Origin: a virus
Length of the DNA: 64,000 bases
Strand: one strand, 5' to 3'
IMG/VR virus record: IMGVR_UViG_3300008267_006855
Coordinates: 1-64,000 of that record
Shown: piece after piece, positions 1 through 64,000 of the stretch
Numbering within the stretch: the first letter of the stretch is position 1
Layout: each line of letters starts with the position of its first letter
The notes under the pieces: generated by a model
What the model was told of the DNA's origin: nothing
The model's database searches: none
What the model saw: the letters and a program-made list of their open reading frames with translations, nothing else
Translations under genes and position numbers: made by a program

Positions 1-314
1 CCTGTTACAGAAAATGTTCCTGAAGATAAAAATGTATGAATTCTATAATTACCAGATGTTGTTATTGTTCCACCTGTTGCTTGAATTCCAGATAAACTTT
101 GAACAGTTACCCAATTATTATTATAATACATCTCCAATACATTTGACGTTGTGTTGACACCAAATGTTCCATTGTTTGGAGTAGATGGTCTATTAGCAGT
201 TGTCCATGAAGGCATAACAACACCATTTGGCGCAACTATTTCAAATTTGCCAGATGTGTCTGCTTCGACACTAAATCCAGTTTGAACTGTTGTTCCTGTT
301 GTTATCGTGGTCAT
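1..314 (-). CDS. Tail fibre/adhesin, N-terminal part (runs off window)
   Basis: Partial gene of which 104 residues are visible; it continues beyond base 1. The start codon overlaps the stop of the preceding gene as ATGA (311-314), which fixes the start. The protein begins MTTITTGTTVQ, has a short segment (residues about 41-70) like the NRPS..GTFGVNTTSNVLEMYYNNNWV strand region of phage fibres, and then a NYRIHTFLSSGTFSV motif. The same motif caps the glycine-rich proteins in this window. In related phage proteins it often comes just before a glycine-rich LVVAGGGGGG block, so such a block may follow outside the window (inference). The first bases of the gene are nearly identical to those of the mini-ORF at 1402-1482, which implies duplication. 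Probably a virion surface protein. Confidence 0.75.
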   Translation of the reverse strand, partial: MTTITTGTTVQTGFSVEADTSGKFEIVAPNGVVMPSWTTANRPSTPNNGTFGVNTTSNVLEMYYNNNWVTVQSLSGIQATGGTITTSGNYRIHTFLSSGTFSVT

Positions 315-1399
315 GCTGTAAATATTCCTGATGATGTAAATAGATGATAGGTAAATCCTCCGCTTGAACTAATAGTTCCACCTGTACCCCTTTGTCCACC
401 CTCATAACGAATAACTACTATACCAGAACCACCATTTCCACCAACACCTCTATAACTTTGAAGTGCTGATTGATCTCCCCCACCTCCACCACCTCCAGTA
501 TTAACTCCACCTGAACCAGCTTGTGTTATAGTACCGTTATTAAGCACAACTTGTCCATTACCTCCAGAATTTCGAGCGCTGCCACCACCTATACCACCTG
601 TTCCACTCTGTCCACGATTGCCGCCACCACCACCACCAATTCCACCATTGCCTCCAGTACCGTTCTCCCAGGATGAACCTCCACCGCCACCTGCATAATA
701 ATATCCATCAAGCCATTGTAATCCATCTCCTCCAGGACCACCACCGACTGATGAAGTGCCATTGCCACCCACAGCACCTGCGCCGCCTCCACCACCAGCA
801 GTTACACCACTAGCTGTAGAACCTCCATTATATCCTTGTCCGCTGGTGCCAGATCCAGGTCCAACATTGTATCCACCAGCACCACCAGATCCACCATTGC
901 CACCTGTTGTACTAGTAGAGTTATCACCGTAAGCACCCCCACCACCTCCACCAATAGCAGTCGTAGCACCAAGATAATTTAGCACACTATTACTACCATT
1001 ATTTGATCTAACAGCCTGACCTTCTAAACCACTACCACCAGCACCAACGGTAATAGTCATTGTTAAACCATTGCCAGATGTTACTGTAATTGGACCACCT
1101 GCGATATAACCACCAGCACCACCGCCGCCACCGTGTCGTGCGCCACCCCCACCCCCACCAGCAACTACAAGATAATTTATGTTATATGACTGAGATGCTA
1201 ATGTAGACCATCCGGTTCCTGTCCATGTTTCTAATATATTGTTAGCTGAGTTCCAAATAATTGTTCCATTGGCTGAAGAAGCAGGCCTTCCATTTGAAGT
1301 TGCAATTCCACCGCCACTTCCACCAGATGCACCGATAGAAAGTAGATTTGCTGATTGAACAGCAAGGTCTGCAAGTCTAGAAACAATGGATATTGTCAT
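311..1399 (-). CDS. Glycine-rich tail adhesin
   Basis: A 362-residue protein. The N-terminus (MTISIVSRLADLAVQ) is a short helical cap. Residues 35-70 carry the fibre segment with NGRPAS..GTIIWNSANN and ETWTGTGWSTLASQ. Residues about 74-330 are a glycine-rich block opening with YLVVAGGGGGG and full of GGxGG runs. The C-terminus has the VIRYEGGQRGTGG and FTYHLFTSSGIF cap. Blocks of this kind belong to a glycine-rich phage-fibre family; in Salmonella phage S16 gp38, glycine-rich motifs form polyglycine-II helices presenting receptor-binding loops (family knowledge). An equivalent fold here is inference. The stop overlaps the next start by ATGA; the start lies 2 bases after the stop of the mini-ORF. 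Confidence 0.85.
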   Translation of the reverse strand: MTISIVSRLADLAVQSANLLSIGASGGSGGGIATSNGRPASSANGTIIWNSANNILETWTGTGWSTLASQSYNINYLVVAGGGGGGARHGGGGGAGGYIAGGPITVTSGNGLTMTITVGAGGSGLEGQAVRSNNGSNSVLNYLGATTAIGGGGGGAYGDNSTSTTGGNGGSGGAGGYNVGPGSGTSGQGYNGGSTASGVTAGGGGGAGAVGGNGTSSVGGGPGGDGLQWLDGYYYAGGGGGSSWENGTGGNGGIGGGGGGNRGQSGTGGIGGGSARNSGGNGQVVLNNGTITQAGSGGVNTGGGGGGGDQSALQSYRGVGGNGGSGIVVIRYEGGQRGTGGTISSSGGFTYHLFTSSGIFTA

Positions 1400-1401
1400 A
1401 G

Positions 1402-1482
1402 TTAAGCTGTAAATGTCCCTGATGATGTAAATGTATGAATTGTATATCCATCCGATGTTGTTACTGTTGTTATCGTGGTCAT
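1402..1482 (-). CDS. 26-residue mini-ORF, relic of a fibre gene
   Basis: A tiny intact ORF beginning MTTITTVTTSDGY and ending THTF-type cap plus SSGTFTA. Its first codons match the start of the gene at 314 almost base for base. Its remainder is only the cap motif that ends the glycine-rich proteins. The start overlaps the upstream stop by ATGA (1479-1482), and the next gene starts 2 bases after its stop, so it sits in the array like a full gene. It is best read as a deletion derivative in which a fibre gene collapsed to its two ends. Whether it is translated into anything useful is unknown. Confidence 0.55.
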   Translation of the reverse strand: MTTITTVTTSDGYTIHTFTSSGTFTA

Positions 1483-2591
1483 GGTACTATAAAACTTCCA
1501 GAAGAATTAAATGTGTGAATAGTATGATCGTTAATTGTTGTTACTGCACCACCTGTTGCTCTTTGTGTTCCTGCATATCTTATAATTACTATACCAGATC
1601 CGCCAGCGCCACCATAATAATTTGCTGAAGTTAATGCAGATCCGCCTCCGCCACCACCACCTCTATTAGTTGTTCCAGCGGTTCCATTTTGAGCACCAGC
1701 TCCACCGTTTCCTCCACCATGAGTTGCATCACCAGCAACAGTTCCTCCACCGCCTCCGCCACCACCAGCGTATCCAACTGATCCGCCAAATATAGAAACT
1801 GTTAATCCTGCTCCTCCGTCACCACCATAACCAGATCCATCAATATTAGAATTTTCTCCTACTCCACCTGCACCACCACCGCCACCGCCAGATGTACCAG
1901 CATTAGCTGCGTAGCTCATACCAGCTCCACCAGCGTATCCTTGACCTGCGGTTCCTGATCCACCTGTAGCAGTTCCATCAGATGCAGTACCACCTCCTCC
2001 ACCTGAACCACCACTTTTTCCGTTATCTGCACCACCGTAACCGTAATCTCCGCCACCGCCACCACCAATAGCTATATAAGAAGCAGTAAATGAACTATTG
2101 GTACCAGATCCAGATTGAACACCTCGATCACTGCCACCTAAATCATATCCAGCTGTTCCTCCAGCACCAACAGTTACAACATATGTTCCAGATGCTAAAG
2201 AAAGTCTACTGCCTGTAGCAAAACTTTCTGTTACTCCATAATACAACAATCCTCCAGCTCCACCGCCACCACCTCTTGTACTCGATGCTCCACCACCACC
2301 TCCACCACCTCCTCCAGCAACAATTAAAACATCAACGCTAAGAGATTGTGATGCTAATGTGGCCCAAGACATTCCGGTCCATGTTTCTAATACACCATTA
2401 GCTGTATTCCAGATAATTGTTCCATTGGCTGTTGTTGCTGTATTTGGTCGACCATTGGATGATATTACACCACCAATTGATATTGTGCCGCTAGTTGAAG
2501 GTAAAACTAAAACAGTATTGCCTGCAACAGAAGGAGCTTCTATGGTTACAGAACCAGAAGTTGCGCCAGCAAGAACTATCTTTCCGCTCAT
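1479..2591 (-). CDS. Glycine-rich tail adhesin
   Basis: About 370 residues from the chosen ATG at 2591 (MSGKIVLAGATSGSV), which overlaps the upstream stop as ATGA; an in-frame ATG at 2603 is an alternative. Residues 1-45 (SVTIEAPSVAGNTVLVLPS) are a common phage-fibre N-terminal motif. A segment with NGRPNTATTANGTIIWNTAN and ETWTGMSWATLASQ follows. Residues about 90-335 are a glycine-rich block opening VLIVAGGGGGGGGG. The C-terminus carries IVIIRYAGTQRATGG and a HTIHTFNSSGSF cap. It is a paralogue of the 311-1399 gene with a different N-terminal module, and is probably a surface-exposed receptor-binding or fibre-tip protein. Confidence 0.85.
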   Translation of the reverse strand: MSGKIVLAGATSGSVTIEAPSVAGNTVLVLPSTSGTISIGGVISSNGRPNTATTANGTIIWNTANGVLETWTGMSWATLASQSLSVDVLIVAGGGGGGGGGASSTRGGGGGAGGLLYYGVTESFATGSRLSLASGTYVVTVGAGGTAGYDLGGSDRGVQSGSGTNSSFTASYIAIGGGGGGDYGYGGADNGKSGGSGGGGGTASDGTATGGSGTAGQGYAGGAGMSYAANAGTSGGGGGGAGGVGENSNIDGSGYGGDGGAGLTVSIFGGSVGYAGGGGGGGGTVAGDATHGGGNGGAGAQNGTAGTTNRGGGGGGGSALTSANYYGGAGGSGIVIIRYAGTQRATGGAVTTINDHTIHTFNSSGSFIVP

Positions 2592-2836
2592 AGAACAACC
2601 CATCTACTTGTTGCTGGAATAGTTATAGTTGAACCGTTAGCAACTGTTATTGGTCCTGTTGATGTAAGACCTAAACTTGCATCAGCAACAACATTTGAAG
2701 TTATTACGGTATTATTTTTCATAATAACATTATTTGCATCAGCAAAACTACCTCCGCCTCCGCCACCTGAAGCAGAAAGCGTACCAACAGCCGTGGTATT
2801 TTTTGCTAGTTTACTAAGGTTTCGTGTTCTGCTCAT
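2588..2836 (-). CDS. Small fibre-associated protein (SRTRNLSKLAK type)
   Basis: An 82-residue protein with a basic N-terminal cap (MSRTRNLSKLAKN), a poly-glycine hinge at about residues 24-29 and a C-terminal strand region ending NGSTITIPATSRWVVL. Small proteins of this pattern recur beside fibre genes of T4-like aquatic phages; their function is unknown. The stop overlaps the next start (ATGA). Only 5 bases separate the start from a GATAAATA octamer. If that octamer is a real late promoter the message would be nearly leaderless, so the upstream gene may instead supply the transcript. Confidence 0.7.
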   Translation of the reverse strand: MSRTRNLSKLAKNTTAVGTLSASGGGGGGSFADANNVIMKNNTVITSNVVADASLGLTSTGPITVANGSTITIPATSRWVVL

Positions 2837-2841
2837 TGGTA

Positions 2842-2849
2842 TATTTATC
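2842..2849 (-). promoter_or_regulatory. Late-promoter-like octamer GATAAATA
   Basis: The minus strand reads GATAAATA, matching the T4-type late box (TATAAATA; NATAAATA has been used for cyanophages). It overlaps the TAA stop of the LamG gene upstream and lies 5 bases before the next ATG. That close spacing makes it a weaker candidate than the others. Confidence 0.35.
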
Positions 2850-5800
2850 TAGCTAAGAATGTGCCAGTTGGTGGAGTAAAGTTTGCTGTGTAACGGGCGA
2901 CTCCTTTGGTGATACGGAAATCATCAATGTAACCATTCATGAGATAAGGAGTTGATATTAAACCTAAATTTAAACCTGATGCTACTAAATCTGATGAGTT
3001 TGTAGCAGAAGACTCCAGAATTCCGTTTATAAACATTCTTAAAGAAGTTCCTGATCTGGTGACAGCTACATGATACCATGTTGAAGCAGCAGTATTGGTT
3101 GTGCTTGACACAAGAGGACCTGCTCCATGAATTCCAAAACCTATTACATTTGTACTTAGTCTGTACATATACCAGGGACCAACAGGAGCACCAGTAGTAC
3201 TAGACCAAACGTCTACTATACCAAGATTAGTTCCTACGGTAGCAAAGTTTACCCATGCTTCAATAGTAAAGTCACCAGTTCTAAAGGTGCAGTTTATTTT
3301 TGTTAAATCTGTATAACTCGCCAAATAATCTCCAGTTCCATCAAAGTACATAGAACCTGTGCCAAATTTTTTCGTTGATGTTACTATTTTCGCATCACCA
3401 ACAGTTTCTAGAACATTACGAGAAGATACATCAACTATAGCGGCATCATTATAATTTAAAAGCATAGCAGTTCCTAAAACAGCAGATGGTGGAGTTGTTG
3501 GAGGAGTAAACGCAGCCGTATATATTGCAGTTCCATTTACTATTCTGAATCCAGACATATATCCTTTAACATATTCTCCGAATGTTCCACTGCTATAATA
3601 TGATCCAATATATATTCCACCACCAGAAAACCCACTTGGTAGATTAGTTGTTGTTCCTGCTACTTCTCCATTGTGATATAAAGTTATAGTAGCTCCATTA
3701 CGAACCAAAGCCACATGATTCCAAGAATTTAACTGTAAATTTTTACCTGCGCTATTACTATTGATTGATGGGGTAGCTGTCCAAGAAGATCCATTACCAA
3801 TATAAACGTGAGTATCTCCAATACCTGTTCTGTTTAAACTTATAGCAAGAGTTGTATGGGGTGTTGTATTAAGTAAAGTTTGTAGAGACTTAGGTAGCAT
3901 ATAAACCCATACTTCTACTGTAAAATTGTTATTCAGATGAAGTAAATTATTTGCTATATTATTATACAAGTAATCTGCATCACCATCAAAATAAACACTA
4001 CCACCATGTGTCGTTCTAGAATATTGTGATGTTGGTTTAAATGGAGAAAAGTTAACTACAGCAGTATCACCATTTCTAGTGATGGCAAAATTATTTGTAG
4101 AATTATCTTTAATGCAATTTGATTGGCAGGTTAATAAAGATGTGTTGGCGATAGCAGTTAATGCTGAAGTTGATGGAGTAAAGTTAGTAGTATAAACAGT
4201 AGTGCCACGAACTATTCTTAAATTACTAATGTAACCTCTGTAGTCTGTATTTTGCACCTTACCTATGTTTAAAGTAGTACCAGAGTTAAAATTTGGTGTT
4301 CCAGATTTTGCTACACTAAAAACTTCTGTACCATTAATATATCCTTTTAGTATACTAGTAGTATTATTATAAACCATAGCAATATGATTCCACGAATTTA
4401 GAGGTACTATACTGGTGCTTACAGCACTAGTAACAGTAGAACCATTCCAATAATAAAAATATAAATTGCCAGATGCATTAGTACCGAATGCCCAATCTGT
4501 TTCAGCAGTACCTGCATTACCATGCGCTACCTGTAGTGGCAAAGAGTTAGTGCCACTAGCAGAATTAGATAAATTATAAACCCACATTTCAATGGTATAA
4601 TTGGTGTTCCACCATTGTATAGTAGAAATATTATATGGTATATTTAAATAATCTCCACTACCATCAAAGTAATTACTCCAACCTGCTGGACTAAATGGCG
4701 AGAATGATCCTTGACTAGAACTGCCTACTTTAACCATTGGAGTAGTAATACCAGAAGTATCAATAAAACTATGGTTGTTAACTGGCTGGCGAGTTTGTAA
4801 TGTAAGAATTTGGGTGTTAGCAACAGCAGTTAATGGTGCTGTGGGAACAGTAATGGTTGTTCCAGAATAAATACCAGTTCCTTTTATAATCCGAGCATTA
4901 CTTATATATCCGTTAAAGGGGTTTGTTCCTGTATTTGATCCTGCAACATAATACTGCCTTGCAGATGTATTTGATGTGTCGCTGAAATTATTTGTTCGCA
5001 CACCATTAACATAAACACTTGTTGTTCCAGATGTTCTTGATACTGCAAAATGAAACCATTGTCTTGCAGCCGCAGAAACACCTGTGTCTCTTACACTTCC
5101 GTCGTAGTACTGAAAAGTGTTGGCGGGCGAAAAACCTATATCTAAATTATTCATATCCCCACCACCGAACAACAATCGTTGGGCTGTGCTTGCTAATGGG
5201 TAGACCCAGCACTCAATAGTAAAATCGCCAGTTCCAAAACCAAAATTATTACTACTTGGTGCAGAAAGATAATCTCCTGTGCCATCAAAATAACCTGATC
5301 CTGTCGTAGTATCTGTTTCTGTGAACGGACCAAATGCAGAAATTTTAACATCACCATTTTTAGTAATAGTAAATGCATTAGTGGAGTTATCAATGAGGCG
5401 ATTGCTTTGGCAGGTCAGTAGTGCGGTGCCAGTTATAGCAGTCAAAGGAGATGTTGGTGGAGTAAAATTAGAAGCGTAAACTTCTGTAGTGGTCACTCTA
5501 AGATTACTAAAATAACCAAGTAATTCTTGTCCTGAATTAAACCCGTCGTAGAAGAACGTTGTAGTGGTAAGAGACGGATTTATAAATCCACTAAAAGTTG
5601 CCTCTAATATTCCATTTACATAAGCTTTGACCGTAGAGCCGTTTCTTACATAAGCAATATGGTACCATTGGTTATTGCTTATGTTGGTTGTGCCGCTGAC
5701 AGATGATCCCGCTTGAAATATGTATATTAAACCAGAGGATATACCTAATATTGTTCTTGAACTAAATTGCCCTCCACTTGCAACATATTGAGCTGCTATT

Positions 5801-6552
5801 GTTGCAGTTGTGTCCGAGGTATAAACCCACCCCTCAACCGTCCAAGTAGAACCATCTAAAAATCTGTTAGTGCTTTGATTTAAGTAATCACCTGTGCCAT
5901 CAAAATAATTACTCCAATTTGTATTGTATGGACTAAATGCTGATGGTTTAGTATCACCGTTTACTGTTATTGCAAAGTTATTTGATGATGCATCTGTAAC
6001 AAAAGTGTTTGCATCTGCATTAATTGCCAATACTGTTCTGTTGAAATATTGTTCTCCAACAGTTATAGTAATACTAAATGTTCTTGGGCTTTCTTGATTT
6101 TCAGCATCAGAAGCAATAACTGTAAAAGAATAAACTGTTTCTTCTGATAAACCTGTCACGGTTCCAGAAATTAATCCACCTGATGATAATGTTAATCCTG
6201 CAGGTAATGTACTTCCAGATTGCAATGCAAATAATGTTGCTTCAGTTGCACTTAGTTGTATTGAGATAGCATCATCAACATTTCCAGAAAGACTAGAAGA
6301 AGTCTGCCAGCTTGGGTTAGCAGAGAATGTAACTCCATTTACTCGAATACCAACACTTCCATCTGTATTAGCCAAATAAACAATATAAGTTCCAGCAGCA
6401 GTAGCTGGTAACTGTGCTCTTACTGTGGTTGAATTTATAAATGTAGTTGATGTCGCGAGAACGTTGTTGATTAAAACCTGACAACCAGAAGCAAATCCAG
6501 ATCCAGTTAATAGTATGTAACCACCTGCTGTATCTACAGCGGTATCATCCAA
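2845..6552 (-). CDS. Giant LamG-array tail fibre protein (copy 1), start codon unclear
   Basis: About 1235 residues. Order: IPT/TIG Ig-like domain (about 1-75; GGYILLTGSGF), He_PIG-like Ig domain (about 80-170; STLPAGLTLSSGGLISGTV), then five laminin-G/ConA-like domains of roughly 200 residues. Each LamG has a YFDGxGDYL start, a WTVEGWVY/FTIECWVY strand, a WxHxAxxR region, an NG turn and a GYISNxRIxxGTxxY end, closing with FTPPT. LamG-like modules bind carbohydrates or proteins, so host-surface binding is inferred. No in-frame ATG exists. The frame is open back to 6612, and TTG at 6552 is the first usable start. The N-terminal cap seen in related fibres is missing, so the gene may be a recombination product. 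Confidence 0.8.
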   Translation of the reverse strand: MDDTAVDTAGGYILLTGSGFASGCQVLINNVLATSTTFINSTTVRAQLPATAAGTYIVYLANTDGSVGIRVNGVTFSANPSWQTSSSLSGNVDDAISIQLSATEATLFALQSGSTLPAGLTLSSGGLISGTVTGLSEETVYSFTVIASDAENQESPRTFSITITVGEQYFNRTVLAINADANTFVTDASSNNFAITVNGDTKPSAFSPYNTNWSNYFDGTGDYLNQSTNRFLDGSTWTVEGWVYTSDTTATIAAQYVASGGQFSSRTILGISSGLIYIFQAGSSVSGTTNISNNQWYHIAYVRNGSTVKAYVNGILEATFSGFINPSLTTTTFFYDGFNSGQELLGYFSNLRVTTTEVYASNFTPPTSPLTAITGTALLTCQSNRLIDNSTNAFTITKNGDVKISAFGPFTETDTTTGSGYFDGTGDYLSAPSSNNFGFGTGDFTIECWVYPLASTAQRLLFGGGDMNNLDIGFSPANTFQYYDGSVRDTGVSAAARQWFHFAVSRTSGTTSVYVNGVRTNNFSDTSNTSARQYYVAGSNTGTNPFNGYISNARIIKGTGIYSGTTITVPTAPLTAVANTQILTLQTRQPVNNHSFIDTSGITTPMVKVGSSSQGSFSPFSPAGWSNYFDGSGDYLNIPYNISTIQWWNTNYTIEMWVYNLSNSASGTNSLPLQVAHGNAGTAETDWAFGTNASGNLYFYYWNGSTVTSAVSTSIVPLNSWNHIAMVYNNTTSILKGYINGTEVFSVAKSGTPNFNSGTTLNIGKVQNTDYRGYISNLRIVRGTTVYTTNFTPSTSALTAIANTSLLTCQSNCIKDNSTNNFAITRNGDTAVVNFSPFKPTSQYSRTTHGGSVYFDGDADYLYNNIANNLLHLNNNFTVEVWVYMLPKSLQTLLNTTPHTTLAISLNRTGIGDTHVYIGNGSSWTATPSINSNSAGKNLQLNSWNHVALVRNGATITLYHNGEVAGTTTNLPSGFSGGGIYIGSYYSSGTFGEYVKGYMSGFRIVNGTAIYTAAFTPPTTPPSAVLGTAMLLNYNDAAIVDVSSRNVLETVGDAKIVTSTKKFGTGSMYFDGTGDYLASYTDLTKINCTFRTGDFTIEAWVNFATVGTNLGIVDVWSSTTGAPVGPWYMYRLSTNVIGFGIHGAGPLVSSTTNTAASTWYHVAVTRSGTSLRMFINGILESSATNSSDLVASGLNLGLISTPYLMNGYIDDFRITKGVARYTANFTPPTGTFLAR

Positions 6553-6591
6553 AACTGTGCCACCACTATTGGTAACTTGTATGTTGGATAT
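6481..6591. repeat. 111-bp direct repeat, copy A
   Basis: Base-for-base identical, by reading, to 10367-10477. It encodes the N-terminal end of both LamG giants and ends exactly where their upstream sequences diverge and the reading frame to the preceding gene is broken. Confidence 0.85.
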
Positions 6592-6604
6592 TTGAGTGCC
6601 ATAG

Positions 6605-9600
6605 TTATCTAACTAAGAATGTGCCAGTTGGTGGGGTAAAGTTTGCTGTGTAACGAGCAACTCCTCTAGTTATACGAAGATCATCAATGTAGCCATTCCA
6701 ATATCTTGGACCACCATATCCTGCCGCAGGACCAAGATATCCAAGACCTATTCGTAATGGGTTTGTATTGACAGCATTAAACGATGTTGTAACATTACTT
6801 GAATGATAACTAACCCCATCAACAAATATTTTTAATACGCTATTATATCTAGATACAGCAATGTGATACCATGTATTAGCTGAAATAGTAACCCCAGTAG
6901 TTGTATAGCTATAATCAGTTCCATCATATCTTTTAAATATAATTTGATTTGATCCTTCAGAACCCAAATAACCTAAAGACCATCCATGATAAACACTACC
7001 ACCATTGGCACCATCTCCTAAAAGTACAAGCATTCTATAATTAGTATTAATATTTGCAAAATTAAACCACCCCTCAACAGTAAAATCTGTTGTACCTAGA
7101 GAAAATTTTTCATCATAAGGAATGACAACATTATCATCTACACCATCAAAATACATAGAACCTGTACCGTATTTTTTAGTTAATGTGGTTATTCCTGCGC
7201 CACCAACAGTTTCTAGAACATTGCGAGAGGAAACATCTACGATGCCAGCATTATTATAATTAAGCAATAAACTAGTATAACTGTTAGCAGTTGTTGGAGA
7301 TGTAGGTAATGTAATATTATTTCCAGAATATCGAATATTTCTAGTGAACATAAAGTCAGACATATAGAAAGCTCCAGCAGGACCTGTCGTAGAAGCACCA
7401 ATTTTAGTTAAATTTCCATTAACTAGGTTAACGTCTCCATAAGCATTAGGGCTTCCACCAGCACCGTATGTAGTATTACATTTCACTCCATTAACATAAA
7501 AAACCCATGTACTGTTGTCTTCTTTTTGCTGGACAATATGATACCATTGTTTTTGTTTCAACACTATGTTTGCATATGCAAACCGATCATTGCTGCCATA
7601 ATCGCGGTGGTGCCACATTAATCCATTAGTACTATCATGATACCAATACCACTCAATGGCTCCAACACTATTGCTTGCTCTTTGTATAATCGTAAATGCG
7701 TTACTTAATGGATATATCCATGCCTCAATCGTCCAAACGAATTGTGTAGTTCCTACCCTATTACCAACAATCGCGATATTTGAATCTGCAAGTGTTAAGT
7801 CAACACTATCACCGCTACCATCAAAATAAACACTACCGCCATGTGTCGTTCTAGAATAGTTTGCTGTTGGTTTAAATGGAGAAAAGTTAACTACTGCAGC
7901 GTCACCGTTTTTAGTGATGGTAAAATTATTTGTAGAGTTATCAATAAATCTATTAGACTGACACATCAACAAAGAAGTATTAGCAATAGCAGTTAATTCT
8001 GAAGTTGGTGGAGTAAAGTTAGTAGTATAAACAGCTGTACCTTTCACTATTCTTAAATTAGAAAGATATCCATTTAAATGTGCGACTCCTTGTACTGCTC
8101 TACCGATAGTTATGCTGCCAGTACTAGTACCCGTTAAATTAGAACCATCTGTTCTTGATAGGGTTTCTATACCATTTTGAAAGATCTTAATCGTAGTTCC
8201 AGATCTACATATAGCTAAATGGACCCAAGTATTTAAAGGAACTACTGTAGAAGAACTATATGTCGTACCGTTGTAATAATATGCACCAGTTGTAATTATA
8301 CCAAAAACAAACGGATTAGCTGCTGCTGCTGATCTTGTATCTATTATATTATTGCCATCAACATCATATCTCGTTAGATAAACATATACCTCTACTGTAA
8401 AATCACCAGTACCAAAGTTACTAGAAAGATATGATACGTTTAAATAATCACCTGTACCATCAAAATAATTACTCCATCCTCCTGGACTAAATGGTGAGAA
8501 TGATCCTTGAGATGCATTACCAACTTTAGTTACTAAAAGATTATTTCTAGATGCATCAATAAAACTATGATTGTTAACTGGCTGACGAGTTTGTAGTGTA
8601 AGAATTTGGGTGTTAGCAACAGCAGTTAATGGAGCGGTAGGTGGTGTGAATGTAGCCGTGTAAACCGCAGAACCAAGCACATATCTGAATCCAGAAATAT
8701 ATCCAGCAAAGTTACCGCCCCCATCATCAGAGTCAGCAGCTATAGCCCAAGCACCGGAATTATTTACTAGTGCCGTATTGCTAACGCTTCCCGTCGCAAC
8801 AGAAACTCCGTTTAAGTAAAGCACCAAGTTGTTTGATGCCGTCCCGTTTCGCACTACTGCAATATGTGACCATGCGTTTAGCGGTGGACTAGTGGATGCG
8901 TTTACATTAACTGCCCAAGATGACCCTGTAGTTGAAGCAAACAATGTCATTGTTCCGCTGTTAATCAAAATTTGTATTGGCGAGTAATCTGTTGCATTGT
9001 TTGTCCGCTTGCTAAATACGCCCAAGAATGAGCCTGTTGCTGTTGGGTATATCCAGCACTCAATGGTGAAGTTAGAACTGCCTGGCTCAAGTGTTGCGCT
9101 ATCAGCGACGGTTAGGTAATCCCCCGCCCCATCAAAATAACCTGATCCTGTCGTAGTATCTGTTTCTGTAAACGGACCAGATGCAGAAACTTTAACATCA
9201 CCGTTTTTAGTGATAGTAAAAGCATTAGTGGAGTTATCAATGAGGCGATTTGATTGGCAAGTCAATAAAGAAGTATTTGTTATAGCAGTAAGTGGTGATG
9301 TTGGAGGTGTAAAATTAGTAGTATAAAAAGATGTTCCCGCTAAAATCCTTAAATTACTAATATAACCATTTAAATAAGCACCTTGGTTAGTTTCACTACC
9401 CACCCATGTAAAAGCTCCTGTTCCAGGTTGGTTGGCTGTATATGTTGCTGTTGCTACAGAAACCCCATTTACATAAAGCGTATACACATTTCCATTTCTC
9501 ACACAAGCCAAGTGGTTCCAAGAACCAGCTGTAATACCATGAGTTCCGCTTACTGCTGTAGTATCACTGTTTGTACCAAATGCTAAAGTAGTTTGTCCAA

Positions 9601-10438
9601 TACGAAATTGCCACCCATCTCCCAAATTCGCTGACCCAACACCAACAATTACCATCCAATTAGAATAACTTCCTGGCCAACTATCTGTTGTTGGCATAGT
9701 AGTTAAATTAACCCACGCTTCTATTGTAAAATTTCCACTGCTTATATTTAATGCCGTTGTTTGTAAGCAATCTCCACTCCCATCAAAGTAATTACTCCAG
9801 TTTGTATTGTACGGGCTAAAAGAAAATGGTCTTGTATCTCCAGCTACCGTAATTGCAAAATTATTAGAAGATGCATCACTCGCAAAGGTGTTACCAACAT
9901 CAGCATTAATTGCCAGTACTGTTCTGTTGAAATATGCGTCACCAACAGTTATAGTAATGCTAAATGTTCTCGGGCTTTCTTGATTTTGAGCATCAGTAGC
10001 AACAACTGTAAATGAGTAAATTGTTTCTTCTACCAATCCAGTTACAGTTCCAGAAATTAATCCACCAGAAGATAATGTTAATCCAGTAGGTAATGTGCTT
10101 CCTGCTTGTAATGCGAATACTGTTGCTTCAGTAGCAATTAATTGTATTGAGATAGCATCATCAACATTTCCAGAAAGACTAGAAGAAGTTTGCCATCCTG
10201 GAGATGCAGAGAATGTAACTCCGTTGACACGGATTCCAACACCACCATCGCTATTGATCAAATAAACAATATAAGTTCCAGCAGCAGTAGCTGGTAACTG
10301 TGCTCTTACTGTGGTTGAATTAACAAATGTCGTTGATGTAGCAGGCACATTATTAATAATAACTTGACAACCAGAAGCAAATCCAGATCCAGTTAATAGT
10401 ATGTAACCACCTGCTGTATCTACAGCGGTATCATCCAA
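6605..10438 (-). CDS. Giant LamG-array tail fibre protein (copy 2), start codon unclear
   Basis: About 1277 residues, a tandem paralogue of the 2845-6552 gene with the same order: IPT/TIG, He_PIG-like, then five LamG domains (YFDGSGDCL, YFDGAGDYL, YFDGTGDYL, YFDGSGDSV, YFDGVDDNV). The ends are very similar (FTPPTGTFLVR against FTPPTGTFLAR) while the middles differ, as expected for adhesins under diversifying selection or module exchange. The first start is a TTG at 10438; the frame is open back to 10489 without ATG. The preceding gene (10477-11070) ends mid-module in another frame, so the two may be a broken single gene. Role inferred: receptor or polysaccharide binding on the virion. Confidence 0.8.
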   Translation of the reverse strand: MDDTAVDTAGGYILLTGSGFASGCQVIINNVPATSTTFVNSTTVRAQLPATAAGTYIVYLINSDGGVGIRVNGVTFSASPGWQTSSSLSGNVDDAISIQLIATEATVFALQAGSTLPTGLTLSSGGLISGTVTGLVEETIYSFTVVATDAQNQESPRTFSITITVGDAYFNRTVLAINADVGNTFASDASSNNFAITVAGDTRPFSFSPYNTNWSNYFDGSGDCLQTTALNISSGNFTIEAWVNLTTMPTTDSWPGSYSNWMVIVGVGSANLGDGWQFRIGQTTLAFGTNSDTTAVSGTHGITAGSWNHLACVRNGNVYTLYVNGVSVATATYTANQPGTGAFTWVGSETNQGAYLNGYISNLRILAGTSFYTTNFTPPTSPLTAITNTSLLTCQSNRLIDNSTNAFTITKNGDVKVSASGPFTETDTTTGSGYFDGAGDYLTVADSATLEPGSSNFTIECWIYPTATGSFLGVFSKRTNNATDYSPIQILINSGTMTLFASTTGSSWAVNVNASTSPPLNAWSHIAVVRNGTASNNLVLYLNGVSVATGSVSNTALVNNSGAWAIAADSDDGGGNFAGYISGFRYVLGSAVYTATFTPPTAPLTAVANTQILTLQTRQPVNNHSFIDASRNNLLVTKVGNASQGSFSPFSPGGWSNYFDGTGDYLNVSYLSSNFGTGDFTVEVYVYLTRYDVDGNNIIDTRSAAAANPFVFGIITTGAYYYNGTTYSSSTVVPLNTWVHLAICRSGTTIKIFQNGIETLSRTDGSNLTGTSTGSITIGRAVQGVAHLNGYLSNLRIVKGTAVYTTNFTPPTSELTAIANTSLLMCQSNRFIDNSTNNFTITKNGDAAVVNFSPFKPTANYSRTTHGGSVYFDGSGDSVDLTLADSNIAIVGNRVGTTQFVWTIEAWIYPLSNAFTIIQRASNSVGAIEWYWYHDSTNGLMWHHRDYGSNDRFAYANIVLKQKQWYHIVQQKEDNSTWVFYVNGVKCNTTYGAGGSPNAYGDVNLVNGNLTKIGASTTGPAGAFYMSDFMFTRNIRYSGNNITLPTSPTTANSYTSLLLNYNNAGIVDVSSRNVLETVGGAGITTLTKKYGTGSMYFDGVDDNVVIPYDEKFSLGTTDFTVEGWFNFANINTNYRMLVLLGDGANGGSVYHGWSLGYLGSEGSNQIIFKRYDGTDYSYTTTGVTISANTWYHIAVSRYNSVLKIFVDGVSYHSSNVTTSFNAVNTNPLRIGLGYLGPAAGYGGPRYWNGYIDDLRITRGVARYTANFTPPTGTFLVR

Positions 10439-10477
10439 AACTGTGCCACCACTATTGGTAACTTGTATGTTGGATAT
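10367..10477. repeat. 111-bp direct repeat, copy B
   Basis: Identical to 6481-6591. Its right-hand edge coincides with the TAA stop of the fibre N-terminal gene at 10477-10479, marking a recombination junction. Confidence 0.85.
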
Positions 10478-11070
10478 TATAAACTGCCATTAACAGAATA
10501 TGTATCTCTTACTTGTGTAACACCGTCAATAACTACTGATGTTTGATTTTTTGAAGATGGTGTAGTAGATAATGTAAATGCTGTCTGAGCACCGTTTGCA
10601 GTAAAAATATCTGATGTAAATGATGCTACTCCTGGTTGTAATGTCCAAGAAATAATAACAACTTCATCATTTGCATCTGACACTTCTTCTAAAATAACTG
10701 TTGTTGCATTTGTTGCTGTAAAATCTGCCGGCAGTATTTTAATACCATTGATATACACATCAACATAACCAACAGTATAACCAGATGATGTGGTAAATGT
10801 AACTTGATTTGCAGAAGCAGTATAGACATCAACAACTCTAGATCCAATACCTTGATTTGTTGATTGTCCTTCTACCCAATTAGAATTATAGTAAACGAAT
10901 AATTTACCATTTGTTGTATTGTACCACATATCACCAGAAGAAGGTGAAACGGGTGCAGTATTTGAAGTTGTAACAGAAGAACCACCACCCAATTCAACTA
11001 ATGGATCTATTTTTTCTTGTGTAATTGCACTATTAGCAATTAAATTAGTTTTTATTTGAGTGAATGCCAT
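10477..11070 (-). CDS. Fibre N-terminal module protein (possibly truncated)
   Basis: A 197-residue protein. The N-terminal cap MAFTQIKTNLIANSAITQEKID is typical of phage fibres. A SSGDMWYNTTNGKLFVYYNSNWVEG segment follows, then two BppU-like strand modules (VDVYTASANQVTF..YVDVYINGIKI..TNATTVILEE, and a second ending SSVVIDGVTQVRDTYSV). It stops at SVNGSL, where related modules continue with a further TLTFS strand pair. The LamG/IPT gene starts 38 bases on in another frame. It is read either as a stand-alone adaptor or as the severed head of the LamG giant. The start codon at 11070 is preceded by A-rich sequence with no clear Shine-Dalgarno site. Confidence 0.75.
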   Translation of the reverse strand: MAFTQIKTNLIANSAITQEKIDPLVELGGGSSVTTSNTAPVSPSSGDMWYNTTNGKLFVYYNSNWVEGQSTNQGIGSRVVDVYTASANQVTFTTSSGYTVGYVDVYINGIKILPADFTATNATTVILEEVSDANDEVVIISWTLQPGVASFTSDIFTANGAQTAFTLSTTPSSKNQTSVVIDGVTQVRDTYSVNGSL

Positions 11071-11078
11071 TTTTTTTT

Positions 11079-11189
11079 CTAATTATAAGATATATTAAAA
11101 CTTAAACTTATTCTTTCTTCTTTTGCAGGTAATGTTCTTAATGGAGTATTTTCTTTTAACTTTGATAAACCAGTAATGCTGATTGGCAT
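11079..11189 (-). CDS. 36-residue hypothetical protein
   Basis: A short ORF starting MPISITGLSKLKEN and ending ISLSFNISYN. The start overlaps the stop of the upstream gene as TAATG, the coupling used throughout this array, and it fills most of the 118-bp gap before the next gene. No family is recognised. The C-terminal alternating hydrophobic pattern suggests a strand. Translation is plausible because of the overlap but unproven. Confidence 0.5.
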   Translation of the reverse strand: MPISITGLSKLKENTPLRTLPAKEERISLSFNISYN

Positions 11190-11542
11190 TAACTTATTTC
11201 CTCATAAGAAATCGTAGCATTAAACATATTATTTGTATTTGAAAATACTCTAATCGTATCGCCTTCTTCCAAATAAATTAGTTTATTAACAAAATCAACT
11301 GTAGACGCAGCTGGTACGTTAGTATTGGCCATTATGGGATAAGATATATTACTTCTAAACAAATCTAATGTAACATTACCTGAATTTGCAGTATTCATAT
11401 TAGCAATATAAAGTGCGCTAACTTTAATAATTTTTCCAGAATTTGCAGAGTTGGTAACTAAAGTGGAAAAAGTATTGTTTACAAGCAATACTGATGTTTT
11501 TCCAAACATTATTGAAGTGTTTACTATATTTGGGTTAGCCAT
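11189..11542 (-). CDS. Small virion-type beta protein, family of three in this window
   Basis: A 117-residue beta-rich protein (VLLVNNTFSTLVTNSANSGK..IKVSALYIANMN..NVTLDLFRS..NVPAASTVDFV..IYLEEGDTIRVFS). The alternating pattern, with NxxxxxxxVxxxxxxx strands, a VPA turn and a final LEEGDTIRV strand, is shared with the genes at 25051-25380 and 41046-41381, so these three look like paralogues. Such small proteins sit next to fibre genes in aquatic T4-like phages. They may be decoration or fibre-joining proteins (inference). The start is next to the upstream stop, with 9 bases between. Confidence 0.7.
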   Translation of the reverse strand: MANPNIVNTSIMFGKTSVLLVNNTFSTLVTNSANSGKIIKVSALYIANMNTANSGNVTLDLFRSNISYPIMANTNVPAASTVDFVNKLIYLEEGDTIRVFSNTNNMFNATISYEEIS

Positions 11543-11551
11543 TTTAGTTCC

Positions 11552-12025
11552 TTATCCTAGTATCATTGTCAAAGCAATAGTTTTGCCAATAGATGGAGAT
11601 GATCCGGTAGTTGCAGATGATACACCAACAGATAATTCTGAAATTGCTGGTGAATCAAATACTGTCACTTCAAAGTTATAACCATTGTAAGGAGCAGTTG
11701 AAAAAGTTAAAGTATTTCCTACAACAGAATAAGTATTTTTAAATTGTACAACACCTTCTAGCGCAACAATAATTTGATTTTCATTATTTGGTGTTTTTGG
11801 TAAATTATAATTTACTGTAGTTCCATCTCCAGTAAAACTATATGTGTCTAGATTTACACCACCAGAAACAGCTTTAGTGTATGCAGAATTGGCAACGTTT
11901 CTAGCATATTGATCTATATTTGGAGTTGCAATTTTTGTCCATGTTCTTAATGAAGAAGAATAGACATATCGAACACCATTTATAATAGCTACTTGAGTGT
12001 TAACTGGTGATGATGGAAAAGACAT
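11552..12025 (-). CDS. Fibre module protein with MSFP N-terminal cap
   Basis: A 157-residue protein. Residues 1-33 (MSFPSSPVNTQVAIINGVRY..SSSLRTWTK) are a cap shared with the genes at 15247-15996 and 16024-18093. A short helix with QYARNVANSAYTKA follows, then a BppU-like strand module (YSFTGDGTTVNYNLPKTP..NQIIVALEGVVQFKNTYSVVGNTLTFSTAP) and a C-terminal segment. The strand module here is complete through TLTFSTAP, in contrast to the truncated copy at 10477-11070. Probably a fibre connector or short fibre. Confidence 0.75.
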   Translation of the reverse strand: MSFPSSPVNTQVAIINGVRYVYSSSLRTWTKIATPNIDQYARNVANSAYTKAVSGGVNLDTYSFTGDGTTVNYNLPKTPNNENQIIVALEGVVQFKNTYSVVGNTLTFSTAPYNGYNFEVTVFDSPAISELSVGVSSATTGSSPSIGKTIALTMILG

Positions 12026-12034
12026 AGTTTTTTA

Positions 12035-12418
12035 TTAAGCTGGTGTCTCTACTTGTGTCCAACTTGTTGTTTCTTCATTCCAGGTATATCTTTCTCCATC
12101 ATCTGGATATGGTGTTGGTGGTTCCCACAGGCAAGATGTTTCATTTAAATTCCAAGAATTAAACGGTTTTGGTGGAATAAATGCATCACGCTCTCTATCA
12201 TAAGTGTAACCAATACCAGCATAATTTTTTCTTAATGCTTTTGTTTGGTCTTCCGATGGAGTATTCGTGTTTGGATTATAGTGAACACCACCTCTGGTAT
12301 TATAAGATGTTTGAATCCATTCACCAGGTGATGTATCAACAAATGTATTAAAAAATTCTGGCTCAGCAACAATAACTTGTATTACTGTTCCTCCAGATAC
12401 TTTTGCAAAGTGTGCCAT
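12035..12418 (-). CDS. MAHFAK-type conserved phage protein
   Basis: A 127-residue protein beginning MAHFAKVSGGTVIQVIVAE, with WIQTSYNTRGGVHY, LRKNYAGIGYTYD and a C-terminal RYTWNEETTSWTQV. Proteins of exactly this layout are common beside fibre genes in marine and freshwater T4-like phages; their function is unknown. A good Shine-Dalgarno sequence (AAGGAGAT) precedes the ATG, and an AATAAATA octamer lies about 37 bases upstream, so it probably starts its own late transcript. A 41-residue deletion relative lies at 18102-18227. Confidence 0.8.
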   Translation of the reverse strand: MAHFAKVSGGTVIQVIVAEPEFFNTFVDTSPGEWIQTSYNTRGGVHYNPNTNTPSEDQTKALRKNYAGIGYTYDRERDAFIPPKPFNSWNLNETSCLWEPPTPYPDDGERYTWNEETTSWTQVETPA

Positions 12419-12454
12419 TTTATAAAATCTCCTTAAAAAATATCAACAATAAAC

Positions 12455-12462
12455 TATTTATT
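12455..12462 (-). promoter_or_regulatory. Late-promoter-like octamer AATAAATA
   Basis: The minus strand reads CTGAATAAATAG, with the same surroundings as the octamer at 18254-18261 before the related mini-gene. It lies about 37 bases upstream of the ATG at 12418, with an AAGGAGAT ribosome site between. This spacing suits a T4 late promoter. Confidence 0.5.
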
Positions 12463-12482
12463 CAGGTTCCAAATAACCATAT

Positions 12483-15218
12483 CTATCCAGTAAATACGCC
12501 AGATGTTGTAAAGGTATGATACGTGTAACCATCAACTGATGTTATTGTGCCACCAGAACCACGTTGTGGACCAGCATATCTTATAATAAAGATACCAGAA
12601 CCACCTGCTGTTCCTGGACTATTACCTGCACCACTTGCGGAAGTTGATCCGCCATTACCAGTATTTACTGCACCGGCAGCAACGGCATCCCCAGGTCCAC
12701 CCGTACAATATGTGTTTCCATTTAACCAGGTTATTCCTACACCACCTGTTCCCACGCCACCAACTCCTCCAGCACCACCTCCACCACCTCCTATACTAGC
12801 GTTTGGTACGCCACCAGGACCGCCATTATGTCCATGTCCATATCCAACGTTAGATTCCTGTGTAGAAGCTCCGCCTGAGGTACCATTGTTTTGCCATCCA
12901 CCTCCGCCTCCACCAGAACCACCAGGGTTACCAGTAGCAGTTCCAGTTCCTCCTACACCACCAGCATATGCAGTTAGTGTATAATTAGCGTGTGCTAAAG
13001 TTGAATTGCTGCCTCCACCACCAATAGTTGCTGTATACGTTTCTCCAGGTAATACATTAAATTGATTATTAATTGTATAAACTAATGCTCCAGCTCCACC
13101 GCCGCCACCTTTATTACCACCTGCACTATTTGTGCCTCCACTACCTCCACCACCTGCTAAAAGTATATCTGCATCATATCCATATTTTTGTTTGATAATT
13201 AGAATGCCTGAACCACCATTAGCAGATGATCCCCCACCACCGCCACCAGTTTTAGCAATACCAGCTGTTGATCCAGAACCTCCACCACCTACGGCATTAG
13301 TAGTTGCATCAGCACTACCGCCACCACCACCATAATATCCTCTGGTTCCTGTTAGAGTATTATTTGCATTAGTTCCTCGAATTTCCCATCCAGTCATTAA
13401 TCTACCAGCACCAGGAGCACCTGCAGTTGTCCAGTTTCCACCAGCAGTGTTTGCACCTCCACCACCACCTTTTGTGGTTGCACCACCATCATAACCATTG
13501 CCACCAGCATTACCATATCCACCAGTCACACTTCCTGGTTGAGTTGCAGAACCGCCAGCTGATTGATTTGACGATGATGTTCCAGCACCACCACCAGAAC
13601 CACCTGAAGATCCAGCTGCTCCACCATTACCACCCTTACCACCGCCATAACCTATCCATTCAACTGGTAATGCATTTTTTGTAATTTTGGTATTACCACC
13701 ACTAGAATTAACACCACCAGCACCTACATTTATTTCTTTTATTGTATTACCGCCTAATACTGCTGTTGCTGTAGCACCTGTTCCACTACCACCAGTAAAT
13801 GATATAAGTGGGGCGGAAGTATATCCAGAGCCATTATTTGTAACAGAAATTGAGGTGATTGCTCCACCAGAAATTGTCGCTGTTGCAGTTGCTGCTATTG
13901 TTGGAATATTTCCCGTAACAGGAGTAATAACTACTGTTGGTGCCGATACATATCCAGTACCACCAGAAATAATTGATATCTGCGATACTTTCCGATAGTA
14001 TACACTAGATGTTGAATTTAATATTGTATTAAGTTTTTCGGCGACACCACCTGCACCACCTCCACCACCTGGAGATCCTCCAGAACCACCACCGCCAACC
14101 AATAAAATATCATAATTGCCAAAGTGTGGTGGATCAAATCTATGTAATACTCCTGGATTTTCAAATATCCAGTAGCGATTGATGGCGGTACTACCTTCGA
14201 TAACAGCAGTTTCATAACGAGCAGCATTAGCGAACAAAGTAAATGTTCTTGAAGTAGTGACCCCTACGTTATTGGTTACATTGACAACAAACGAAGTTGA
14301 GAAAGAATCGCCAGAAAATACTGTTAGTGTTCCACTTATTAAACCACTTACCGTGTTCAATGTTAAACCAGCAGGCAGTGTGCTAGCACCAGCCAACGCA
14401 AATGCAGTCCCACCAACTGCTTGCAACTGGATAGAAACTGGAATATCCATTGCTATATCTGGTAACGAATTATTTGTAACCCAAGTAGCAGCAGGATAAT
14501 AGATAACTGCATTAGTTAATGATACAGTAAATCCTAATAGATCAGTTAAAGTTATTCCATAAGAACCATATGATTTTGGTGGCACTCTAACAATAACCTC
14601 AGTTGGACTATTATAAACTGTACTTAATGCTGCTGTTCCACCGATGGTTGCTGATATACCAGAACTAAACCCAGTTCCTGTAATTTTAACATATCCGCCA
14701 CCAACTTCAGCAAAACCTGCGTATCCAAGTGGTGTACCAGAAACATCTGTAACTACAACGGAAACGATAGAAAGACCACCTGTTCCCTGAGCTGTTCCAC
14801 CTATTGTAGCATAAGCATAAATTTCGATTACATCATTAGCGGTGGCACCTGTCGCCAACACGATGTTAACGCCATTTGTTGCGGTATATTGGTTTGTTGG
14901 AACACGAACATTGTTTTTATAAACATCAACATAACTGTAATTTGTTGATGGTGTAAATGTAGTTTGATTGGCAGTAGCGGTAAATGTCTCTACTGTCCTT
15001 ATTGTGGTTGACCCACCAACCCTATTCCAAACACTATTCTCATAGACATTTAAAGAGCTATCTGTAGTTTTATACCACAGATCTCCGGTGCTTGGAGTAG
15101 AGGGAGCATTTGCAGATGTAGTGACCGATGCGCCGCCACCACCTCCAGTTATTGCAATCGTAGTAAGATTGGAAGAATAAGTTGCCAAATCAGCAAGTAA
15201 TGAAATATTAGTAGACAT
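12483..15218 (-). CDS. Large fibre adhesin with IPT, He_PIG and two glycine-rich blocks
   Basis: A 911-residue protein. Order: fibre N-terminal cap (about 1-75; SSTGDLWYKTTDSS-type), BppU-like strand module (about 76-135), IPT/TIG (about 150-230; GGYVKITGTGF), He_PIG-like (about 240-330; STLPAGLTLNTVSGLISGTL), a glycine-rich block (about 360-680; DILLVGGGGSGG), a second glycine-rich block (about 685-875; DILLAGGGGSGG) and the C-terminal IIRYAGPQRGSGG..YTYHTFTTSGVF cap. It shows in one intact frame the cap-BppU-IPT order that is split over two ORFs at 10477-11070 and 6605-10438. Probably a receptor-binding adhesin (inference). Confidence 0.85.
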   Translation of the reverse strand: MSTNISLLADLATYSSNLTTIAITGGGGGASVTTSANAPSTPSTGDLWYKTTDSSLNVYENSVWNRVGGSTTIRTVETFTATANQTTFTPSTNYSYVDVYKNNVRVPTNQYTATNGVNIVLATGATANDVIEIYAYATIGGTAQGTGGLSIVSVVVTDVSGTPLGYAGFAEVGGGYVKITGTGFSSGISATIGGTAALSTVYNSPTEVIVRVPPKSYGSYGITLTDLLGFTVSLTNAVIYYPAATWVTNNSLPDIAMDIPVSIQLQAVGGTAFALAGASTLPAGLTLNTVSGLISGTLTVFSGDSFSTSFVVNVTNNVGVTTSRTFTLFANAARYETAVIEGSTAINRYWIFENPGVLHRFDPPHFGNYDILLVGGGGSGGSPGGGGGAGGVAEKLNTILNSTSSVYYRKVSQISIISGGTGYVSAPTVVITPVTGNIPTIAATATATISGGAITSISVTNNGSGYTSAPLISFTGGSGTGATATAVLGGNTIKEINVGAGGVNSSGGNTKITKNALPVEWIGYGGGKGGNGGAAGSSGGSGGGAGTSSSNQSAGGSATQPGSVTGGYGNAGGNGYDGGATTKGGGGGANTAGGNWTTAGAPGAGRLMTGWEIRGTNANNTLTGTRGYYGGGGGSADATTNAVGGGGSGSTAGIAKTGGGGGGSSANGGSGILIIKQKYGYDADILLAGGGGSGGTNSAGGNKGGGGGAGALVYTINNQFNVLPGETYTATIGGGGSNSTLAHANYTLTAYAGGVGGTGTATGNPGGSGGGGGGWQNNGTSGGASTQESNVGYGHGHNGGPGGVPNASIGGGGGGAGGVGGVGTGGVGITWLNGNTYCTGGPGDAVAAGAVNTGNGGSTSASGAGNSPGTAGGSGIFIIRYAGPQRGSGGTITSVDGYTYHTFTTSGVFTG

Positions 15219-15246
15219 ATTTACACTATAATTATTTTAGAAAAAG

Positions 15247-15996
15247 TTATGCGATTGTTGTCCAACTTGTGCCTTTCCATACTTCTAATGTGCTATTAGC
15301 TGTATTCCAAATAATTGTTCCATTAGCAACACCAGATGGTCGACCACTAAAAGATAAAACTGTATTATAAGATGTTGTAAAAAAATTAATTACTGTAACA
15401 ATATCATTTGCTTTGCAAGGATTATTTAATAATATTGTTGTACCATTGTTTGCTACATAATCAAATGTCGATAATCTTAAACCATTTCTAAGAACATCCA
15501 TATTATCAACACTATAATTTACCGAAAATGTATTTTGATTTGCGGTAGCTACAAATTCTACAATCGATCTATAAGATGGTAGTGATTCTGTTGTTGCTGA
15601 ACTAGAAATATCTATCCAATAATTTTCACTGCCATCATTAGTATAACGATACATAACATCCGTATCTGTTTTGTACCATATATCACCAACTATTGGATTT
15701 GTTGGAGCATTTATAGACGATGTTGATCTTACGCCACCACCAACAACATTACCAGTAACAATTAAAGTATTGTTGGATGTATAATAGTTTAAATTTGCAT
15801 TATTGGCAATGTAACCTGCCGTGTTTACAGTTAATACATTATTGGCTGAAAAACCACCAAGAGATACTACGCCTCCTTCAGAAGATCCTACAGAAACAGT
15901 TACTTTTTTCCAAGCTCTTTTTGATGACGAATAGGTATATCGTATACCATTTACGATAGCTATTTCATTATTTGAAGGAGATAAAGGAAAAGACAT
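15247..15996 (-). CDS. Fibre module protein with MSFP cap, lacks glycine-rich end
   Basis: A 249-residue protein. Residues 1-35 are the MSFPLSPSNNEIAIVNG cap. Residues about 45-115 hold LGGFSANNVLTVNTAGYI and NTLIVTGNVVGGG, then GDIWYKTDTDVMYRYTND. A BppU-like module follows (about 135-205; VEFVATANQNTF..MDVLRNGLRL). It ends GVANGTIIWNTAN..EVWKGTSWTTIA. Its paralogue at 16024-18093 continues from the same point into a glycine-rich adhesin, so this is that architecture without the adhesin tip. The LGGF/VVGGG module also occurs at the C-terminal end of the 25391-28096 gene. Confidence 0.8.
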   Translation of the reverse strand: MSFPLSPSNNEIAIVNGIRYTYSSSKRAWKKVTVSVGSSEGGVVSLGGFSANNVLTVNTAGYIANNANLNYYTSNNTLIVTGNVVGGGVRSTSSINAPTNPIVGDIWYKTDTDVMYRYTNDGSENYWIDISSSATTESLPSYRSIVEFVATANQNTFSVNYSVDNMDVLRNGLRLSTFDYVANNGTTILLNNPCKANDIVTVINFFTTSYNTVLSFSGRPSGVANGTIIWNTANSTLEVWKGTSWTTIA

Positions 15997-16017
15997 TTGT
16001 TTTTTATTTAATTAAAA

Positions 16018-16025
16018 TATTTATT
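16018..16025 (-). promoter_or_regulatory. Late-promoter-like octamer AATAAATA
   Basis: The minus strand reads TTAATAAATATT. It overlaps the TAA stop of the upstream gene (16024-16026) and lies about 22 bases before the ATG at 15996. Confidence 0.4.
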
Positions 16026-18093
16026 AAGCTGTAAATGTGCCTGAAGATGTAAACACATGATAAGTAAATCCTCCACTCGAACTAATAGTTCCACCTGTTC
16101 CTCTTGCATTACCAGAGTAACGAACAATTACTGTGCCTGATCCACCTTGTGCTGCAATTGTTGGCGCCGACCAAGAACAACCGCCACCACCACCGCCAGT
16201 TCCAGCTCCACCATTACCGCCTCTTAGGTTTCCTCCAGCAGCTCCGTTTGAACCGTTATTTCTGGCGGATCCACCACCGGTGCCGCCAGTTCCAGAAGAT
16301 ACTGAACCGCCGCCGCCACCACCAAGGCCGCCATTGCCGCCTGTTGAGGAATCGTGTCCTCCAGCACCACCACCGCCAGAATAGTAATATCCATCTAACC
16401 ACAAATAACCTTCGCCGCCATGACCACCAGAAGCTGCCGTAGATCCAGCTGTTCCTGCTCCACCTCCACCTCCACCAATTCGTTGTGAACCTGGTGTTCC
16501 AGCAACACCTGTTCCTCCAGCGTTGCCTTGTCCAGCAGTTCCGGAACCACCAACAGCACCATTATCTGCACCACCTCCACCTGAACCACCAGATAAACCA
16601 GCATTTGAAGTGGTATTAAGAACATGATTACCGCCGCCACCGCCACCTAAAGCGGTTGTTAAGAAAGCAGTTGTGTTCGAACCATTGGTTGCTCTTGTTG
16701 CACTTGTTCCTGAATTTCCACCAGCACCAATAACAAAAGTATAAGTGTCATTTGGAAAAACTGTAGAAGATCCAGTAATTAATCCTCCTGCTCCACCACC
16801 TCCTCCAATGGGACCACCACCTCCGCCGCCAGCAACAATTAAATATTGAATGGTATAATTTTGTGAAGCAAGAGTTGCCCATGCAATTCCTGTATAAGTT
16901 TCTAATACATTATTTGCTGAATTCCAAAGTATTGTTCCGTTTGCTATTCCAGAAGGTCTTGTATTTGCCGTCAATACAACATTTAATGATGTGGTATAGA
17001 AATTAATTATTGTTACTACATCATTTGCATTACATGGTGTGTCTAATATTATTGAAGTACCATTATTTGCAACATAATCGGTAGAAGGTAATCTTAAACC
17101 ATTTCTAAGAACATCAACACTATTAACATTATAAACTGTAGAGAATGAATTTTGATTTGCAGTAGCTACAAATTCTGCAATTGAACGGTGTGCAGGTGAA
17201 GAACCTGAAAATTCTGGACCAGAAACATCTATCCAATAACTGCTACCACCATCATTTGTGTAACGATAGATAACATCTGTACCAGTTTCATACCATATAT
17301 CACCAATAACTGGATTATCAGGAGGATTCTCTGAGGTTGTTGATCTTATACCACCACCAACAACATTGCCTGTAACAACTAAAGTATTATTTGAATTGTA
17401 GAAATTTAAATTGGCTGTGTTTGAAATATATCCGGCAGAATTTACAGTTAATACATTATTGGCTGCAAAACCACCTAAAGATGTTATTCCACCACCTGTA
17501 TTGGCTTTATCGAAAGCTGCTTGTATTCTTGTATTTTGAGTGATGTTAACATTTTTAATTATATTAACTTCATCTTGTATTGCAATACCTGTGGCTAATG
17601 CAAGATTAGCTTGAGTAAATGCTGCTTGTGAATGTCCTTCAACAAAAGTAATTCTGGTATTTTGAGCAGTATTAACACCTTGAAGTATGACTGTATTTGA
17701 TGCCGCAGTATTGGCTGTATCTCTAGCAACTTGATCTGGTGATGCGGCCGCAGCAGAATTTGCCTGATTATAAGCTGCCTGTGCAAAAGAATCTACAGAT
17801 GTGATTCTTGTATTTTGCCAAACATCAACACCTTGTGTATAGATTGTATTTGAAGATGCAGTATTAGCTTGATCAAAGGCAGCTTGAATTTTTGTATTCT
17901 GTGATGCAACTACACCTTGTGTGTAGATTGAATTTGCACTTGCTGTTGCTGCCAGAATTCTTGCAACATTATCTATTGATCCAGAAATAGTTGTGCCTAT
18001 CCTAGTCCAAGTTCCTTCCGAACTTGAATATTCATATAGAATTCCATTTAGTGTGGCCTGTTGGCCATTAGTAGGTGAACTTGGAAAAGACAT
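16024..18093 (-). CDS. Chimeric fibre: MSFP cap, coiled coil, glycine-rich adhesin
   Basis: A 689-residue protein. Residues 1-35 are the MSFPSSPTNGQQATLNG cap. Residues about 40-200 are repeats of the type ASSNTIYTQGVD..QNTRI..AAFDQAN, probably an elongated trimeric coiled coil. Residues 205-290 are the LGGFAANNVLTVNSAGYI and VVGGG module, and about 300-370 are BppU-like. Residues 380-415 are NTRPSGIANGTILWNSAN..YTGIAWATLASQ. Residues about 418-660 are a glycine-rich block (YLIVAGGGGGG), followed by the YSGNARGTGG..FTYHVFTSSGTF cap. It combines a shaft and a tip in one chain. Nearest relatives are in this window: 15247-15996 for the shaft end and 311-1399 for the tip. Confidence 0.85.
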   Translation of the reverse strand: MSFPSSPTNGQQATLNGILYEYSSSEGTWTRIGTTISGSIDNVARILAATASANSIYTQGVVASQNTKIQAAFDQANTASSNTIYTQGVDVWQNTRITSVDSFAQAAYNQANSAAAASPDQVARDTANTAASNTVILQGVNTAQNTRITFVEGHSQAAFTQANLALATGIAIQDEVNIIKNVNITQNTRIQAAFDKANTGGGITSLGGFAANNVLTVNSAGYISNTANLNFYNSNNTLVVTGNVVGGGIRSTTSENPPDNPVIGDIWYETGTDVIYRYTNDGGSSYWIDVSGPEFSGSSPAHRSIAEFVATANQNSFSTVYNVNSVDVLRNGLRLPSTDYVANNGTSIILDTPCNANDVVTIINFYTTSLNVVLTANTRPSGIANGTILWNSANNVLETYTGIAWATLASQNYTIQYLIVAGGGGGGPIGGGGGAGGLITGSSTVFPNDTYTFVIGAGGNSGTSATRATNGSNTTAFLTTALGGGGGGNHVLNTTSNAGLSGGSGGGGADNGAVGGSGTAGQGNAGGTGVAGTPGSQRIGGGGGGAGTAGSTAASGGHGGEGYLWLDGYYYSGGGGAGGHDSSTGGNGGLGGGGGGSVSSGTGGTGGGSARNNGSNGAAGGNLRGGNGGAGTGGGGGGCSWSAPTIAAQGGSGTVIVRYSGNARGTGGTISSSGGFTYHVFTSSGTFTA

Positions 18094-18101
18094 TTATTTT
18101 T

Positions 18102-18227
18102 TTATTCTGATGTTACAACTTCTGACCAACTGGTCGTTTCTTCATTCCATCTATAATATTTTCCATCATTTTCGGCAACAATAACTTGTGTTACTGTACC
18201 ACTTGTAACTTTCGCAAAATGAGCCAT
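18102..18227 (-). CDS. 41-residue MAHFAK mini-protein (deletion paralogue)
   Basis: The ORF starts MAHFAKVTSGTVTQVIVAE and ends YYRWNEETTSWSEVVTSE. Both halves match the two ends of the 127-residue protein at 12035-12418, with about 85 central residues missing. It has its own AAGGAGAT ribosome site 8 bases before the ATG and an AATAAATA octamer about 26 bases upstream of the ATG, so it is still equipped for expression. The short form may be a functional fibre-associated peptide or a relic. Confidence 0.75.
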   Translation of the reverse strand: MAHFAKVTSGTVTQVIVAENDGKYYRWNEETTSWSEVVTSE

Positions 18228-18253
18228 CTTTACAATCTCCTTGTATAATATAG

Positions 18254-18261
18254 TATTTATT
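18254..18261 (-). promoter_or_regulatory. Late-promoter-like octamer AATAAATA
   Basis: The minus strand reads CTGAATAAATACTATA, close to the T4 late consensus with the C after the box. It overlaps the TAA stop of the 18257-21112 gene and is followed by AAGGAGAT and the ATG at 18227. Confidence 0.55.
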
Positions 18262-21112
18262 CAGATCCCAAATAGCCAATTGGGCGTACAAAAACACTTG
18301 TATTTGCAGCAGTATTTGCAAACACAAAAGAATCTCCTAGTAAAAGTCTTACTGCACCTGTTCCGCCAACTTGATTAGATTCGATGATATTCGCTCCATA
18401 TCCAAAAGTAACATTATATGGACTTGGTATATTAGCTACACTACCATCTTTTACTCCACCTGAATCTCCAGTATTTGATATACCATATAAAGCAACGCCA
18501 CCACCAGTTGAATAATATATTCCTGATGATCCAGCACCACCAGTAGGGCCAGCACCACCATAAGTTCCTCCATCACCATTATAACCTCCGGCGCCACCGT
18601 AACCATATTGTCCTGATCCTCCTCCTCCGTTGCCGCCGCTTGTTATAGCACCAACAGGCATAACTCCAGTTAAAGCTCGGCCTCCAAGCATATTTGATGA
18701 ACCGCCTCCAGCTTCAATAATTCTTTGGCCATTTATGTAAATACTAGAGTTACTATTTGCATATACACCAGGAGTATTTTGTGAAACACCGGCTCTTAAT
18801 GTTATAATATCACCTTGATTTACTGGATAATTTGAAACCCATTTCAATGCTCCTCCACCTCCATATTGATGTGGTGGACCAACAGTAACACCTGTACCAC
18901 CAGCACCAACACAAACTCCATGTAGATATCTTATGCCATATGGAACAACTACTGTAACATTACCGCTAGCAGTATTTCCTACAACAATTTTTTCATAGGA
19001 TTGTATGTAATCTACCGCACCATTTGCAAATGCCGGTGTATATTTTAAAACTATTCCTGAATTTGCATCAGGATAATTTGCATTTGGTAAAGATACATAC
19101 ACTTCACCCGTTGTGACATCTTGGATAAGACTTGGATCTTGGCCAGCAATTGATTCTACTGCTTGGTTTGGTAATAAATGAGGAGTTATCCAATAACTAT
19201 TTGCAGTACTTACAAAAGAAGTATTTGATGTTGAAGAAATATCTCCATTTTCTCCTCTGATAACAACAAATGATGGTAAACCTGTATGTGATTCTGCTCT
19301 AATAGATCCAAAAGCAACATTTGAATACCCACTAGCAGGAGGAAATGCAGAAAAATAATTTAAAGATCCTGGTGTTGAAATACTACTACTTAATATTTTA
19401 CCACCATAAGAATCATATTGTTTTAAAGTCCATGTACCTGAAAAATTATCATATTTTAACATCTCTAATGTACTAAGTGATGAGTTGGATCTTTGATAAA
19501 GTCCATAAAAAATATCTTCTTCATCTTCATGACAAGAAACTTGAACTGATATTGTTGTAGAATTTCCTGTTACAGGTGAACGATCAAATGTTTTTGTCCA
19601 ACTTGTTCCATTTGTTGTTGGATTACTGTTAGTTAATATTATAATTCTACCACCATCAGTTACCGATGGTGTAGTTGTATCATTCTCATTTGAATATAAC
19701 GCAATGTGTTTTCCTGTATTAGATATCTTTGCACCTTTAAAATGCAATGATCCACCGCTTGCAACACCACTAGCATTGGTTGAACTACCTATATTGCCAC
19801 TACTCAATGTTGATACGTGAGACCAAGTATTTGCATTTGTATTCGCTCTTCTGTAGATAGAAACGGCAGAAGAATTTCCAATAAGCATAATTAAACCGTC
19901 ATTACTTACAGACATTGGACAAGATTCATTTAATACAGTACTATATGCTTCATATGTGTATGTTGATTGTGGTACATACATATACTGTGTTTGTGACCAA
20001 TCATTATTTGCACTATTTTTTTGAAAAACCAAAAAAGATTTTCCATAATATATAGCACCAGATCCATCAGAATATTGGCCAATCAAATAATTTACTGAAG
20101 ATATTAATGTATTATAGGAAAGCATTATTCCACCTATACCTAATCCCCAATAAATACCACGTTGATATCCTCCCACGGGCGTGCCCGGACCAATAACTGG
20201 CCATACGCTAACACCAGAAGGAAGACCAATTTTATATAAAAAAGTTGGATTTCCATAATCTGATGTTTCATATATGTAAATAGATGTATTTGGAGCTACA
20301 GTAACGCCATAAGTATAATTAGCAACTGATACAAAAGAATTTGCGTGTTGAGATAAACCTGTTATTGCTAATTTTCCATTGTGTGCAGTAATTCTTCTTC
20401 CAAATTGTGCATTTGCTTGAGAACCGCTTATAAAAGGCACAGTTGATTGTCCTGTCAGTCTAAAACCAACCGCATAATCTAAAAGAACAAAACTTAATCT
20501 TATTGTTGTTCTTGCAATTGATATATTAGATCCGTCTGATGCAGTAAATGTAACAACAAATACACCAGCATTGTTTGCTTCTGTTGATGGTGTAATTGTA
20601 AATACATTATTAAGTTGTGATATTGTTGCTGTGTTTGCTAATGAACCACCGGTGACTGCGTAACTCCATATAACATTTGAACCTTCTGGATCAACAGCAG
20701 TTAGAGTAATGACTGTTGGTGTTCCATCTGTCGATAAACGATAAGAAGAATTTGGTCCTATTGTTATTGCTGGTGCACCAGTTGGTGTTGTAGCAGTAGA
20801 TATTAGATACCAAACTGTACCATTCCAAATATAAACGCTACTTGTATCTGTTGCAAAAGCTTGTTGGCCTACATTAGCAGATGCAGGAAAAGAAGAAACA
20901 TTAGAGTACAAAGACATTCCAACACCAATTTCATTGCTGGTACCTGCAATTGCACCCCAATCAGTTGTAAATCCTTCAAAACCAGAAGTTTGTGTATTGT
21001 AACGAAAATAATTAGGTACACCTGTTGGTCGTTGTGCAGTATTTCCACTAGGTACACTAATAGAAGAATTTGCTTTAATTAAATCTGCCAAATCTCTTGC
21101 TCGACTAACCAT
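18257..21112 (-). CDS. Large fibre protein with propeller-like middle and glycine-rich end
   Basis: A 951-residue protein. The N-terminal cap MVSRARDLADLIKANSS and the following NTAQRPTGVPNYFRYNTQTSG segment are common in fibres of aquatic T4-like phages. Residues about 110-205 are a cadherin-like Ig domain (TVITLTAVDPEGSNVIWSY). Residues about 215-700 have repeated FGRRITAHNGKLAITG and GLIMLIGNSSAVSIYRR-type strands, resembling an FG-GAP or other beta-propeller (moderate support). Residues about 760-945 are glycine-rich, starting YLHGVCVGAGGTGV and ending FANTAANTSVFVRPIG. The first 80 residues resemble a tail-attachment cap. Probably a host-recognition fibre, with the propeller exposed (inference). 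Confidence 0.8.
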   Translation of the reverse strand: MVSRARDLADLIKANSSISVPSGNTAQRPTGVPNYFRYNTQTSGFEGFTTDWGAIAGTSNEIGVGMSLYSNVSSFPASANVGQQAFATDTSSVYIWNGTVWYLISTATTPTGAPAITIGPNSSYRLSTDGTPTVITLTAVDPEGSNVIWSYAVTGGSLANTATISQLNNVFTITPSTEANNAGVFVVTFTASDGSNISIARTTIRLSFVLLDYAVGFRLTGQSTVPFISGSQANAQFGRRITAHNGKLAITGLSQHANSFVSVANYTYGVTVAPNTSIYIYETSDYGNPTFLYKIGLPSGVSVWPVIGPGTPVGGYQRGIYWGLGIGGIMLSYNTLISSVNYLIGQYSDGSGAIYYGKSFLVFQKNSANNDWSQTQYMYVPQSTYTYEAYSTVLNESCPMSVSNDGLIMLIGNSSAVSIYRRANTNANTWSHVSTLSSGNIGSSTNASGVASGGSLHFKGAKISNTGKHIALYSNENDTTTPSVTDGGRIIILTNSNPTTNGTSWTKTFDRSPVTGNSTTISVQVSCHEDEEDIFYGLYQRSNSSLSTLEMLKYDNFSGTWTLKQYDSYGGKILSSSISTPGSLNYFSAFPPASGYSNVAFGSIRAESHTGLPSFVVIRGENGDISSTSNTSFVSTANSYWITPHLLPNQAVESIAGQDPSLIQDVTTGEVYVSLPNANYPDANSGIVLKYTPAFANGAVDYIQSYEKIVVGNTASGNVTVVVPYGIRYLHGVCVGAGGTGVTVGPPHQYGGGGALKWVSNYPVNQGDIITLRAGVSQNTPGVYANSNSSIYINGQRIIEAGGGSSNMLGGRALTGVMPVGAITSGGNGGGGSGQYGYGGAGGYNGDGGTYGGAGPTGGAGSSGIYYSTGGGVALYGISNTGDSGGVKDGSVANIPSPYNVTFGYGANIIESNQVGGTGAVRLLLGDSFVFANTAANTSVFVRPIGYLGSE

Positions 21113-21124
21113 AGTTTTTCTCTT

Positions 21125-24100
21125 TTATTGTGTTAAAAATGTTAATGTTGGTGCAGTAAAGTTTGCAGTATATCTAGCAAATCTAGTGATACGGAGATCA
21201 TCAATATAACCATTGGTGTCTGCTGTAACAGATCCATTGTAAAATTCTGCGCCAATATAACAAGCACCGCTAAATGTAGATGAAGAAGACCATGTGCTAC
21301 CAGAGGCTGTACCGTTTACATATAGTGTTACAGTAGATCCAGATCTTACTACAGCAATATGAATCCAAGTTTGTCTTGTAGCAGCTGCTCCTGTTATTCT
21401 TATTGCGCCACTACTATATACTGTCCAATTACCTCCTGATACATATATTTCAATACCAGAAGCACCAACAGAATCTCCTAAAGTACAAAGTCTGTAATTA
21501 CCAGTAGCATTCAAATAAGCCCACCCTTCAATAGTAAAATCTCCTGATAATGTAAAAATATCTAAAGCTCGACTAAAAATATAATCTCCAGAACCATCAA
21601 ATGTTAATGAACCTGTGCCAAATTTTTTAGTGGAATTTAAACTAACATTACCAACAGTTTCCATAACATTGCGAGAAGTTATATCAACTATTCCCATAGT
21701 GTTCATATTAGATAGATAATTAATACCAGAGTCATTTGGAAATGTTTGAAGTGCTGGGGTGAAGTCAGCAGTGTATTTTGCAACACCAGTTTGTATTTTA
21801 ACTGATGAAATATATCCTGTGTAATAACCACTTAATGCTCCATCATATGGACCACCAACAGCGACTTTAAATGTTCTTGGTTGTAATGATGATTGTTGAA
21901 CTCTATATGTGTCCAAACTTTGTGCTAATGTTATTGGAGTTACAGAAGAAAGTCCATTGACAAAAATTCTAAGCGTATTGCTTGAATCTCTTGTTATTGC
22001 TATGTGACTCCATTCATTAATTTTTATTGGATTAGATGTAGCAGTTGTTCCACCATGGGAATTCCATACACCAGTAGAGTAACTAAATCCTATAAAACCA
22101 CTGGTGTTGATGTTTAAAAACCAACCTCCATTGTCTCCAGTTTGCCAATAAAATCTTGACATTATATTGGTGTTTAATGATAGAGGATATATCCACAGTT
22201 CTATAGTAAAAGGTCCAGTTGTTATTAATCCACTATCTGTACTATTTGTCTGTAAGTAATCTGATCCATCAAAGTATGCAGATCCACCATGTGTTGCCAA
22301 AGAATATACATCGGTTGGCTTAAATGGAGAAAAATTAACAACTTTAGTATCACCGTTTCTAGTAATAGTAAAATTATTACTAGAATAATCTTTAAATCTA
22401 TTAGATTGGCACATCAACAAAGATGTATTTGCAATCGCTGTTAATTCAGAAGTTGGTGGAGTAAATGCAGATGTATAAACAGCAGTTCCATTTACAACAC
22501 GTAAATTACTAATATACCCAGTAAAAGGAAGATCTGCACTGCTTCTATTACCAAGCATTAAATCTGCGACGTTCGGAAAAGTAGTAGACTGTGTATTTGA
22601 AGCTCTCTCAACCCCATCGATGTATATCTTTAGAGTTCCAGAGTTTTTAACTATTGCAATATGATGCCATCTGTTAACTGAAGTTGAATTAGCTGGCGTG
22701 CTTAATTGCGGGAATCCTGCATGACCTTGACCACCAACCACAAAATTTGTATTATTTAATGAGAAAACTGATCCGTTACTATTTCCACTTGCGTCAGTAG
22801 ACATAATCAGACTATATGCTGCGGCAGAAGTAGCTGTTTTAAATGCCCAAAATTCTATTGTCCAAGCACTGGCAGCGCTTAAATCTGTTAGAACTGTTCT
22901 AGATAAGGTTAATGTATCTCCAGATCCATCAAAGAAATTACTCCATCTTGCTGGACTAAACGGAGAAAATGATCCCATTGAAGGATTACCATTTCGTGTT
23001 ACATTATTTCTTAACGCAGATTCATCAATAAATGTATGGTTATTAATTGATTGAAAATTTTGTAATGTTAACACCGCAGTATTTGCAACGGCTGTTAATT
23101 GAGATGTGGGAGGAGTAAAATTTGATGTGTAAAGAGAAGTACCTCTAACATATCTAAAATTAGACATATAACCTGCTACTGGTTCTCCTCCGTTGCTTTG
23201 TGCTCCAAGCATTAAAGGATTAGCCTGATCAACTAAAGACACACCTGCACTTGATAATGTTATAGTTGTTCCTAGAACACCATTTAAAAATCCTCTTACA
23301 GTTTGTCCAGATCTTGTTATTGCAACGTGATTCCATGCGTTCAATGTCATTGTACCACATGAATAATTACTATTTACGCCATGTACATCCCAAGCTGATC
23401 CAGTATAACTTAAAAAGATATAAAATCCAAGATTGCGTTGAGCAAAGTAAAAGGCACCATAACCTGTTCCATTTTTACTAAACCACGCATAATATGTATT
23501 ACTTGCATTAGATGTTGGATATATCCATGCCTCTATTGTCCAATCTAGATTGCTAGGTTCTAAAGCAGCATTGTCCGCAATAGTTATATAATCACCAGAA
23601 CCATCAAAGAAACCTGATCCTGTTGTAGTATCTGTTTCTGTAAAAGGACCAAATGTTAAAACTTTAACATCACCGTTTTTAGTTATAGTAAAAGCATTAG
23701 TAGAATTGTCAATCAAACGATTTGATTGACAGGTCAGCAACGAGGTGTTAGTTATGTTGGTTAACGGTGCCGTGGGTGGCAAAAATATGGTTGCGCCAAC
23801 AGTTGTGCTTGATGTTTGGTACGCGGCTGGAACCGAACCCTTTACCGACCGAAGGTTTGAAATGTTTCCATTCCAAAAATATACGTTTCCGTAACTAGCA
23901 CCTACTCTATTTGTTGTGCTTGAAAGATTTGAAGATGATGTGAAAGTACCACCCAATACGCCATTAACAAACAACCTAAACACTCCACTCTGTCTTGTAG
24001 CACAAACGTGAAACCAAGTGTTTTTAGTGCAAACAATACTTGTCATTAAGTTTTGGACGTCTTGTCCCAAGTAAAAATAACCGTTTGTGATGTTTATAGA

Positions 24101-25051
24101 GATATTAAATCCATCTGTGAATGGAGAACTTCCACTACGACTATCAAAAATAAATGAGTAATCAGAGAATGTGCCTGTGTAATACACCCATGCTTCTACA
24201 CAAACATCACCTGTTCCTGCATTAGTTACGCCACCAGTGGTAATAAGATAATCTCCCGTACCATCAAAATAATTACTCCAATTTGTATCGTATGGACTAA
24301 AGGTGTGAGGTTTGGTATCACCACTAATAGTTGCAGAAAAACCATTTGGAGATACATCTGTAACAAAACTATTACTATCTCCATTAATTGCTAATACTGT
24401 TCTGTTGAAGTATTCATCTGTAGAAGTTACAGTTAATGTAATTAGAAACTGAAAAGATTGTAATTGTGCATCAGAAATAATAACTGTAAATTGATAAATT
24501 CCGTCTACGGTTGAACCAGATATTAATCCTGAAGAAGATAAAGATAATCCGGCAGGTAATGTACTACCAGATTGCAATTCATAAGTCAATGGTGCGTCAC
24601 CTGTTCCAACAAGTTGAACAGAAACCGTTAATGGTGTTGTTGTGACATAAGATGTTTGAGTAAAATCTGGAGTACCACTTACTAATAAACCTGGTGCCCA
24701 AATTGCACCTGAATTATCAGGATTAAAAACAAATATGTTTGTGTTACCAAGTCCAGATGCAGTTGGTAATGCAACACGAAGCTCTGTTGAGTTTACATAT
24801 GTTACATTTGCCGAAACAACTTTTGAACCAGAAACAAATACATTTGCAGAAGAATTAAAACCTGTTCCAACAATCTTTATATATGAATTAGTTGTTGCTA
24901 CAGCAGTATCATCTAAATTATTAAAATTACTATCAGTAACAATAATTGATGTAATTGCTACAGAGCCAGCACCAATACCTCCACCACCTGTTCTGCTATT
25001 GGTGAATGTAAAATTGGAAACACGATTCTGGCTTGCTGTTTTTAATGACAT
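21125..25051 (-). CDS. Giant LamG-array tail fibre protein (copy 3), intact N-terminus
   Basis: A 1308-residue protein with a proper ATG (25051) overlapping the upstream stop as TAATG. The N-terminal cap MSLKTASQNRVSNFTFTNS precedes IPT/TIG (about 30-115), a He_PIG-like domain (about 120-205) and five LamG domains (YFDGTGDYL, FFDGSGDYI, FFDGSGDTL, YFDGSDYLQ, LTFDGSGDYI), ending FTAPTLTFLTQ. It is the only one of the three LamG giants with a complete start and cap, and so serves as the template for what copies 1 and 2 have lost. Inferred role: adhesin contacting host surface polysaccharide. Confidence 0.85.
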   Translation of the reverse strand: MSLKTASQNRVSNFTFTNSRTGGGGIGAGSVAITSIIVTDSNFNNLDDTAVATTNSYIKIVGTGFNSSANVFVSGSKVVSANVTYVNSTELRVALPTASGLGNTNIFVFNPDNSGAIWAPGLLVSGTPDFTQTSYVTTTPLTVSVQLVGTGDAPLTYELQSGSTLPAGLSLSSSGLISGSTVDGIYQFTVIISDAQLQSFQFLITLTVTSTDEYFNRTVLAINGDSNSFVTDVSPNGFSATISGDTKPHTFSPYDTNWSNYFDGTGDYLITTGGVTNAGTGDVCVEAWVYYTGTFSDYSFIFDSRSGSSPFTDGFNISINITNGYFYLGQDVQNLMTSIVCTKNTWFHVCATRQSGVFRLFVNGVLGGTFTSSSNLSSTTNRVGASYGNVYFWNGNISNLRSVKGSVPAAYQTSSTTVGATIFLPPTAPLTNITNTSLLTCQSNRLIDNSTNAFTITKNGDVKVLTFGPFTETDTTTGSGFFDGSGDYITIADNAALEPSNLDWTIEAWIYPTSNASNTYYAWFSKNGTGYGAFYFAQRNLGFYIFLSYTGSAWDVHGVNSNYSCGTMTLNAWNHVAITRSGQTVRGFLNGVLGTTITLSSAGVSLVDQANPLMLGAQSNGGEPVAGYMSNFRYVRGTSLYTSNFTPPTSQLTAVANTAVLTLQNFQSINNHTFIDESALRNNVTRNGNPSMGSFSPFSPARWSNFFDGSGDTLTLSRTVLTDLSAASAWTIEFWAFKTATSAAAYSLIMSTDASGNSNGSVFSLNNTNFVVGGQGHAGFPQLSTPANSTSVNRWHHIAIVKNSGTLKIYIDGVERASNTQSTTFPNVADLMLGNRSSADLPFTGYISNLRVVNGTAVYTSAFTPPTSELTAIANTSLLMCQSNRFKDYSSNNFTITRNGDTKVVNFSPFKPTDVYSLATHGGSAYFDGSDYLQTNSTDSGLITTGPFTIELWIYPLSLNTNIMSRFYWQTGDNGGWFLNINTSGFIGFSYSTGVWNSHGGTTATSNPIKINEWSHIAITRDSSNTLRIFVNGLSSVTPITLAQSLDTYRVQQSSLQPRTFKVAVGGPYDGALSGYYTGYISSVKIQTGVAKYTADFTPALQTFPNDSGINYLSNMNTMGIVDITSRNVMETVGNVSLNSTKKFGTGSLTFDGSGDYIFSRALDIFTLSGDFTIEGWAYLNATGNYRLCTLGDSVGASGIEIYVSGGNWTVYSSGAIRITGAAATRQTWIHIAVVRSGSTVTLYVNGTASGSTWSSSSTFSGACYIGAEFYNGSVTADTNGYIDDLRITRFARYTANFTAPTLTFLTQ

Positions 25052-25380
25052 TAATTAATCTCACTACCAAACGCACTAAAACTAATATTATTTGAAGATG
25101 AATTACAGGTTAAAACATCTGAGTTTGCAAGTGTTATACCAAGAGTCATAGCAACCATATCATTTGCTGGTACAGTTGTATTGTATGCAATGTAGTGTTT
25201 GTTAGCTAATGTTTCTCCGCTTGGCCTAACTGCCACACTAAAGGCACCAGATGAACTTGAAAGATTGCATATGGTTACTGTACTGACCACGGCTGAAGTT
25301 GCACTAGGTACAGTATATATTGTGTTAGCCACATTAGCAGTTGGATTTATTTGTCCTAAAACTTTGTATGAAATTCCCAT
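25051..25380 (-). CDS. Small virion-type beta protein
   Basis: A 109-residue protein beginning MGISYKVLGQINPTANVANTI. It has a VPSATSAVVSTVTICNLSS strand pair, HYIAYNTTVPANDMVAMTLG and a final LANSDVLTCNSSSNNISFSAFGSEI. The pattern matches the small beta proteins at 11189-11542 and 41046-41381. Such proteins are frequent in T4-like aquatic phages, and decoration or fibre-joining is inferred. A perfect TATAAATA octamer lies 42 bases upstream. The stop overlaps the LamG start (TAATG). Confidence 0.75.
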   Translation of the reverse strand: MGISYKVLGQINPTANVANTIYTVPSATSAVVSTVTICNLSSSSGAFSVAVRPSGETLANKHYIAYNTTVPANDMVAMTLGITLANSDVLTCNSSSNNISFSAFGSEIN

Positions 25381-25390
25381 TTGTTATCCT

Positions 25391-28096
25391 TTAAGCACCC
25401 ATCAACAAAAATGAACTTAATATATTTATAGGTGATGACCAAGCAACTAATTGTATAGTAGCATATGCAGTTGCTGGTGATGTTAATACTACCGTTAAAC
25501 CGTCAGAAGCAGTATAGTCGCTATCTTTAATTAATTTAACACCGTTGTAGTAAACATCTAAAGCATTTACATCATAACCTTGGCTAGTTGTAAATGTAGT
25601 CTGATTTGCAGTTGCAATAAATGTGTCTGTTACCTTTATACCACCTGCACTAATTATACCAGTATCTAATCTTACAGAAGATCCTGTAATGTCTAACCAG
25701 TATGCATTTGTACCATCCGATGTATAACGATACATAACATCTGTGGTTGTTTTATACCATATATCACCAACAACAGGATTCAATGGTGCAGTAGCAGAAC
25801 TGGTTGATCTGATGCCTCCACCAACAACATTACCCGTAACTACTAGTGTATTATTAGATGTATAATAATTTAGATTGGCATTGTTGGCAATATATCCAGC
25901 AGAATTAACCGTCAGTACATTATTAGGTGCAAAACCACCAAGAGATACTACACCACCTCCACCACCAGTATTTGCTTGATTAAATGCAGCTTGAGTATAA
26001 GCTAATACATCATAACCATTAATGAAAACAGAATTACTAATTAAATTAGCTTTTAATGTTGAAATTCTAAGTGATGCATGATTTGGATCTAATAGATTAG
26101 TACCTTGAATTTCTGGCGTATAATTATCTAACAAATACCAAGTATTTGTAGAAACATCTTTAATGAGACCGGTATGTTTAAGAGTATCACTTTCTATATA
26201 ATGTGCAACAAAACCAATATCGAGTGCATTACCTGTGTTATTGTTTGCAAGAAGAATAATAGGATCATTGATAACAACATTATTTGAAGTATAAGTTGTT
26301 GTGTTTCCAGAAACAAATAAATTTCCTGTAACTGTTAAGTCACCTGAGATTGTACCACCAGAAGAATTTAATTTTGTATTGGCAGTATTGAATGAAGCTT
26401 GTGCAAGAACATTTGCAGAATTGGCCTGAGCATATGCACCAAAGGAATAATTATTAATTGCATCTAATCTGGTATTCTGAGTGTTATCGACACCTTGAAT
26501 TATGATTGTGTTGGACGATGCTGAGTTTGCTGTATTTCTGGCATATTGATCAACAGAAGAACCTACATTAATATTATTTGCAGCATTAAAAGCAGCTTGC
26601 GCTAATGAATTTGCAGAGTTGGCTTTGTCATAAGCATTTTGAGCAAGCGTTGCAGTTGGAGACCAAACAGATAAAGCATCGGATGCAACCGCATATGCCA
26701 AATTTGCCTGAGCATATGAACTATTAGCGTAAGAATTTATGGCTATAATTCTGGTATTTTGCCAAGTATCTACACCTTGAGTATAAATTGTGTTTGCACT
26801 TGCTGAGTTGGCTGTTAATCTAGCAACGTTGTCAATTGCATATTCACCACCAGTATTTGCTTTATTAAATGCGGCTTGTGCTAGTACATTAGCAGAGTTT
26901 GCTTTATCAAATGATGCCTGAATATAGGTATTTTGTGTTATATTGACTTCTGCTAATTTTGATGCCAATATATCAGCGGCTTCTGCCATGTTGTAAGCAG
27001 AATTGGCTTTATCAAATATTGTTTTACCATTAAATGTGATGCTCTTATATGGTGTATCAGACGGATTGGTTGTTATTACAATACCATTTGCACCATTGAT
27101 ACGGATAATATCATCACCAACCGCATTAAGATCACCTTGACCAACAACATTCCATGTTGAGAATGTACTGCCTAAAGAAATCTTTACATTACCTTCTCCC
27201 ATATCATAGACATGGAAACCAGTAAATGTATCAAATGCAATTGTAGAAACATTAGAAACAATATTACTATAAACATTTGAACTGTCTATAGAAGCAACTT
27301 TGAGCATTGGACTGGCATTATTTGCCTTATCAAATGCAGCTTGTATTCTGGTGTTTTGTGTGGTGTCTACACCTTGTATTACGGCAATATCAGCTGCATT
27401 TGTATTTGCTTTATTGAAAGCAGATTGTGCCAAATTGTTTGCAGCATTGGCCTGTGTATAAGCACCGCCTGCATATGAATCTACTGCTGTAATCCTAGTA
27501 TTCTGTGTCGCATCTACACCTTGAGTGTAAACGGTATTTGAAGAAGCAGAGTTGGCTGTATCTCTAGAGTACTGATCTATTGCATTATTGGCTTTATTAA
27601 ATGCAGACTGTGCTAAATTATTCGCTGCAATTGCTTGAGTGTATGCACCATCAGCATATGAATCTACTGCTGCAATTCTGGTATTTTGCCATGTATCAAC
27701 ACCTTGAGTATAGATGGTGTTAGATGTTAGAGAATTTAATTTATCGGTTAAATCGATACCATTTACAATGACAGATGTTGCAATTAAATTGCCTTTAAAA
27801 TAATCTGCTTGAATATTTGCACGACTAAAACTACTGTCGTTCAAATCAATTAAAGAATTAGAAGTTACACCTGGTGTGTAACCATCAAAAAATAAAAATT
27901 CTTTTAAATTTGGATCTCTAAATAATCCTGCTTTACGAACTGTACCATCATTATATGTTCCAACAAAACCAAAATCTATAGCATCACTTAATGTATTGTT
28001 GTTTGCAAGAAGTAATAGTGATGCATCGATGTCTATACTTGCTGTATTTAAAGTTACTTCGGTACCAAGAACTGTTAAATTTCCTGTTACAGTCAA
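25391..28096 (-). CDS. Long fibre shaft protein, 3' part of a frame-broken gene
   Basis: 901 residues from a TTG at 28096; the frame is open back to 28285 without ATG. The upstream in-frame stretch reads VANTASANTVYTQGVD.., clearly fibre sequence. The main body carries five QGVDxxQNTRI repeats and many AFNKANSA..LAQA 14-residue repeats (shaft), and two LLANNNT..DIGFVxxY modules where the fibre text reads like a head-to-tail set of knitted beta modules. The C-terminus has the LGGFAPNNVLTVNSAGYI/VVGGG, GDIWYKTTTDVMYRYT and BppU-like modules. It probably belongs with 28251-28868 as one fibre of about 1158 residues, after a one-base frame difference near 28274. Confidence 0.75.
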   Translation of the reverse strand: MTVTGNLTVLGTEVTLNTASIDIDASLLLLANNNTLSDAIDFGFVGTYNDGTVRKAGLFRDPNLKEFLFFDGYTPGVTSNSLIDLNDSSFSRANIQADYFKGNLIATSVIVNGIDLTDKLNSLTSNTIYTQGVDTWQNTRIAAVDSYADGAYTQAIAANNLAQSAFNKANNAIDQYSRDTANSASSNTVYTQGVDATQNTRITAVDSYAGGAYTQANAANNLAQSAFNKANTNAADIAVIQGVDTTQNTRIQAAFDKANNASPMLKVASIDSSNVYSNIVSNVSTIAFDTFTGFHVYDMGEGNVKISLGSTFSTWNVVGQGDLNAVGDDIIRINGANGIVITTNPSDTPYKSITFNGKTIFDKANSAYNMAEAADILASKLAEVNITQNTYIQASFDKANSANVLAQAAFNKANTGGEYAIDNVARLTANSASANTIYTQGVDTWQNTRIIAINSYANSSYAQANLAYAVASDALSVWSPTATLAQNAYDKANSANSLAQAAFNAANNINVGSSVDQYARNTANSASSNTIIIQGVDNTQNTRLDAINNYSFGAYAQANSANVLAQASFNTANTKLNSSGGTISGDLTVTGNLFVSGNTTTYTSNNVVINDPIILLANNNTGNALDIGFVAHYIESDTLKHTGLIKDVSTNTWYLLDNYTPEIQGTNLLDPNHASLRISTLKANLISNSVFINGYDVLAYTQAAFNQANTGGGGGVVSLGGFAPNNVLTVNSAGYIANNANLNYYTSNNTLVVTGNVVGGGIRSTSSATAPLNPVVGDIWYKTTTDVMYRYTSDGTNAYWLDITGSSVRLDTGIISAGGIKVTDTFIATANQTTFTTSQGYDVNALDVYYNGVKLIKDSDYTASDGLTVVLTSPATAYATIQLVAWSSPINILSSFLLMGA
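25423..25430 (-). promoter_or_regulatory. Late-promoter octamer TATAAATA (perfect)
   Basis: Exact T4 late box on the minus strand, 42 bases upstream of the ATG at 25380. It lies inside the 3' end of the preceding fibre gene. Confidence 0.55.
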
Positions 28097-28250
28097 ATTT
28101 TCCGTTATTGAAACATCACCGTTAATGGTGCCACCATTGTTAACAAAATTATTGCCTACATTCGCCGCAGCAAAAGCAGCATTTAATCTTGTTGTTGTGG
28201 AAGATATTATATTGTTTTGATATGCATCTACGCCTTGTGTATAAACAGTA

Positions 28251-28868
28251 TTAGCCGATGCTGTATTTGCAACAATTGTTGTTTGCTAAAAATATTATTG
28301 GATTATCAATCTGTAAGCTGTTGGTATTTGTATATGTGGTGTTGCCTTCAATTATAAAATCATCACCTACAGTTAAACTACCAGTTATATTAACATTACC
28401 TGTAACTGTACCACCAGAACTTACAAATGTATTGCCAACATTGGCTGCAGCAAATGCCGCATTGATTCTTGTATTTTGTGCCGCATCAACACCTTGTGTA
28501 TAAACAGTATTGGCTGCAATTGTATTTGCAATGTCTCTTACAATCTGATCTATATCATCAGAAAGAGCATTGATAGTTATTGTTTTTGATGATGAGTTTG
28601 TTGAGATGCTTACATTATTACCTGCAACAATACTTAAAGTATCCGTTGGTGAAGTTGCAAGTATTAATGTTGAGTTTGAATTGATTGTGGCAAAAGAGTC
28701 TGGTTGTATGCCAACCAGATCCAGATCAAATGATGATATTTGATTATTAGCTCTCTTAAAAAATAATTTACCGTCAGCATAGTTAAGAGCTAATTCTCCA
28801 AACTGTAGACTTGACGGTATATTTCCTGTTACGCCAGAGCTTTTTAAACGAATTTTTGTATTTGCCAT
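28251..28868 (-). CDS. Fibre protein, 5' part of a frame-broken gene
   Basis: A 205-residue protein. The N-terminal MANTKIRLKSSGVTGNIPSS and ELALNYADGKLFFKR match the receptor-fibre cap also seen in 29410-31074. It continues with IVRDIANTIAANTVYTQGVD..QNTRI..AAFAAANVGNTFV and SGGTVTGNVNITGSLTV, and ends IIFLANNN followed by out-of-family CCKYSIG. Elsewhere in this window LANNN continues as T..DIGFV. Here the following bases in the next frame read VANTASANTVYTQGVD, so the gene appears joined out of frame to the next module. Either the fibre is truly truncated or the assembly has a one-base error at about 28274. Confidence 0.7.
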   Translation of the reverse strand: MANTKIRLKSSGVTGNIPSSLQFGELALNYADGKLFFKRANNQISSFDLDLVGIQPDSFATINSNSTLILATSPTDTLSIVAGNNVSISTNSSSKTITINALSDDIDQIVRDIANTIAANTVYTQGVDAAQNTRINAAFAAANVGNTFVSSGGTVTGNVNITGSLTVGDDFIIEGNTTYTNTNSLQIDNPIIFLANNNCCKYSIG

Positions 28869-28871
28869 TTA

Positions 28872-29378
28872 CTAAAAACTTCCACCGTCTTTCGTATTTT
28901 CTTTATTTATAGATGATTCTTCAACAACTTCTTTTGCTTTTGGAGAATCAACTTTACGTCTTTGAGCAGGAGTTAATTGTAAATATTCAATTTTTTTATT
29001 TAATTTGGCAATAACTTCATCTTTTTCTTCAATGGTCTTTTGTGCTTTAGATAATTCAGACCTAAAAGTTTTAATATGTTCTACTTGATGTTTTGTTTTA
29101 TCATATTCAGTTTCTTTATCTTTGATAGCTTCAAGTTTTTTTGTTAACTCATTAACAGCATCTTTTAAAGATTTTATTTCTTGAGTTTCAAAATTGTTTT
29201 TATTTGTTTTTAGTGTTTGAAGTTCTTCATCAAAGTTTTTTAACTGAAATTCATATGTTTCAATTACTTCTTTGCTAATTCTTTCGTTAGCTTGTAATGA
29301 TATATTTCTCAACAAAGCATCATTTAAAGTACTAGCCAAAATATCAATGTAATAATTAATATACTTATCATTTTCCAT
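28872..29378 (-). CDS. Coiled-coil protein
   Basis: A 168-residue, charged, almost wholly helical protein. Residues about 30-130 are long heptad-rich coiled coil (EFQLKNFDEELQTLKTNK, EVIAKLNKKIEYL). A basic TPAQRRKVDSPKAKEV segment and an acidic tail ending KDGGSF follow. AGGAG precedes the ATG at good spacing. The GGSF tail resembles the endings of the two fibre genes upstream (EGGTF, DAGTF). No family is recognised; an assembly or chaperone-like role beside fibre genes would be inference. Confidence 0.75.
   Translation of the reverse strand: MENDKYINYYIDILASTLNDALLRNISLQANERISKEVIETYEFQLKNFDEELQTLKTNKNNFETQEIKSLKDAVNELTKKLEAIKDKETEYDKTKHQVEHIKTFRSELSKAQKTIEEKDEVIAKLNKKIEYLQLTPAQRRKVDSPKAKEVVEESSINKENTKDGGSF
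28904..28911 (-). promoter_or_regulatory. Late-promoter octamer TATAAATA (perfect)
   Basis: Exact late box on the minus strand within the 3' end of the coiled-coil gene, 35 bases upstream of the ATG at 28868. Confidence 0.5.
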
Positions 29379-29409
29379 AACAAACTCCTATTCATTAAAC
29401 AATTATATA

Positions 29410-31074
29410 TTAGAATGTTCCACCCTCTAATGTTGTGGACCAAACAGGAGTTCCAGAAGAATTTACGGTTAATATTTGACTTGACCAATCTTGATCAGCG
29501 CCTTCAGCTCCTGCAGCTGCTGTAACTTGTAATGCTCCTGTTCCATTTCCATATATGATACCTTTTGTAGTTGCAGATGCAAATCCTGTACCACCTTGTG
29601 GAACTGTTAAACCTGATATTGCTGAACCTGTTGCAGCAGTTAATCTACCATAAGCATCAACAGTTACAGAAGTTATTGTATTGTTTGTGGCAAGAGAACC
29701 TGTTAGTGTATAAGTTGTGTTTGCAAGAGAAGAAAATCCTTCTGCGCCAGCAATTAATATACCACCTGTAGTATAAGAAGAAGAACCGGTACCACCACGA
29801 GCATAAGGAAGAACACCAGAAATTAATTGAGAGGTGTCAATTGCAATATTTTCTACAGTTGCGGATGTAGCTCTACCATAATCATCAACTGTTAATGCCG
29901 ATATTGTTCTGTTATTTCCTAAAGTTGGTCCTGTTAGTGTGAATAAAGAATTGGCTAAAGACTTTAATGCATTAGTTCCATCACCAATAACAATTTGTCC
30001 AGCTGAAAATGTATTTGTTCCTGTACCACCAGACCCTACAGGTAGTGCTGTGCTTAAAGCTAAAGAACCAGAAGAAATTGTTGTTGCAATTACATTACCT
30101 TTGAAGTAATTGGCATTGACATTTGCCTTTGCAAAAGTAGCGTGTGAAGTGTCAATTGTATTATTTGAATTTATTTCTGGATCATAGTCAGCAAATACAT
30201 AATATTCTTGGTTTGTGGCACTTCTAAAGAAACCAGTATGTGAATTTACTCCTATGCCACCATGGTGAGCAATAAAGCCAATGTCTACTGTGTCAGTAGT
30301 ATAATTATTGCCAGCTAAAAATATTAATGAATCTTCAAGTCTTAATGTACTTGTTTCAATTACTGTTGAGTTACCCAATACGGTTAAGTTACCAGTAACA
30401 ACTAAATCTTTATCTGCGGCAATTCTTAAACTAGTATTGATTATCTGTTCGCCACCTGAAGTGTTTGCACGAACAACGGTATTATCAACACTTAATGTTA
30501 CATTATCAAGACCAACATTACTTGTAATACCTTCACCACCAATTACAGTAAGTGTATCGCCGCCAGAAACTTCACTTGTTCCTGAGTCACCATTCAAAGT
30601 AAAGGATGTTGAAATTGGATTTGTTGTAACACTTGTAATACGACCATTTGCAGCAACAGTAATTGTTGGAATCGATGTGCCAGAACCAAATGTTCCTGCG
30701 GTTGTTACATTTGAAAGATTTGCAGAAAGTGCTACGGCTCCTGTACCATCAAATGATACAGCTGATGCAATAACTTCACCACCTATGGAGAAGTTTCTGC
30801 CTGTTTCTAATGCAGTTGCGGTGTTTGAATTACCATATAATCTACCATAAAATGCACCATTTGCATCTCTTTTAACTAATGTATTAAATGCATTTGCAGC
30901 TGTTGCCGTTCCAATGTCTGCTATAGAAGTACCACCAATCGCTATTGGACCACCACCGGTAGTACCAATAAACAAGGTATTTGAAGCATAGGAATACGCC
31001 AGTTCACCAGGTGATAAAGATGTGGGTGTACTAGTGACTAGTGATCGTTTTATCTGAATTCTTGTATTGGCCAT
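29410..31074 (-). CDS. Tail fibre with GGTG repeats
   Basis: A 554-residue protein. The N-terminal cap MANTRIQIKRSLVTSTPTSL, with ELAYSYASNTLFIG, is a typical fibre-attachment domain. The middle holds a RLEDSLIFLAGNN..DIGFIAHH module (about 240-320). The C-terminal half has three LPxxxGGTGxxSxxxGxIxxGxG-type repeats with YTLTGSLATNNTITSVTVDAYGRLT strands, a common fibre beta-repeat. It ends STTLEGGTF. The gene follows 31107-34115 by 32 bases and has an octamer 26 bases upstream of the start. Inferred role: elongated fibre or its distal part. Confidence 0.8.
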   Translation of the reverse strand: MANTRIQIKRSLVTSTPTSLSPGELAYSYASNTLFIGTTGGGPIAIGGTSIADIGTATAANAFNTLVKRDANGAFYGRLYGNSNTATALETGRNFSIGGEVIASAVSFDGTGAVALSANLSNVTTAGTFGSGTSIPTITVAANGRITSVTTNPISTSFTLNGDSGTSEVSGGDTLTVIGGEGITSNVGLDNVTLSVDNTVVRANTSGGEQIINTSLRIAADKDLVVTGNLTVLGNSTVIETSTLRLEDSLIFLAGNNYTTDTVDIGFIAHHGGIGVNSHTGFFRSATNQEYYVFADYDPEINSNNTIDTSHATFAKANVNANYFKGNVIATTISSGSLALSTALPVGSGGTGTNTFSAGQIVIGDGTNALKSLANSLFTLTGPTLGNNRTISALTVDDYGRATSATVENIAIDTSQLISGVLPYARGGTGSSSYTTGGILIAGAEGFSSLANTTYTLTGSLATNNTITSVTVDAYGRLTAATGSAISGLTVPQGGTGFASATTKGIIYGNGTGALQVTAAAGAEGADQDWSSQILTVNSSGTPVWSTTLEGGTF

Positions 31075-31100
31075 TTTCTATCCTTGCATAGATTCTATGG

Positions 31101-31108
31101 TATTTATT
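31101..31108 (-). promoter_or_regulatory. Late-promoter-like octamer AATAAATA
   Basis: The minus strand reads TTTAATAAATACC. It overlaps the TAA stop of the upstream fibre gene and lies 26 bases before the ATG at 31074. Confidence 0.45.
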
Positions 31109-34100
31109 AAAAAGTCCCTGCATCAATTATGCCACCATAATCTGTGGAATATAATGATCCTGCGAAAATTGCACCAGCCACACCAGCTCCACCAGCGAGT
31201 ATTAAATCTCCAGAATTTGTATTTACAGATGGAAAACCACCAGCTATTCTCAATGTTCCGGTCATTGTATCACCTGGTCTTTGAACAGCATTTGTAGTCT
31301 GACTTAATGCTGTTGTTGCATCAATTAAGGCTTGTGCAGCATAACCGTATGCCACATTTGCACTATCAAAAGCTGCGGCCGCATAGTTAAAGGATGAGTT
31401 TGCAGTATTTCTTGCATACTGATCAACATTGTTTGGTAAAGTGGCATCAATTGCTTGTTGAGCTAAGGCTAATGCTTGTGAGATTCTATTATTCTGTGTA
31501 CCATCAACATTAGATTGATATTGTATCTGACTATTGATATCATTAATGGTGCCTGCAAAAGACTCTACTGTAGAGATTGCAAGATTTGCTTTATTGAAAG
31601 CGGAATTAATTGCTGATTGTTGAGAATTGGCTTTATCAAAAGCTAATTGTGCCGTTACTTGTACAGTATTGGCTTTATTAAACGCAGCCTGTGCATGAGA
31701 AAATGCAGAATTAGTTCTGCTGAATACCAAATCAGTATAAGTTATTGCAGAGTTTGCTCTATCATAAGCACCATTAGCTTTTGATCTTGCGTAACTATCT
31801 GTAGAAGATATGGTAACATTAGCGGAATTAGCTTTGTCAAATGCTGCTTGAGCTAATATTGTTGCATCATTAGATTTTGAAAAACTTGCTTGAGAATAAT
31901 TAGTTAGATAAGCAATGTCTGTTCGTGCAACAGTATCTATTTGATAAACACTATTTGATTTTGCATATGCAGCTTGTGCAATATTAAGTGCCGAATTTGC
32001 TGTTATACTTGTTGCATTTACTCTTGATCGAGCCCAAGGGTCAACATTATAAACAGTAACATCAACGTTTGCCAATGCACCAGAAGAAACAACAATATTA
32101 TTTGCATCAACCCATCTTAATGTTCCAAAACCATCTGTCGATAGAATTTGGCCCATTTGACCAAAAGAACCATCAGCATATATTCCACCATCAATATAAA
32201 GATTATACCAATGATGTGATATGTCACCTAAATTTTGGCCTAGTACCTTTGGAGATATATCACCATCAAGTTCAATACTTCCATCAATGTTGAGCATTCC
32301 TGAACCAACATTAATATTTGGAACAAATAATGTATTTGTTGAAGAATCAAATCTTAAATTTGCAGAACTACCAAAAATACCATTATTGTTATATTGAACC
32401 CAAGTATTATTTCCTGTAATTGTTGTTACGCCATTTGCTTTATTGAAAGCGGCTTGCGCTAATGAATTTGCAGAGTTGGCTTTATTAAATGCTGATTGTG
32501 CTGAATCTGTGGCTGCATTTGCTTTATTGAAAGCAGCTGGATTATATGTGTAATTGTTTGCATAATCATATGCGGCTTGTGCTATACCTCTTATATGAAG
32601 AATTTCATCATCTTGTATAATATTTTGTGCTTGAGCTTCAAATGCTTCTGTAAGTGCAGTATTAGCTTGTCCAAAAGCTAATTGTGAATATGTTATTGTA
32701 GAGTTTGCTCTTGCGTATGCCGACTGTGAATAATTATCAATTGCTGATATTCTGGTATTCTGTGTTGTATTAACGCCAGCTTGATATGATATAGAAGAAT
32801 TGGCTGTGTTTAATGCACCTTGTAAATACTGACCTTTTAAAGAAGCATCTATAGCGGTATTGTCTGCACCAAAAGCAAGAAGGAACGCATCGTTGGCACG
32901 GTCAAATACTGTAGATACTCTAGATGATACTGCATTAATATTATTGTTTTGTGTGGTATTAGTAGCAAACAATATAGAAATATTTGCATTTGCAGCATTG
33001 ATCGCACCTTGCAAGTAAGAAATATTTGCAGATACATTTGTTGCATTGGCTGCATTAAATGCCAGTTGAGATATTGTTTGTGCAGTATTGGCTGCTGCAT
33101 AGGCCGCATCTAATCTGTCTGATAGACCAGTTACACGGGTGTTTTGTGAAATATTTATTAATGAAACAACATCAATATTTGCATTAGCCGTATTCAATGC
33201 ACCTTGTAAATAGTTTGCCAAATTGGCTGCACTATTGGCTTGATTGAAAGATGCTTGAGAAATTGAAGATGTGGAATTTGCTTTGGTGAAAGCTGCATCT
33301 AATCTGGTACTAGTTTGGCTTATCTGAGTGTTCTGCCAGTCATTTAGATTGTTTAATCTTTCTATGTTGACATTCGCACGGTCTAAACCACCTTGTAAGT
33401 ACAATGTATTTGCCGATGCGGTATTAGCCTTATCAAATGCAGATGCAACAGATGGCTGAAGTGCAATAGTATTGGCTGAAGCAGAGTATGCAATCGTATT
33501 TGCAGTATTTGCTTGTGTATAAGCATTGGCTGCGGCTAGTTCTACATGACCTAGTCTGGTGTTCTGTGTTGCATCGATGCCATACAGAACAGTTATGTCT
33601 GATACTGCACCAGACACCAGAGGTTGTAATGTTACTGTGTTGGCTGATGCAGAATATGCAACTGTGTTAGCTGCATTTGCAATAGATAGTGCGGCTTGTG
33701 CGGCTACATTTGCAGATATTCCATTGGCTGCAGCCGAAGTTGCAAGAATGTTGGCTGCATTGGCCAAATCGTATGCAGAATTTGCTTTGTTGCTGGCAAA
33801 AGTAATGCTATTATTTTGAGTTGTTTGTATGCCAAAAAGATAACCTATATTGGCTTCAACTGCATCAACTTCTACTTTTAATGTTACTGTGTTAACTGAA
33901 GCTAGAGTTGCAGTATTTTGTGCATTATTGGCTGCATTGAATACTATCTGTAAATCTCTGGATATATCAGAATCAATAATCTCAACAACAGAATTGACAC
34001 CATTTACAGATTTACCAATGTATAGTGTATTGGATACAAAAGAATAAGCTAACTGGCCATCTTCTAGAAAAGCTGGTGCTGTATTACTATATGAACGAAG

Positions 34101-34115
34101 AATCTGATCGGCCAT
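31107..34115 (-). CDS. Very long coiled-coil-repeat tail fibre shaft
   Basis: A 1002-residue protein. The N-terminal cap MADQILRSYSNTAPAFLEDGQ, with LAYSFVSNTLYIGKS, matches the cap of the neighbouring fibre. Most of the chain is 14-residue repeats of the AFNKANSANSLAQA type, mixed with NTTQNxRI and LQGALNTANANI units. The 14-residue period is two heptads and predicts a long trimeric coiled coil (inference). Residues about 570-650 are a non-repetitive island (WVQYNNNGIFGSSANLRFDS..LGDISHHWYNLYIDGGIYADG..LRWVD), a beta module common in T4-like fibres. It ends GAIFAGSLYSTDYGGIIDAGTF. The stop overlaps nothing; the start shares a base with the upstream stop (TAATG). Confidence 0.85.
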   Translation of the reverse strand: MADQILRSYSNTAPAFLEDGQLAYSFVSNTLYIGKSVNGVNSVVEIIDSDISRDLQIVFNAANNAQNTATLASVNTVTLKVEVDAVEANIGYLFGIQTTQNNSITFASNKANSAYDLANAANILATSAAANGISANVAAQAALSIANAANTVAYSASANTVTLQPLVSGAVSDITVLYGIDATQNTRLGHVELAAANAYTQANTANTIAYSASANTIALQPSVASAFDKANTASANTLYLQGGLDRANVNIERLNNLNDWQNTQISQTSTRLDAAFTKANSTSSISQASFNQANSAANLANYLQGALNTANANIDVVSLINISQNTRVTGLSDRLDAAYAAANTAQTISQLAFNAANATNVSANISYLQGAINAANANISILFATNTTQNNNINAVSSRVSTVFDRANDAFLLAFGADNTAIDASLKGQYLQGALNTANSSISYQAGVNTTQNTRISAIDNYSQSAYARANSTITYSQLAFGQANTALTEAFEAQAQNIIQDDEILHIRGIAQAAYDYANNYTYNPAAFNKANAATDSAQSAFNKANSANSLAQAAFNKANGVTTITGNNTWVQYNNNGIFGSSANLRFDSSTNTLFVPNINVGSGMLNIDGSIELDGDISPKVLGQNLGDISHHWYNLYIDGGIYADGSFGQMGQILSTDGFGTLRWVDANNIVVSSGALANVDVTVYNVDPWARSRVNATSITANSALNIAQAAYAKSNSVYQIDTVARTDIAYLTNYSQASFSKSNDATILAQAAFDKANSANVTISSTDSYARSKANGAYDRANSAITYTDLVFSRTNSAFSHAQAAFNKANTVQVTAQLAFDKANSQQSAINSAFNKANLAISTVESFAGTINDINSQIQYQSNVDGTQNNRISQALALAQQAIDATLPNNVDQYARNTANSSFNYAAAAFDSANVAYGYAAQALIDATTALSQTTNAVQRPGDTMTGTLRIAGGFPSVNTNSGDLILAGGAGVAGAIFAGSLYSTDYGGIIDAGTF

Positions 34116-34369
34116 TAGTATCTTCCAGAATCCGTGCCACTAATCTGTGACAAGAATGTTGACACAGGAATGGTTTCAAACTTACCTGTGTTTGCATTGT
34201 ATACAATTACGGAATTATTGGCCAGTTGAGTTGTGTCCATATCAGTCAGAGATTTCAATGTTCTACTGCCATATGATATGGTAGATACCTTTGCCTTGGT
34301 ATCTTTAACTTCTACTTTTACGGTAGATAAACTAGTTGGTGTGATTTTGACACGAATGTTTGATGACAT
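34115..34369 (-). CDS. Small fibre-operon protein
   Basis: An 84-residue protein. MSSNIRVKITPTSLSTVKVEV is strand-rich, then a SLTDMDTTQLANNSVIVYNANTGKFETIP segment as in the joining regions of T4-like fibres, ending SGTDSGRY. The stop and the next start overlap (TAATG at 34115), so it is translationally coupled to the giant shaft gene. No defined function; an adaptor at the shaft base is possible. Confidence 0.7.
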   Translation of the reverse strand: MSSNIRVKITPTSLSTVKVEVKDTKAKVSTISYGSRTLKSLTDMDTTQLANNSVIVYNANTGKFETIPVSTFLSQISGTDSGRY

Positions 34370-34372
34370 TTT

Positions 34373-34711
34373 CTACCTTGTGACAGCTGGAGAAACCTCA
34401 AAGATTCCCTCCAAGATCCTAGTTGTTGTATTATTTGCACTTTCTCTAATGATAGTGTCATAAACATAACGACCAGGAGCAATATTTGCTGTCACAGTTG
34501 CAGGTAGTGTAAGTGTAATGGTACCTTCAGACACATTTATAGATGTCGAAAAGGTTGCTGTTGCGTTTGCAGAGTAATATGACTTACGAATCTGGCTATT
34601 TGCTGTATAACCAGTCAAGTCATAATTTTGATTGTAGGCGTCATCGACCGTTATTGTTATTGTAAAAGTCGAGCCTTGTTCGGCGAATAGGTTGGAGTAT
34701 GCAGCTGGCAT
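34373..34711 (-). CDS. BppU-N-like Ig-fold structural protein
   Basis: A 112-residue protein starting MPAAYSNLFAEQGSTFTITITV, with YDLTGYTANSQIRKSYYS, TITLTLPATVTANI and YVYDTIIRESANNTTTRILEG. The layout (a QGxTFxxxxxxxDxxxxxxDLTGYxxxxxIR opening, a late AxxRYVYD strand and an EGxxxVSP end) is that of the N-terminal beta-sandwich of baseplate upper protein BppU and of similar proteins in T4-like aquatic phages. A good GAGG site lies before the ATG. First gene of the leftward fibre block after the noncoding gap. Confidence 0.75.
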   Translation of the reverse strand: MPAAYSNLFAEQGSTFTITITVDDAYNQNYDLTGYTANSQIRKSYYSANATATFSTSINVSEGTITLTLPATVTANIAPGRYVYDTIIRESANNTTTRILEGIFEVSPAVTR

Positions 34712-34838
34712 TGTTTCCTCATTAAAAAAACCTTCTGGACTATTTAGTTGCCATTAGGACGCCAGGAGTAAAATCGCTTTTTTAAGACCAGGAAAGCGTC
34801 CGGAGTTTTTTTGGGCCGGAACGAAAATTTTCGAAATT
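34712..34838. other. 127-bp noncoding gap, unusual composition
   Basis: The longest gene-free stretch of the window. It holds the perfect palindrome CGAAAATTTTCG, patches richer in G+C than the surroundings (GGCCGG, TCCGGA), an inverted pair GGACGC/GCGTCC about 30 bases apart on the minus strand, two T runs and an AACTAAATAGT sequence. No ORF above a few codons. It may combine the end of the U32 transcript with a promoter for the fibre block. A hairpin followed by a T run in proper terminator form is not evident. Confidence 0.4.
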
Positions 34839-35510
34839 TTAGGTTTCTTGAGTTTCTATCCAGGAATGAAGATTTGCCAAATGTTCTTCATTCAAACATA
34901 ATAACTGTGGAAAAACATTTAACCACAAGTAATCGACACCTGGTACGGTTGCTTTAATTGACAAAGCAGCTGGTCCTTCTCTTAGTAGATCAAAAGTACA
35001 AGTAGCACCATTTACCACATATGTTGATTTTTGAGATGCACCTAGACCATTGATAGAAATGGTATCAGAATTGTCACCTGTTGTGTTGTTTTTAATTCTT
35101 ATATTTTGAATTTCTTCACAAATATTATGGTTTTCATCATAAACACCAACTTTCAAGGTAATGCGATTGTTTTCACCATATATCTTCTTCAGGTTTGTGT
35201 CATAATATGTGTGGTCAAGCAATTCTACCTGTAATTGTTTTAAATGCACAGTTCTATTGTCATTATCTAAAAAAGCCATCATTTCTTTATTGTTAATACT
35301 CATACTTAACATAGTATATTCTTCTTTTGTTAAGTTCTGAAGGTGGTATGAAGGCCATCCAGCACCATCGTTCAGTCCTTCAACAGGAACAATGAAACCA
35401 ACAAAACCAGTAATATGTCTATTTTCTGGATTAACATATACAGTATAATTTTTTCTTGGATCATACTGTTGTTCAACAGCAATTTCCGTAACTTGTTCAA
35501 ATTGTGACAT
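34839..35510 (-). CDS. Unknown protein coupled to the U32-like gene
   Basis: A 223-residue protein. The N-terminal half (YTVYVNPENRHITGFVGFIV..GAGWPSYHLQNLTKEEYTML) is mixed helix and strand. The C-terminal half is strand-rich and Ig-like (ITLKVGVYDENHNICEE, TYVVNGATCTFDLLREGPAALSIKATVPGVDYLWL) and ends LANLHSWIETQET. Only 3 bases separate it from the U32-like gene, so the two are one unit. No family is recognised. Being in a virion operon it may be a structural protein modified by, or partnered with, the neighbouring enzyme (speculation). Confidence 0.7.
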   Translation of the reverse strand: MSQFEQVTEIAVEQQYDPRKNYTVYVNPENRHITGFVGFIVPVEGLNDGAGWPSYHLQNLTKEEYTMLSMSINNKEMMAFLDNDNRTVHLKQLQVELLDHTYYDTNLKKIYGENNRITLKVGVYDENHNICEEIQNIRIKNNTTGDNSDTISINGLGASQKSTYVVNGATCTFDLLREGPAALSIKATVPGVDYLWLNVFPQLLCLNEEHLANLHSWIETQET

Positions 35511-35513
35511 TTT

Positions 35514-36524
35514 TTACCTTTTTAACCTTGGAAACAATTTAATTAATACATCATCACATAAAGTACATTCTGTACCACAAACATTTTTACAATTTTCTGT
35601 AACTTTATTAAATCCTACATCAGTCAATTCATCCGCAGAAGTGTTCATCAATATATTTGGCGGTTTAGTTGAAAATAGGTCTTTTAATTGAGCACTACTA
35701 TCTTCATACATATAAGCTTTGGTCAATTTAAGCCATTTTTCAATTGGAACACCACGACCAGCAAGTTTATATATATCAACTAAATCATCAAACTTCTGTA
35801 AATTATTTGGTAGAGTAAAAGCAGTTTTTAAGTATTGCTGAGGCTTTTCCTCAAAGTAATCCGTACAACCTAACTTTTGGTGTACAATATTGATGACTTT
35901 CATATTTGATTTCTCATTGGTTTGAGCAATCATCATGTCATCTATATTCTTCCACAAACAATCCACAATACAACCTTCATTTATCAACATGGTAATTGGT
36001 ATATTCAGACTATTACAATATTCTCGGATCTTTTTCAACTCATCTAAATTACGGTTAAGTGAACGATCTACAATAATACTGCGAATAGACAAAACTTCAA
36101 CCAAAAACATCACATCTTTAAGTGTTCTTGGTATGTTATTAACTGAATTCTTTACTTCTAATGGTTTACCATCATTTCTCACATTCCTGAGAGCGCTCAT
36201 AAAAAGATGATCTCTCATTACATAAGTGTTGTTCATGCAAACTATGTCAGGATCAACTTGTTTTATGTGAGCAAGAACTTTATCTAATTCTTCATAAAAC
36301 TCATTCGAATAATAATTACCATTAATTAAATATTGTAACTTGATACCATATTTTTCTCTAAGTTCATAAAGCTCTGAATAATTTTCAGGCTTAAGTGATA
36401 AAGCTCTGGCTGAGCCAAATGCATTATCAGAGAAATATATGTCATTAATTCTTTTTGTTGGTAATTCTTCAATAACATCAATTATGCCAGGTGTGTATGG
36501 CAACGAAAACATCCTATTTTTCAT
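35514..36524 (-). CDS. U32-like TIM-barrel protein with cysteine clusters
   Basis: A 336-residue protein resembling the U32 'peptidase'/UbiU-TrhP family. Residues 29-95 have the NDIYFSDNAFGSARALS and YGIKLQYLINGNYYSNEF barrel strands. Residues 122-190 have the LEVKNSVNNIPRTLKD..SIIVDRSLNRNLDELKKI strands and an ITMLINEGC..C motif (C185, C189), with C220 further on. The NEGCxxxC motif and a later Cys match positions that bind an Fe-S cluster in characterised U32 members. The C-terminus adds C312, C316, C320 and C323 (CxxxCxxxCxxC), a possible second metal site. Known U32 enzymes act on collagen-like peptides, tRNA or ubiquinone precursors; the phage substrate is unknown. Confidence 0.75.
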   Translation of the reverse strand: MKNRMFSLPYTPGIIDVIEELPTKRINDIYFSDNAFGSARALSLKPENYSELYELREKYGIKLQYLINGNYYSNEFYEELDKVLAHIKQVDPDIVCMNNTYVMRDHLFMSALRNVRNDGKPLEVKNSVNNIPRTLKDVMFLVEVLSIRSIIVDRSLNRNLDELKKIREYCNSLNIPITMLINEGCIVDCLWKNIDDMMIAQTNEKSNMKVINIVHQKLGCTDYFEEKPQQYLKTAFTLPNNLQKFDDLVDIYKLAGRGVPIEKWLKLTKAYMYEDSSAQLKDLFSTKPPNILMNTSADELTDVGFNKVTENCKNVCGTECTLCDDVLIKLFPRLKR

Positions 36525-36541
36525 AATGTACTTTCAATCAA

Positions 36542-38473
36542 TTATGGATTATAACCTAAATTCAAATATAAGTTTCTTTTCTTGGTTGCAAGTCCAAACC
36601 AACGGGCACCAATATTTGCATTGTGGTATGTAGCAACTGCATACACATTACATTCAATATTGTAGTGACCCCAATAAGGACTTGTAAAATCTGTTGTAAC
36701 TGGTGTCATATTAACATAAAATGCCATAGTTGCGCCTGTACCTTTTGTAGAACTTCCTGGTGAAGAACCGCTCAACCATGGATAATCCCAAAAGTTAATT
36801 TCGTATATTTTAAACAATGCAGAGAAAGCTTGGAAATCGTAATTGCCTTTCCAATCTGGTCTTGTATTTGCTTCATTTTCAACTCTACCAGCAATATATC
36901 GTGTATTTGATAGACCGGCTGCATTGGCAACATCTATACGCATTGTAATTATAGCTCTATAACCACCGCCACCCGTTGTATTATATGTAGAATTAATGAC
37001 GCTATAATTTTGGCCAATTGTGTTTGCTTGACCGGTGATGCTGGCATTAGTTTGATTGTAAATATATGATGGTGCGCCTGCTTGTGTAACACTTCCATCT
37101 AATGCATTTGTAGCAGTCAGCTGAATATCAAGAGAACCTAATACATTGATAAACAAATCAGAAGGTAAAGAAACAAGATCAGATAAACGAACAGCAGAAT
37201 TTGCACCTAATGGTTCTGGAATATTAGATAATGCAGTTATAATTGCACTATTAACATAAGTAACAACTGTTGTTGGTGGTGTGTTACCAGTAATCAATTG
37301 ACTGGTTACATTTGTAATATTTACACCATTTGAAAAAAGATTTCCTGATGCGTAAATATTTCCTGCATTAATATTAGCTGATCTAAAAGAAGCATGATTA
37401 ATGTCAATATTATTATTTGAATCAACTTCTGGTTCATAATTATAAAATGCATAAAAATCTGTAGTTCCAGATTTTCTAAAAAAACCAGCATGACGATTTG
37501 TTGCGCCATCATTATAGTTACTTACAAATCCAATATCATGTGTGTCTGAATAATAATTATTTGCACCAAGATACATCAATGTGTCATTGGCTGTAATTGA
37601 TGAAGTTAGAATTTCTGTTGTGGTGCCTTCAACAATTAAATTTCCTGTTACATTGAGATCACCAATTTGTAATGCGGCATTGTCAATTTTTATAGAACCG
37701 TCAACTAATTTGATAGCTGCATTTCCAATATAAACAGATCCGGGACCAACATAAACAGAATGAAAAGGACTATTTGCAGAACCTAAATCATAAGTATTGG
37801 CAGTTGTTGGTAAAACATCACCCGAAACATAACCAGCATAATTGAAAACAGAACTTTGTGATATCCATGTATTACCATTAACGGCAGAATACATCAGAAT
37901 ATTGTTTGCAGCACCAGGTGTTACTTCTTTTAATGGATTTAAACCATTACCAACTAACACCGAATCAGGTGTTGCATTAATAACTTGTCGTGCTAATAAT
38001 GTGTTATATGCTGTTACTATTCTTACAAAATCATTTTCTCTGGCCGGTATTTGAAGAATTATATTTTCACCATCAGAAGCTTGATAATCTAGATTGCCTA
38101 ATTGAACACCGTTAACATAAACATCAACATAACCTAAATCATACCTTTGAACTGGAAAAAGTGTTTGTCCAGAAGTGGCATAATATTCAGCTACTTGTCT
38201 AAATGTTTTTGGTGCTGCGATGCCTGAAGCTGGAATAGCAAGGTATCTTATTTGAATATTACTTGTGCCAGCTGCAGGTGGTGTGGCAAATTTTATATAA
38301 GTTCCATCGAAATAATAATCTTCTGGACTGATAACAGCTCCATCTATAACAACGATAGCTGAAACAGGAGAACCAGGTTCAATTGTTGTCACAAATGAAT
38401 CTAATACGCCGTTTCCACTAAAAGAATCGTAGTAATATTCTGCTATTAATGGTTTTGCGCCGATGTAACTCAA
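36542..38473 (-). CDS. Tail fibre or large virion protein (MSYIGAKP type)
   Basis: A 643-residue protein. MSYIGAKPLIAEYYYDSFSGNG is a well-known N-terminal cap of T4-like aquatic phage fibres. Two BppU-like modules follow (VIDGAVISPEDYYFDGTYIKF..; YPVQRYDLGYVDVYVNGVQLGNLDY..), then a TYDLGSANSPFHSVYVGPGSVYIGN beta module (about 220-260) and ITANDTLMYLGANN..DIGFVSNY (about 285-320). The last 200 residues are a different, non-repetitive domain ending GARWFGLATKKRNLYLNLGYNP. Probably a receptor fibre; the C-terminal domain is the likely binding tip. Confidence 0.8.
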   Translation of the reverse strand: MSYIGAKPLIAEYYYDSFSGNGVLDSFVTTIEPGSPVSAIVVIDGAVISPEDYYFDGTYIKFATPPAAGTSNIQIRYLAIPASGIAAPKTFRQVAEYYATSGQTLFPVQRYDLGYVDVYVNGVQLGNLDYQASDGENIILQIPARENDFVRIVTAYNTLLARQVINATPDSVLVGNGLNPLKEVTPGAANNILMYSAVNGNTWISQSSVFNYAGYVSGDVLPTTANTYDLGSANSPFHSVYVGPGSVYIGNAAIKLVDGSIKIDNAALQIGDLNVTGNLIVEGTTTEILTSSITANDTLMYLGANNYYSDTHDIGFVSNYNDGATNRHAGFFRKSGTTDFYAFYNYEPEVDSNNNIDINHASFRSANINAGNIYASGNLFSNGVNITNVTSQLITGNTPPTTVVTYVNSAIITALSNIPEPLGANSAVRLSDLVSLPSDLFINVLGSLDIQLTATNALDGSVTQAGAPSYIYNQTNASITGQANTIGQNYSVINSTYNTTGGGGYRAIITMRIDVANAAGLSNTRYIAGRVENEANTRPDWKGNYDFQAFSALFKIYEINFWDYPWLSGSSPGSSTKGTGATMAFYVNMTPVTTDFTSPYWGHYNIECNVYAVATYHNANIGARWFGLATKKRNLYLNLGYNP

Positions 38474-38496
38474 AATAGTTCCTTTATTTTCTCAAA

Positions 38497-38504
38497 TATT
38501 TATT
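38497..38504 (-). promoter_or_regulatory. Late-promoter-like octamer AATAAATA
   Basis: The minus strand reads CACAATAAATATTT. It overlaps the TAA stop at 38500-38502 and lies 23 bases before the ATG at 38473. Confidence 0.45.
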
Positions 38505-38724
38505 GTGTTTTTGGAGGAAAGGGTTTTACTACCGCTTCAACCGAATCATAGTAAGATGTGCCTGGATGTGTTGAACTTAAACATTCAATCCAGAAAAGAG
38601 GTTCTCCAACAGGAAATTCTTGTCCATCTTCTACAACTTGAACAACTCTTTTTCCAATTACTGGTGGATTTTCTTGTACTCTAGGATCTTTAACAACTTC
38701 ATTAGGTGATATTAAAGCTTTCAT
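38500..38724 (-). CDS. Small hypothetical phage protein
   Basis: A 74-residue protein with MKALISPNEVVKDPRVQENPP, a VVQVVEDGQEFPVGEPLFWIEC strand core and a proline-rich end (VVKPFPPKTQ). Short proteins with a GEPLFWxEC core are found in fibre regions of T4-like aquatic phages; their function is unknown. The start overlaps the upstream stop by one base (TAATG). Confidence 0.65.
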   Translation of the reverse strand: MKALISPNEVVKDPRVQENPPVIGKRVVQVVEDGQEFPVGEPLFWIECLSSTHPGTSYYDSVEAVVKPFPPKTQ

Positions 38725-39611
38725 TAGTTATACTCCGCCCAAGATACTACTGATGTGTTTCCAGCATTGTTAGTGACTATAGAATATGTATTTGATGCTG
38801 GGACAAGAAATGATATTGATTGTCTATCTCCAGAATTTCTTATGGTATTACTTGCAATAGTTACGGCACCAACGTTAGCAGTAACAGTTATTGCGGAAGC
38901 ACTTGTTGTTGATGCCCAAACAAAACTAACAATCATTGGTTTGTTTGTAGAATTTGTATACGATGTGCCGAGTGCTCTAACACCAGTTCTATCAGTTAAT
39001 GTTTGTTGATAACCAAATAATCCTTGATTGTACCAATCAAAATAATCATATGTTCTAGAAATCCATGCTGTTCCATTTGAAACATATGTGCTGTTTGCTG
39101 TGCCTGGATGTAAAAACAATCCGTAAGATGGATAACTGATCCAATCATTGCCAGTATCTACAAGGATATTATTAGCAGCTGCAGGTCTTGGAATAATACC
39201 AATGCCACGGGTTGTGGCATTTGCCGAATACCATTTTGTACCATCAGAAACAATCACATTATTTGGTGATCCTGGAGCAATGGTATCTACCGGATTGAGG
39301 CCTCTGCCAATTAAAATACAATTGTTTGCTAACTCTGAACCGCCAGTCCCTCCAGAAGTGACAGGAAGTGTGTTGGATGTCAAACTGCCTGTTGTCAGAG
39401 CGTAGATCGCACCGCCGACATTGAAAGACGCCAGGCCTGTTCCTCCAATATTTGTTGGTAATGTTCCAACTTGTATAATATTGTTGCCTGTGGTAAAGTG
39501 CAAAGCACCATTTGCATGATAGGCATCTCTACCAGTACCACCACGCCAGATATTTAAAATACCAAAATTTGTATTACTTGCTAAATTGGCTAGATTTGCT
39601 GCTTTTGTCAT
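38724..39611 (-). CDS. Fibre protein with GGTG repeats
   Basis: A 295-residue protein. MTKAANLANLASNTNFGILNIWRGGTGRD is a fibre cap leading directly into GGTGxxxFxxGxxxY repeats (PTNIGGTGLASFNVGGAIYAL; PVTSGGTGGSELANN). Residues about 105-180 have APGSPNNVIVSDGTKW and ANNILVDTGNDWISY linkers. The final 90 residues (RTGVRALGTSYTNSTNKPMIV..VTANVGAVTIASNTI) form a beta domain reminiscent of a small fibre tip. Eleven bases separate it from the next gene. Confidence 0.75.
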   Translation of the reverse strand: MTKAANLANLASNTNFGILNIWRGGTGRDAYHANGALHFTTGNNIIQVGTLPTNIGGTGLASFNVGGAIYALTTGSLTSNTLPVTSGGTGGSELANNCILIGRGLNPVDTIAPGSPNNVIVSDGTKWYSANATTRGIGIIPRPAAANNILVDTGNDWISYPSYGLFLHPGTANSTYVSNGTAWISRTYDYFDWYNQGLFGYQQTLTDRTGVRALGTSYTNSTNKPMIVSFVWASTTSASAITVTANVGAVTIASNTIRNSGDRQSISFLVPASNTYSIVTNNAGNTSVVSWAEYN

Positions 39612-39621
39612 TTATTTGCCT

Positions 39622-41034
39622 TTAGTATTCTATCAGAACCATTCCATCAGGTATAGATGCTGCATCTGGCCGATGATCACCTTGACCATAAGAGAACAAT
39701 GAACCAGCAGGTTTGAATGATTGTCCTGTTATATTGAAATCTCCTGTGGCACCCAATCCATCTCCGCCATCTTGAGCAACACCCCAATAATCATAATAAC
39801 CACCAGAACCACCAGTTGCAGTACAGTATGCACCGAAAGATGTTGTGCCTCCGGTATTTGCTGTTCCAGAGTATGCATTGATTGATGCACCTTTTGTGCC
39901 AATCGTAACAACAACATTTTCACCACCATTTAAACCTGTAATATATTTAACAGCTATTCCACCGTTACCTCCACGGGAACCATATAATAGATTAGGTGAA
40001 ACTGCAAAACCTCCACCACCACCAACGCAAGTAACTTTTAAGTTTCTGATACCTTGTGGTACGGTATATGTTGTGCTTGATGTTATTTTTGTTCCTCGGC
40101 CACCACCAGCAAGTTGTGTTGTTGCAATTCCGTAATCTAGCACATTGCCTGATACCCAATTTGTTCCATTTGAAACAAGAATATTGTTTGCTGTGCCTGG
40201 TGCAACAGTAGAATAAGGACTTGCACCATTTGTGATTACAACAGAATTTGCAGTTGGGCTACTTAATCCTGTTCCACCTGCAACAGAAGGTAGTGTGCCG
40301 GTTGTTAATGTTGAACCATTAATTGCATATAGAGCTGTGTTTGCAACGAAAGATGTTAAACCTGTTCCACCATTTGCAGTTCTTAGTGTACCACCTAGTG
40401 TAACATTTCCTATTGTTGCAACCAAAGGTGTTAAACCTGTATTGCCACCACTAAAAGATGTTTGCAAAAGATATCTATATGTTGAAGCACCCGTTAAATA
40501 TGTATCTCCGTTTGCGGTACCTGTTCCAAGGACAGTTGGACTAACAATGTTGTGATCAATGCTCTCTGCATTAATGCCTGTTAATGTATATGCATTACCA
40601 TAATAATATCCATCGATGTAGATATTCGAATTTGCGTGTAATACATTTACATTTGCCCAATTACCATAAACGGTAAAATTCCTTAGAATATTAACATCAC
40701 CTTGAGAATTCCATTCTGGTGCACCAATAGCTAGAGATCTATAAGAAACTGTGCCTTGAGCAGGAGCAATTAAAGATGTTTGTCTAGAAAGATAACGAAC
40801 AACAATATTATTTGAACCATTTGTTGGTGCAGTATAAAATGTTAGTTCATTTGTTCCTCTATTAATATAGTACGTTGCTGGATTACCAACAAGACCATTA
40901 ACAACCACTTGAACATCATTTTCAGATTCAACATATCGTGTGAGTTGAAATCCTGTTCTTACACCATTACCAGAAAAAAATTCTATTCCAGGTGTAATCC
41001 AGTTTTCTATATTAGAATTGCCAATGTAACTCAT
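39622..41034 (-). CDS. Fibre protein with glycine-rich end
   Basis: A 470-residue protein. The N-terminal MSYIGNSNIENWITPGIEFFSGNG plus a BppU-like module (VQVVVNGLVGNPATYYINR..ELTFYTAP) equal the cap of the 36542-38473 gene. It continues with WNSQGDVNILRNFTVYGNWANVNVLHANSNIYIDG (about 110-155) and GGTGLTSFVANTALYAI-type repeats (about 210-290). The last 150 residues are glycine-rich with YTVPQGIRNLKVTCVGGGGGF, as in phage glycine-rich tips. It ends IPDGMVLIEY rather than with the YTYHTF cap. Probably a short receptor fibre. Confidence 0.8.
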   Translation of the reverse strand: MSYIGNSNIENWITPGIEFFSGNGVRTGFQLTRYVESENDVQVVVNGLVGNPATYYINRGTNELTFYTAPTNGSNNIVVRYLSRQTSLIAPAQGTVSYRSLAIGAPEWNSQGDVNILRNFTVYGNWANVNVLHANSNIYIDGYYYGNAYTLTGINAESIDHNIVSPTVLGTGTANGDTYLTGASTYRYLLQTSFSGGNTGLTPLVATIGNVTLGGTLRTANGGTGLTSFVANTALYAINGSTLTTGTLPSVAGGTGLSSPTANSVVITNGASPYSTVAPGTANNILVSNGTNWVSGNVLDYGIATTQLAGGGRGTKITSSTTYTVPQGIRNLKVTCVGGGGGFAVSPNLLYGSRGGNGGIAVKYITGLNGGENVVVTIGTKGASINAYSGTANTGGTTSFGAYCTATGGSGGYYDYWGVAQDGGDGLGATGDFNITGQSFKPAGSLFSYGQGDHRPDAASIPDGMVLIEY

Positions 41035-41045
41035 GTCAACCTTTA

Positions 41046-41381
41046 TTATTGGTTAGTTGGTACAACTTCTAAAATTGATAAAAATACATCGCAGGCACTA
41101 TTTGCAGAAGGTTTAACTTTAACCGCATCTCCTGCCTGAAGAACTAATTTTTGTTCTAGACCTGCGACAACAAGAGAACCACCAACAGGAATTGTGGCAT
41201 TAGCAACCATGTAGTAATCGATTGATTCACGGGTAATAAAAACGTTTGCTTCATATGGTGTTCTTGATGTATTTGCAATAATCAAACCAACGCCTATTGT
41301 TTGTGTCGATGCAGGCACAGTATATACTGTTGCACCTGATGTTGTAACATTTTTTGAAGGATATGATTTAAAAGTATTCAT
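41046..41381 (-). CDS. Small virion-type beta protein
   Basis: A 111-residue protein (MNTFKSYPSKNVTTSGATVYTVPASTQTIGVGLIIANTS..NATIPVGGSLVVAGLEQKLVLQAGDAVKV). It shares the TVPAxTxxIxxGLxxAN, VPVGxxL and LxxGDxVxV pattern with the small proteins at 11189-11542 and 25051-25380. Proteins with this layout are found as small beta-sandwich virion components in related phages. The start lies 14 bases after the stop of the next gene upstream. Confidence 0.75.
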   Translation of the reverse strand: MNTFKSYPSKNVTTSGATVYTVPASTQTIGVGLIIANTSRTPYEANVFITRESIDYYMVANATIPVGGSLVVAGLEQKLVLQAGDAVKVKPSANSACDVFLSILEVVPTNQ

Positions 41382-41394
41382 TTATATTCCTATA

Positions 41395-41772
41395 TTAACT
41401 TAAAGCAACTGAAACTGCTAAAGCATCATCTAAAATTCTTTGTCTAAATTGTATGATTGCGGTACCACCAACAGACCCCGTTATGACAAGATTATTTCCT
41501 GTTATTGTATCTGCAACAGTCAAATCGTTACCAACATTTGCACTATTTGTAACTTGTAATGATGTTCCTGGTCCTGTCATCAATACATTACCAGTAAATA
41601 ATGCGGTATTAGAAACTTGCAGACCTACACCAGAACCATTCAGTACAAGTGTACCTTCCATTGTGTAGGTACCTTTGCTAAGACGATTTAGTTCGTTAGC
41701 AATGTCATTGGTGTTAATCATCCAATCGCCAAATGTATTGGCGTAACTTAGAACGGATACGGTATTTGCCAT
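41395..41772 (-). CDS. Short fibre-type virion protein
   Basis: A 125-residue protein. MANTVSVLSYANTFGDWMINTNDIANELNRL is a helical cap often seen at the start of T4-like aquatic fibre proteins. Strand repeats of the type GVGLQVSNTALFTGNVLMTGPGTSLQVTNSANVGNDLTV follow. The end, GTAIIQFRQRILDDALAVSVALS, is a helix. Short for a fibre, so perhaps a truncated member or a connector. The start shares a base with the upstream stop (TAATG). Confidence 0.7.
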   Translation of the reverse strand: MANTVSVLSYANTFGDWMINTNDIANELNRLSKGTYTMEGTLVLNGSGVGLQVSNTALFTGNVLMTGPGTSLQVTNSANVGNDLTVADTITGNNLVITGSVGGTAIIQFRQRILDDALAVSVALS

Positions 41773-41993
41773 TATTGTTTATCTATCAGTAGACGTATTA
41801 AGGATTTGATTTCACCAATATCATTCTTTAATTCTGTAATTTCACTATTCATCTTATTTATCTGCTCTTTTTGTGCTCTCAAAAGTTTGACTTTATTATA
41901 ATATTCATTCTTCTCATTAACATCTGTATTCATAATAGCCATACTTTTTGTGTCACGAATAAAATTGGTTCCGGTTACTTTTACCAAGGCCAT
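41772..41993 (-). CDS. Small coiled-coil protein (MALVKVTGTNF type)
   Basis: A 73-residue protein. MALVKVTGTNFIRDTKSMAIMNTD is a conserved N-terminal segment of a small protein found just after the DUF4815 protein in T4-like aquatic phages. The rest (EYYNKVKLLRAQKEQINKMNSEITELKNDIGEIKSLIRLLIDKQ) is a parallel coiled coil. It lies 1 base after the stop of the giant protein upstream. No function assigned; an oligomerising virion linker is a guess. Confidence 0.7.
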   Translation of the reverse strand: MALVKVTGTNFIRDTKSMAIMNTDVNEKNEYYNKVKLLRAQKEQINKMNSEITELKNDIGEIKSLIRLLIDKQ

Positions 41994-41994
41994 A

Positions 41995-44900
41995 TTATAG
42001 TCCTATTCCTGAAGGTAGAGCAAGTGCTCGGATGTCTGATAAAAATGGTACATTTGTTCTGTCTGATGTTGCAAGGACAATCTTGATTGCAAACTGACTG
42101 AATTCTGTATATACTTGACCATTTGTACTTGTATAAGAAATATTATTATTTGCACCAAAACCCCACATACCAGGTCCAACCTCATATTCAATCATATTTG
42201 TTCTATCTTTTGAATATGAAGTTGTCAGATTTACTGGTGCCATGAGCTGCCACTCTTGTGCTTCAAATTGCTCTGTGTCATTACGGTTTTGTATTTTGTA
42301 ATACACATAAACTTCTGAACCTAATGGTTTGTAAGCAGTATAGTAAACTCTTAAATCGCCAGAATCATTTTCTGGTGTGAGAATGACTTTCTTGGTGAAA
42401 TATTTTGCAAATGCAGGACCACCGTCTGGTGAAGTTTCACCAACAACAGTTACTATCGCATTTGAACCATTTCCTGATGCATCAACTAAAGAAACTGTAG
42501 GTGTTTTTGCATATCCTGAACCAGGGTATGTTACAAATACAGTTTCAATGGCACCTGTTGATGTATTTGTTGTAAAGTCGAGCACAGCACGGTCTATACC
42601 AAAATCTGGTGCGCTTACTGTAATCGATGTTGCATTTGCGTTATAATTTGCACCACCATTAACAATATTAATTAACGAATCACTTTCAATACCAAGATTG
42701 TTAACATATTGTTGAATATTGAACAGAGATAGTCCGTCATCTGCCAACAATGGGCTTAAATTTGGATCTGAAGAAGAAAGTGTTGCAAACAATTGGAAAG
42801 AATTGCTTGAAGATTTTTTCAGAATACGTTCACCAAGGCCATCTGAGAAATAGATGTTATCTTGTAATGGTGTTCCCATTTTACCTGGTGTAACAGATGT
42901 TGGTGCAGTTACACTCAAATCACTCGACAATGTTGTACTGTAAGTATAATTGATATTTGTAAATGTTGGTACAAAATCAGTTGTACTTAAATTAAAAGCG
43001 TGCATCGGACTTGTTGGTGCACCATTCTGATTAACAGCATTTGAAATTAATTCTTTGTCAATTGAAGAAAGAACATCACTTGAACCTAATTTGTTTGCTG
43101 GTAAACCTTCTGGTGTAACAAACTGCAATCTTGGTGTTTTTGTTGTATCAAATACACATTGCTCAATTACAAACATCAAGTCTTTAGATTGATCAGCAGT
43201 CCATGTCATGGAGTTCTGTGATTCAAATAGAGCACCAATATATGGTGAACCACCAATTTTGGTTGGTTGACTTGGTGCTGCATCTGTTGGCAAAGCTTTT
43301 GCAGTAGAAGAAATAGCAACTTGATTTTGTTGTGCATAGTACACATAGTAATCAGATGTACCAGCAGAAATCAATATTGCATAGAGAACACCAGACTGCA
43401 CATAAACTGGAGCTGGGAATTTAAACTCAGTATATGATGTTGGATCCAAATAATGTGGATTGTTTGAAGTTACAACATCGTCTGCATCTAATGTAACTCT
43501 AGAATAATCTAGAGTATTTCCGTTTGGTTGACCATTTAATGTATTGACAATACCAACTGTGATTGGAAGTATTGGTCTTACGTTACCAGGGAATGGCGAA
43601 AAGAACAGTTTAACAGAGCTTAAGAAAACACCGTTTGGATAGTTTTCTTTAGATATGATAAATGTTTGTGCAATTGGATCATTAGGTGATTGTGATTCAA
43701 CAACATTGTATGTCTGCAAACTTAGTGGTGTAAATTTCTTAGAAGAAGAATCTACAGATGGAGAGAAGTTTGAAGAATTTGTTGTTTGTATTGCACCTGC
43801 AACAAATGTTGATTCAGCATATGTTGTTGCTGTTTCTGGTGCACCTGCACCACTTCTGTTGTCTATGCGGAATACACGGGAGCCAATATGAAATACGGAA
43901 CCTGGTATATTAAAGATTGCAATAAACTGACCTTTTTCATCCGTTGTCAAAGAAGCAGGACGATCACCTTCACGAATAACATCTGCATAACTTGCAGCCT
44001 GACCTTTGACAGAATACTTTGCAGTAATATTACCAACAGAAGCACTTCTACCAAAAGATATCTTTAGTGCTTTATTAACTGTTACTGTGCGGGTTTCGCC
44101 ATCATATTCTGTAACTGTTGCATAATCAGTATCAACAGCACTTAAAATAAGTGTTTTGTCTTTAATTGATTGTGCCGCATCGTAAATTGGTTGCCAAGTT
44201 GCCATTTGTGTACGCCACAATGCTACCCAGCCTGCGTCACCATCACCGCCTATCGTTGGTCTTGGTGGAACATAAATTGCACCAAACTTATATTCATACA
44301 AATAAGTAGATGTCACAGTAATTGTTGCACCAGTATAATATGCATCAATATTACTTGCAGCTTTGTCTAACTGAAACTTTGTAACGCCGATGAAATATGA
44401 CCCACCATCAGGCATCTTGTATTCTGTACCAATCGCATCAAAATTCAAACCATTTGGTGTTTGTGTATTCCAAAACATTGTTCCATCAGGTCCGGTTATT
44501 GTCATTGCAAAACCTGCAACGGATTCTGCATTGTTAATAGACCAAGTTAAAGTTTTTGTTCCTACTGTTGCGGTATAGTTATAAGTATATTCTGTATTTC
44601 TTGCTGCAACGTTTATGATTTGTGTGCCATTGATACTTACTGTTCCTGTACCTGTTGCGTATACTCTGACAGTATAAACACCTGCTGTTTCTATCTCAAG
44701 TGGATATGTTGGAGCATATGGGTTTGCATTACTTTGATTACCCCAAACAGAATATTGATTAAACCATGTTGGTTTTCCGTTTAGATTGGCTGTTTTAAAT
44801 ATGTTTTGAGCAACAGCAGAAACGGATGAAGTAAATGTTCCACCAACACCAGCTACTGTTCCTGAATTATGTGTACTTGTGAAACTTCCATTCTCAAATA

Positions 44901-47900
44901 CAATTGTTCCTCTTGCAGAAGAACTAATGTAATTTCCAGCAATATCAAAAGTTGCGTTGATTAGAATGTCAGATGTTACATACTCTGGTGGATTTACAAT
45001 TTCTCCAACATACAAACGAACACTTGTTCCATTTGGATATTTGTAAACACCAGCTACACGACAAATTGGGAAGAATTGATCTGCATTGTCATCATAAACA
45101 CCAACAATATCATCTTCAAAGAATTTGCCTGTCACATTGATTAATTCAATTGTATTTGGCAATGTCATGTAAGAATCTACATTATATCCATCAAACCAAC
45201 AAGAAACTGGAGTATTAATCTTCATGCCTTTTGCACGAACAATAATTTCTTGTGGTTGTATGTGTGGAAGAACTGCGTTATTTGTTATATAACCTTTGTT
45301 CTGTGCAAGACCTTCTGCCGCTGAGGAAGATGCATCAGCAGCCATTAGTCCTTGTGTTTGTTTTACATAAGAATCTTCGATGGCCTTTTTAGTTTCATTT
45401 ACGGATGCTGTTGTACCTATAACTGATTGCCAATCACCAGCATTTAATAAATTAATACCACCATATTGTTGTTCAAATTGCATATTTGGATTTGCAATTG
45501 TAATTTGTGGTGGTTGATTGGTATTAACCCAATTGTCCATTGGTGGGTTAAGTGTCATAACACCTTCATATAAAGCAACATCAAATGGGTTACAACTAAT
45601 TGCACCACTTGCTAATTGTTGCTTTACTAGGCTTCTCTGTGTATATGGTAAAGTATATACGTTGGTACGACCACCTGCCATGCTATGTGCAGTATATGTG
45701 TTTGTTTTCTTTATTGTACCAAATGAATTTATTGTAGAAGGATCTTGCAATGCAAACTTGTCAACATAATTTAATGCGGTCATCTGCTTCTTGCGGATAT
45801 TGATGTTTGCAGAGAAGTTTTTGGCTGTACTGTCTGCTGTACCAAAAGATGAGAAGTCATCAACAAGAATACCGTTTTTGAAACGATTTAATCCATTTTC
45901 ATCTGGAATCTGTAGTGCTTGTGCATTTGATTCTAACAGATTTAATGATGTATAGTATTCAAGATTATCAACTTGATTCTGTAATCTTGTAATATCTTCT
46001 TTTGCCCAACGTTTATGAAGAATCTTATTGATGGAAATATTTGAAGGAGATGTTCTTAAAACAACACCAAAACGACCTTGTCCTGGAATATAATTTGGTC
46101 CTTCATTTGGAACATATGCAGTATATGGATCATATGTAATGTTTGCAAGAACCAATGCACCATCTGGTTCAGCAGGCAATAAAGGATTGAGAGAAGGTGT
46201 TCCTCTTATTAACAAGAATTTACTATCTTTTGTTAGAACAAGTTTGTCTTTTCTACCAAGATAATAAGAATAATTACACAAATAATTTGTTAGTGCATTA
46301 GGTATTAATGTACCCTTAATGTTAACGTTATTTGAATTGGTTATTGTTTTGTACTCCCAAACATAACCAGTTTGTAGATTTGAACGGCATGGTCTAAAGT
46401 CTAAACAATCTCTCAGATTGTAGATGATACCATTCTTTGCAACATATCTTGGAATTTCTGGATAAGTTTCTGGTAATGCAGAACTTAAATATGAATTAAC
46501 GCTAAAGTATCCATCGCCGCCAGAGTGTTGATAATAATCAAAAATAACAAGAATGTTGCCTTTTGGTTTTGTAACACCGGGTTGCATTTTTAGTGTTGAA
46601 TGGTCATAGAAGTTATCTCTTTGTCCATTATCCAACAAGAATGATGTTGTAATATCTGTATAATTTGCAAGAGATATTGCATTGTTTGGTGTTGCAGAAC
46701 CAACATCTAAAATTGCTTTAATTTTCTTAACATCATTGACATACAAACTCATTGGAGTTGTTGTGATGCCTTCATTTTTAATTAATATTTGTGCGCTTTC
46801 TAAATCAACTAAAGTATTTGCAACAACTGTAGTAAATGCAGAACCAGCGTGAGTTGTGTTACCTTGAATTAAGTCTTTATTCTTTAATATAAGGTTAGTA
46901 TTGTTTCCGTTAGAAACAAATACAGATGCATAAACATCAATACCATAAGTGATATTTGCAAATGCAGCAGATGTGAAGACTGCACTAGTTGAAGATGTTA
47001 ATGTAACACTATTTGCAGTTGTGTTGAATGGTAGAATTTCTCCAGTTGAACGGTTGACAACAGTAAACAATTGTTTAAATGTGTCACCATAAATTGGTGT
47101 GTTTAATGAACCATGAAACTGTATTGGAGAAATTGTATTAATTGTAAATGTATTACTTACAGGGGAGAAACCAACATTTCTGAATATCTGTGTAGAATAG
47201 TAGGACGAATCATTTACGTTGGCTGTGTAATCATAACCAACTTTGAAAATTAATTCTGGTGCTTCTGGTGCTTCAAATACAGTATCACCTGTACCTTCTA
47301 TCTTACCATCTGGACTTATATTTGCCCACGAAGTTAGATCCCAATTGCTTGTGTTAACTTGTGTTAGAGATTCGACATCTTTTGTTTGAAAGTCTAATGC
47401 AAATGTGCTTGTGTTATCTGGTGTAATATTCCATTCAGTATCTACAGTAAATGTTTTTGTTGAACCATTATAATCTGTAACATATCTAAAGTCGCCAGAG
47501 TTTGTTCCACCAGTAATAACTAACTTAACACCAATATAAGCATTATTTGATGTAGAAAATTTGCTTGTTGCATCTAAAATTTGCAATGTTGTGGTAGTTG
47601 CTGTGTTTGCAACTCCAGTCAAAGTATAAAGATTAACATCACAAACATGAGCATTAAATGTATAATTTGCAGTATTAGAACCTGTTCCAGATACAAAATC
47701 AAATGAACGAATTAATGCTTTACCAATTAATGTAGAATTATATCCTGCTTGATTTGTTTCATTAACCAAATCTGCTTCAACACAATGCAGATCAACATAT
47801 TCCATTTGTGTTGAATTAAATAAATTGTTTGCATTATCGACAATAAAATAACTTCCATAATTAATAAAAATGGAAGCTGGGTCTACTAGTTTTGTATCTC

Positions 47901-48999
47901 TTGCACGGTCACCGACAAGTCTTAATTGAGATTGATTTTCAATACGATAACCACGAACATAAGCAATACCTTTGCTAATAGTTAAGTCGTATTTTGAACC
48001 ATCACCATCTTCATTTGGTTCTGGTATAAGTTTAAAATCTTCAACAACATAATCACCATTTGATTCATAATCACGCTTTGCAAAATAATCATCGATTGCA
48101 GAGTAAACAGTAGAATCGGTTTGCTTTAGAATTTTACCATCTTCAATACGCATTAATTCAATAAAGTTATCATCGTTGCCAGGTGTTAATTCAATTGCAG
48201 TTAATTCTAAGTTAATTTGATAACGGTCTGCACCTGGTGCTTGATAATTTGAGTAACCTGATGCTGGATCTAGTAAAGATATGTCATCTGAACTTGTAAT
48301 TGTATTTTCAACAATTAATAAACCAACACGATATGATGGTGTATTGTCGTATTTTTCTAGAATAATTGTCTGTGGTTGTACATTTACAAAATTACCAATT
48401 TGATATTTTGAGGTTGTACCATCAGCATTTTCGACATCGTTATATCCATTAACAACATAAAAGACACCTTCTGAGATAGATGCAACAGAAGATCTACCAA
48501 TAGATGTAACTCCACCAGCAACTCCAATTGTGGTTGCTAAAGGTGCGGTAACAGATAAACCACCAGAGTTGATTCGAACATTCATTGCATCAGAGAATTT
48601 TCCACCAGATGTATATGATACAATAAGAGTTGGTGGATCACCAGGAGTTATAGCATTTCCTGTGGCTTCAGCATATGCAATAACTTTTGCAGAAACGGTT
48701 CCGGTGTCATCAGTAATTGTTTTACCTAAGAACTGGTCTAAAACAATAGAAGAACCTTCAATGAATTGATTTAACTTGATATATTCACAAATAAGGTTTG
48801 TGGTAATTTTACCACCAGTAACGGGTGTATTTTGTGAATAAATTGCAGAAGCAAACTTTGAGATTTGATTCTGAAGAATCGTTTGAGATTGTGTTAACTC
48901 TCTTGCTTGAACTGCAACACCAGGTTTGAATAGAATCCTATGATAGTTTTTATTAGGATCGTAATCGTCATAGTAAGGTTCTACATTGTAATTTTTCAT
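41995..48999 (-). CDS. Giant DUF4815 virion/baseplate protein
   Basis: A 2334-residue protein, longer than the usual DUF4815 protein by my recollection. The N-terminus (residues about 1-70: YYDDYDPNKNYHRILFKPG, LTQSQTILQNQISKFASAIY) and the following QARELTQ pattern are those of the DUF4815 family found beside gp8 in T4-like aquatic phages, probably baseplate-to-fibre connectors. The body has many strand modules. A carbohydrate-binding-like insert (about 1440-1530; PLEIETAGVYTVRVYATGTGTVSING) suggests a PA14/CBM-type fold. Residues about 1690-1870 carry DPIAQTF..PNGVFLSSVKLFF, and the C-terminus ends AIKIVLATSDRTNVPFLSDIRALALPSGIGL. Codons and frame are continuous over 7 kb. Confidence 0.8.
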   Translation of the reverse strand: MKNYNVEPYYDDYDPNKNYHRILFKPGVAVQARELTQSQTILQNQISKFASAIYSQNTPVTGGKITTNLICEYIKLNQFIEGSSIVLDQFLGKTITDDTGTVSAKVIAYAEATGNAITPGDPPTLIVSYTSGGKFSDAMNVRINSGGLSVTAPLATTIGVAGGVTSIGRSSVASISEGVFYVVNGYNDVENADGTTSKYQIGNFVNVQPQTIILEKYDNTPSYRVGLLIVENTITSSDDISLLDPASGYSNYQAPGADRYQINLELTAIELTPGNDDNFIELMRIEDGKILKQTDSTVYSAIDDYFAKRDYESNGDYVVEDFKLIPEPNEDGDGSKYDLTISKGIAYVRGYRIENQSQLRLVGDRARDTKLVDPASIFINYGSYFIVDNANNLFNSTQMEYVDLHCVEADLVNETNQAGYNSTLIGKALIRSFDFVSGTGSNTANYTFNAHVCDVNLYTLTGVANTATTTTLQILDATSKFSTSNNAYIGVKLVITGGTNSGDFRYVTDYNGSTKTFTVDTEWNITPDNTSTFALDFQTKDVESLTQVNTSNWDLTSWANISPDGKIEGTGDTVFEAPEAPELIFKVGYDYTANVNDSSYYSTQIFRNVGFSPVSNTFTINTISPIQFHGSLNTPIYGDTFKQLFTVVNRSTGEILPFNTTANSVTLTSSTSAVFTSAAFANITYGIDVYASVFVSNGNNTNLILKNKDLIQGNTTHAGSAFTTVVANTLVDLESAQILIKNEGITTTPMSLYVNDVKKIKAILDVGSATPNNAISLANYTDITTSFLLDNGQRDNFYDHSTLKMQPGVTKPKGNILVIFDYYQHSGGDGYFSVNSYLSSALPETYPEIPRYVAKNGIIYNLRDCLDFRPCRSNLQTGYVWEYKTITNSNNVNIKGTLIPNALTNYLCNYSYYLGRKDKLVLTKDSKFLLIRGTPSLNPLLPAEPDGALVLANITYDPYTAYVPNEGPNYIPGQGRFGVVLRTSPSNISINKILHKRWAKEDITRLQNQVDNLEYYTSLNLLESNAQALQIPDENGLNRFKNGILVDDFSSFGTADSTAKNFSANINIRKKQMTALNYVDKFALQDPSTINSFGTIKKTNTYTAHSMAGGRTNVYTLPYTQRSLVKQQLASGAISCNPFDVALYEGVMTLNPPMDNWVNTNQPPQITIANPNMQFEQQYGGINLLNAGDWQSVIGTTASVNETKKAIEDSYVKQTQGLMAADASSSAAEGLAQNKGYITNNAVLPHIQPQEIIVRAKGMKINTPVSCWFDGYNVDSYMTLPNTIELINVTGKFFEDDIVGVYDDNADQFFPICRVAGVYKYPNGTSVRLYVGEIVNPPEYVTSDILINATFDIAGNYISSSARGTIVFENGSFTSTHNSGTVAGVGGTFTSSVSAVAQNIFKTANLNGKPTWFNQYSVWGNQSNANPYAPTYPLEIETAGVYTVRVYATGTGTVSINGTQIINVAARNTEYTYNYTATVGTKTLTWSINNAESVAGFAMTITGPDGTMFWNTQTPNGLNFDAIGTEYKMPDGGSYFIGVTKFQLDKAASNIDAYYTGATITVTSTYLYEYKFGAIYVPPRPTIGGDGDAGWVALWRTQMATWQPIYDAAQSIKDKTLILSAVDTDYATVTEYDGETRTVTVNKALKISFGRSASVGNITAKYSVKGQAASYADVIREGDRPASLTTDEKGQFIAIFNIPGSVFHIGSRVFRIDNRSGAGAPETATTYAESTFVAGAIQTTNSSNFSPSVDSSSKKFTPLSLQTYNVVESQSPNDPIAQTFIISKENYPNGVFLSSVKLFFSPFPGNVRPILPITVGIVNTLNGQPNGNTLDYSRVTLDADDVVTSNNPHYLDPTSYTEFKFPAPVYVQSGVLYAILISAGTSDYYVYYAQQNQVAISSTAKALPTDAAPSQPTKIGGSPYIGALFESQNSMTWTADQSKDLMFVIEQCVFDTTKTPRLQFVTPEGLPANKLGSSDVLSSIDKELISNAVNQNGAPTSPMHAFNLSTTDFVPTFTNINYTYSTTLSSDLSVTAPTSVTPGKMGTPLQDNIYFSDGLGERILKKSSSNSFQLFATLSSSDPNLSPLLADDGLSLFNIQQYVNNLGIESDSLINIVNGGANYNANATSITVSAPDFGIDRAVLDFTTNTSTGAIETVFVTYPGSGYAKTPTVSLVDASGNGSNAIVTVVGETSPDGGPAFAKYFTKKVILTPENDSGDLRVYYTAYKPLGSEVYVYYKIQNRNDTEQFEAQEWQLMAPVNLTTSYSKDRTNMIEYEVGPGMWGFGANNNISYTSTNGQVYTEFSQFAIKIVLATSDRTNVPFLSDIRALALPSGIGL

Positions 49000-49008
49000 T
49001 TATCTACC

Positions 49009-50379
49009 TTAAAAACTTAAAACGAGTCTGAGTTGTTCATTACCATTTGGTGATCTTTGCACAGGACTTCTATTTTCGACATACATTAGATATCCGGAGC
49101 CTATCGCAATTTCGGTTGGATCATATTGAACGGATACTCTTGTGGTACCAGAAGTTGCACCAATAATTGCTTCACCCAATGTATGTGTACCTTGTGTATT
49201 TATTAGATGTAATATATTGTTTGATGAGTCCCAAGAACAAACTTTTCCTATAAATGATGCTTGATATAGGTTAGCACCTTGATATACTTGTTCACCCACA
49301 CTATAGTTTCCTGCTCCAAAGGTTACATAACACAAATCTGTTGTATTATATATTGTTCCAGTAGGAATACTACCTGTTTTTAATTGAGGGTTTACAACAA
49401 TTCCAACCTGTCTAAAAGAGATGTCTGTTGGTATTTTTTCACCTTCCGTACCATTCAGTTCAACCGAAATCATCAATCGGTCACATCCTAATTCCGAAAT
49501 TGGATCTGAACCATGGCCACCGACTGGAGAAATTATAGGAATTGCTGTTGCGTTTGCACCAGGATAACCAGCGGGTACTGTTATTGTTGCTGTTGCATAA
49601 GTGTAATTGTTTCCGGTTTCAGTAACAATAATGTCTTGGACTTGACGGTTGTATACATTTGCATATGCTTTTGCACCTTGGCCGTCACCAGTTATTGTTA
49701 CTACAGTAGAATCTGTTCCATTAGTATAATTGTTGCCTCTGGTGACAACATTAATAGCATTAATCTCACCCAAACCGGCTGGTCTTGTAGAATCTGCTCT
49801 GGCTTGACCTACGGTTAATGGCATCCATGTGTCATCAAAAAAGTTTTTCTTCAATCCTTTGTCAATTGTGGTTACATATATCCATTTGTAACCATCTGCA
49901 AGAATTAGTGTTTGTCCTGGTTGTGTTGTTCCAGGTTGTAGAATTGGTTCTACTGTTGAATTTCCATCGTTATTATTATAAAGACATTTAAAAATTTGAT
50001 CAAAACGATTTCTAACATAAAATTTTTGAATTAATTTTTTATACTCATCTCTAGCAAACATATCTTCATAATCTTTGTAATAGTCATAGACTGTTCCTGT
50101 CGTCCAATCAATTCTTTCAACTACTGGACACATATTTGAAGATGTGATGAGTTTAGCTGCAATCATATTCTTTAGAATACCTTTGACTACAACCTGATTT
50201 TGTGTTGGTGCTGGTGGATCAGTATCATCCAACCAAGGATCTACGCTACCAATAAACATATAAGAACTGGTATCGTGTTTTGGTGAATAACCTGAACCAG
50301 AAACAACGAAGAAATAACCTGATTCGACCTGTGCTGTCGAAGCGTAAGTTGTTAGTAATCCTTTAACGACATTTGCCAT
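49009..50379 (-). CDS. gp8: Baseplate wedge protein gp8
   Basis: A 456-residue protein, longer than T4 gp8 (334). The N-terminal region YFFVVSGSGYSPKHDTSSYMFIGSVDPW..DTDPPAPTQ corresponds to the FIxxGRSEPW..PPxP region of T4 gp8. LADGYKWIYVTTIDKGLKKNF matches its GDGYxWxYL strand. gp8 is a wedge component that binds gp7, gp10 and gp6 in the T4 baseplate. Insertions at about residues 270-330 (INVVTRGNNYTNGTDSTVVTIT, NNYTYATATITVPAGYPGA) explain the extra length. It lies between the wedge-region protein and the DUF4815 giant, as in related phages. Confidence 0.85.
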   Translation of the reverse strand: MANVVKGLLTTYASTAQVESGYFFVVSGSGYSPKHDTSSYMFIGSVDPWLDDTDPPAPTQNQVVVKGILKNMIAAKLITSSNMCPVVERIDWTTGTVYDYYKDYEDMFARDEYKKLIQKFYVRNRFDQIFKCLYNNNDGNSTVEPILQPGTTQPGQTLILADGYKWIYVTTIDKGLKKNFFDDTWMPLTVGQARADSTRPAGLGEINAINVVTRGNNYTNGTDSTVVTITGDGQGAKAYANVYNRQVQDIIVTETGNNYTYATATITVPAGYPGANATAIPIISPVGGHGSDPISELGCDRLMISVELNGTEGEKIPTDISFRQVGIVVNPQLKTGSIPTGTIYNTTDLCYVTFGAGNYSVGEQVYQGANLYQASFIGKVCSWDSSNNILHLINTQGTHTLGEAIIGATSGTTRVSVQYDPTEIAIGSGYLMYVENRSPVQRSPNGNEQLRLVLSF

Positions 50380-50391
50380 AATTTTTACTTA

Positions 50392-53151
50392 TTAAGTGTT
50401 TAGAGAACTTATCCAAATGTTACTTGACATAACGTTTTGTTTAAATGTCAAGCTGGTTGTTAAATTGTTTGCATATGCAGAATTTACACGAATTCTTAAT
50501 GGAGGTATTAATTCACCCAAAACATACTGTGGTTGATCAACAGAAGTTATGGTTTTATATGTATTACCACCATCAAGTGAAACAAAATCATAAGGATGCA
50601 TGAAATCACTAAAGAATATTACTCCATTTCCTGTTGCGATATTCCATGCCTCGGTTAAGTTGGTAATATTTATGTAGTCTGAACCAGAGATTACATTAGC
50701 GGTTGCAACATTTGGTACAATAGTTGTCCAATTATCTTGTATAGTTATAGTATTTGCAGTTGCAGATCTAATTTTAGAATACAAAATTTCATTTCTTCTA
50801 TTATAGAGTGTCACATAACTATTAGAAGTTAAATATATTGAATTTCGTACATTGGCCGCACCAATATTTGTGAAAACAATGGTGTTGGAACTTCCATTTG
50901 CCAAATCTGCAACATACGAACTGGTACCAATTAAGGTACTTAATGCATTTACTCTATAGTCCGATTGTTGTACCGTCATACTATAACTATTTGAATTTCT
51001 TAAAATGTTATAGGTCGAATAATTTAAACCAGAAGGATGTAAGAAACCGAGAACTTTTTCTTTATATTTGGCCAAAGCTTCTTCAACTTGAAGCATATAG
51101 GTGTATTCATTGTATATTTTATTTTGCAATACGGAATACGAAGATGGAAATCCGTCTTGATTTGAGTATTGGCCTTCATCAAGGTTGATACCTTCTAAGA
51201 ATACTGCATCGGCCTTTGCATTTCCATTACCATATATTTTTCTGCCGTTTGTAAATTTTGTATCTGTTATGGTATTTGCAAGTCTGACCTGTGTTGAAAC
51301 ATCTTCACCACCACGCCATATTGAAAAATTATTTGCACTATTTAAAATACCATCATAATCATATGTTCTTAAATTATATACAGCCAACATAGTGTTTGCA
51401 TTTGCTGTATAAGTAGAAATTGAATCTACGTTCGCTCTAAAGTATAGATTTGTAAATGTATTTCCTTGATAAATTATATCGCCACTTTGCGGCATAACAT
51501 TAATATTTGTAATTAATAAATCTTGTACTCTAAGAGAAACTTCAGGAGTTTCAACATAATTTAAACCAGGATTTGTTATTGTTACTTCTAAAATTTCACC
51601 ATAAGGAGAACCAGTAACAGCAAATTCTGCATCACCACCAACCAACTGTCTGACAGTTAAAACTGAACCACCTCCAGTATTACTACTAACTTCTATATCT
51701 GGTAAAAATTTATTATAACCCATGCCGCCTAATGGATAAATTGCACGACCAGCTGGATCATCAACATAGGTAATTTCAGTTATAGCACCTGTTTCTGGTT
51801 GAACCGCTGTAACATTTGCGTATGCACCATATCCTGAACCTCCTACAAATCTTATTTGATCACCAACAATATAATTTTCTCCTCCATCTATAATAATAAT
51901 TGGTGGGAGAATACCTATAGTTGGCAAAGCTGATCTTGAACCTGATTCTGTTGCATAGAATCCTGTTGCGGATGCAATTGTTGTGCCGTCATATCCTGTA
52001 CCAGCAGAAGTGATAGTTGTTTCTTCAATACCGTAAGTAGTTAAAACGGGGAAAGTTAATGCTTCTGCAATTACAGTATTGGCATTTGCAAATTCATTGT
52101 TTGCAAAATTATAAACACTATTTCCAATTGGATTTGCACCCCAACTAAATGTGGTGTTACCGAGATATGTGTTAGCTTTAGATTGTATTTGATCTTCTGG
52201 AACATAATATACAATCAAAGGTTCATCATTTAACTTTGTCAATATACTTTTTGCACCAAATCCTGTTCCAGGTGGAGAAAGTAGATTGATTTCTGTAAAT
52301 GAACCTGCACGATAACCGTGTCCAGGATAAATTGGTGTTGTACCTTTAATTGTTGCACTTGTTACTTTTGAAATATAAGCATTAGCTGCAACAGGTGGGT
52401 CAACTGTTGGGTCCAAACCACCATAAAACACCACAGGATCACCAACATCATATGAAACACCACGACTTCTTTTATTTAATTTTACTGTTGCAACTGATCC
52501 AATAATACGAGCTCTAGGTGTATAATTGTTAAATGAATGAATTCTACCATGAACATCAACAATTTTTACATATTCACCTGCTTCAAATGTTCTTTCAATA
52601 TTAGATAAAACAATTTTAGTTTCTCTATCACTTGTTATAACATTTTGAACAGTTGCATATGCTTTAGACGTTTCACCAAAAACTCTATATCCTATTGTTT
52701 GTGTCCAAACTGGTGAAGTGTTTGATACTCGAATTGAACGAGTGGCAACCCATTTACCATCAGATGCTTTAAGAATGTAATCTTTTGTATTGTATAAATT
52801 GACATCAGAATTGTAAAGAACTCTGAATAAAAATTGAAATGATGCTGGTATACCTTTAGATTGGTATAATTCTTTTGCAATCTTGATTAATCGTCTTTCA
52901 TCAACCAAAGCATCTTTTGGAAAAAAAGACAAGAAATCATTTTTAAAATACTCTAAAAATTCAGAAATCGTTGTATCTATATCCCAATATTCAGATATAC
53001 TTTTTGAATCGTACAAAACTCCACGATTTTCTTCCATCCACTCATAGTAGGATTTTAAGAATAAAACAAAATTGGTATAATCTTCACTACCACGAATAAA
53101 ATCGGGTAGTTGATATGGTATTAATAAAGATGTTTTGTTATTAGCCAGCAT
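50392..53151 (-). CDS. Large baseplate wedge-region protein (position of gp7)
   Basis: A 919-residue protein. The N-terminus (LLIPYQLPDFIRGSEDYTNFVLFLKSYYEWMEENRG, FFPKDALVDERRLIKIAKELYQSKGI) is a conserved helical domain of large virion proteins next to gp6 and gp8 in T4-like aquatic phages. The body has repeated strand-rich units such as YDVGDPVVFYGGLDP, ITNPGLNYVETPEVSL and YRAGSFTEINLLSPPGTG (YxxGD/GYxxTPxV patterns). The position between gp6 and gp8 is that of T4 gp7, but no direct sequence resemblance to T4 gp7 can be claimed. The start overlaps the gp6 stop by one base. Confidence 0.75.
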   Translation of the reverse strand: MLANNKTSLLIPYQLPDFIRGSEDYTNFVLFLKSYYEWMEENRGVLYDSKSISEYWDIDTTISEFLEYFKNDFLSFFPKDALVDERRLIKIAKELYQSKGIPASFQFLFRVLYNSDVNLYNTKDYILKASDGKWVATRSIRVSNTSPVWTQTIGYRVFGETSKAYATVQNVITSDRETKIVLSNIERTFEAGEYVKIVDVHGRIHSFNNYTPRARIIGSVATVKLNKRSRGVSYDVGDPVVFYGGLDPTVDPPVAANAYISKVTSATIKGTTPIYPGHGYRAGSFTEINLLSPPGTGFGAKSILTKLNDEPLIVYYVPEDQIQSKANTYLGNTTFSWGANPIGNSVYNFANNEFANANTVIAEALTFPVLTTYGIEETTITSAGTGYDGTTIASATGFYATESGSRSALPTIGILPPIIIIDGGENYIVGDQIRFVGGSGYGAYANVTAVQPETGAITEITYVDDPAGRAIYPLGGMGYNKFLPDIEVSSNTGGGSVLTVRQLVGGDAEFAVTGSPYGEILEVTITNPGLNYVETPEVSLRVQDLLITNINVMPQSGDIIYQGNTFTNLYFRANVDSISTYTANANTMLAVYNLRTYDYDGILNSANNFSIWRGGEDVSTQVRLANTITDTKFTNGRKIYGNGNAKADAVFLEGINLDEGQYSNQDGFPSSYSVLQNKIYNEYTYMLQVEEALAKYKEKVLGFLHPSGLNYSTYNILRNSNSYSMTVQQSDYRVNALSTLIGTSSYVADLANGSSNTIVFTNIGAANVRNSIYLTSNSYVTLYNRRNEILYSKIRSATANTITIQDNWTTIVPNVATANVISGSDYINITNLTEAWNIATGNGVIFFSDFMHPYDFVSLDGGNTYKTITSVDQPQYVLGELIPPLRIRVNSAYANNLTTSLTFKQNVMSSNIWISSLNT

Positions 53152-54983
53152 TATTTTGTTGTTACTGTAACTGTAATTGCATATGGATCTAATTCATCCA
53201 ATGTTATGATTCTATTATATGTGGAGGAAACGATTCTTTTTGCTGGATATGCAACAATACGCATCATGCCGTCAGTACTAGCCAATGCAGTTGGTGCAAA
53301 ATTTTTGAGTGTTACTGTACCAGAAGAATAATCAACTACACCAGCATTTGTATCTGCTGTTGAACTAACCAACATATTTTTTACACCATTCTCAAAGTAA
53401 TATGTTTGTAGTGTTCCGTGGTTAGTATCAGATTCTTCAAAATAAACAGCAGGATAGAAGTTAACTTTTGCATCATATTGTGAAAAAGACGGTGTAATTG
53501 TTACTCTTTTCTCACCAAATCCTTTTTCCAATTGATTACCAAAATTAATAATATAATCTAAGTTTTTATTAAATGTTGGTATAAGTCTCTTTTGTAGATA
53601 AAGATCAAAATCAACTGCAACAATAGAAGCATTTAATCCTTTAACATATGTTATTAAATCTGAAAGAATAAATGTTGAATTGAATGTATTTAAATTTGCG
53701 TTACAGAAAGTGATGATACCTTGTCTAACTAAAGTTTTAATTTGTGCAGCAGTCAATGTTGTTTTGTTTTGATCGTACAGAATGTCACTCTTTAGAATTA
53801 AATAAACATAATCAACTTCTACCAATTCTGGTGTTACTGTTACCACAGAAATTGGTTTAATAACATCTTCAAGTATAACTTGTTTTTCATAGTCTGTCAA
53901 ATTGTACGCACCTTGTGGTTTGATTGCAATTAAGACTTGACCGTAACGAGGTGGATTATTTTCTTCACCACCCCAAACAGAAACAGCTTGAATTGGTATA
54001 TTAAATTTATTTTGTTGAATAACTGTCATGTAATCATTTTTTGTAACTGCACGGCCTTGAGCTGCGTATGCTTTTGGTGCCTGAAATTTAATAGAATCTA
54101 CACTTTCTCTGTTAGATCCAAAAGAAGCTTTTTGTAAAGGTGTTATTGTTGGGTTGCCGTAACCACTCACACTTTGTGTTATAGTAAAATTATTTGCACC
54201 TCTGGATGATGTACCTCTTGTAACAATGTATGAAATGTATACAATGTTTCCATTATCTAATTTTTTACCTAATACTCCATCGCCAAATTGAATTTCGTAT
54301 TTTCCATCAATACTTTCTTGCAAGAAAAATACTTTACTTGTATCTTCTAATGTTAGATGGTTTGTTGCAAGTGTGTAAGTATCAGAAGTGTTATCGATTG
54401 ATGATTTTTGTACGATAACAGAAATTGATGATGTGTCTACCGTTACTTCTGGTATACTAAAAAGAAGTTTTGGATTTGTTGACAAATTAACAACGTATGT
54501 CAAACGAGCTGGTATACCTTGTTTTAATGTTACATTTGAAAATAAAGCGATATTATTTGAAGTGTTTACTGTAGTTTCATCAACCGTTACAAAGTTATAG
54601 TTGATACTGTTAACAGCTTCAGAAATAAAATTGGTAAATTTTGGTAATGTTAATGAACCTTCTACCACATTATTAAATTGAATATTTACTTTGGCTGTTG
54701 GTGCAGTATAAGATTGTGGAGAATAATTTAAAAGTTTTGCATGAGAAACAACTGATGCTCTTTGAGTAGCTGTATCTAAAAACATCTCATTTGCAACCAT
54801 ATTTAAATAATAAGCATTGTATTGTGTATTATACGCCAATATGTCAATTAATGTTGCAAGTGCAGAACCTTCATAGTTATAGTCATTTAATACGTTTTGA
54901 GATTTTAAATAAGTTTTTAGATTTTGTTTTATCGTATCAAAATCTAATTCTGTTATTTTCATTTCTGAGTTTGCGCCAGCCAT
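53151..54983 (-). CDS. gp6: Baseplate wedge protein gp6
   Basis: A 610-residue protein (T4 gp6: 660). The N-terminus KITELDFDTIKQNLKTYLKSQ..DYNYEGSALATLIDILAYNTQYNAYYLNMVANEMFLDTATQRASVVSHAKLLNYSP is the diagnostic gp6 signature. The middle IQFGDGVLGKKLDNGNIVYISYIVTRG and the RAVTKNDYMTVIQ region belong to the baseplate J-like core. gp6 forms the ring of the wedge and binds gp25 and gp53. It follows gp25 by 1 base and precedes the gp7-position gene with a one-base overlap, typical of the conserved T4 wedge operon. Confidence 0.93.
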   Translation of the reverse strand: MAGANSEMKITELDFDTIKQNLKTYLKSQNVLNDYNYEGSALATLIDILAYNTQYNAYYLNMVANEMFLDTATQRASVVSHAKLLNYSPQSYTAPTAKVNIQFNNVVEGSLTLPKFTNFISEAVNSINYNFVTVDETTVNTSNNIALFSNVTLKQGIPARLTYVVNLSTNPKLLFSIPEVTVDTSSISVIVQKSSIDNTSDTYTLATNHLTLEDTSKVFFLQESIDGKYEIQFGDGVLGKKLDNGNIVYISYIVTRGTSSRGANNFTITQSVSGYGNPTITPLQKASFGSNRESVDSIKFQAPKAYAAQGRAVTKNDYMTVIQQNKFNIPIQAVSVWGGEENNPPRYGQVLIAIKPQGAYNLTDYEKQVILEDVIKPISVVTVTPELVEVDYVYLILKSDILYDQNKTTLTAAQIKTLVRQGIITFCNANLNTFNSTFILSDLITYVKGLNASIVAVDFDLYLQKRLIPTFNKNLDYIINFGNQLEKGFGEKRVTITPSFSQYDAKVNFYPAVYFEESDTNHGTLQTYYFENGVKNMLVSSTADTNAGVVDYSSGTVTLKNFAPTALASTDGMMRIVAYPAKRIVSSTYNRIITLDELDPYAITVTVTTK

Positions 54984-54984
54984 T

Positions 54985-55374
54985 TTATCTATTTCTCTCT
55001 AAAATAAGTTGCACTTCTATAGGTGTTGTTGAATTTTCCATGTAGAATGACAAGCTCAATGAATATGCGTTTTTATCTGGTTGTGGGTTTACGTGTAAAC
55101 TTTTTATGATTGCTCTAGGTTCATATTTTTCCAACATTGATCTACATTCTTTTTCTAAAGCTATACCAGTCAAAGGTGATATCAACTCAAATAAGAGTGC
55201 GTCAAGATTGGATCCTAGGTCAGGATTAAAAGGTCTTTCAAATTTTCTGGTAGACAATAAATTGCGAATAGACCTAAGAACTGCTTTTTCGTTATAACTT
55301 AAAGCAATATCTTTGGTTACCGGTTTTTTGGTAAAAGTAAAATCTATATCGGAATATATTATTTCGGTTGCCAT
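54985..55374 (-). CDS. gp25: Baseplate wedge protein gp25
   Basis: A 129-residue protein (T4 gp25: 132). YSDIDFTFTKKPVTKDIALSYNEKAVLRSIRNLLST..RPFNPDLGSNLDALLFELISPLTGIALEKECRSMLEKYEPR is the gp25 family core, a small wedge protein related to T6SS TssE. The IxxIxxLLSTxxxERPFxPxxGSxLxxLLFE region is intact. gp25 stabilises the wedge and links it to the sheath start. It lies 1 base from gp6. Confidence 0.95.
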   Translation of the reverse strand: MATEIIYSDIDFTFTKKPVTKDIALSYNEKAVLRSIRNLLSTRKFERPFNPDLGSNLDALLFELISPLTGIALEKECRSMLEKYEPRAIIKSLHVNPQPDKNAYSLSLSFYMENSTTPIEVQLILERNR

Positions 55375-55378
55375 CTGT

Positions 55379-55386
55379 TATTTATT
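55379..55386 (-). promoter_or_regulatory. Late-promoter-like octamer AATAAATA
   Basis: The minus strand reads GGTAATAAATAACAG. It overlaps the end of the upstream stop codon and lies only 4 bases before the gp25 ATG, so its activity is doubtful; chance is likely in such AT-rich sequence. Confidence 0.25.
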
Positions 55387-56203
55387 ACCCTATCCTATCA
55401 AGTAGTTTATCAGATCCTACATAATTCTTCAATAAAGCAGATTCTGAGTTACCTATATCTTTGAATTGAATGACATTCTGTACTTTGTCTACTGTAGTTT
55501 TAACATTTGTGTAATAAGTAATATCGTGGGTTTGTCTGGTTGACAAAAAGGTATTGATATTTGTCATTAATGTGTTAAGAGTGGTTTTTATGGAAGATGA
55601 AAGGTTTGAACTTTTACTTGTAGAACCAAATTCATCAGTACTAACCGATACAGAATTTTGCACCGTACTTGAATATGGTGCAAAAGAAACTGCGTTAGCA
55701 CCAACCTGTGGTCCAACTAAAACACTAGTAAAAGAACCCATCATAACCGAAGTATTAGTAATGTCATCAGTTTGATTTGAAATGTATACAAGTTGTTTTG
55801 AATAATTAACTGCAGGTCTATAATAAGGATTTACCGTATCATTTGGATCCCATGCAGTTACACCAGAAATTCTATTTGTATGTGCCAAAAAGTTTGTTGA
55901 TGTCTGCAACAAAGCATAAGACACATTGGCTACAGTTTCTAATCCAGAACAACCATTGGCCCAATAGTAAATATTATTTGCTGTGTTTATAATTGTTGAT
56001 GTATTGGTTGAACAAGGATTTTTAAAATAACCTCCAACAGTATTGTTTGTAACATCCTGTGCCATCCAAGAATCCATAAATGGAGGCATTTTGTCCAACA
56101 TATTTAAAGTATTTTGTGGATATTCTTCTACTGCACCATTTGGATCATCAAAGTTGTAACCCAATGTATCATAAAATCCTTCTGCATTTTCAATTTTTGC
56201 CAT
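55385..56203 (-). CDS. Unknown baseplate-region protein
   Basis: About 272 residues from ATG 56203 (MAKIENAEGFYDTLGYNFDDPNG), chosen because an AAGAGG site stands at good distance and the alternative start at 56233 overlaps the upstream gene. It has PPFMDSWMAQDVTNNTVGGYFKNPC, NNIYYWANGCSGLETVANVSYALL and a serine-rich C-terminal helix region (SSLSSSIKTTLNTLMTNINTFLSTRQTHDITYYTNVKTTVDKVQNV). No family is recognised. The position between the spike and gp25 suggests a baseplate component. Confidence 0.7.
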   Translation of the reverse strand: MAKIENAEGFYDTLGYNFDDPNGAVEEYPQNTLNMLDKMPPFMDSWMAQDVTNNTVGGYFKNPCSTNTSTIINTANNIYYWANGCSGLETVANVSYALLQTSTNFLAHTNRISGVTAWDPNDTVNPYYRPAVNYSKQLVYISNQTDDITNTSVMMGSFTSVLVGPQVGANAVSFAPYSSTVQNSVSVSTDEFGSTSKSSNLSSSIKTTLNTLMTNINTFLSTRQTHDITYYTNVKTTVDKVQNVIQFKDIGNSESALLKNYVGSDKLLDRIG

Positions 56204-56213
56204 TATTAACCTC

Positions 56214-57071
56214 TTAAACCATTGGTGGGCCAATTAATGGTGTTGGTGCACCAAGATTGCCCGTGTGTACATGAGAATTATACATAGATACGTTTATCAC
56301 ATCAGTCATCCAAATTGCCTGCATAACAGAAAATAGTCCTAATGGTGCAACCACACTACCTATTGGTGCAAAAATACTACCAATAACATGAATACAACCT
56401 GGAACGGCTACAGGTGTTGCTGGTGTTGGCCAACCGAGTGACAAACCACCAGTTGAAGAACAGAAACCATATGGTCCTGCATACACACCCATGTTTGCAT
56501 TGATACGACTTTCTGCTGTCAATGAATCACATACAATTGAACCATTTACATACATATCAGAGTTTACATCAAGCGAAAAAGCACCAGATAATCTTACTGC
56601 ACCGCCAAAGTTTTCATTTGCTTTGAGTGCAATATCCATGTCACCAAGAAATTCCATTTCACCTTTTGCTCTGAGATTATAATCACCTTGAACAATCATG
56701 TTATAGTCACCGTCAACCCTAGTTGACATATCACCTTTTACGTGCATATTTGCATCGCCATGTATGGTAATATTGCAAAAACCTTTGATTTCTACGTTAT
56801 TTTTGCCTGCAATAATCTGATAATTGTCACCAAAGACTTTATACACCTGGTCACCGTTAGTATGCATCTCAATAAAGTTTTTTGATTTGCCGTGCTGCAG
56901 GCGAATACGTTCTCTGGATGGCGTATCATCCATTTCAAACTTATGACCAGATTCCGTTTGTGTTACACGATTATATGGGTATAATGCAGGAAACTCTGGT
57001 GATTGAGATTCTGGTTCTTGCCATAAACTAGTATCCCTAGGTTCTTTGGGATTTTGCACATCATCAGCCAT
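56214..57071 (-). CDS. Spike beta-helix protein (gp5 C-terminal-like)
   Basis: A 285-residue protein. Residues 1-75 are an unstructured/acidic start followed by SRERIRLQHGKSKNFIEMHTNGD. Residues about 78-150 are a regular beta-helix repeat (VFGDNYQIIAGKNNVEIKGFCNITIHGDANMHVKGDMS..) as in the gp5/VgrG needle. The C-terminus YNSHVHTGNLGAPTPLIGPPMV is the HxHxGxxGxPTPxxxPP end seen in spike proteins and baseplate V-type proteins. No lysozyme domain and no OB-fold: those parts are absent, and the OB-fold lies two genes away at 57955-58416. It probably forms the membrane-piercing needle. Confidence 0.85.
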   Translation of the reverse strand: MADDVQNPKEPRDTSLWQEPESQSPEFPALYPYNRVTQTESGHKFEMDDTPSRERIRLQHGKSKNFIEMHTNGDQVYKVFGDNYQIIAGKNNVEIKGFCNITIHGDANMHVKGDMSTRVDGDYNMIVQGDYNLRAKGEMEFLGDMDIALKANENFGGAVRLSGAFSLDVNSDMYVNGSIVCDSLTAESRINANMGVYAGPYGFCSSTGGLSLGWPTPATPVAVPGCIHVIGSIFAPIGSVVAPLGLFSVMQAIWMTDVINVSMYNSHVHTGNLGAPTPLIGPPMV

Positions 57072-57955
57072 TATGCAGGACCTTTACTGTCACTTGGTGA
57101 AAAATTTTGAATTATATTTTGTTCTATTTGTGCAGGAGTTGGTATAGTTGATCCAACTTTCTTCAATATTTGATCAGAAGCTCTAAGATCAGCTGCACTT
57201 GTTGGTGAAGTTAAACCTGTTGTTGCAGCACCTGCAATTGCAACCGTATTTGTAACAACTTGTTGAGCACCAACCAAAACTTGTTGAGCTGCTGTAAAAA
57301 CTTCTCCTGCGGCGCCGATTAAATCTTTATAACTTCCAGGTGGATCTCCTACACCAAATTGATCAAAAGCTCCGGTAGCATCACCGGCAGCTGCTGCTTC
57401 TTCTGCTAAAACTTCCGACCAAACATCAGCAAATAATGATCCTATTGCTTTTAATATTTGGCCAATACAACCTTTAAACCACGATAATACTCTAGCTGGT
57501 AAACTAAGAATCCATTGTAAAATGGCTTTTAATCTAATGATAACAGCAAGAACATATTTTTGAAAATCTAAAATTGGTTTAATGTATTCTTTATATATTG
57601 TCTTTATTTCTTGCGCTATTTGTTTAAGTTTATTAATCAATGCTGATGGTACACCAGAAGGATCTCCTAAACCCAAAAATCTTTGAATTGCTCTAATACC
57701 AGTTCGAACAGCTTGAGCGATTGCTTTTAGAAACTTTTTAACACCTATGTTTTTCTTTAACTCCAAAGAAAAGTCACAAGAATGTGCTCTAGATGCATTT
57801 GTTGCAGATGTACTACTATTTGCAACACGACCTACGGCTGGTGATGGTATTGTTGGTATTCCAACTACTTGAGAATCGTATGTATAATTTGGTCTAGGTG
57901 CATTGGTTTCTATACCAGATGCATTTGTTGGAGCTAATTTTGCATCACTTGCCAT
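57071..57955 (-). CDS. Helical, possibly membrane-active hub-region protein
   Basis: A 294-residue protein. Residues 1-60 are low-complexity (Ser, Thr, Asn, Pro). Residues about 66-180 are a long helical stretch with alternating basic and hydrophobic runs (KKFLKAIAQAVRTGIRAIQRFLGLG; YVLAVIIRLKAILQWILSLPARVLSWFKG). This is strongly hydrophobic and cationic, as in membrane-active or tape-measure-like proteins. The C-terminus is Ala/Ser/Thr-rich with PTPAQIEQNIIQNFSPSDSKGPA. It lies between the OB-fold and beta-helix parts of the spike, with one-base overlaps on both sides. Role unknown; ejection or membrane passage is inference. Confidence 0.7.
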   Translation of the reverse strand: MASDAKLAPTNASGIETNAPRPNYTYDSQVVGIPTIPSPAVGRVANSSTSATNASRAHSCDFSLELKKNIGVKKFLKAIAQAVRTGIRAIQRFLGLGDPSGVPSALINKLKQIAQEIKTIYKEYIKPILDFQKYVLAVIIRLKAILQWILSLPARVLSWFKGCIGQILKAIGSLFADVWSEVLAEEAAAAGDATGAFDQFGVGDPPGSYKDLIGAAGEVFTAAQQVLVGAQQVVTNTVAIAGAATTGLTSPTSAADLRASDQILKKVGSTIPTPAQIEQNIIQNFSPSDSKGPA

Positions 57956-58416
57956 TATGCGTCCCTCTCAGCGTTTGATTGATTAACATAAATTGATTCA
58001 CCGTAAAAGTTTTCTTCACCTTGTACATCTGCATCAGTTGATGATTGTGTGCCACCAACAGATGATGGTGTCAAGTCAAACGATTGTGAACTCGATGTGC
58101 CAGATCCTGGTCTAGAAGATGCACCTCTTTTTATACCAGGCAGAACACCCATCATGACAGGAAACTGTGCTGCATCACCATCCATGAAAAACCCCACAAC
58201 CCAATCACCAATTCTAGGTGTACTAAAGGTATCAGCGTTATTTATTGGATGCATAGCAGATGCCCAAGGCAAATCTTTGGTTGGTAATTTTTGTTGATTG
58301 TTATCATGCCAACCAAATATTCTAACTTGACAGCGAGCGAGGCCCAATGGATCAACTCTAGTCTCCACAACACCAACCCACCAACGAAAACCATCTTTAC
58401 CTAAAAAATTTTCCAT
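57955..58416 (-). CDS. Baseplate spike OB-fold protein (gp5 N-terminal-like)
   Basis: A 153-residue protein. KDGFRWWVGVVETRVDPLGLARCQVRIFGWHD..LPTKDLPWASAMHPI..TFSTPRIGDWVVGFFMDGDAAQFPVMMGVLPG is the OB-fold of gp5 and related spike bases, with the PxxGDWVxGFFxDGDxxxxPVMMG signature. The lysozyme domain is absent. The last 60 residues are a Ser/Gly/Gln-rich linker ending DADVQGEENFYGESI, the same tag that occurs twice at the end of the hub gene upstream. It binds the gp27-like hub (expected from T4) and carries the needle. It overlaps its neighbours by one base. Confidence 0.85.
   Translation of the reverse strand: MENFLGKDGFRWWVGVVETRVDPLGLARCQVRIFGWHDNNQQKLPTKDLPWASAMHPINNADTFSTPRIGDWVVGFFMDGDAAQFPVMMGVLPGIKRGASSRPGSGTSSSQSFDLTPSSVGGTQSSTDADVQGEENFYGESIYVNQSNAERDA
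57992..58035. repeat. Hub-tag direct repeat, copy 1 (in OB-fold gene)
   Basis: Encodes DADVQGEENFYGESI at the C-terminus of the spike OB-fold protein. It is closely similar at DNA level to 58444-58478 and 58515-58557. Confidence 0.75.
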
Positions 58417-59951
58417 TAAATCGATTCACCATAAGTATTGTTTCCGTAAAAATCTTCATTGCCTTGTATATCTGCATCTGCGTTAACATTATTGTTAACA
58501 ACATTGACATTTATGGCTTCACCATAAAAGTTTTCTCCACCTTGAATATCTGCATCACCAAAGCCAGTTCGTAAATTTGAAATGTCATTGTAAAAATCTG
58601 TTATGCCAGATAAAGACCTATTTTGTGCAGTATCTTGATCGATATCTGCATGGTCTTGTATAGAACTGTCTTTAGCAACCTCTAAAACTGTTTGATATAC
58701 TGATGGTGCAACAATAACGTGCCGCACGGCATTTACCAAATATCTTCCAGAGAAAAATTTATCAAGTTCTTTATTAGTTCCTGTTGATAAAGAATATAAA
58801 TTAAATTCAATTACTTGACCTGGAGTAATATTTGGATCTCCTGGTATTGTCATTTTTAAAACATTATAATTTGCCATAGCCAACTCTGCGGTTCTATGTG
58901 GCACAAATTTTTCTATTCTTATATCTTCACCAAGAGTTTCTTTTGATCCATTTATAAATGGTACATTATTTTGATCTTTATTTGTAACTACTAATTTAAG
59001 TTTACCTTCAGGTGATTGTGTCTGAGTTGCGCCTTTTTTATTTCTTTTAAAATTTACTGCATCACCAGGATTTAAACGTTTTTTATAATTTTGATTGTAA
59101 TTGTAATCAGTTACATTAAAGTTTCTTGTTAAAGGATCTATTGAAATTAATCGATTTGAAAAAGTTCCAGAATCAATATCTTCTAACATATCATGTGTTT
59201 TAATAACTTCAAAATTTAATACACTTACCATGTCAGATTGAAAATTTTGATATTGATCTGGTAAATTTAAAGCTTGATATTTGTATTTTGCGTATGATTT
59301 TTGTCCCATCATACGTGATAACGAATCGAATTGAAAGCCATTTTTATTCTCAAAAAATATCATATCAGCAGTTTCGCCACCGTTGTATAGTGGTCGAGCA
59401 TAGTTTGATAACCAACTGATTGCTTCGATAGGTTTTGCTCTTGGTATTACAAAATCATACAAACCACTTGTAGGTAATATGTTTAGTTTTGATGTTGGTA
59501 TTCTTAACTCTAAATTTAGAATTGTTGCAACCATTTCAGATATTGGTTTGTCTTTAAATACTCTCACAACCTTTGACTGTTCAGACAATAACAATTCTTC
59601 TGAACAAAAATATAAAGTATAGAATTCCACCATCATATTGCCTGAAGGTGTTCTTGGTCCAATCTTGTATACTCTAAATTTTTTCTTTACTCCAGAGTTA
59701 CCACCAGAACCTAAACTCTTATCAAATTGCACCTCTATAATTTCATTACCACTTAGTTGTAACTTTTGTATAAGACCTAAAGCATCTGAAATTGTAACAA
59801 AACCAGAAGTTACAAAACCATATAAATCTTCATAATATGAAAACTCATACATTAACTGTTTAATGTCTATTTGTACATTATTTCCAGTAATTAAATTTAA
59901 TTTTTCAAGAGAAAAATCTTGTGCAAAAGCTAATCCTGAACCAATAGCCAT
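58416..59951 (-). CDS. gp27: Baseplate hub protein gp27-like
   Basis: A 511-residue protein (T4 gp27: 391). The N-terminal FSLEKLNLITGNNVQIDIKQLMYEFSYYEDLYGFVTSGFVTISDALG, with QLSGNEIIEVQF, RVYKIGPR, FYTLYFCSEELLLSEQSKVVRVFKDKPISEMVATIL and LNPGDAVNFK, is the gp27/gpD hub architecture. The C-terminal FFSGRYLVNAVRHVIVAPSVYQTVLEVAKDS belongs to the hub core. The last 60 residues carry two DADIQGxExFYGxxI tags also present in the OB-fold spike protein. The protein forms the trimeric hub that joins tube to spike. It is followed by the OB-fold gene with a one-base overlap. Confidence 0.87.
   Translation of the reverse strand: MAIGSGLAFAQDFSLEKLNLITGNNVQIDIKQLMYEFSYYEDLYGFVTSGFVTISDALGLIQKLQLSGNEIIEVQFDKSLGSGGNSGVKKKFRVYKIGPRTPSGNMMVEFYTLYFCSEELLLSEQSKVVRVFKDKPISEMVATILNLELRIPTSKLNILPTSGLYDFVIPRAKPIEAISWLSNYARPLYNGGETADMIFFENKNGFQFDSLSRMMGQKSYAKYKYQALNLPDQYQNFQSDMVSVLNFEVIKTHDMLEDIDSGTFSNRLISIDPLTRNFNVTDYNYNQNYKKRLNPGDAVNFKRNKKGATQTQSPEGKLKLVVTNKDQNNVPFINGSKETLGEDIRIEKFVPHRTAELAMANYNVLKMTIPGDPNITPGQVIEFNLYSLSTGTNKELDKFFSGRYLVNAVRHVIVAPSVYQTVLEVAKDSSIQDHADIDQDTAQNRSLSGITDFYNDISNLRTGFGDADIQGGENFYGEAINVNVVNNNVNADADIQGNEDFYGNNTYGESI
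58444..58478. repeat. Hub-tag direct repeat, copy 2 (end of hub gene)
   Basis: Encodes DADIQGNEDFYGN near the C-terminus of the gp27-like protein. Confidence 0.75.
58515..58557. repeat. Hub-tag direct repeat, copy 3 (hub gene)
   Basis: Encodes DADIQGGENFYGEAI in the gp27-like protein, 37 bases from copy 2. Confidence 0.75.
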
Positions 59952-59952
59952 A

Positions 59953-60555
59953 TTATGCCATCAATTCCAAAAGTTCTTTTTCCAACTGGTCTGCATATGC
60001 AGCATTGATTAATTTTATTTTTCTCTTTTTTTCATTTAAATTATACTCATAATCATATACAGAAACGGATCTTTTTGTTATTACAATTTCTACTTGGCCT
60101 GTTGCTGTTGTAACAATCGATTTTGATTCTACGGTAGAATCCCATGTTTCTTGATCAACCCGCACAGAAAAAGTAACTTTTCTATTTGTTGTTAATTCTG
60201 TTTGAGTTATTACTTTTTCATAATGATTTAAAAGATTTTGTGTATTAACATTGGGATATTTTGATTCCATGTAATTTTTAAAAACAATAGACTCTAAAGG
60301 CCAACCCCATTGTGCATCTAATATATTGTTTGGCAATAAAACCATCCAAAACCTAAAAGGATCATCATAATATTTGGCTGCAATAATTTCTGGTGTATCC
60401 GATTCTTGTATATCATATTCATAGTAGATTGATGAATTTTGTAATATTGCAGGTCTAACACTTGCTCTTGCTAATAAATTGGTATAAAGTATGGAATTAC
60501 CATTCTTTGTATAAACAACTGTTGGAAGAGTATCAAAATATCTTAATGAACCCAT
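59953..60555 (-). CDS. gp53: Baseplate wedge protein gp53
   Basis: A 200-residue protein (T4 gp53: 196). LRYFDTLPTVVY..TNLLARASVRPAILQNSSIYYEYDIQESDTPEIIAAKYYDDPFRFWMVLLPNNILDAQWGWPL is the gp53 signature, including a LysM-like core (DxPExIAxKYYxDPxxxWxxLLxN). gp53 is the wedge component that joins wedges around the hub. It lies 1 base from gp48 and 1 base from the hub gene, a conserved order. Confidence 0.92.
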   Translation of the reverse strand: MGSLRYFDTLPTVVYTKNGNSILYTNLLARASVRPAILQNSSIYYEYDIQESDTPEIIAAKYYDDPFRFWMVLLPNNILDAQWGWPLESIVFKNYMESKYPNVNTQNLLNHYEKVITQTELTTNRKVTFSVRVDQETWDSTVESKSIVTTATGQVEIVITKRSVSVYDYEYNLNEKKRKIKLINAAYADQLEKELLELMA

Positions 60556-60556
60556 T

Positions 60557-61537
60557 TTAATATCCTTGATTAATCATGTTTTTATCTATGAGTTCTATTT
60601 CTTTAAAATTCATAGTCAATGTTGTTTGAACCGGAGCTCCATCACTATGAGCAGACCATCCATTAGGTGCATAATTAACATCAATAGATGTTATAACACT
60701 TTCTGCAACTTTTGTAATGTGTTTATTTCTTACACCATTAAATAAAAAATCTACTTCAAAAGTATTAGGTATGTCATATAACATTCCAGCCACTCCACTA
60801 CGAATCGTTGGTGCAGCTGCACTTCTAAATTCTTTTACTATATTTCTGACTTCTATAGCTTCTTCTCTTGAAGTTGGTGTAAATGTAAATGCTAATTGAT
60901 AGTCTCTAAATGTTATGCCATCAAATAAAACTTGTTCTCTTGGATTTATAGCCAAACCACCAGTATTCAATAATAATTTTGTTACTGGTGAGTTTGCAAT
61001 AGATCCTACAGTTTGAGATAGTTTTCCTAAACCAGGTATGGCACTAGATGCTGCCAGAGCTACATCTTTTAAACTGGTTGCTCCATAACTTGGAGTATAA
61101 GGAAATGCAACAGTATCTGGCATATATAACGCTATAGTTTTAATTGGTGTTTTTTTTCTTTGTACAAAACTTGCATCTTTTAAAGCCGCTCGGCCACTTT
61201 CTGCAATTCCAGTAGCAACTTGGCCAGCTGCACTCCAAAGTTTTCCAATTCGATCCGTCGCAGATTGATCTTCGCCACCTACAGCGCTCGAAGCAGTTTC
61301 AAAGGCACCTGATACAGATTTGGCAGTATTTGTAGCGAGTTGAGAAGGTTCGATTTTATTAATCGTAAAATGAATATAATGACCTTTTGTTGCAGAACTT
61401 AAATCTTTTGGATATTTGTAACCAGCAAGATCATATCGAGAAGTTCCGAATAAAACACCTAAAGGTCCACCAGGTACATTAGTTATTCCAGGTATGGCAA
61501 CTCCACCAAGAGAATCGGGGATAGAAATGATGGCCAT
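60557..61537 (-). CDS. gp48: Baseplate tail-tube cap gp48
   Basis: A 326-residue protein (T4 gp48: 364). TIALYMPDTVAFPYTPSYG, NPREQVLFDGITFRDYQLAFTFTPTSREEAIEVRNIVKEFRSAAAP and TFEVDFLFNG..SVITSIDVNYAPNGWSAHSDGAPVQTTLTMNFKEIELI match the gp48/gp54 tube-cap fold, in which a tube-like domain (late residues) is preceded by an arm. gp48 sits on the hub and starts the tail tube. This is the first gene of the leftward block, after the divergent gap. Confidence 0.85.
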   Translation of the reverse strand: MAIISIPDSLGGVAIPGITNVPGGPLGVLFGTSRYDLAGYKYPKDLSSATKGHYIHFTINKIEPSQLATNTAKSVSGAFETASSAVGGEDQSATDRIGKLWSAAGQVATGIAESGRAALKDASFVQRKKTPIKTIALYMPDTVAFPYTPSYGATSLKDVALAASSAIPGLGKLSQTVGSIANSPVTKLLLNTGGLAINPREQVLFDGITFRDYQLAFTFTPTSREEAIEVRNIVKEFRSAAAPTIRSGVAGMLYDIPNTFEVDFLFNGVRNKHITKVAESVITSIDVNYAPNGWSAHSDGAPVQTTLTMNFKEIELIDKNMINQGY

Positions 61538-61566
61538 GAGATTGTCTTTCTAAGGTTGAATATACA

Positions 61567-61574
61567 TATTTATA
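61567..61574 (-). promoter_or_regulatory. Late promoter for the leftward baseplate block
   Basis: Exact TATAAATA on the minus strand in the 36-bp gap between the divergent gp48 and gp4 genes, 29 bases before the gp48 ATG (61537). Its first base is also the first base of the gp4 start codon. This is the best-placed late promoter of the window because it stands where no other promoter could serve the leftward genes. Confidence 0.65.
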
Positions 61575-62008
61575 TGGCATACCAAGGATTATTCAAACCA
61601 AGAAACCCACAAAAGTATGTGGGTGATACTAAAAACATAGTTTATCGCTCTTCATGGGAATGTAGGGTGATGGATTGGCTCGACCGCAATGATGATGTGA
61701 TATCGTGGGCATCTGAAGAACTTTTTATACCTTATATGTCACCAGTTGATGGTCGTAGACATAGATACTTTCCAGATTTTTTAATCAAAATTAGATCAAA
61801 CAATGGTATCAGAACAGAACTATTAGAGATCAAACCTAAAAAACAAACACACCCACCAGAACAAAGAAAAAGAGTAACAAAGCAATATATTCAAGAAGTT
61901 GCAACTTGGGGTGTCAATCAAGCCAAATGGAAAGCAGCAGAAGAATACTGTAAGGACCGTGGCTGGACCTTCAGAATCATCACAGAAGATCATTTGGGTC
62001 TCAACTAA
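61574..62008 (+). CDS. gp4: Head-completion protein gp4
   Basis: A 144-residue protein from the ATG at 61574; a TTG six codons upstream in frame is disregarded. MAYQGLFKPRNPQKYVGDT..IVYRSSWECRVMDWLDRNDDVISWASEELFIPYMSPVDGRRHRYFPDFLIKIR is the gp4 (head completion) signature, with a nuclease-like fold: E, PDF and ELLEIKPKKQ match the D/E..PDF..EIKP motif of the PD-(D/E)xK superfamily. In T4, gp4 is needed to complete heads after packaging. It diverges from gp48. Confidence 0.92.
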   Translation: MAYQGLFKPRNPQKYVGDTKNIVYRSSWECRVMDWLDRNDDVISWASEELFIPYMSPVDGRRHRYFPDFLIKIRSNNGIRTELLEIKPKKQTHPPEQRKRVTKQYIQEVATWGVNQAKWKAAEEYCKDRGWTFRIITEDHLGLN

Positions 62009-62016
62009 ATAGTGAG

Positions 62017-62613
62017 ATGGCATCAGCACTTAAAACACTATCATCTGGATTAAAAGAGGCACAGGTTCAACCTATGTCTAGTGATTCTATGAGATGGTTA
62101 ATGACTAAGATTGCTGAACTTAGAAACCCACTTAAAGTCGCAAGTGATATAAACAAAGATACTGGTCGTAAAGTCACAAGATTTGGTCCAGGAAAATTGT
62201 ATTGTTTCTATTACGATCCAAAAGGTAAGAGTGAAATGCCATATTATGACAGATTTCCTTTGGTATTGGTATTACAAAAAGATGTGGATGGTTTCCTAGG
62301 TTTAAATCTACATTATCTACCAATAAATTACAGAATTGCCTTTTTAGGTAAGCTTTTAAAATTTGCGATCCTAGACGATGAGAACAATGTTGAACGTCTG
62401 AGAGTGTCTTATGACATTCTGAGTGCCTCCAGACGCCTAAAAGAGTTTAAACCGTGTTTAAAAAAGTATTTGACTGGTCATATCCAGTCAAGATTACTTG
62501 CCATCCAACCTGATGAGTGGGAAGTGGCAGCTATGTTGCCTATGCAGCAGTTTAGGAAAGCTACCGTTCAAGAAGTTTGGCAAGATTCCACAAGAAAAAT
62601 AAGGAAAGATTAA
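62017..62613 (+). CDS. Conserved T4-like phage protein (gp2 candidate)
   Basis: A 198-residue protein. SMRWLMTKIAELRN..GPGKLYCFYYDPKGKSEMPYYDRFPLVLVLQKDVDGFLGLNLHYLPINYRIAFLGKLLKFA is a pattern seen in proteins of T4-like aquatic phages next to gp4. By position it could be the DNA-end protector (gp2), which lies beside gene 4 in T4, but I cannot match it by sequence. The ATG lies 8 bases after the gp4 stop; GTGAG stands just before it. Confidence 0.6.
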   Translation: MASALKTLSSGLKEAQVQPMSSDSMRWLMTKIAELRNPLKVASDINKDTGRKVTRFGPGKLYCFYYDPKGKSEMPYYDRFPLVLVLQKDVDGFLGLNLHYLPINYRIAFLGKLLKFAILDDENNVERLRVSYDILSASRRLKEFKPCLKKYLTGHIQSRLLAIQPDEWEVAAMLPMQQFRKATVQEVWQDSTRKIRKD

Positions 62614-63567
62614 ATGGCCTGGATAGATGATCTATTTTCAGTACCAGAAAGAATAACGAATCAAATCAATCAAGCTGTAACAGGTGCGATAGGTATTCCA
62701 AATTCCACAAAAGGAAGAATTTCTGATTTCAAATCTAGTTTTGTTAAAGACCTTGCAAGACCAAGCCGATTTGATATTCTTCTTCCAATACCTTTTGCCA
62801 TGACACCATATATTTCTTCTTCTAGAAGTTTACAATATCGATGCGAAGCAACACAATTGCCAGGAAGAACTTTTGCAACTACAGAACAAAAGACTTATGG
62901 TCCAATAGAAAAACATCCATATCTAACAACATTTAATGATATAGATTTAACTATCATTGTTGACGATGATATGAATCAAAAAATATTTTTTGATGCGTGG
63001 TTAAATTATATTAACCCACAATACAATAACAATTTTAGATATCGTGATGATTATTCTTCTACATTAACAGTTAATCAGTATGATGTAACAAATCAATTAT
63101 CATATTCGATCAATTTGTACAATGCATATCCAATTGCAATCAATCAAATGGATTTAAATTGGAATGACGATGGTTATCATAGACTATTGGTAACATTCTC
63201 ATACACATATTGGAAAAATAATTCATTACAAGCAATTGGTATGGAACTGATAGATCAAGGCCTTGCAGACTTTTCCAGCATTTCAGACGGCCTTGGTCCA
63301 ATAGCCGCTATTGGTGGTGCAGACAGAGGTTCTATGCCTATAGTAGATTCTCCAACAACTGAAGGTTGGATTGATCCAACGTTATATGAAGGTGGTTTGG
63401 ATAATTCTGACTTAATGGGTGATATAGACAATTGGGATCTAATGAATCCAATCGGTGGCGATACACCAAATGAAGTTTCGTTTGAAAACCAAAACACAGA
63501 AGATAATAACTTTGGTCTGGATAATTCGGAATTGATAGGTGATATAGATAATTTTGATCTACAGTAA
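62614..63567 (+). CDS. gp19/gp54-type tail tube protein, with a repeated C-terminal tag
   Basis: A 317-residue protein. ARPSRFDILLPIPFAMTPYIS..LQYRCEATQLPGRTFATTEQKTYGPIEKHPYLTTFNDIDLTIIVDDDMNQKIFFDAWLNYI and YSINLYNAYPIAINQMDLNWNDDGYHRLLVTFSYTYW match the gp19 tube fold (CxATxLPG, FDxW, YPxxIxxxxLxWN, FxVTFxYxYW). The length (T4 gp54: 320; gp19: 163) and the N-terminal arm favour the tube initiator gp54. The last 60 residues carry GLDNS(D/E)L(M/I)GDIDN(W/F)DL twice. It follows the previous gene directly (TAAATG). Confidence 0.72.
   Translation: MAWIDDLFSVPERITNQINQAVTGAIGIPNSTKGRISDFKSSFVKDLARPSRFDILLPIPFAMTPYISSSRSLQYRCEATQLPGRTFATTEQKTYGPIEKHPYLTTFNDIDLTIIVDDDMNQKIFFDAWLNYINPQYNNNFRYRDDYSSTLTVNQYDVTNQLSYSINLYNAYPIAINQMDLNWNDDGYHRLLVTFSYTYWKNNSLQAIGMELIDQGLADFSSISDGLGPIAAIGGADRGSMPIVDSPTTEGWIDPTLYEGGLDNSDLMGDIDNWDLMNPIGGDTPNEVSFENQNTEDNNFGLDNSELIGDIDNFDLQ
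63394..63441. repeat. Direct repeat GLDNSDLMGDIDNWDL, copy 1
   Basis: Encodes residues 261-276 of the tube-type protein. Copy 2 is at 63514-63564. Confidence 0.75.
63514..63564. repeat. Direct repeat GLDNSELIGDIDNFDL, copy 2
   Basis: Encodes the last 17 residues of the tube-type protein, near-identical to residues 261-276, separated by 24 residues. Confidence 0.75.
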
Positions 63568-63605
63568 CCAGATGGTGATTAATTTTTTAATGGAGTGAAA
63601 ATAAA

Positions 63606-64000
63606 ATGGCTTTACCTAAAATTGATGTACCAACTTATGAAGTTGAATTGCCGGTTTCTAAAAAGAAAATTAAATTTAGACCGTTTCTAGTCAAAGAACA
63701 AAAAAATTTACTGATGGCTATGGAATCATCGGATTCTATCACAGTACAGCAAGCAATTTCTGATATACTCAATAATTGTACACTAACAGACAATATCAAT
63801 ATTGACAAACTTCCAATTGTTGATATTGAATATTATTTTTTACAATTGAGATCAAAATCTGTTGGTGAGGTTGTTGAATCAAAATATCGATGCAACAATG
63901 TTGTTGACGATAAAGAATGTGGTAATATAATGGAACACAATCTTGATTTGACACAAATCAAAGTACAACAAGATGAATCTGTTTCTCCAGAAATTCAATT
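63606..64000 (+). CDS. gp26: Baseplate hub assembly protein gp26 (partial, runs off window)
   Basis: 131 codons are visible; the gene continues beyond base 64000. MALPKIDVPTYEVELPVSKKKIKFRPFLVKEQKNLLMAMESSDSITVQQAISDILNNC is the start of the T4 gp26 baseplate family (PFLVKEQKxLLMAMES). YRCNNVV..CGNIMEHNLDL is the Cys-bearing part that follows. gp26 acts in hub assembly. A GGAG ribosome site precedes the ATG. Confidence 0.88.
   Translation, partial: MALPKIDVPTYEVELPVSKKKIKFRPFLVKEQKNLLMAMESSDSITVQQAISDILNNCTLTDNINIDKLPIVDIEYYFLQLRSKSVGEVVESKYRCNNVVDDKECGNIMEHNLDLTQIKVQQDESVSPEIQ

Follow-up and report, generated by a model that had tools for sequence, protein, structure and literature searches.

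Architecture of the LamG fibre genes

The window, the whole 64,000-nt stretch of viral DNA analyzed here, contains three paralogous LamG fibre genes, two of them adjacent (Table 1). The encoded module begins with an Ig-like (IPT-like) domain, followed by a He_PIG domain and five Laminin_G_3 domains. The He_PIG and LamG domains were assigned by Pfam, whereas the Ig-like/IPT-like label is our own reading of the sequence, as this domain gave no Pfam hit. The Laminin_G_3 assignment is strong: each of LamG1, LamG2, and LamG3 has five such stretches, which score 266-292 bits against a curated cut-off of 27.6. Matches to the baseplate wedge and tail tube cap are present at 53151-54983 and 60557-61537. 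The phage is T4-like and contractile-tailed, and the LamG genes have the genome context of its baseplate/fibre region. The first 41,000 positions of the window (1-41000) contain a very long run of fibre-like and glycine-rich paralogues of the adaptor-plus-variable-module type, with many repeats of 60-90%; this is an expanded fibre locus.

Table 1. Coordinates of the LamG fibre genes, repeat copies, and frame-breaking junctions in the window
Feature	Coordinates	Strand	Description and basis
LamG1 fibre gene	2845..6601	-	Adaptor start (ATG 6601-6599), Ig-like, He_PIG, five LamG_3; 5' end incomplete; Pfam, L003
Identical block, copy 1	6479..6592	-	First 37 codons of the LamG1 Ig-like (IPT-like) module; 114-bp maximal exact repeat
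Junction 1	6592..6594		88 nt of L003 absent; ~29 LamG1 adaptor codons gone, frame shifted
LamG2 fibre gene	6605..11070	-	Two ORFs in the window (10477-11070, 6605-10438); one gene in the relative L021
Identical block, copy 2	10365..10478	-	LamG2 counterpart of copy 1 (first 37 module codons); 114-bp maximal exact repeat
Junction 2	10477..10480		197-aa gene meets LamG2 without the ~130 nt (~44 codons) seen in the L021 alignment
LamG3	21125..25051	-	Intact paralogue; own adaptor MSLKTASQNRVSN... ahead of the Ig-like module; Pfam
Third frame-breaking junction	28274..28275		335 nt absent, blunt; 9 SNPs in the next 160 bp; L066/G002 and L067/G003

An identical block at the start of the module

A repeat scan of the window identified the 114-bp block shared by LamG1 and LamG2 as its maximal exact repeat. 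The next longest exact repeats, of 63 and 48 bp, also come from this paralogue pair. The block encodes the module start ISNIQVTNSGGTVLDDTAVDTAGGYILLTGSGFASGC... and is much more uniform than its flank in the aligned codons of the two genes. Over 198 gaplessly aligned codons, LamG1 and LamG2 differ at 58, with none of the differences in the first 37 (P ~5e-7 under random placement; longest-run permutation p ~1e-5), so the identity of the block is not due to chance. On the simplest reading, the block would be the start of a duplicated module, kept identical through recent duplication or gene conversion.

The initial annotation had described the block as a 111-bp identity (6481-6591 and 10367-10477), and direct comparison agrees, with a true length of 114 bp. 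It had the reading frames break at the right edge of the block. That position holds, but with LamG1, LamG2, and the 197-aa gene upstream of LamG2 all encoded on the minus strand, the right edge corresponds to the upstream (5') boundary of the module. The ORF list confirms that both LamG frames start only with TTG (6552 and 10438). Both open frames reach a stop with no ATG on the way, and, as had also been claimed, the upstream gene at 10477-11070 stops at once, its TAA overlapping the block edge. The third copy (21125-25051) had been offered as an in-frame model for the other two; it is a paralogue with a different adaptor and not their intact version.

Sequence absent at the two module junctions

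The continuity from adaptor to module is absent in the window for LamG1 and LamG2, and it is present elsewhere, namely in the gene at the LamG1 position of contig L003, in L021, and in other relatives. L003 (IMGVR_UViG_3300008459_011716) is a 4,086-bp contig from a different metagenome. Its positions 201-4086 are 100% identical to window positions 6593-10478 over 3,886 bp, and its positions 1-113 are likewise identical to window positions 6481-6593. The stretch of L003 that separates its first block copy from the LamG2 stop contains 88 nt that the window is without. In the L003 gene at the LamG1 position, an ATG directly after the LamG2 stop opens an unbroken frame that encodes MALTKITSNVIANNAVTQSKIDSSVELGGGGIK-ISNIQVTNSGG. 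The window retains this ATG right after the stop (minus strand, 6601-6599), one frame off the LamG1 frame, and a few bases later its sequence jumps to the block edge. Since 88 is not a multiple of three, the LamG1 frame is lost. The joined ends at 6593 share 1 nt. L003 itself runs from one block copy to the other, which means that another assembly also broke at the block edges. With terminal repeats of 112 bp, L003 (1-4086) could pass for a small circular virus; it consists of a single LamG fibre gene flanked on both sides by the module repeat.

At junction 2 (10478/10479), the comparison is made with L021 (IMGVR_UViG_3300035703_000425), a relative at 73-77% protein identity, as L003 stops at the block edge. 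The counterparts of the 197-aa gene and the LamG gene form one 1,051-aa ORF in L021. Its residues 1-197 match the 197-aa gene of the window at 73%, and its residues from 242 onward match LamG2 from ISNIQVT, which leaves ~44 residues (around LTFSEAPGNGAVIEVTTAKGSAFLTTSYNDLTDKPDLTGLGIK in L021) missing from the window. By this comparison, LamG2 never had a start of its own, and the gene begins where the 197-aa gene does. The product of 197 aa appears to break off within a domain; its weak DUF4183 match, which is below the curated cut-off, is cut at position 54 of the 74-position profile. Exact-pattern scans with the end of the 197-aa gene, LamG1-specific DNA, and a second shared stretch yielded L003 and no further contig of this phage. 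Because no identical contig spans junction 2, the missing length is given only as ~130 nt, from L021.

About ten relatives of the module were found. All of them have in-frame ATG starts and differing adaptors, and none is broken, which indicates that the module boundary is a normal site of adaptor swapping.

A third frame-breaking junction

A similar break is present at 28274/28275, where a 205-aa ORF (28251-28868) is followed by a 901-aa ORF with a TTG start (25391-28096). In G003 (L067; 3300008448_000141), the same fibre gene is a single 1270-aa ORF. The 335 nt missing from the window are present in both G003 and G002 (L066; 3300031758_000123). G002 and G003 match the window at 99.8-100% over ~38 and ~47 kb and are IMG/VR contigs of the same phage. 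Their coverage of the window starts at 26143 and 16509, respectively, and continues to higher positions, with the LamG pair outside their range. No other structural differences between the window and these contigs were found over 16.5-64 kb.

The ends joined at 28274 have 0 nt of shared sequence. Nine SNPs, mostly silent, lie at 28317-28434 (~120 bp) relative to both G002 and G003, whereas the kilobases around are nearly identical. This suggests that the sequence switches at the join to the allele of another strain. The SNP cluster was also considered as a copy of a paralogue in the window, which was rejected as it had no other match there.

Origin of the frame breaks

The window has three frame-breaking losses, two of which abut the 114-bp exact repeat while the third adjoins a stretch that varies between strains, and the corresponding sequences are intact elsewhere; assembly joins are therefore the best explanation. 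This reading agrees with the break of L003, in another assembly, at these very repeat edges. Other assemblies hold the 88 nt (L003) and the 335 nt (G002 and G003) that the window lacks, with junction 2 covered by the relative L021. We infer that the losses are assembly joins and not real deletions in the strain of the window. An ordinary duplicated fibre module with blunt assembly joins at repeats and strain-variable spots very probably accounts for the locus.

In the proposed mechanism, a T4-like phage carries tandem paralogous tail-fibre genes, each with a short, swappable N-terminal adaptor ahead of a common module. From family knowledge, the adaptor probably docks the fibre to the baseplate, and the module of Ig-like/IPT-like, He_PIG, and LamG domains probably touches the host surface, with binding by the LamG repeats. 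The module would have been duplicated between two adjacent genes, its first 114 bp being held identical by recent duplication or gene conversion. If short-read metagenome assembly is assumed, a 114-bp exact repeat would produce a branch point exactly at the repeat edges. An assembler or scaffolder may then have joined contigs there and dropped 88 nt and ~130 nt beside the block edge, leaving LamG1 without most of its adaptor and the LamG2 gene split into two ORFs.

The initial annotation took the frame breaks as the signature of recombination inside a duplicated module. The duplicated module stands, and recombination or gene conversion seems to have homogenized its 5' 114 bp. That the frame breaks are the signature of this recombination is not supported; sequence is missing beside the block (88 nt by L003, ~44 residues by L021). 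Assembly error, which was to be recognized by a continuous frame, is borne out at LamG1 by L003, that is, at one of the two junctions, and the same fault appears a third time at 28274.

Alternatively, the deletions may be real in the strain, with recombination at the module boundary having removed the adaptor and left two headless LamG genes as pseudogenes or a recombination reservoir. Fibre loci recombine often, the block is homogenized, and the 28274 junction adjoins a divergent allele, where strain heterogeneity would also be expected of a real recombinant. We nevertheless regard real deletions as unlikely. They would need three frame-breaking losses in one genome whose tail module is otherwise intact, no relative has such a break, and for two of the three junctions an intact version exists in contigs of the same phage. 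In addition, at each block copy the loss starts no more than 1 nt from the repeat edge, as would be expected of assembly-graph boundaries. A further version, in which the deletions segregate in a real phage population and module-edge recombination turns LamG fibres off and on through loss and regain of the adaptor, as a host-range system resembling phase variation, seems quite improbable.

Programmed ribosomal frameshifting or a non-ATG start could also make the frames continuous, with the block conserved as a signal. At both copies, the upstream frame does enter the block offset by one base from the LamG frame, with the same direction of offset, and the block is conserved at the nucleotide level. 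However, L003 and every relative keep one frame with no shift, and at LamG1 this explanation is contradicted by L003. Inspection of the two junctions revealed no canonical X XXY YYZ slippery heptamer, and neither L021 nor the other relatives share a frame change. The 197-aa product would moreover end inside a domain. We give frameshifting hardly any credence. It is just as implausible that the block is a dedicated recombination or phase-variation site at which cassettes switch, joining the adaptor gene to alternative LamG genes: two modules that follow one adaptor gene have the direct repeat at their 5' edges, and copy-to-copy recombination would swap the LamG partner, but the repeat scan found no inverted repeats of at least 60 bp in 1-40000, the downstream LamG gene in L003 has its own adaptor so that no silent cassette is needed, and a similar identical 5' block occurs in the intact tandem fibre genes of L022.

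Comparison with known systems

The locus can be compared with intact loci of related phages. The fibre genes of L021 (1388-3064 and 3068-6226) resemble those of the window in their adaptor and their Ig-like/He_PIG/LamG module, and they too are neighbours that share this module. The next gene in L021 begins with MALTKITSNVIANNAV, like LamG1 in L003. Unlike those of the window, the L021 genes are uninterrupted, and their locus has no exact repeat longer than 29 bp. L022 has tandem fibre genes (5806 and 7351) that, as in the window, are adjacent and share an identical 5' block that ends abruptly. Both are intact with ATG starts, unlike in the window, and the block corresponds to the adaptor and not to the Ig-like module. 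This 83-bp block of L022 (5801-5883 and 7346-7428) is an example of homogenized gene starts without frame breaks in a related phage.

Among isolate phages, none covers 80% of the fibre query, and all matches are below 60% identity; a blastn search of the junction region against isolate phages gave no match. The adaptor and fibre domains of the 197-aa gene and of the fused L021 gene give distant matches annotated "tail fiber" among modular fibre genes of aquatic phages (PHROG tail fibre families 21412 and 9729; phages of Pelagibacter and Roseobacter), so that the fibres are only remotely related to those of isolates. A literature search on LamG phage fibres gave nothing closer in the titles and abstracts listed.

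The underlying biology, with adaptor swapping and homogenized module starts between tandem fibres, is real and of a familiar kind. The locus offers a worked case of how a short exact repeat in a pair of fibre paralogues can break genes falsely in one contig and give another the false look of a "circular" mini-genome. A survey of pseudogenes, frameshifts, or small circular viruses would be led astray by either artefact. Among viral metagenome contigs, false-positive genomes with terminal repeats are reported in the CheckV paper (PMC8116208). L003 is alike, its terminal repeat being the fibre-module repeat; unlike in the CheckV cases, the same repeat here also coincides with lost sequence in a second contig.
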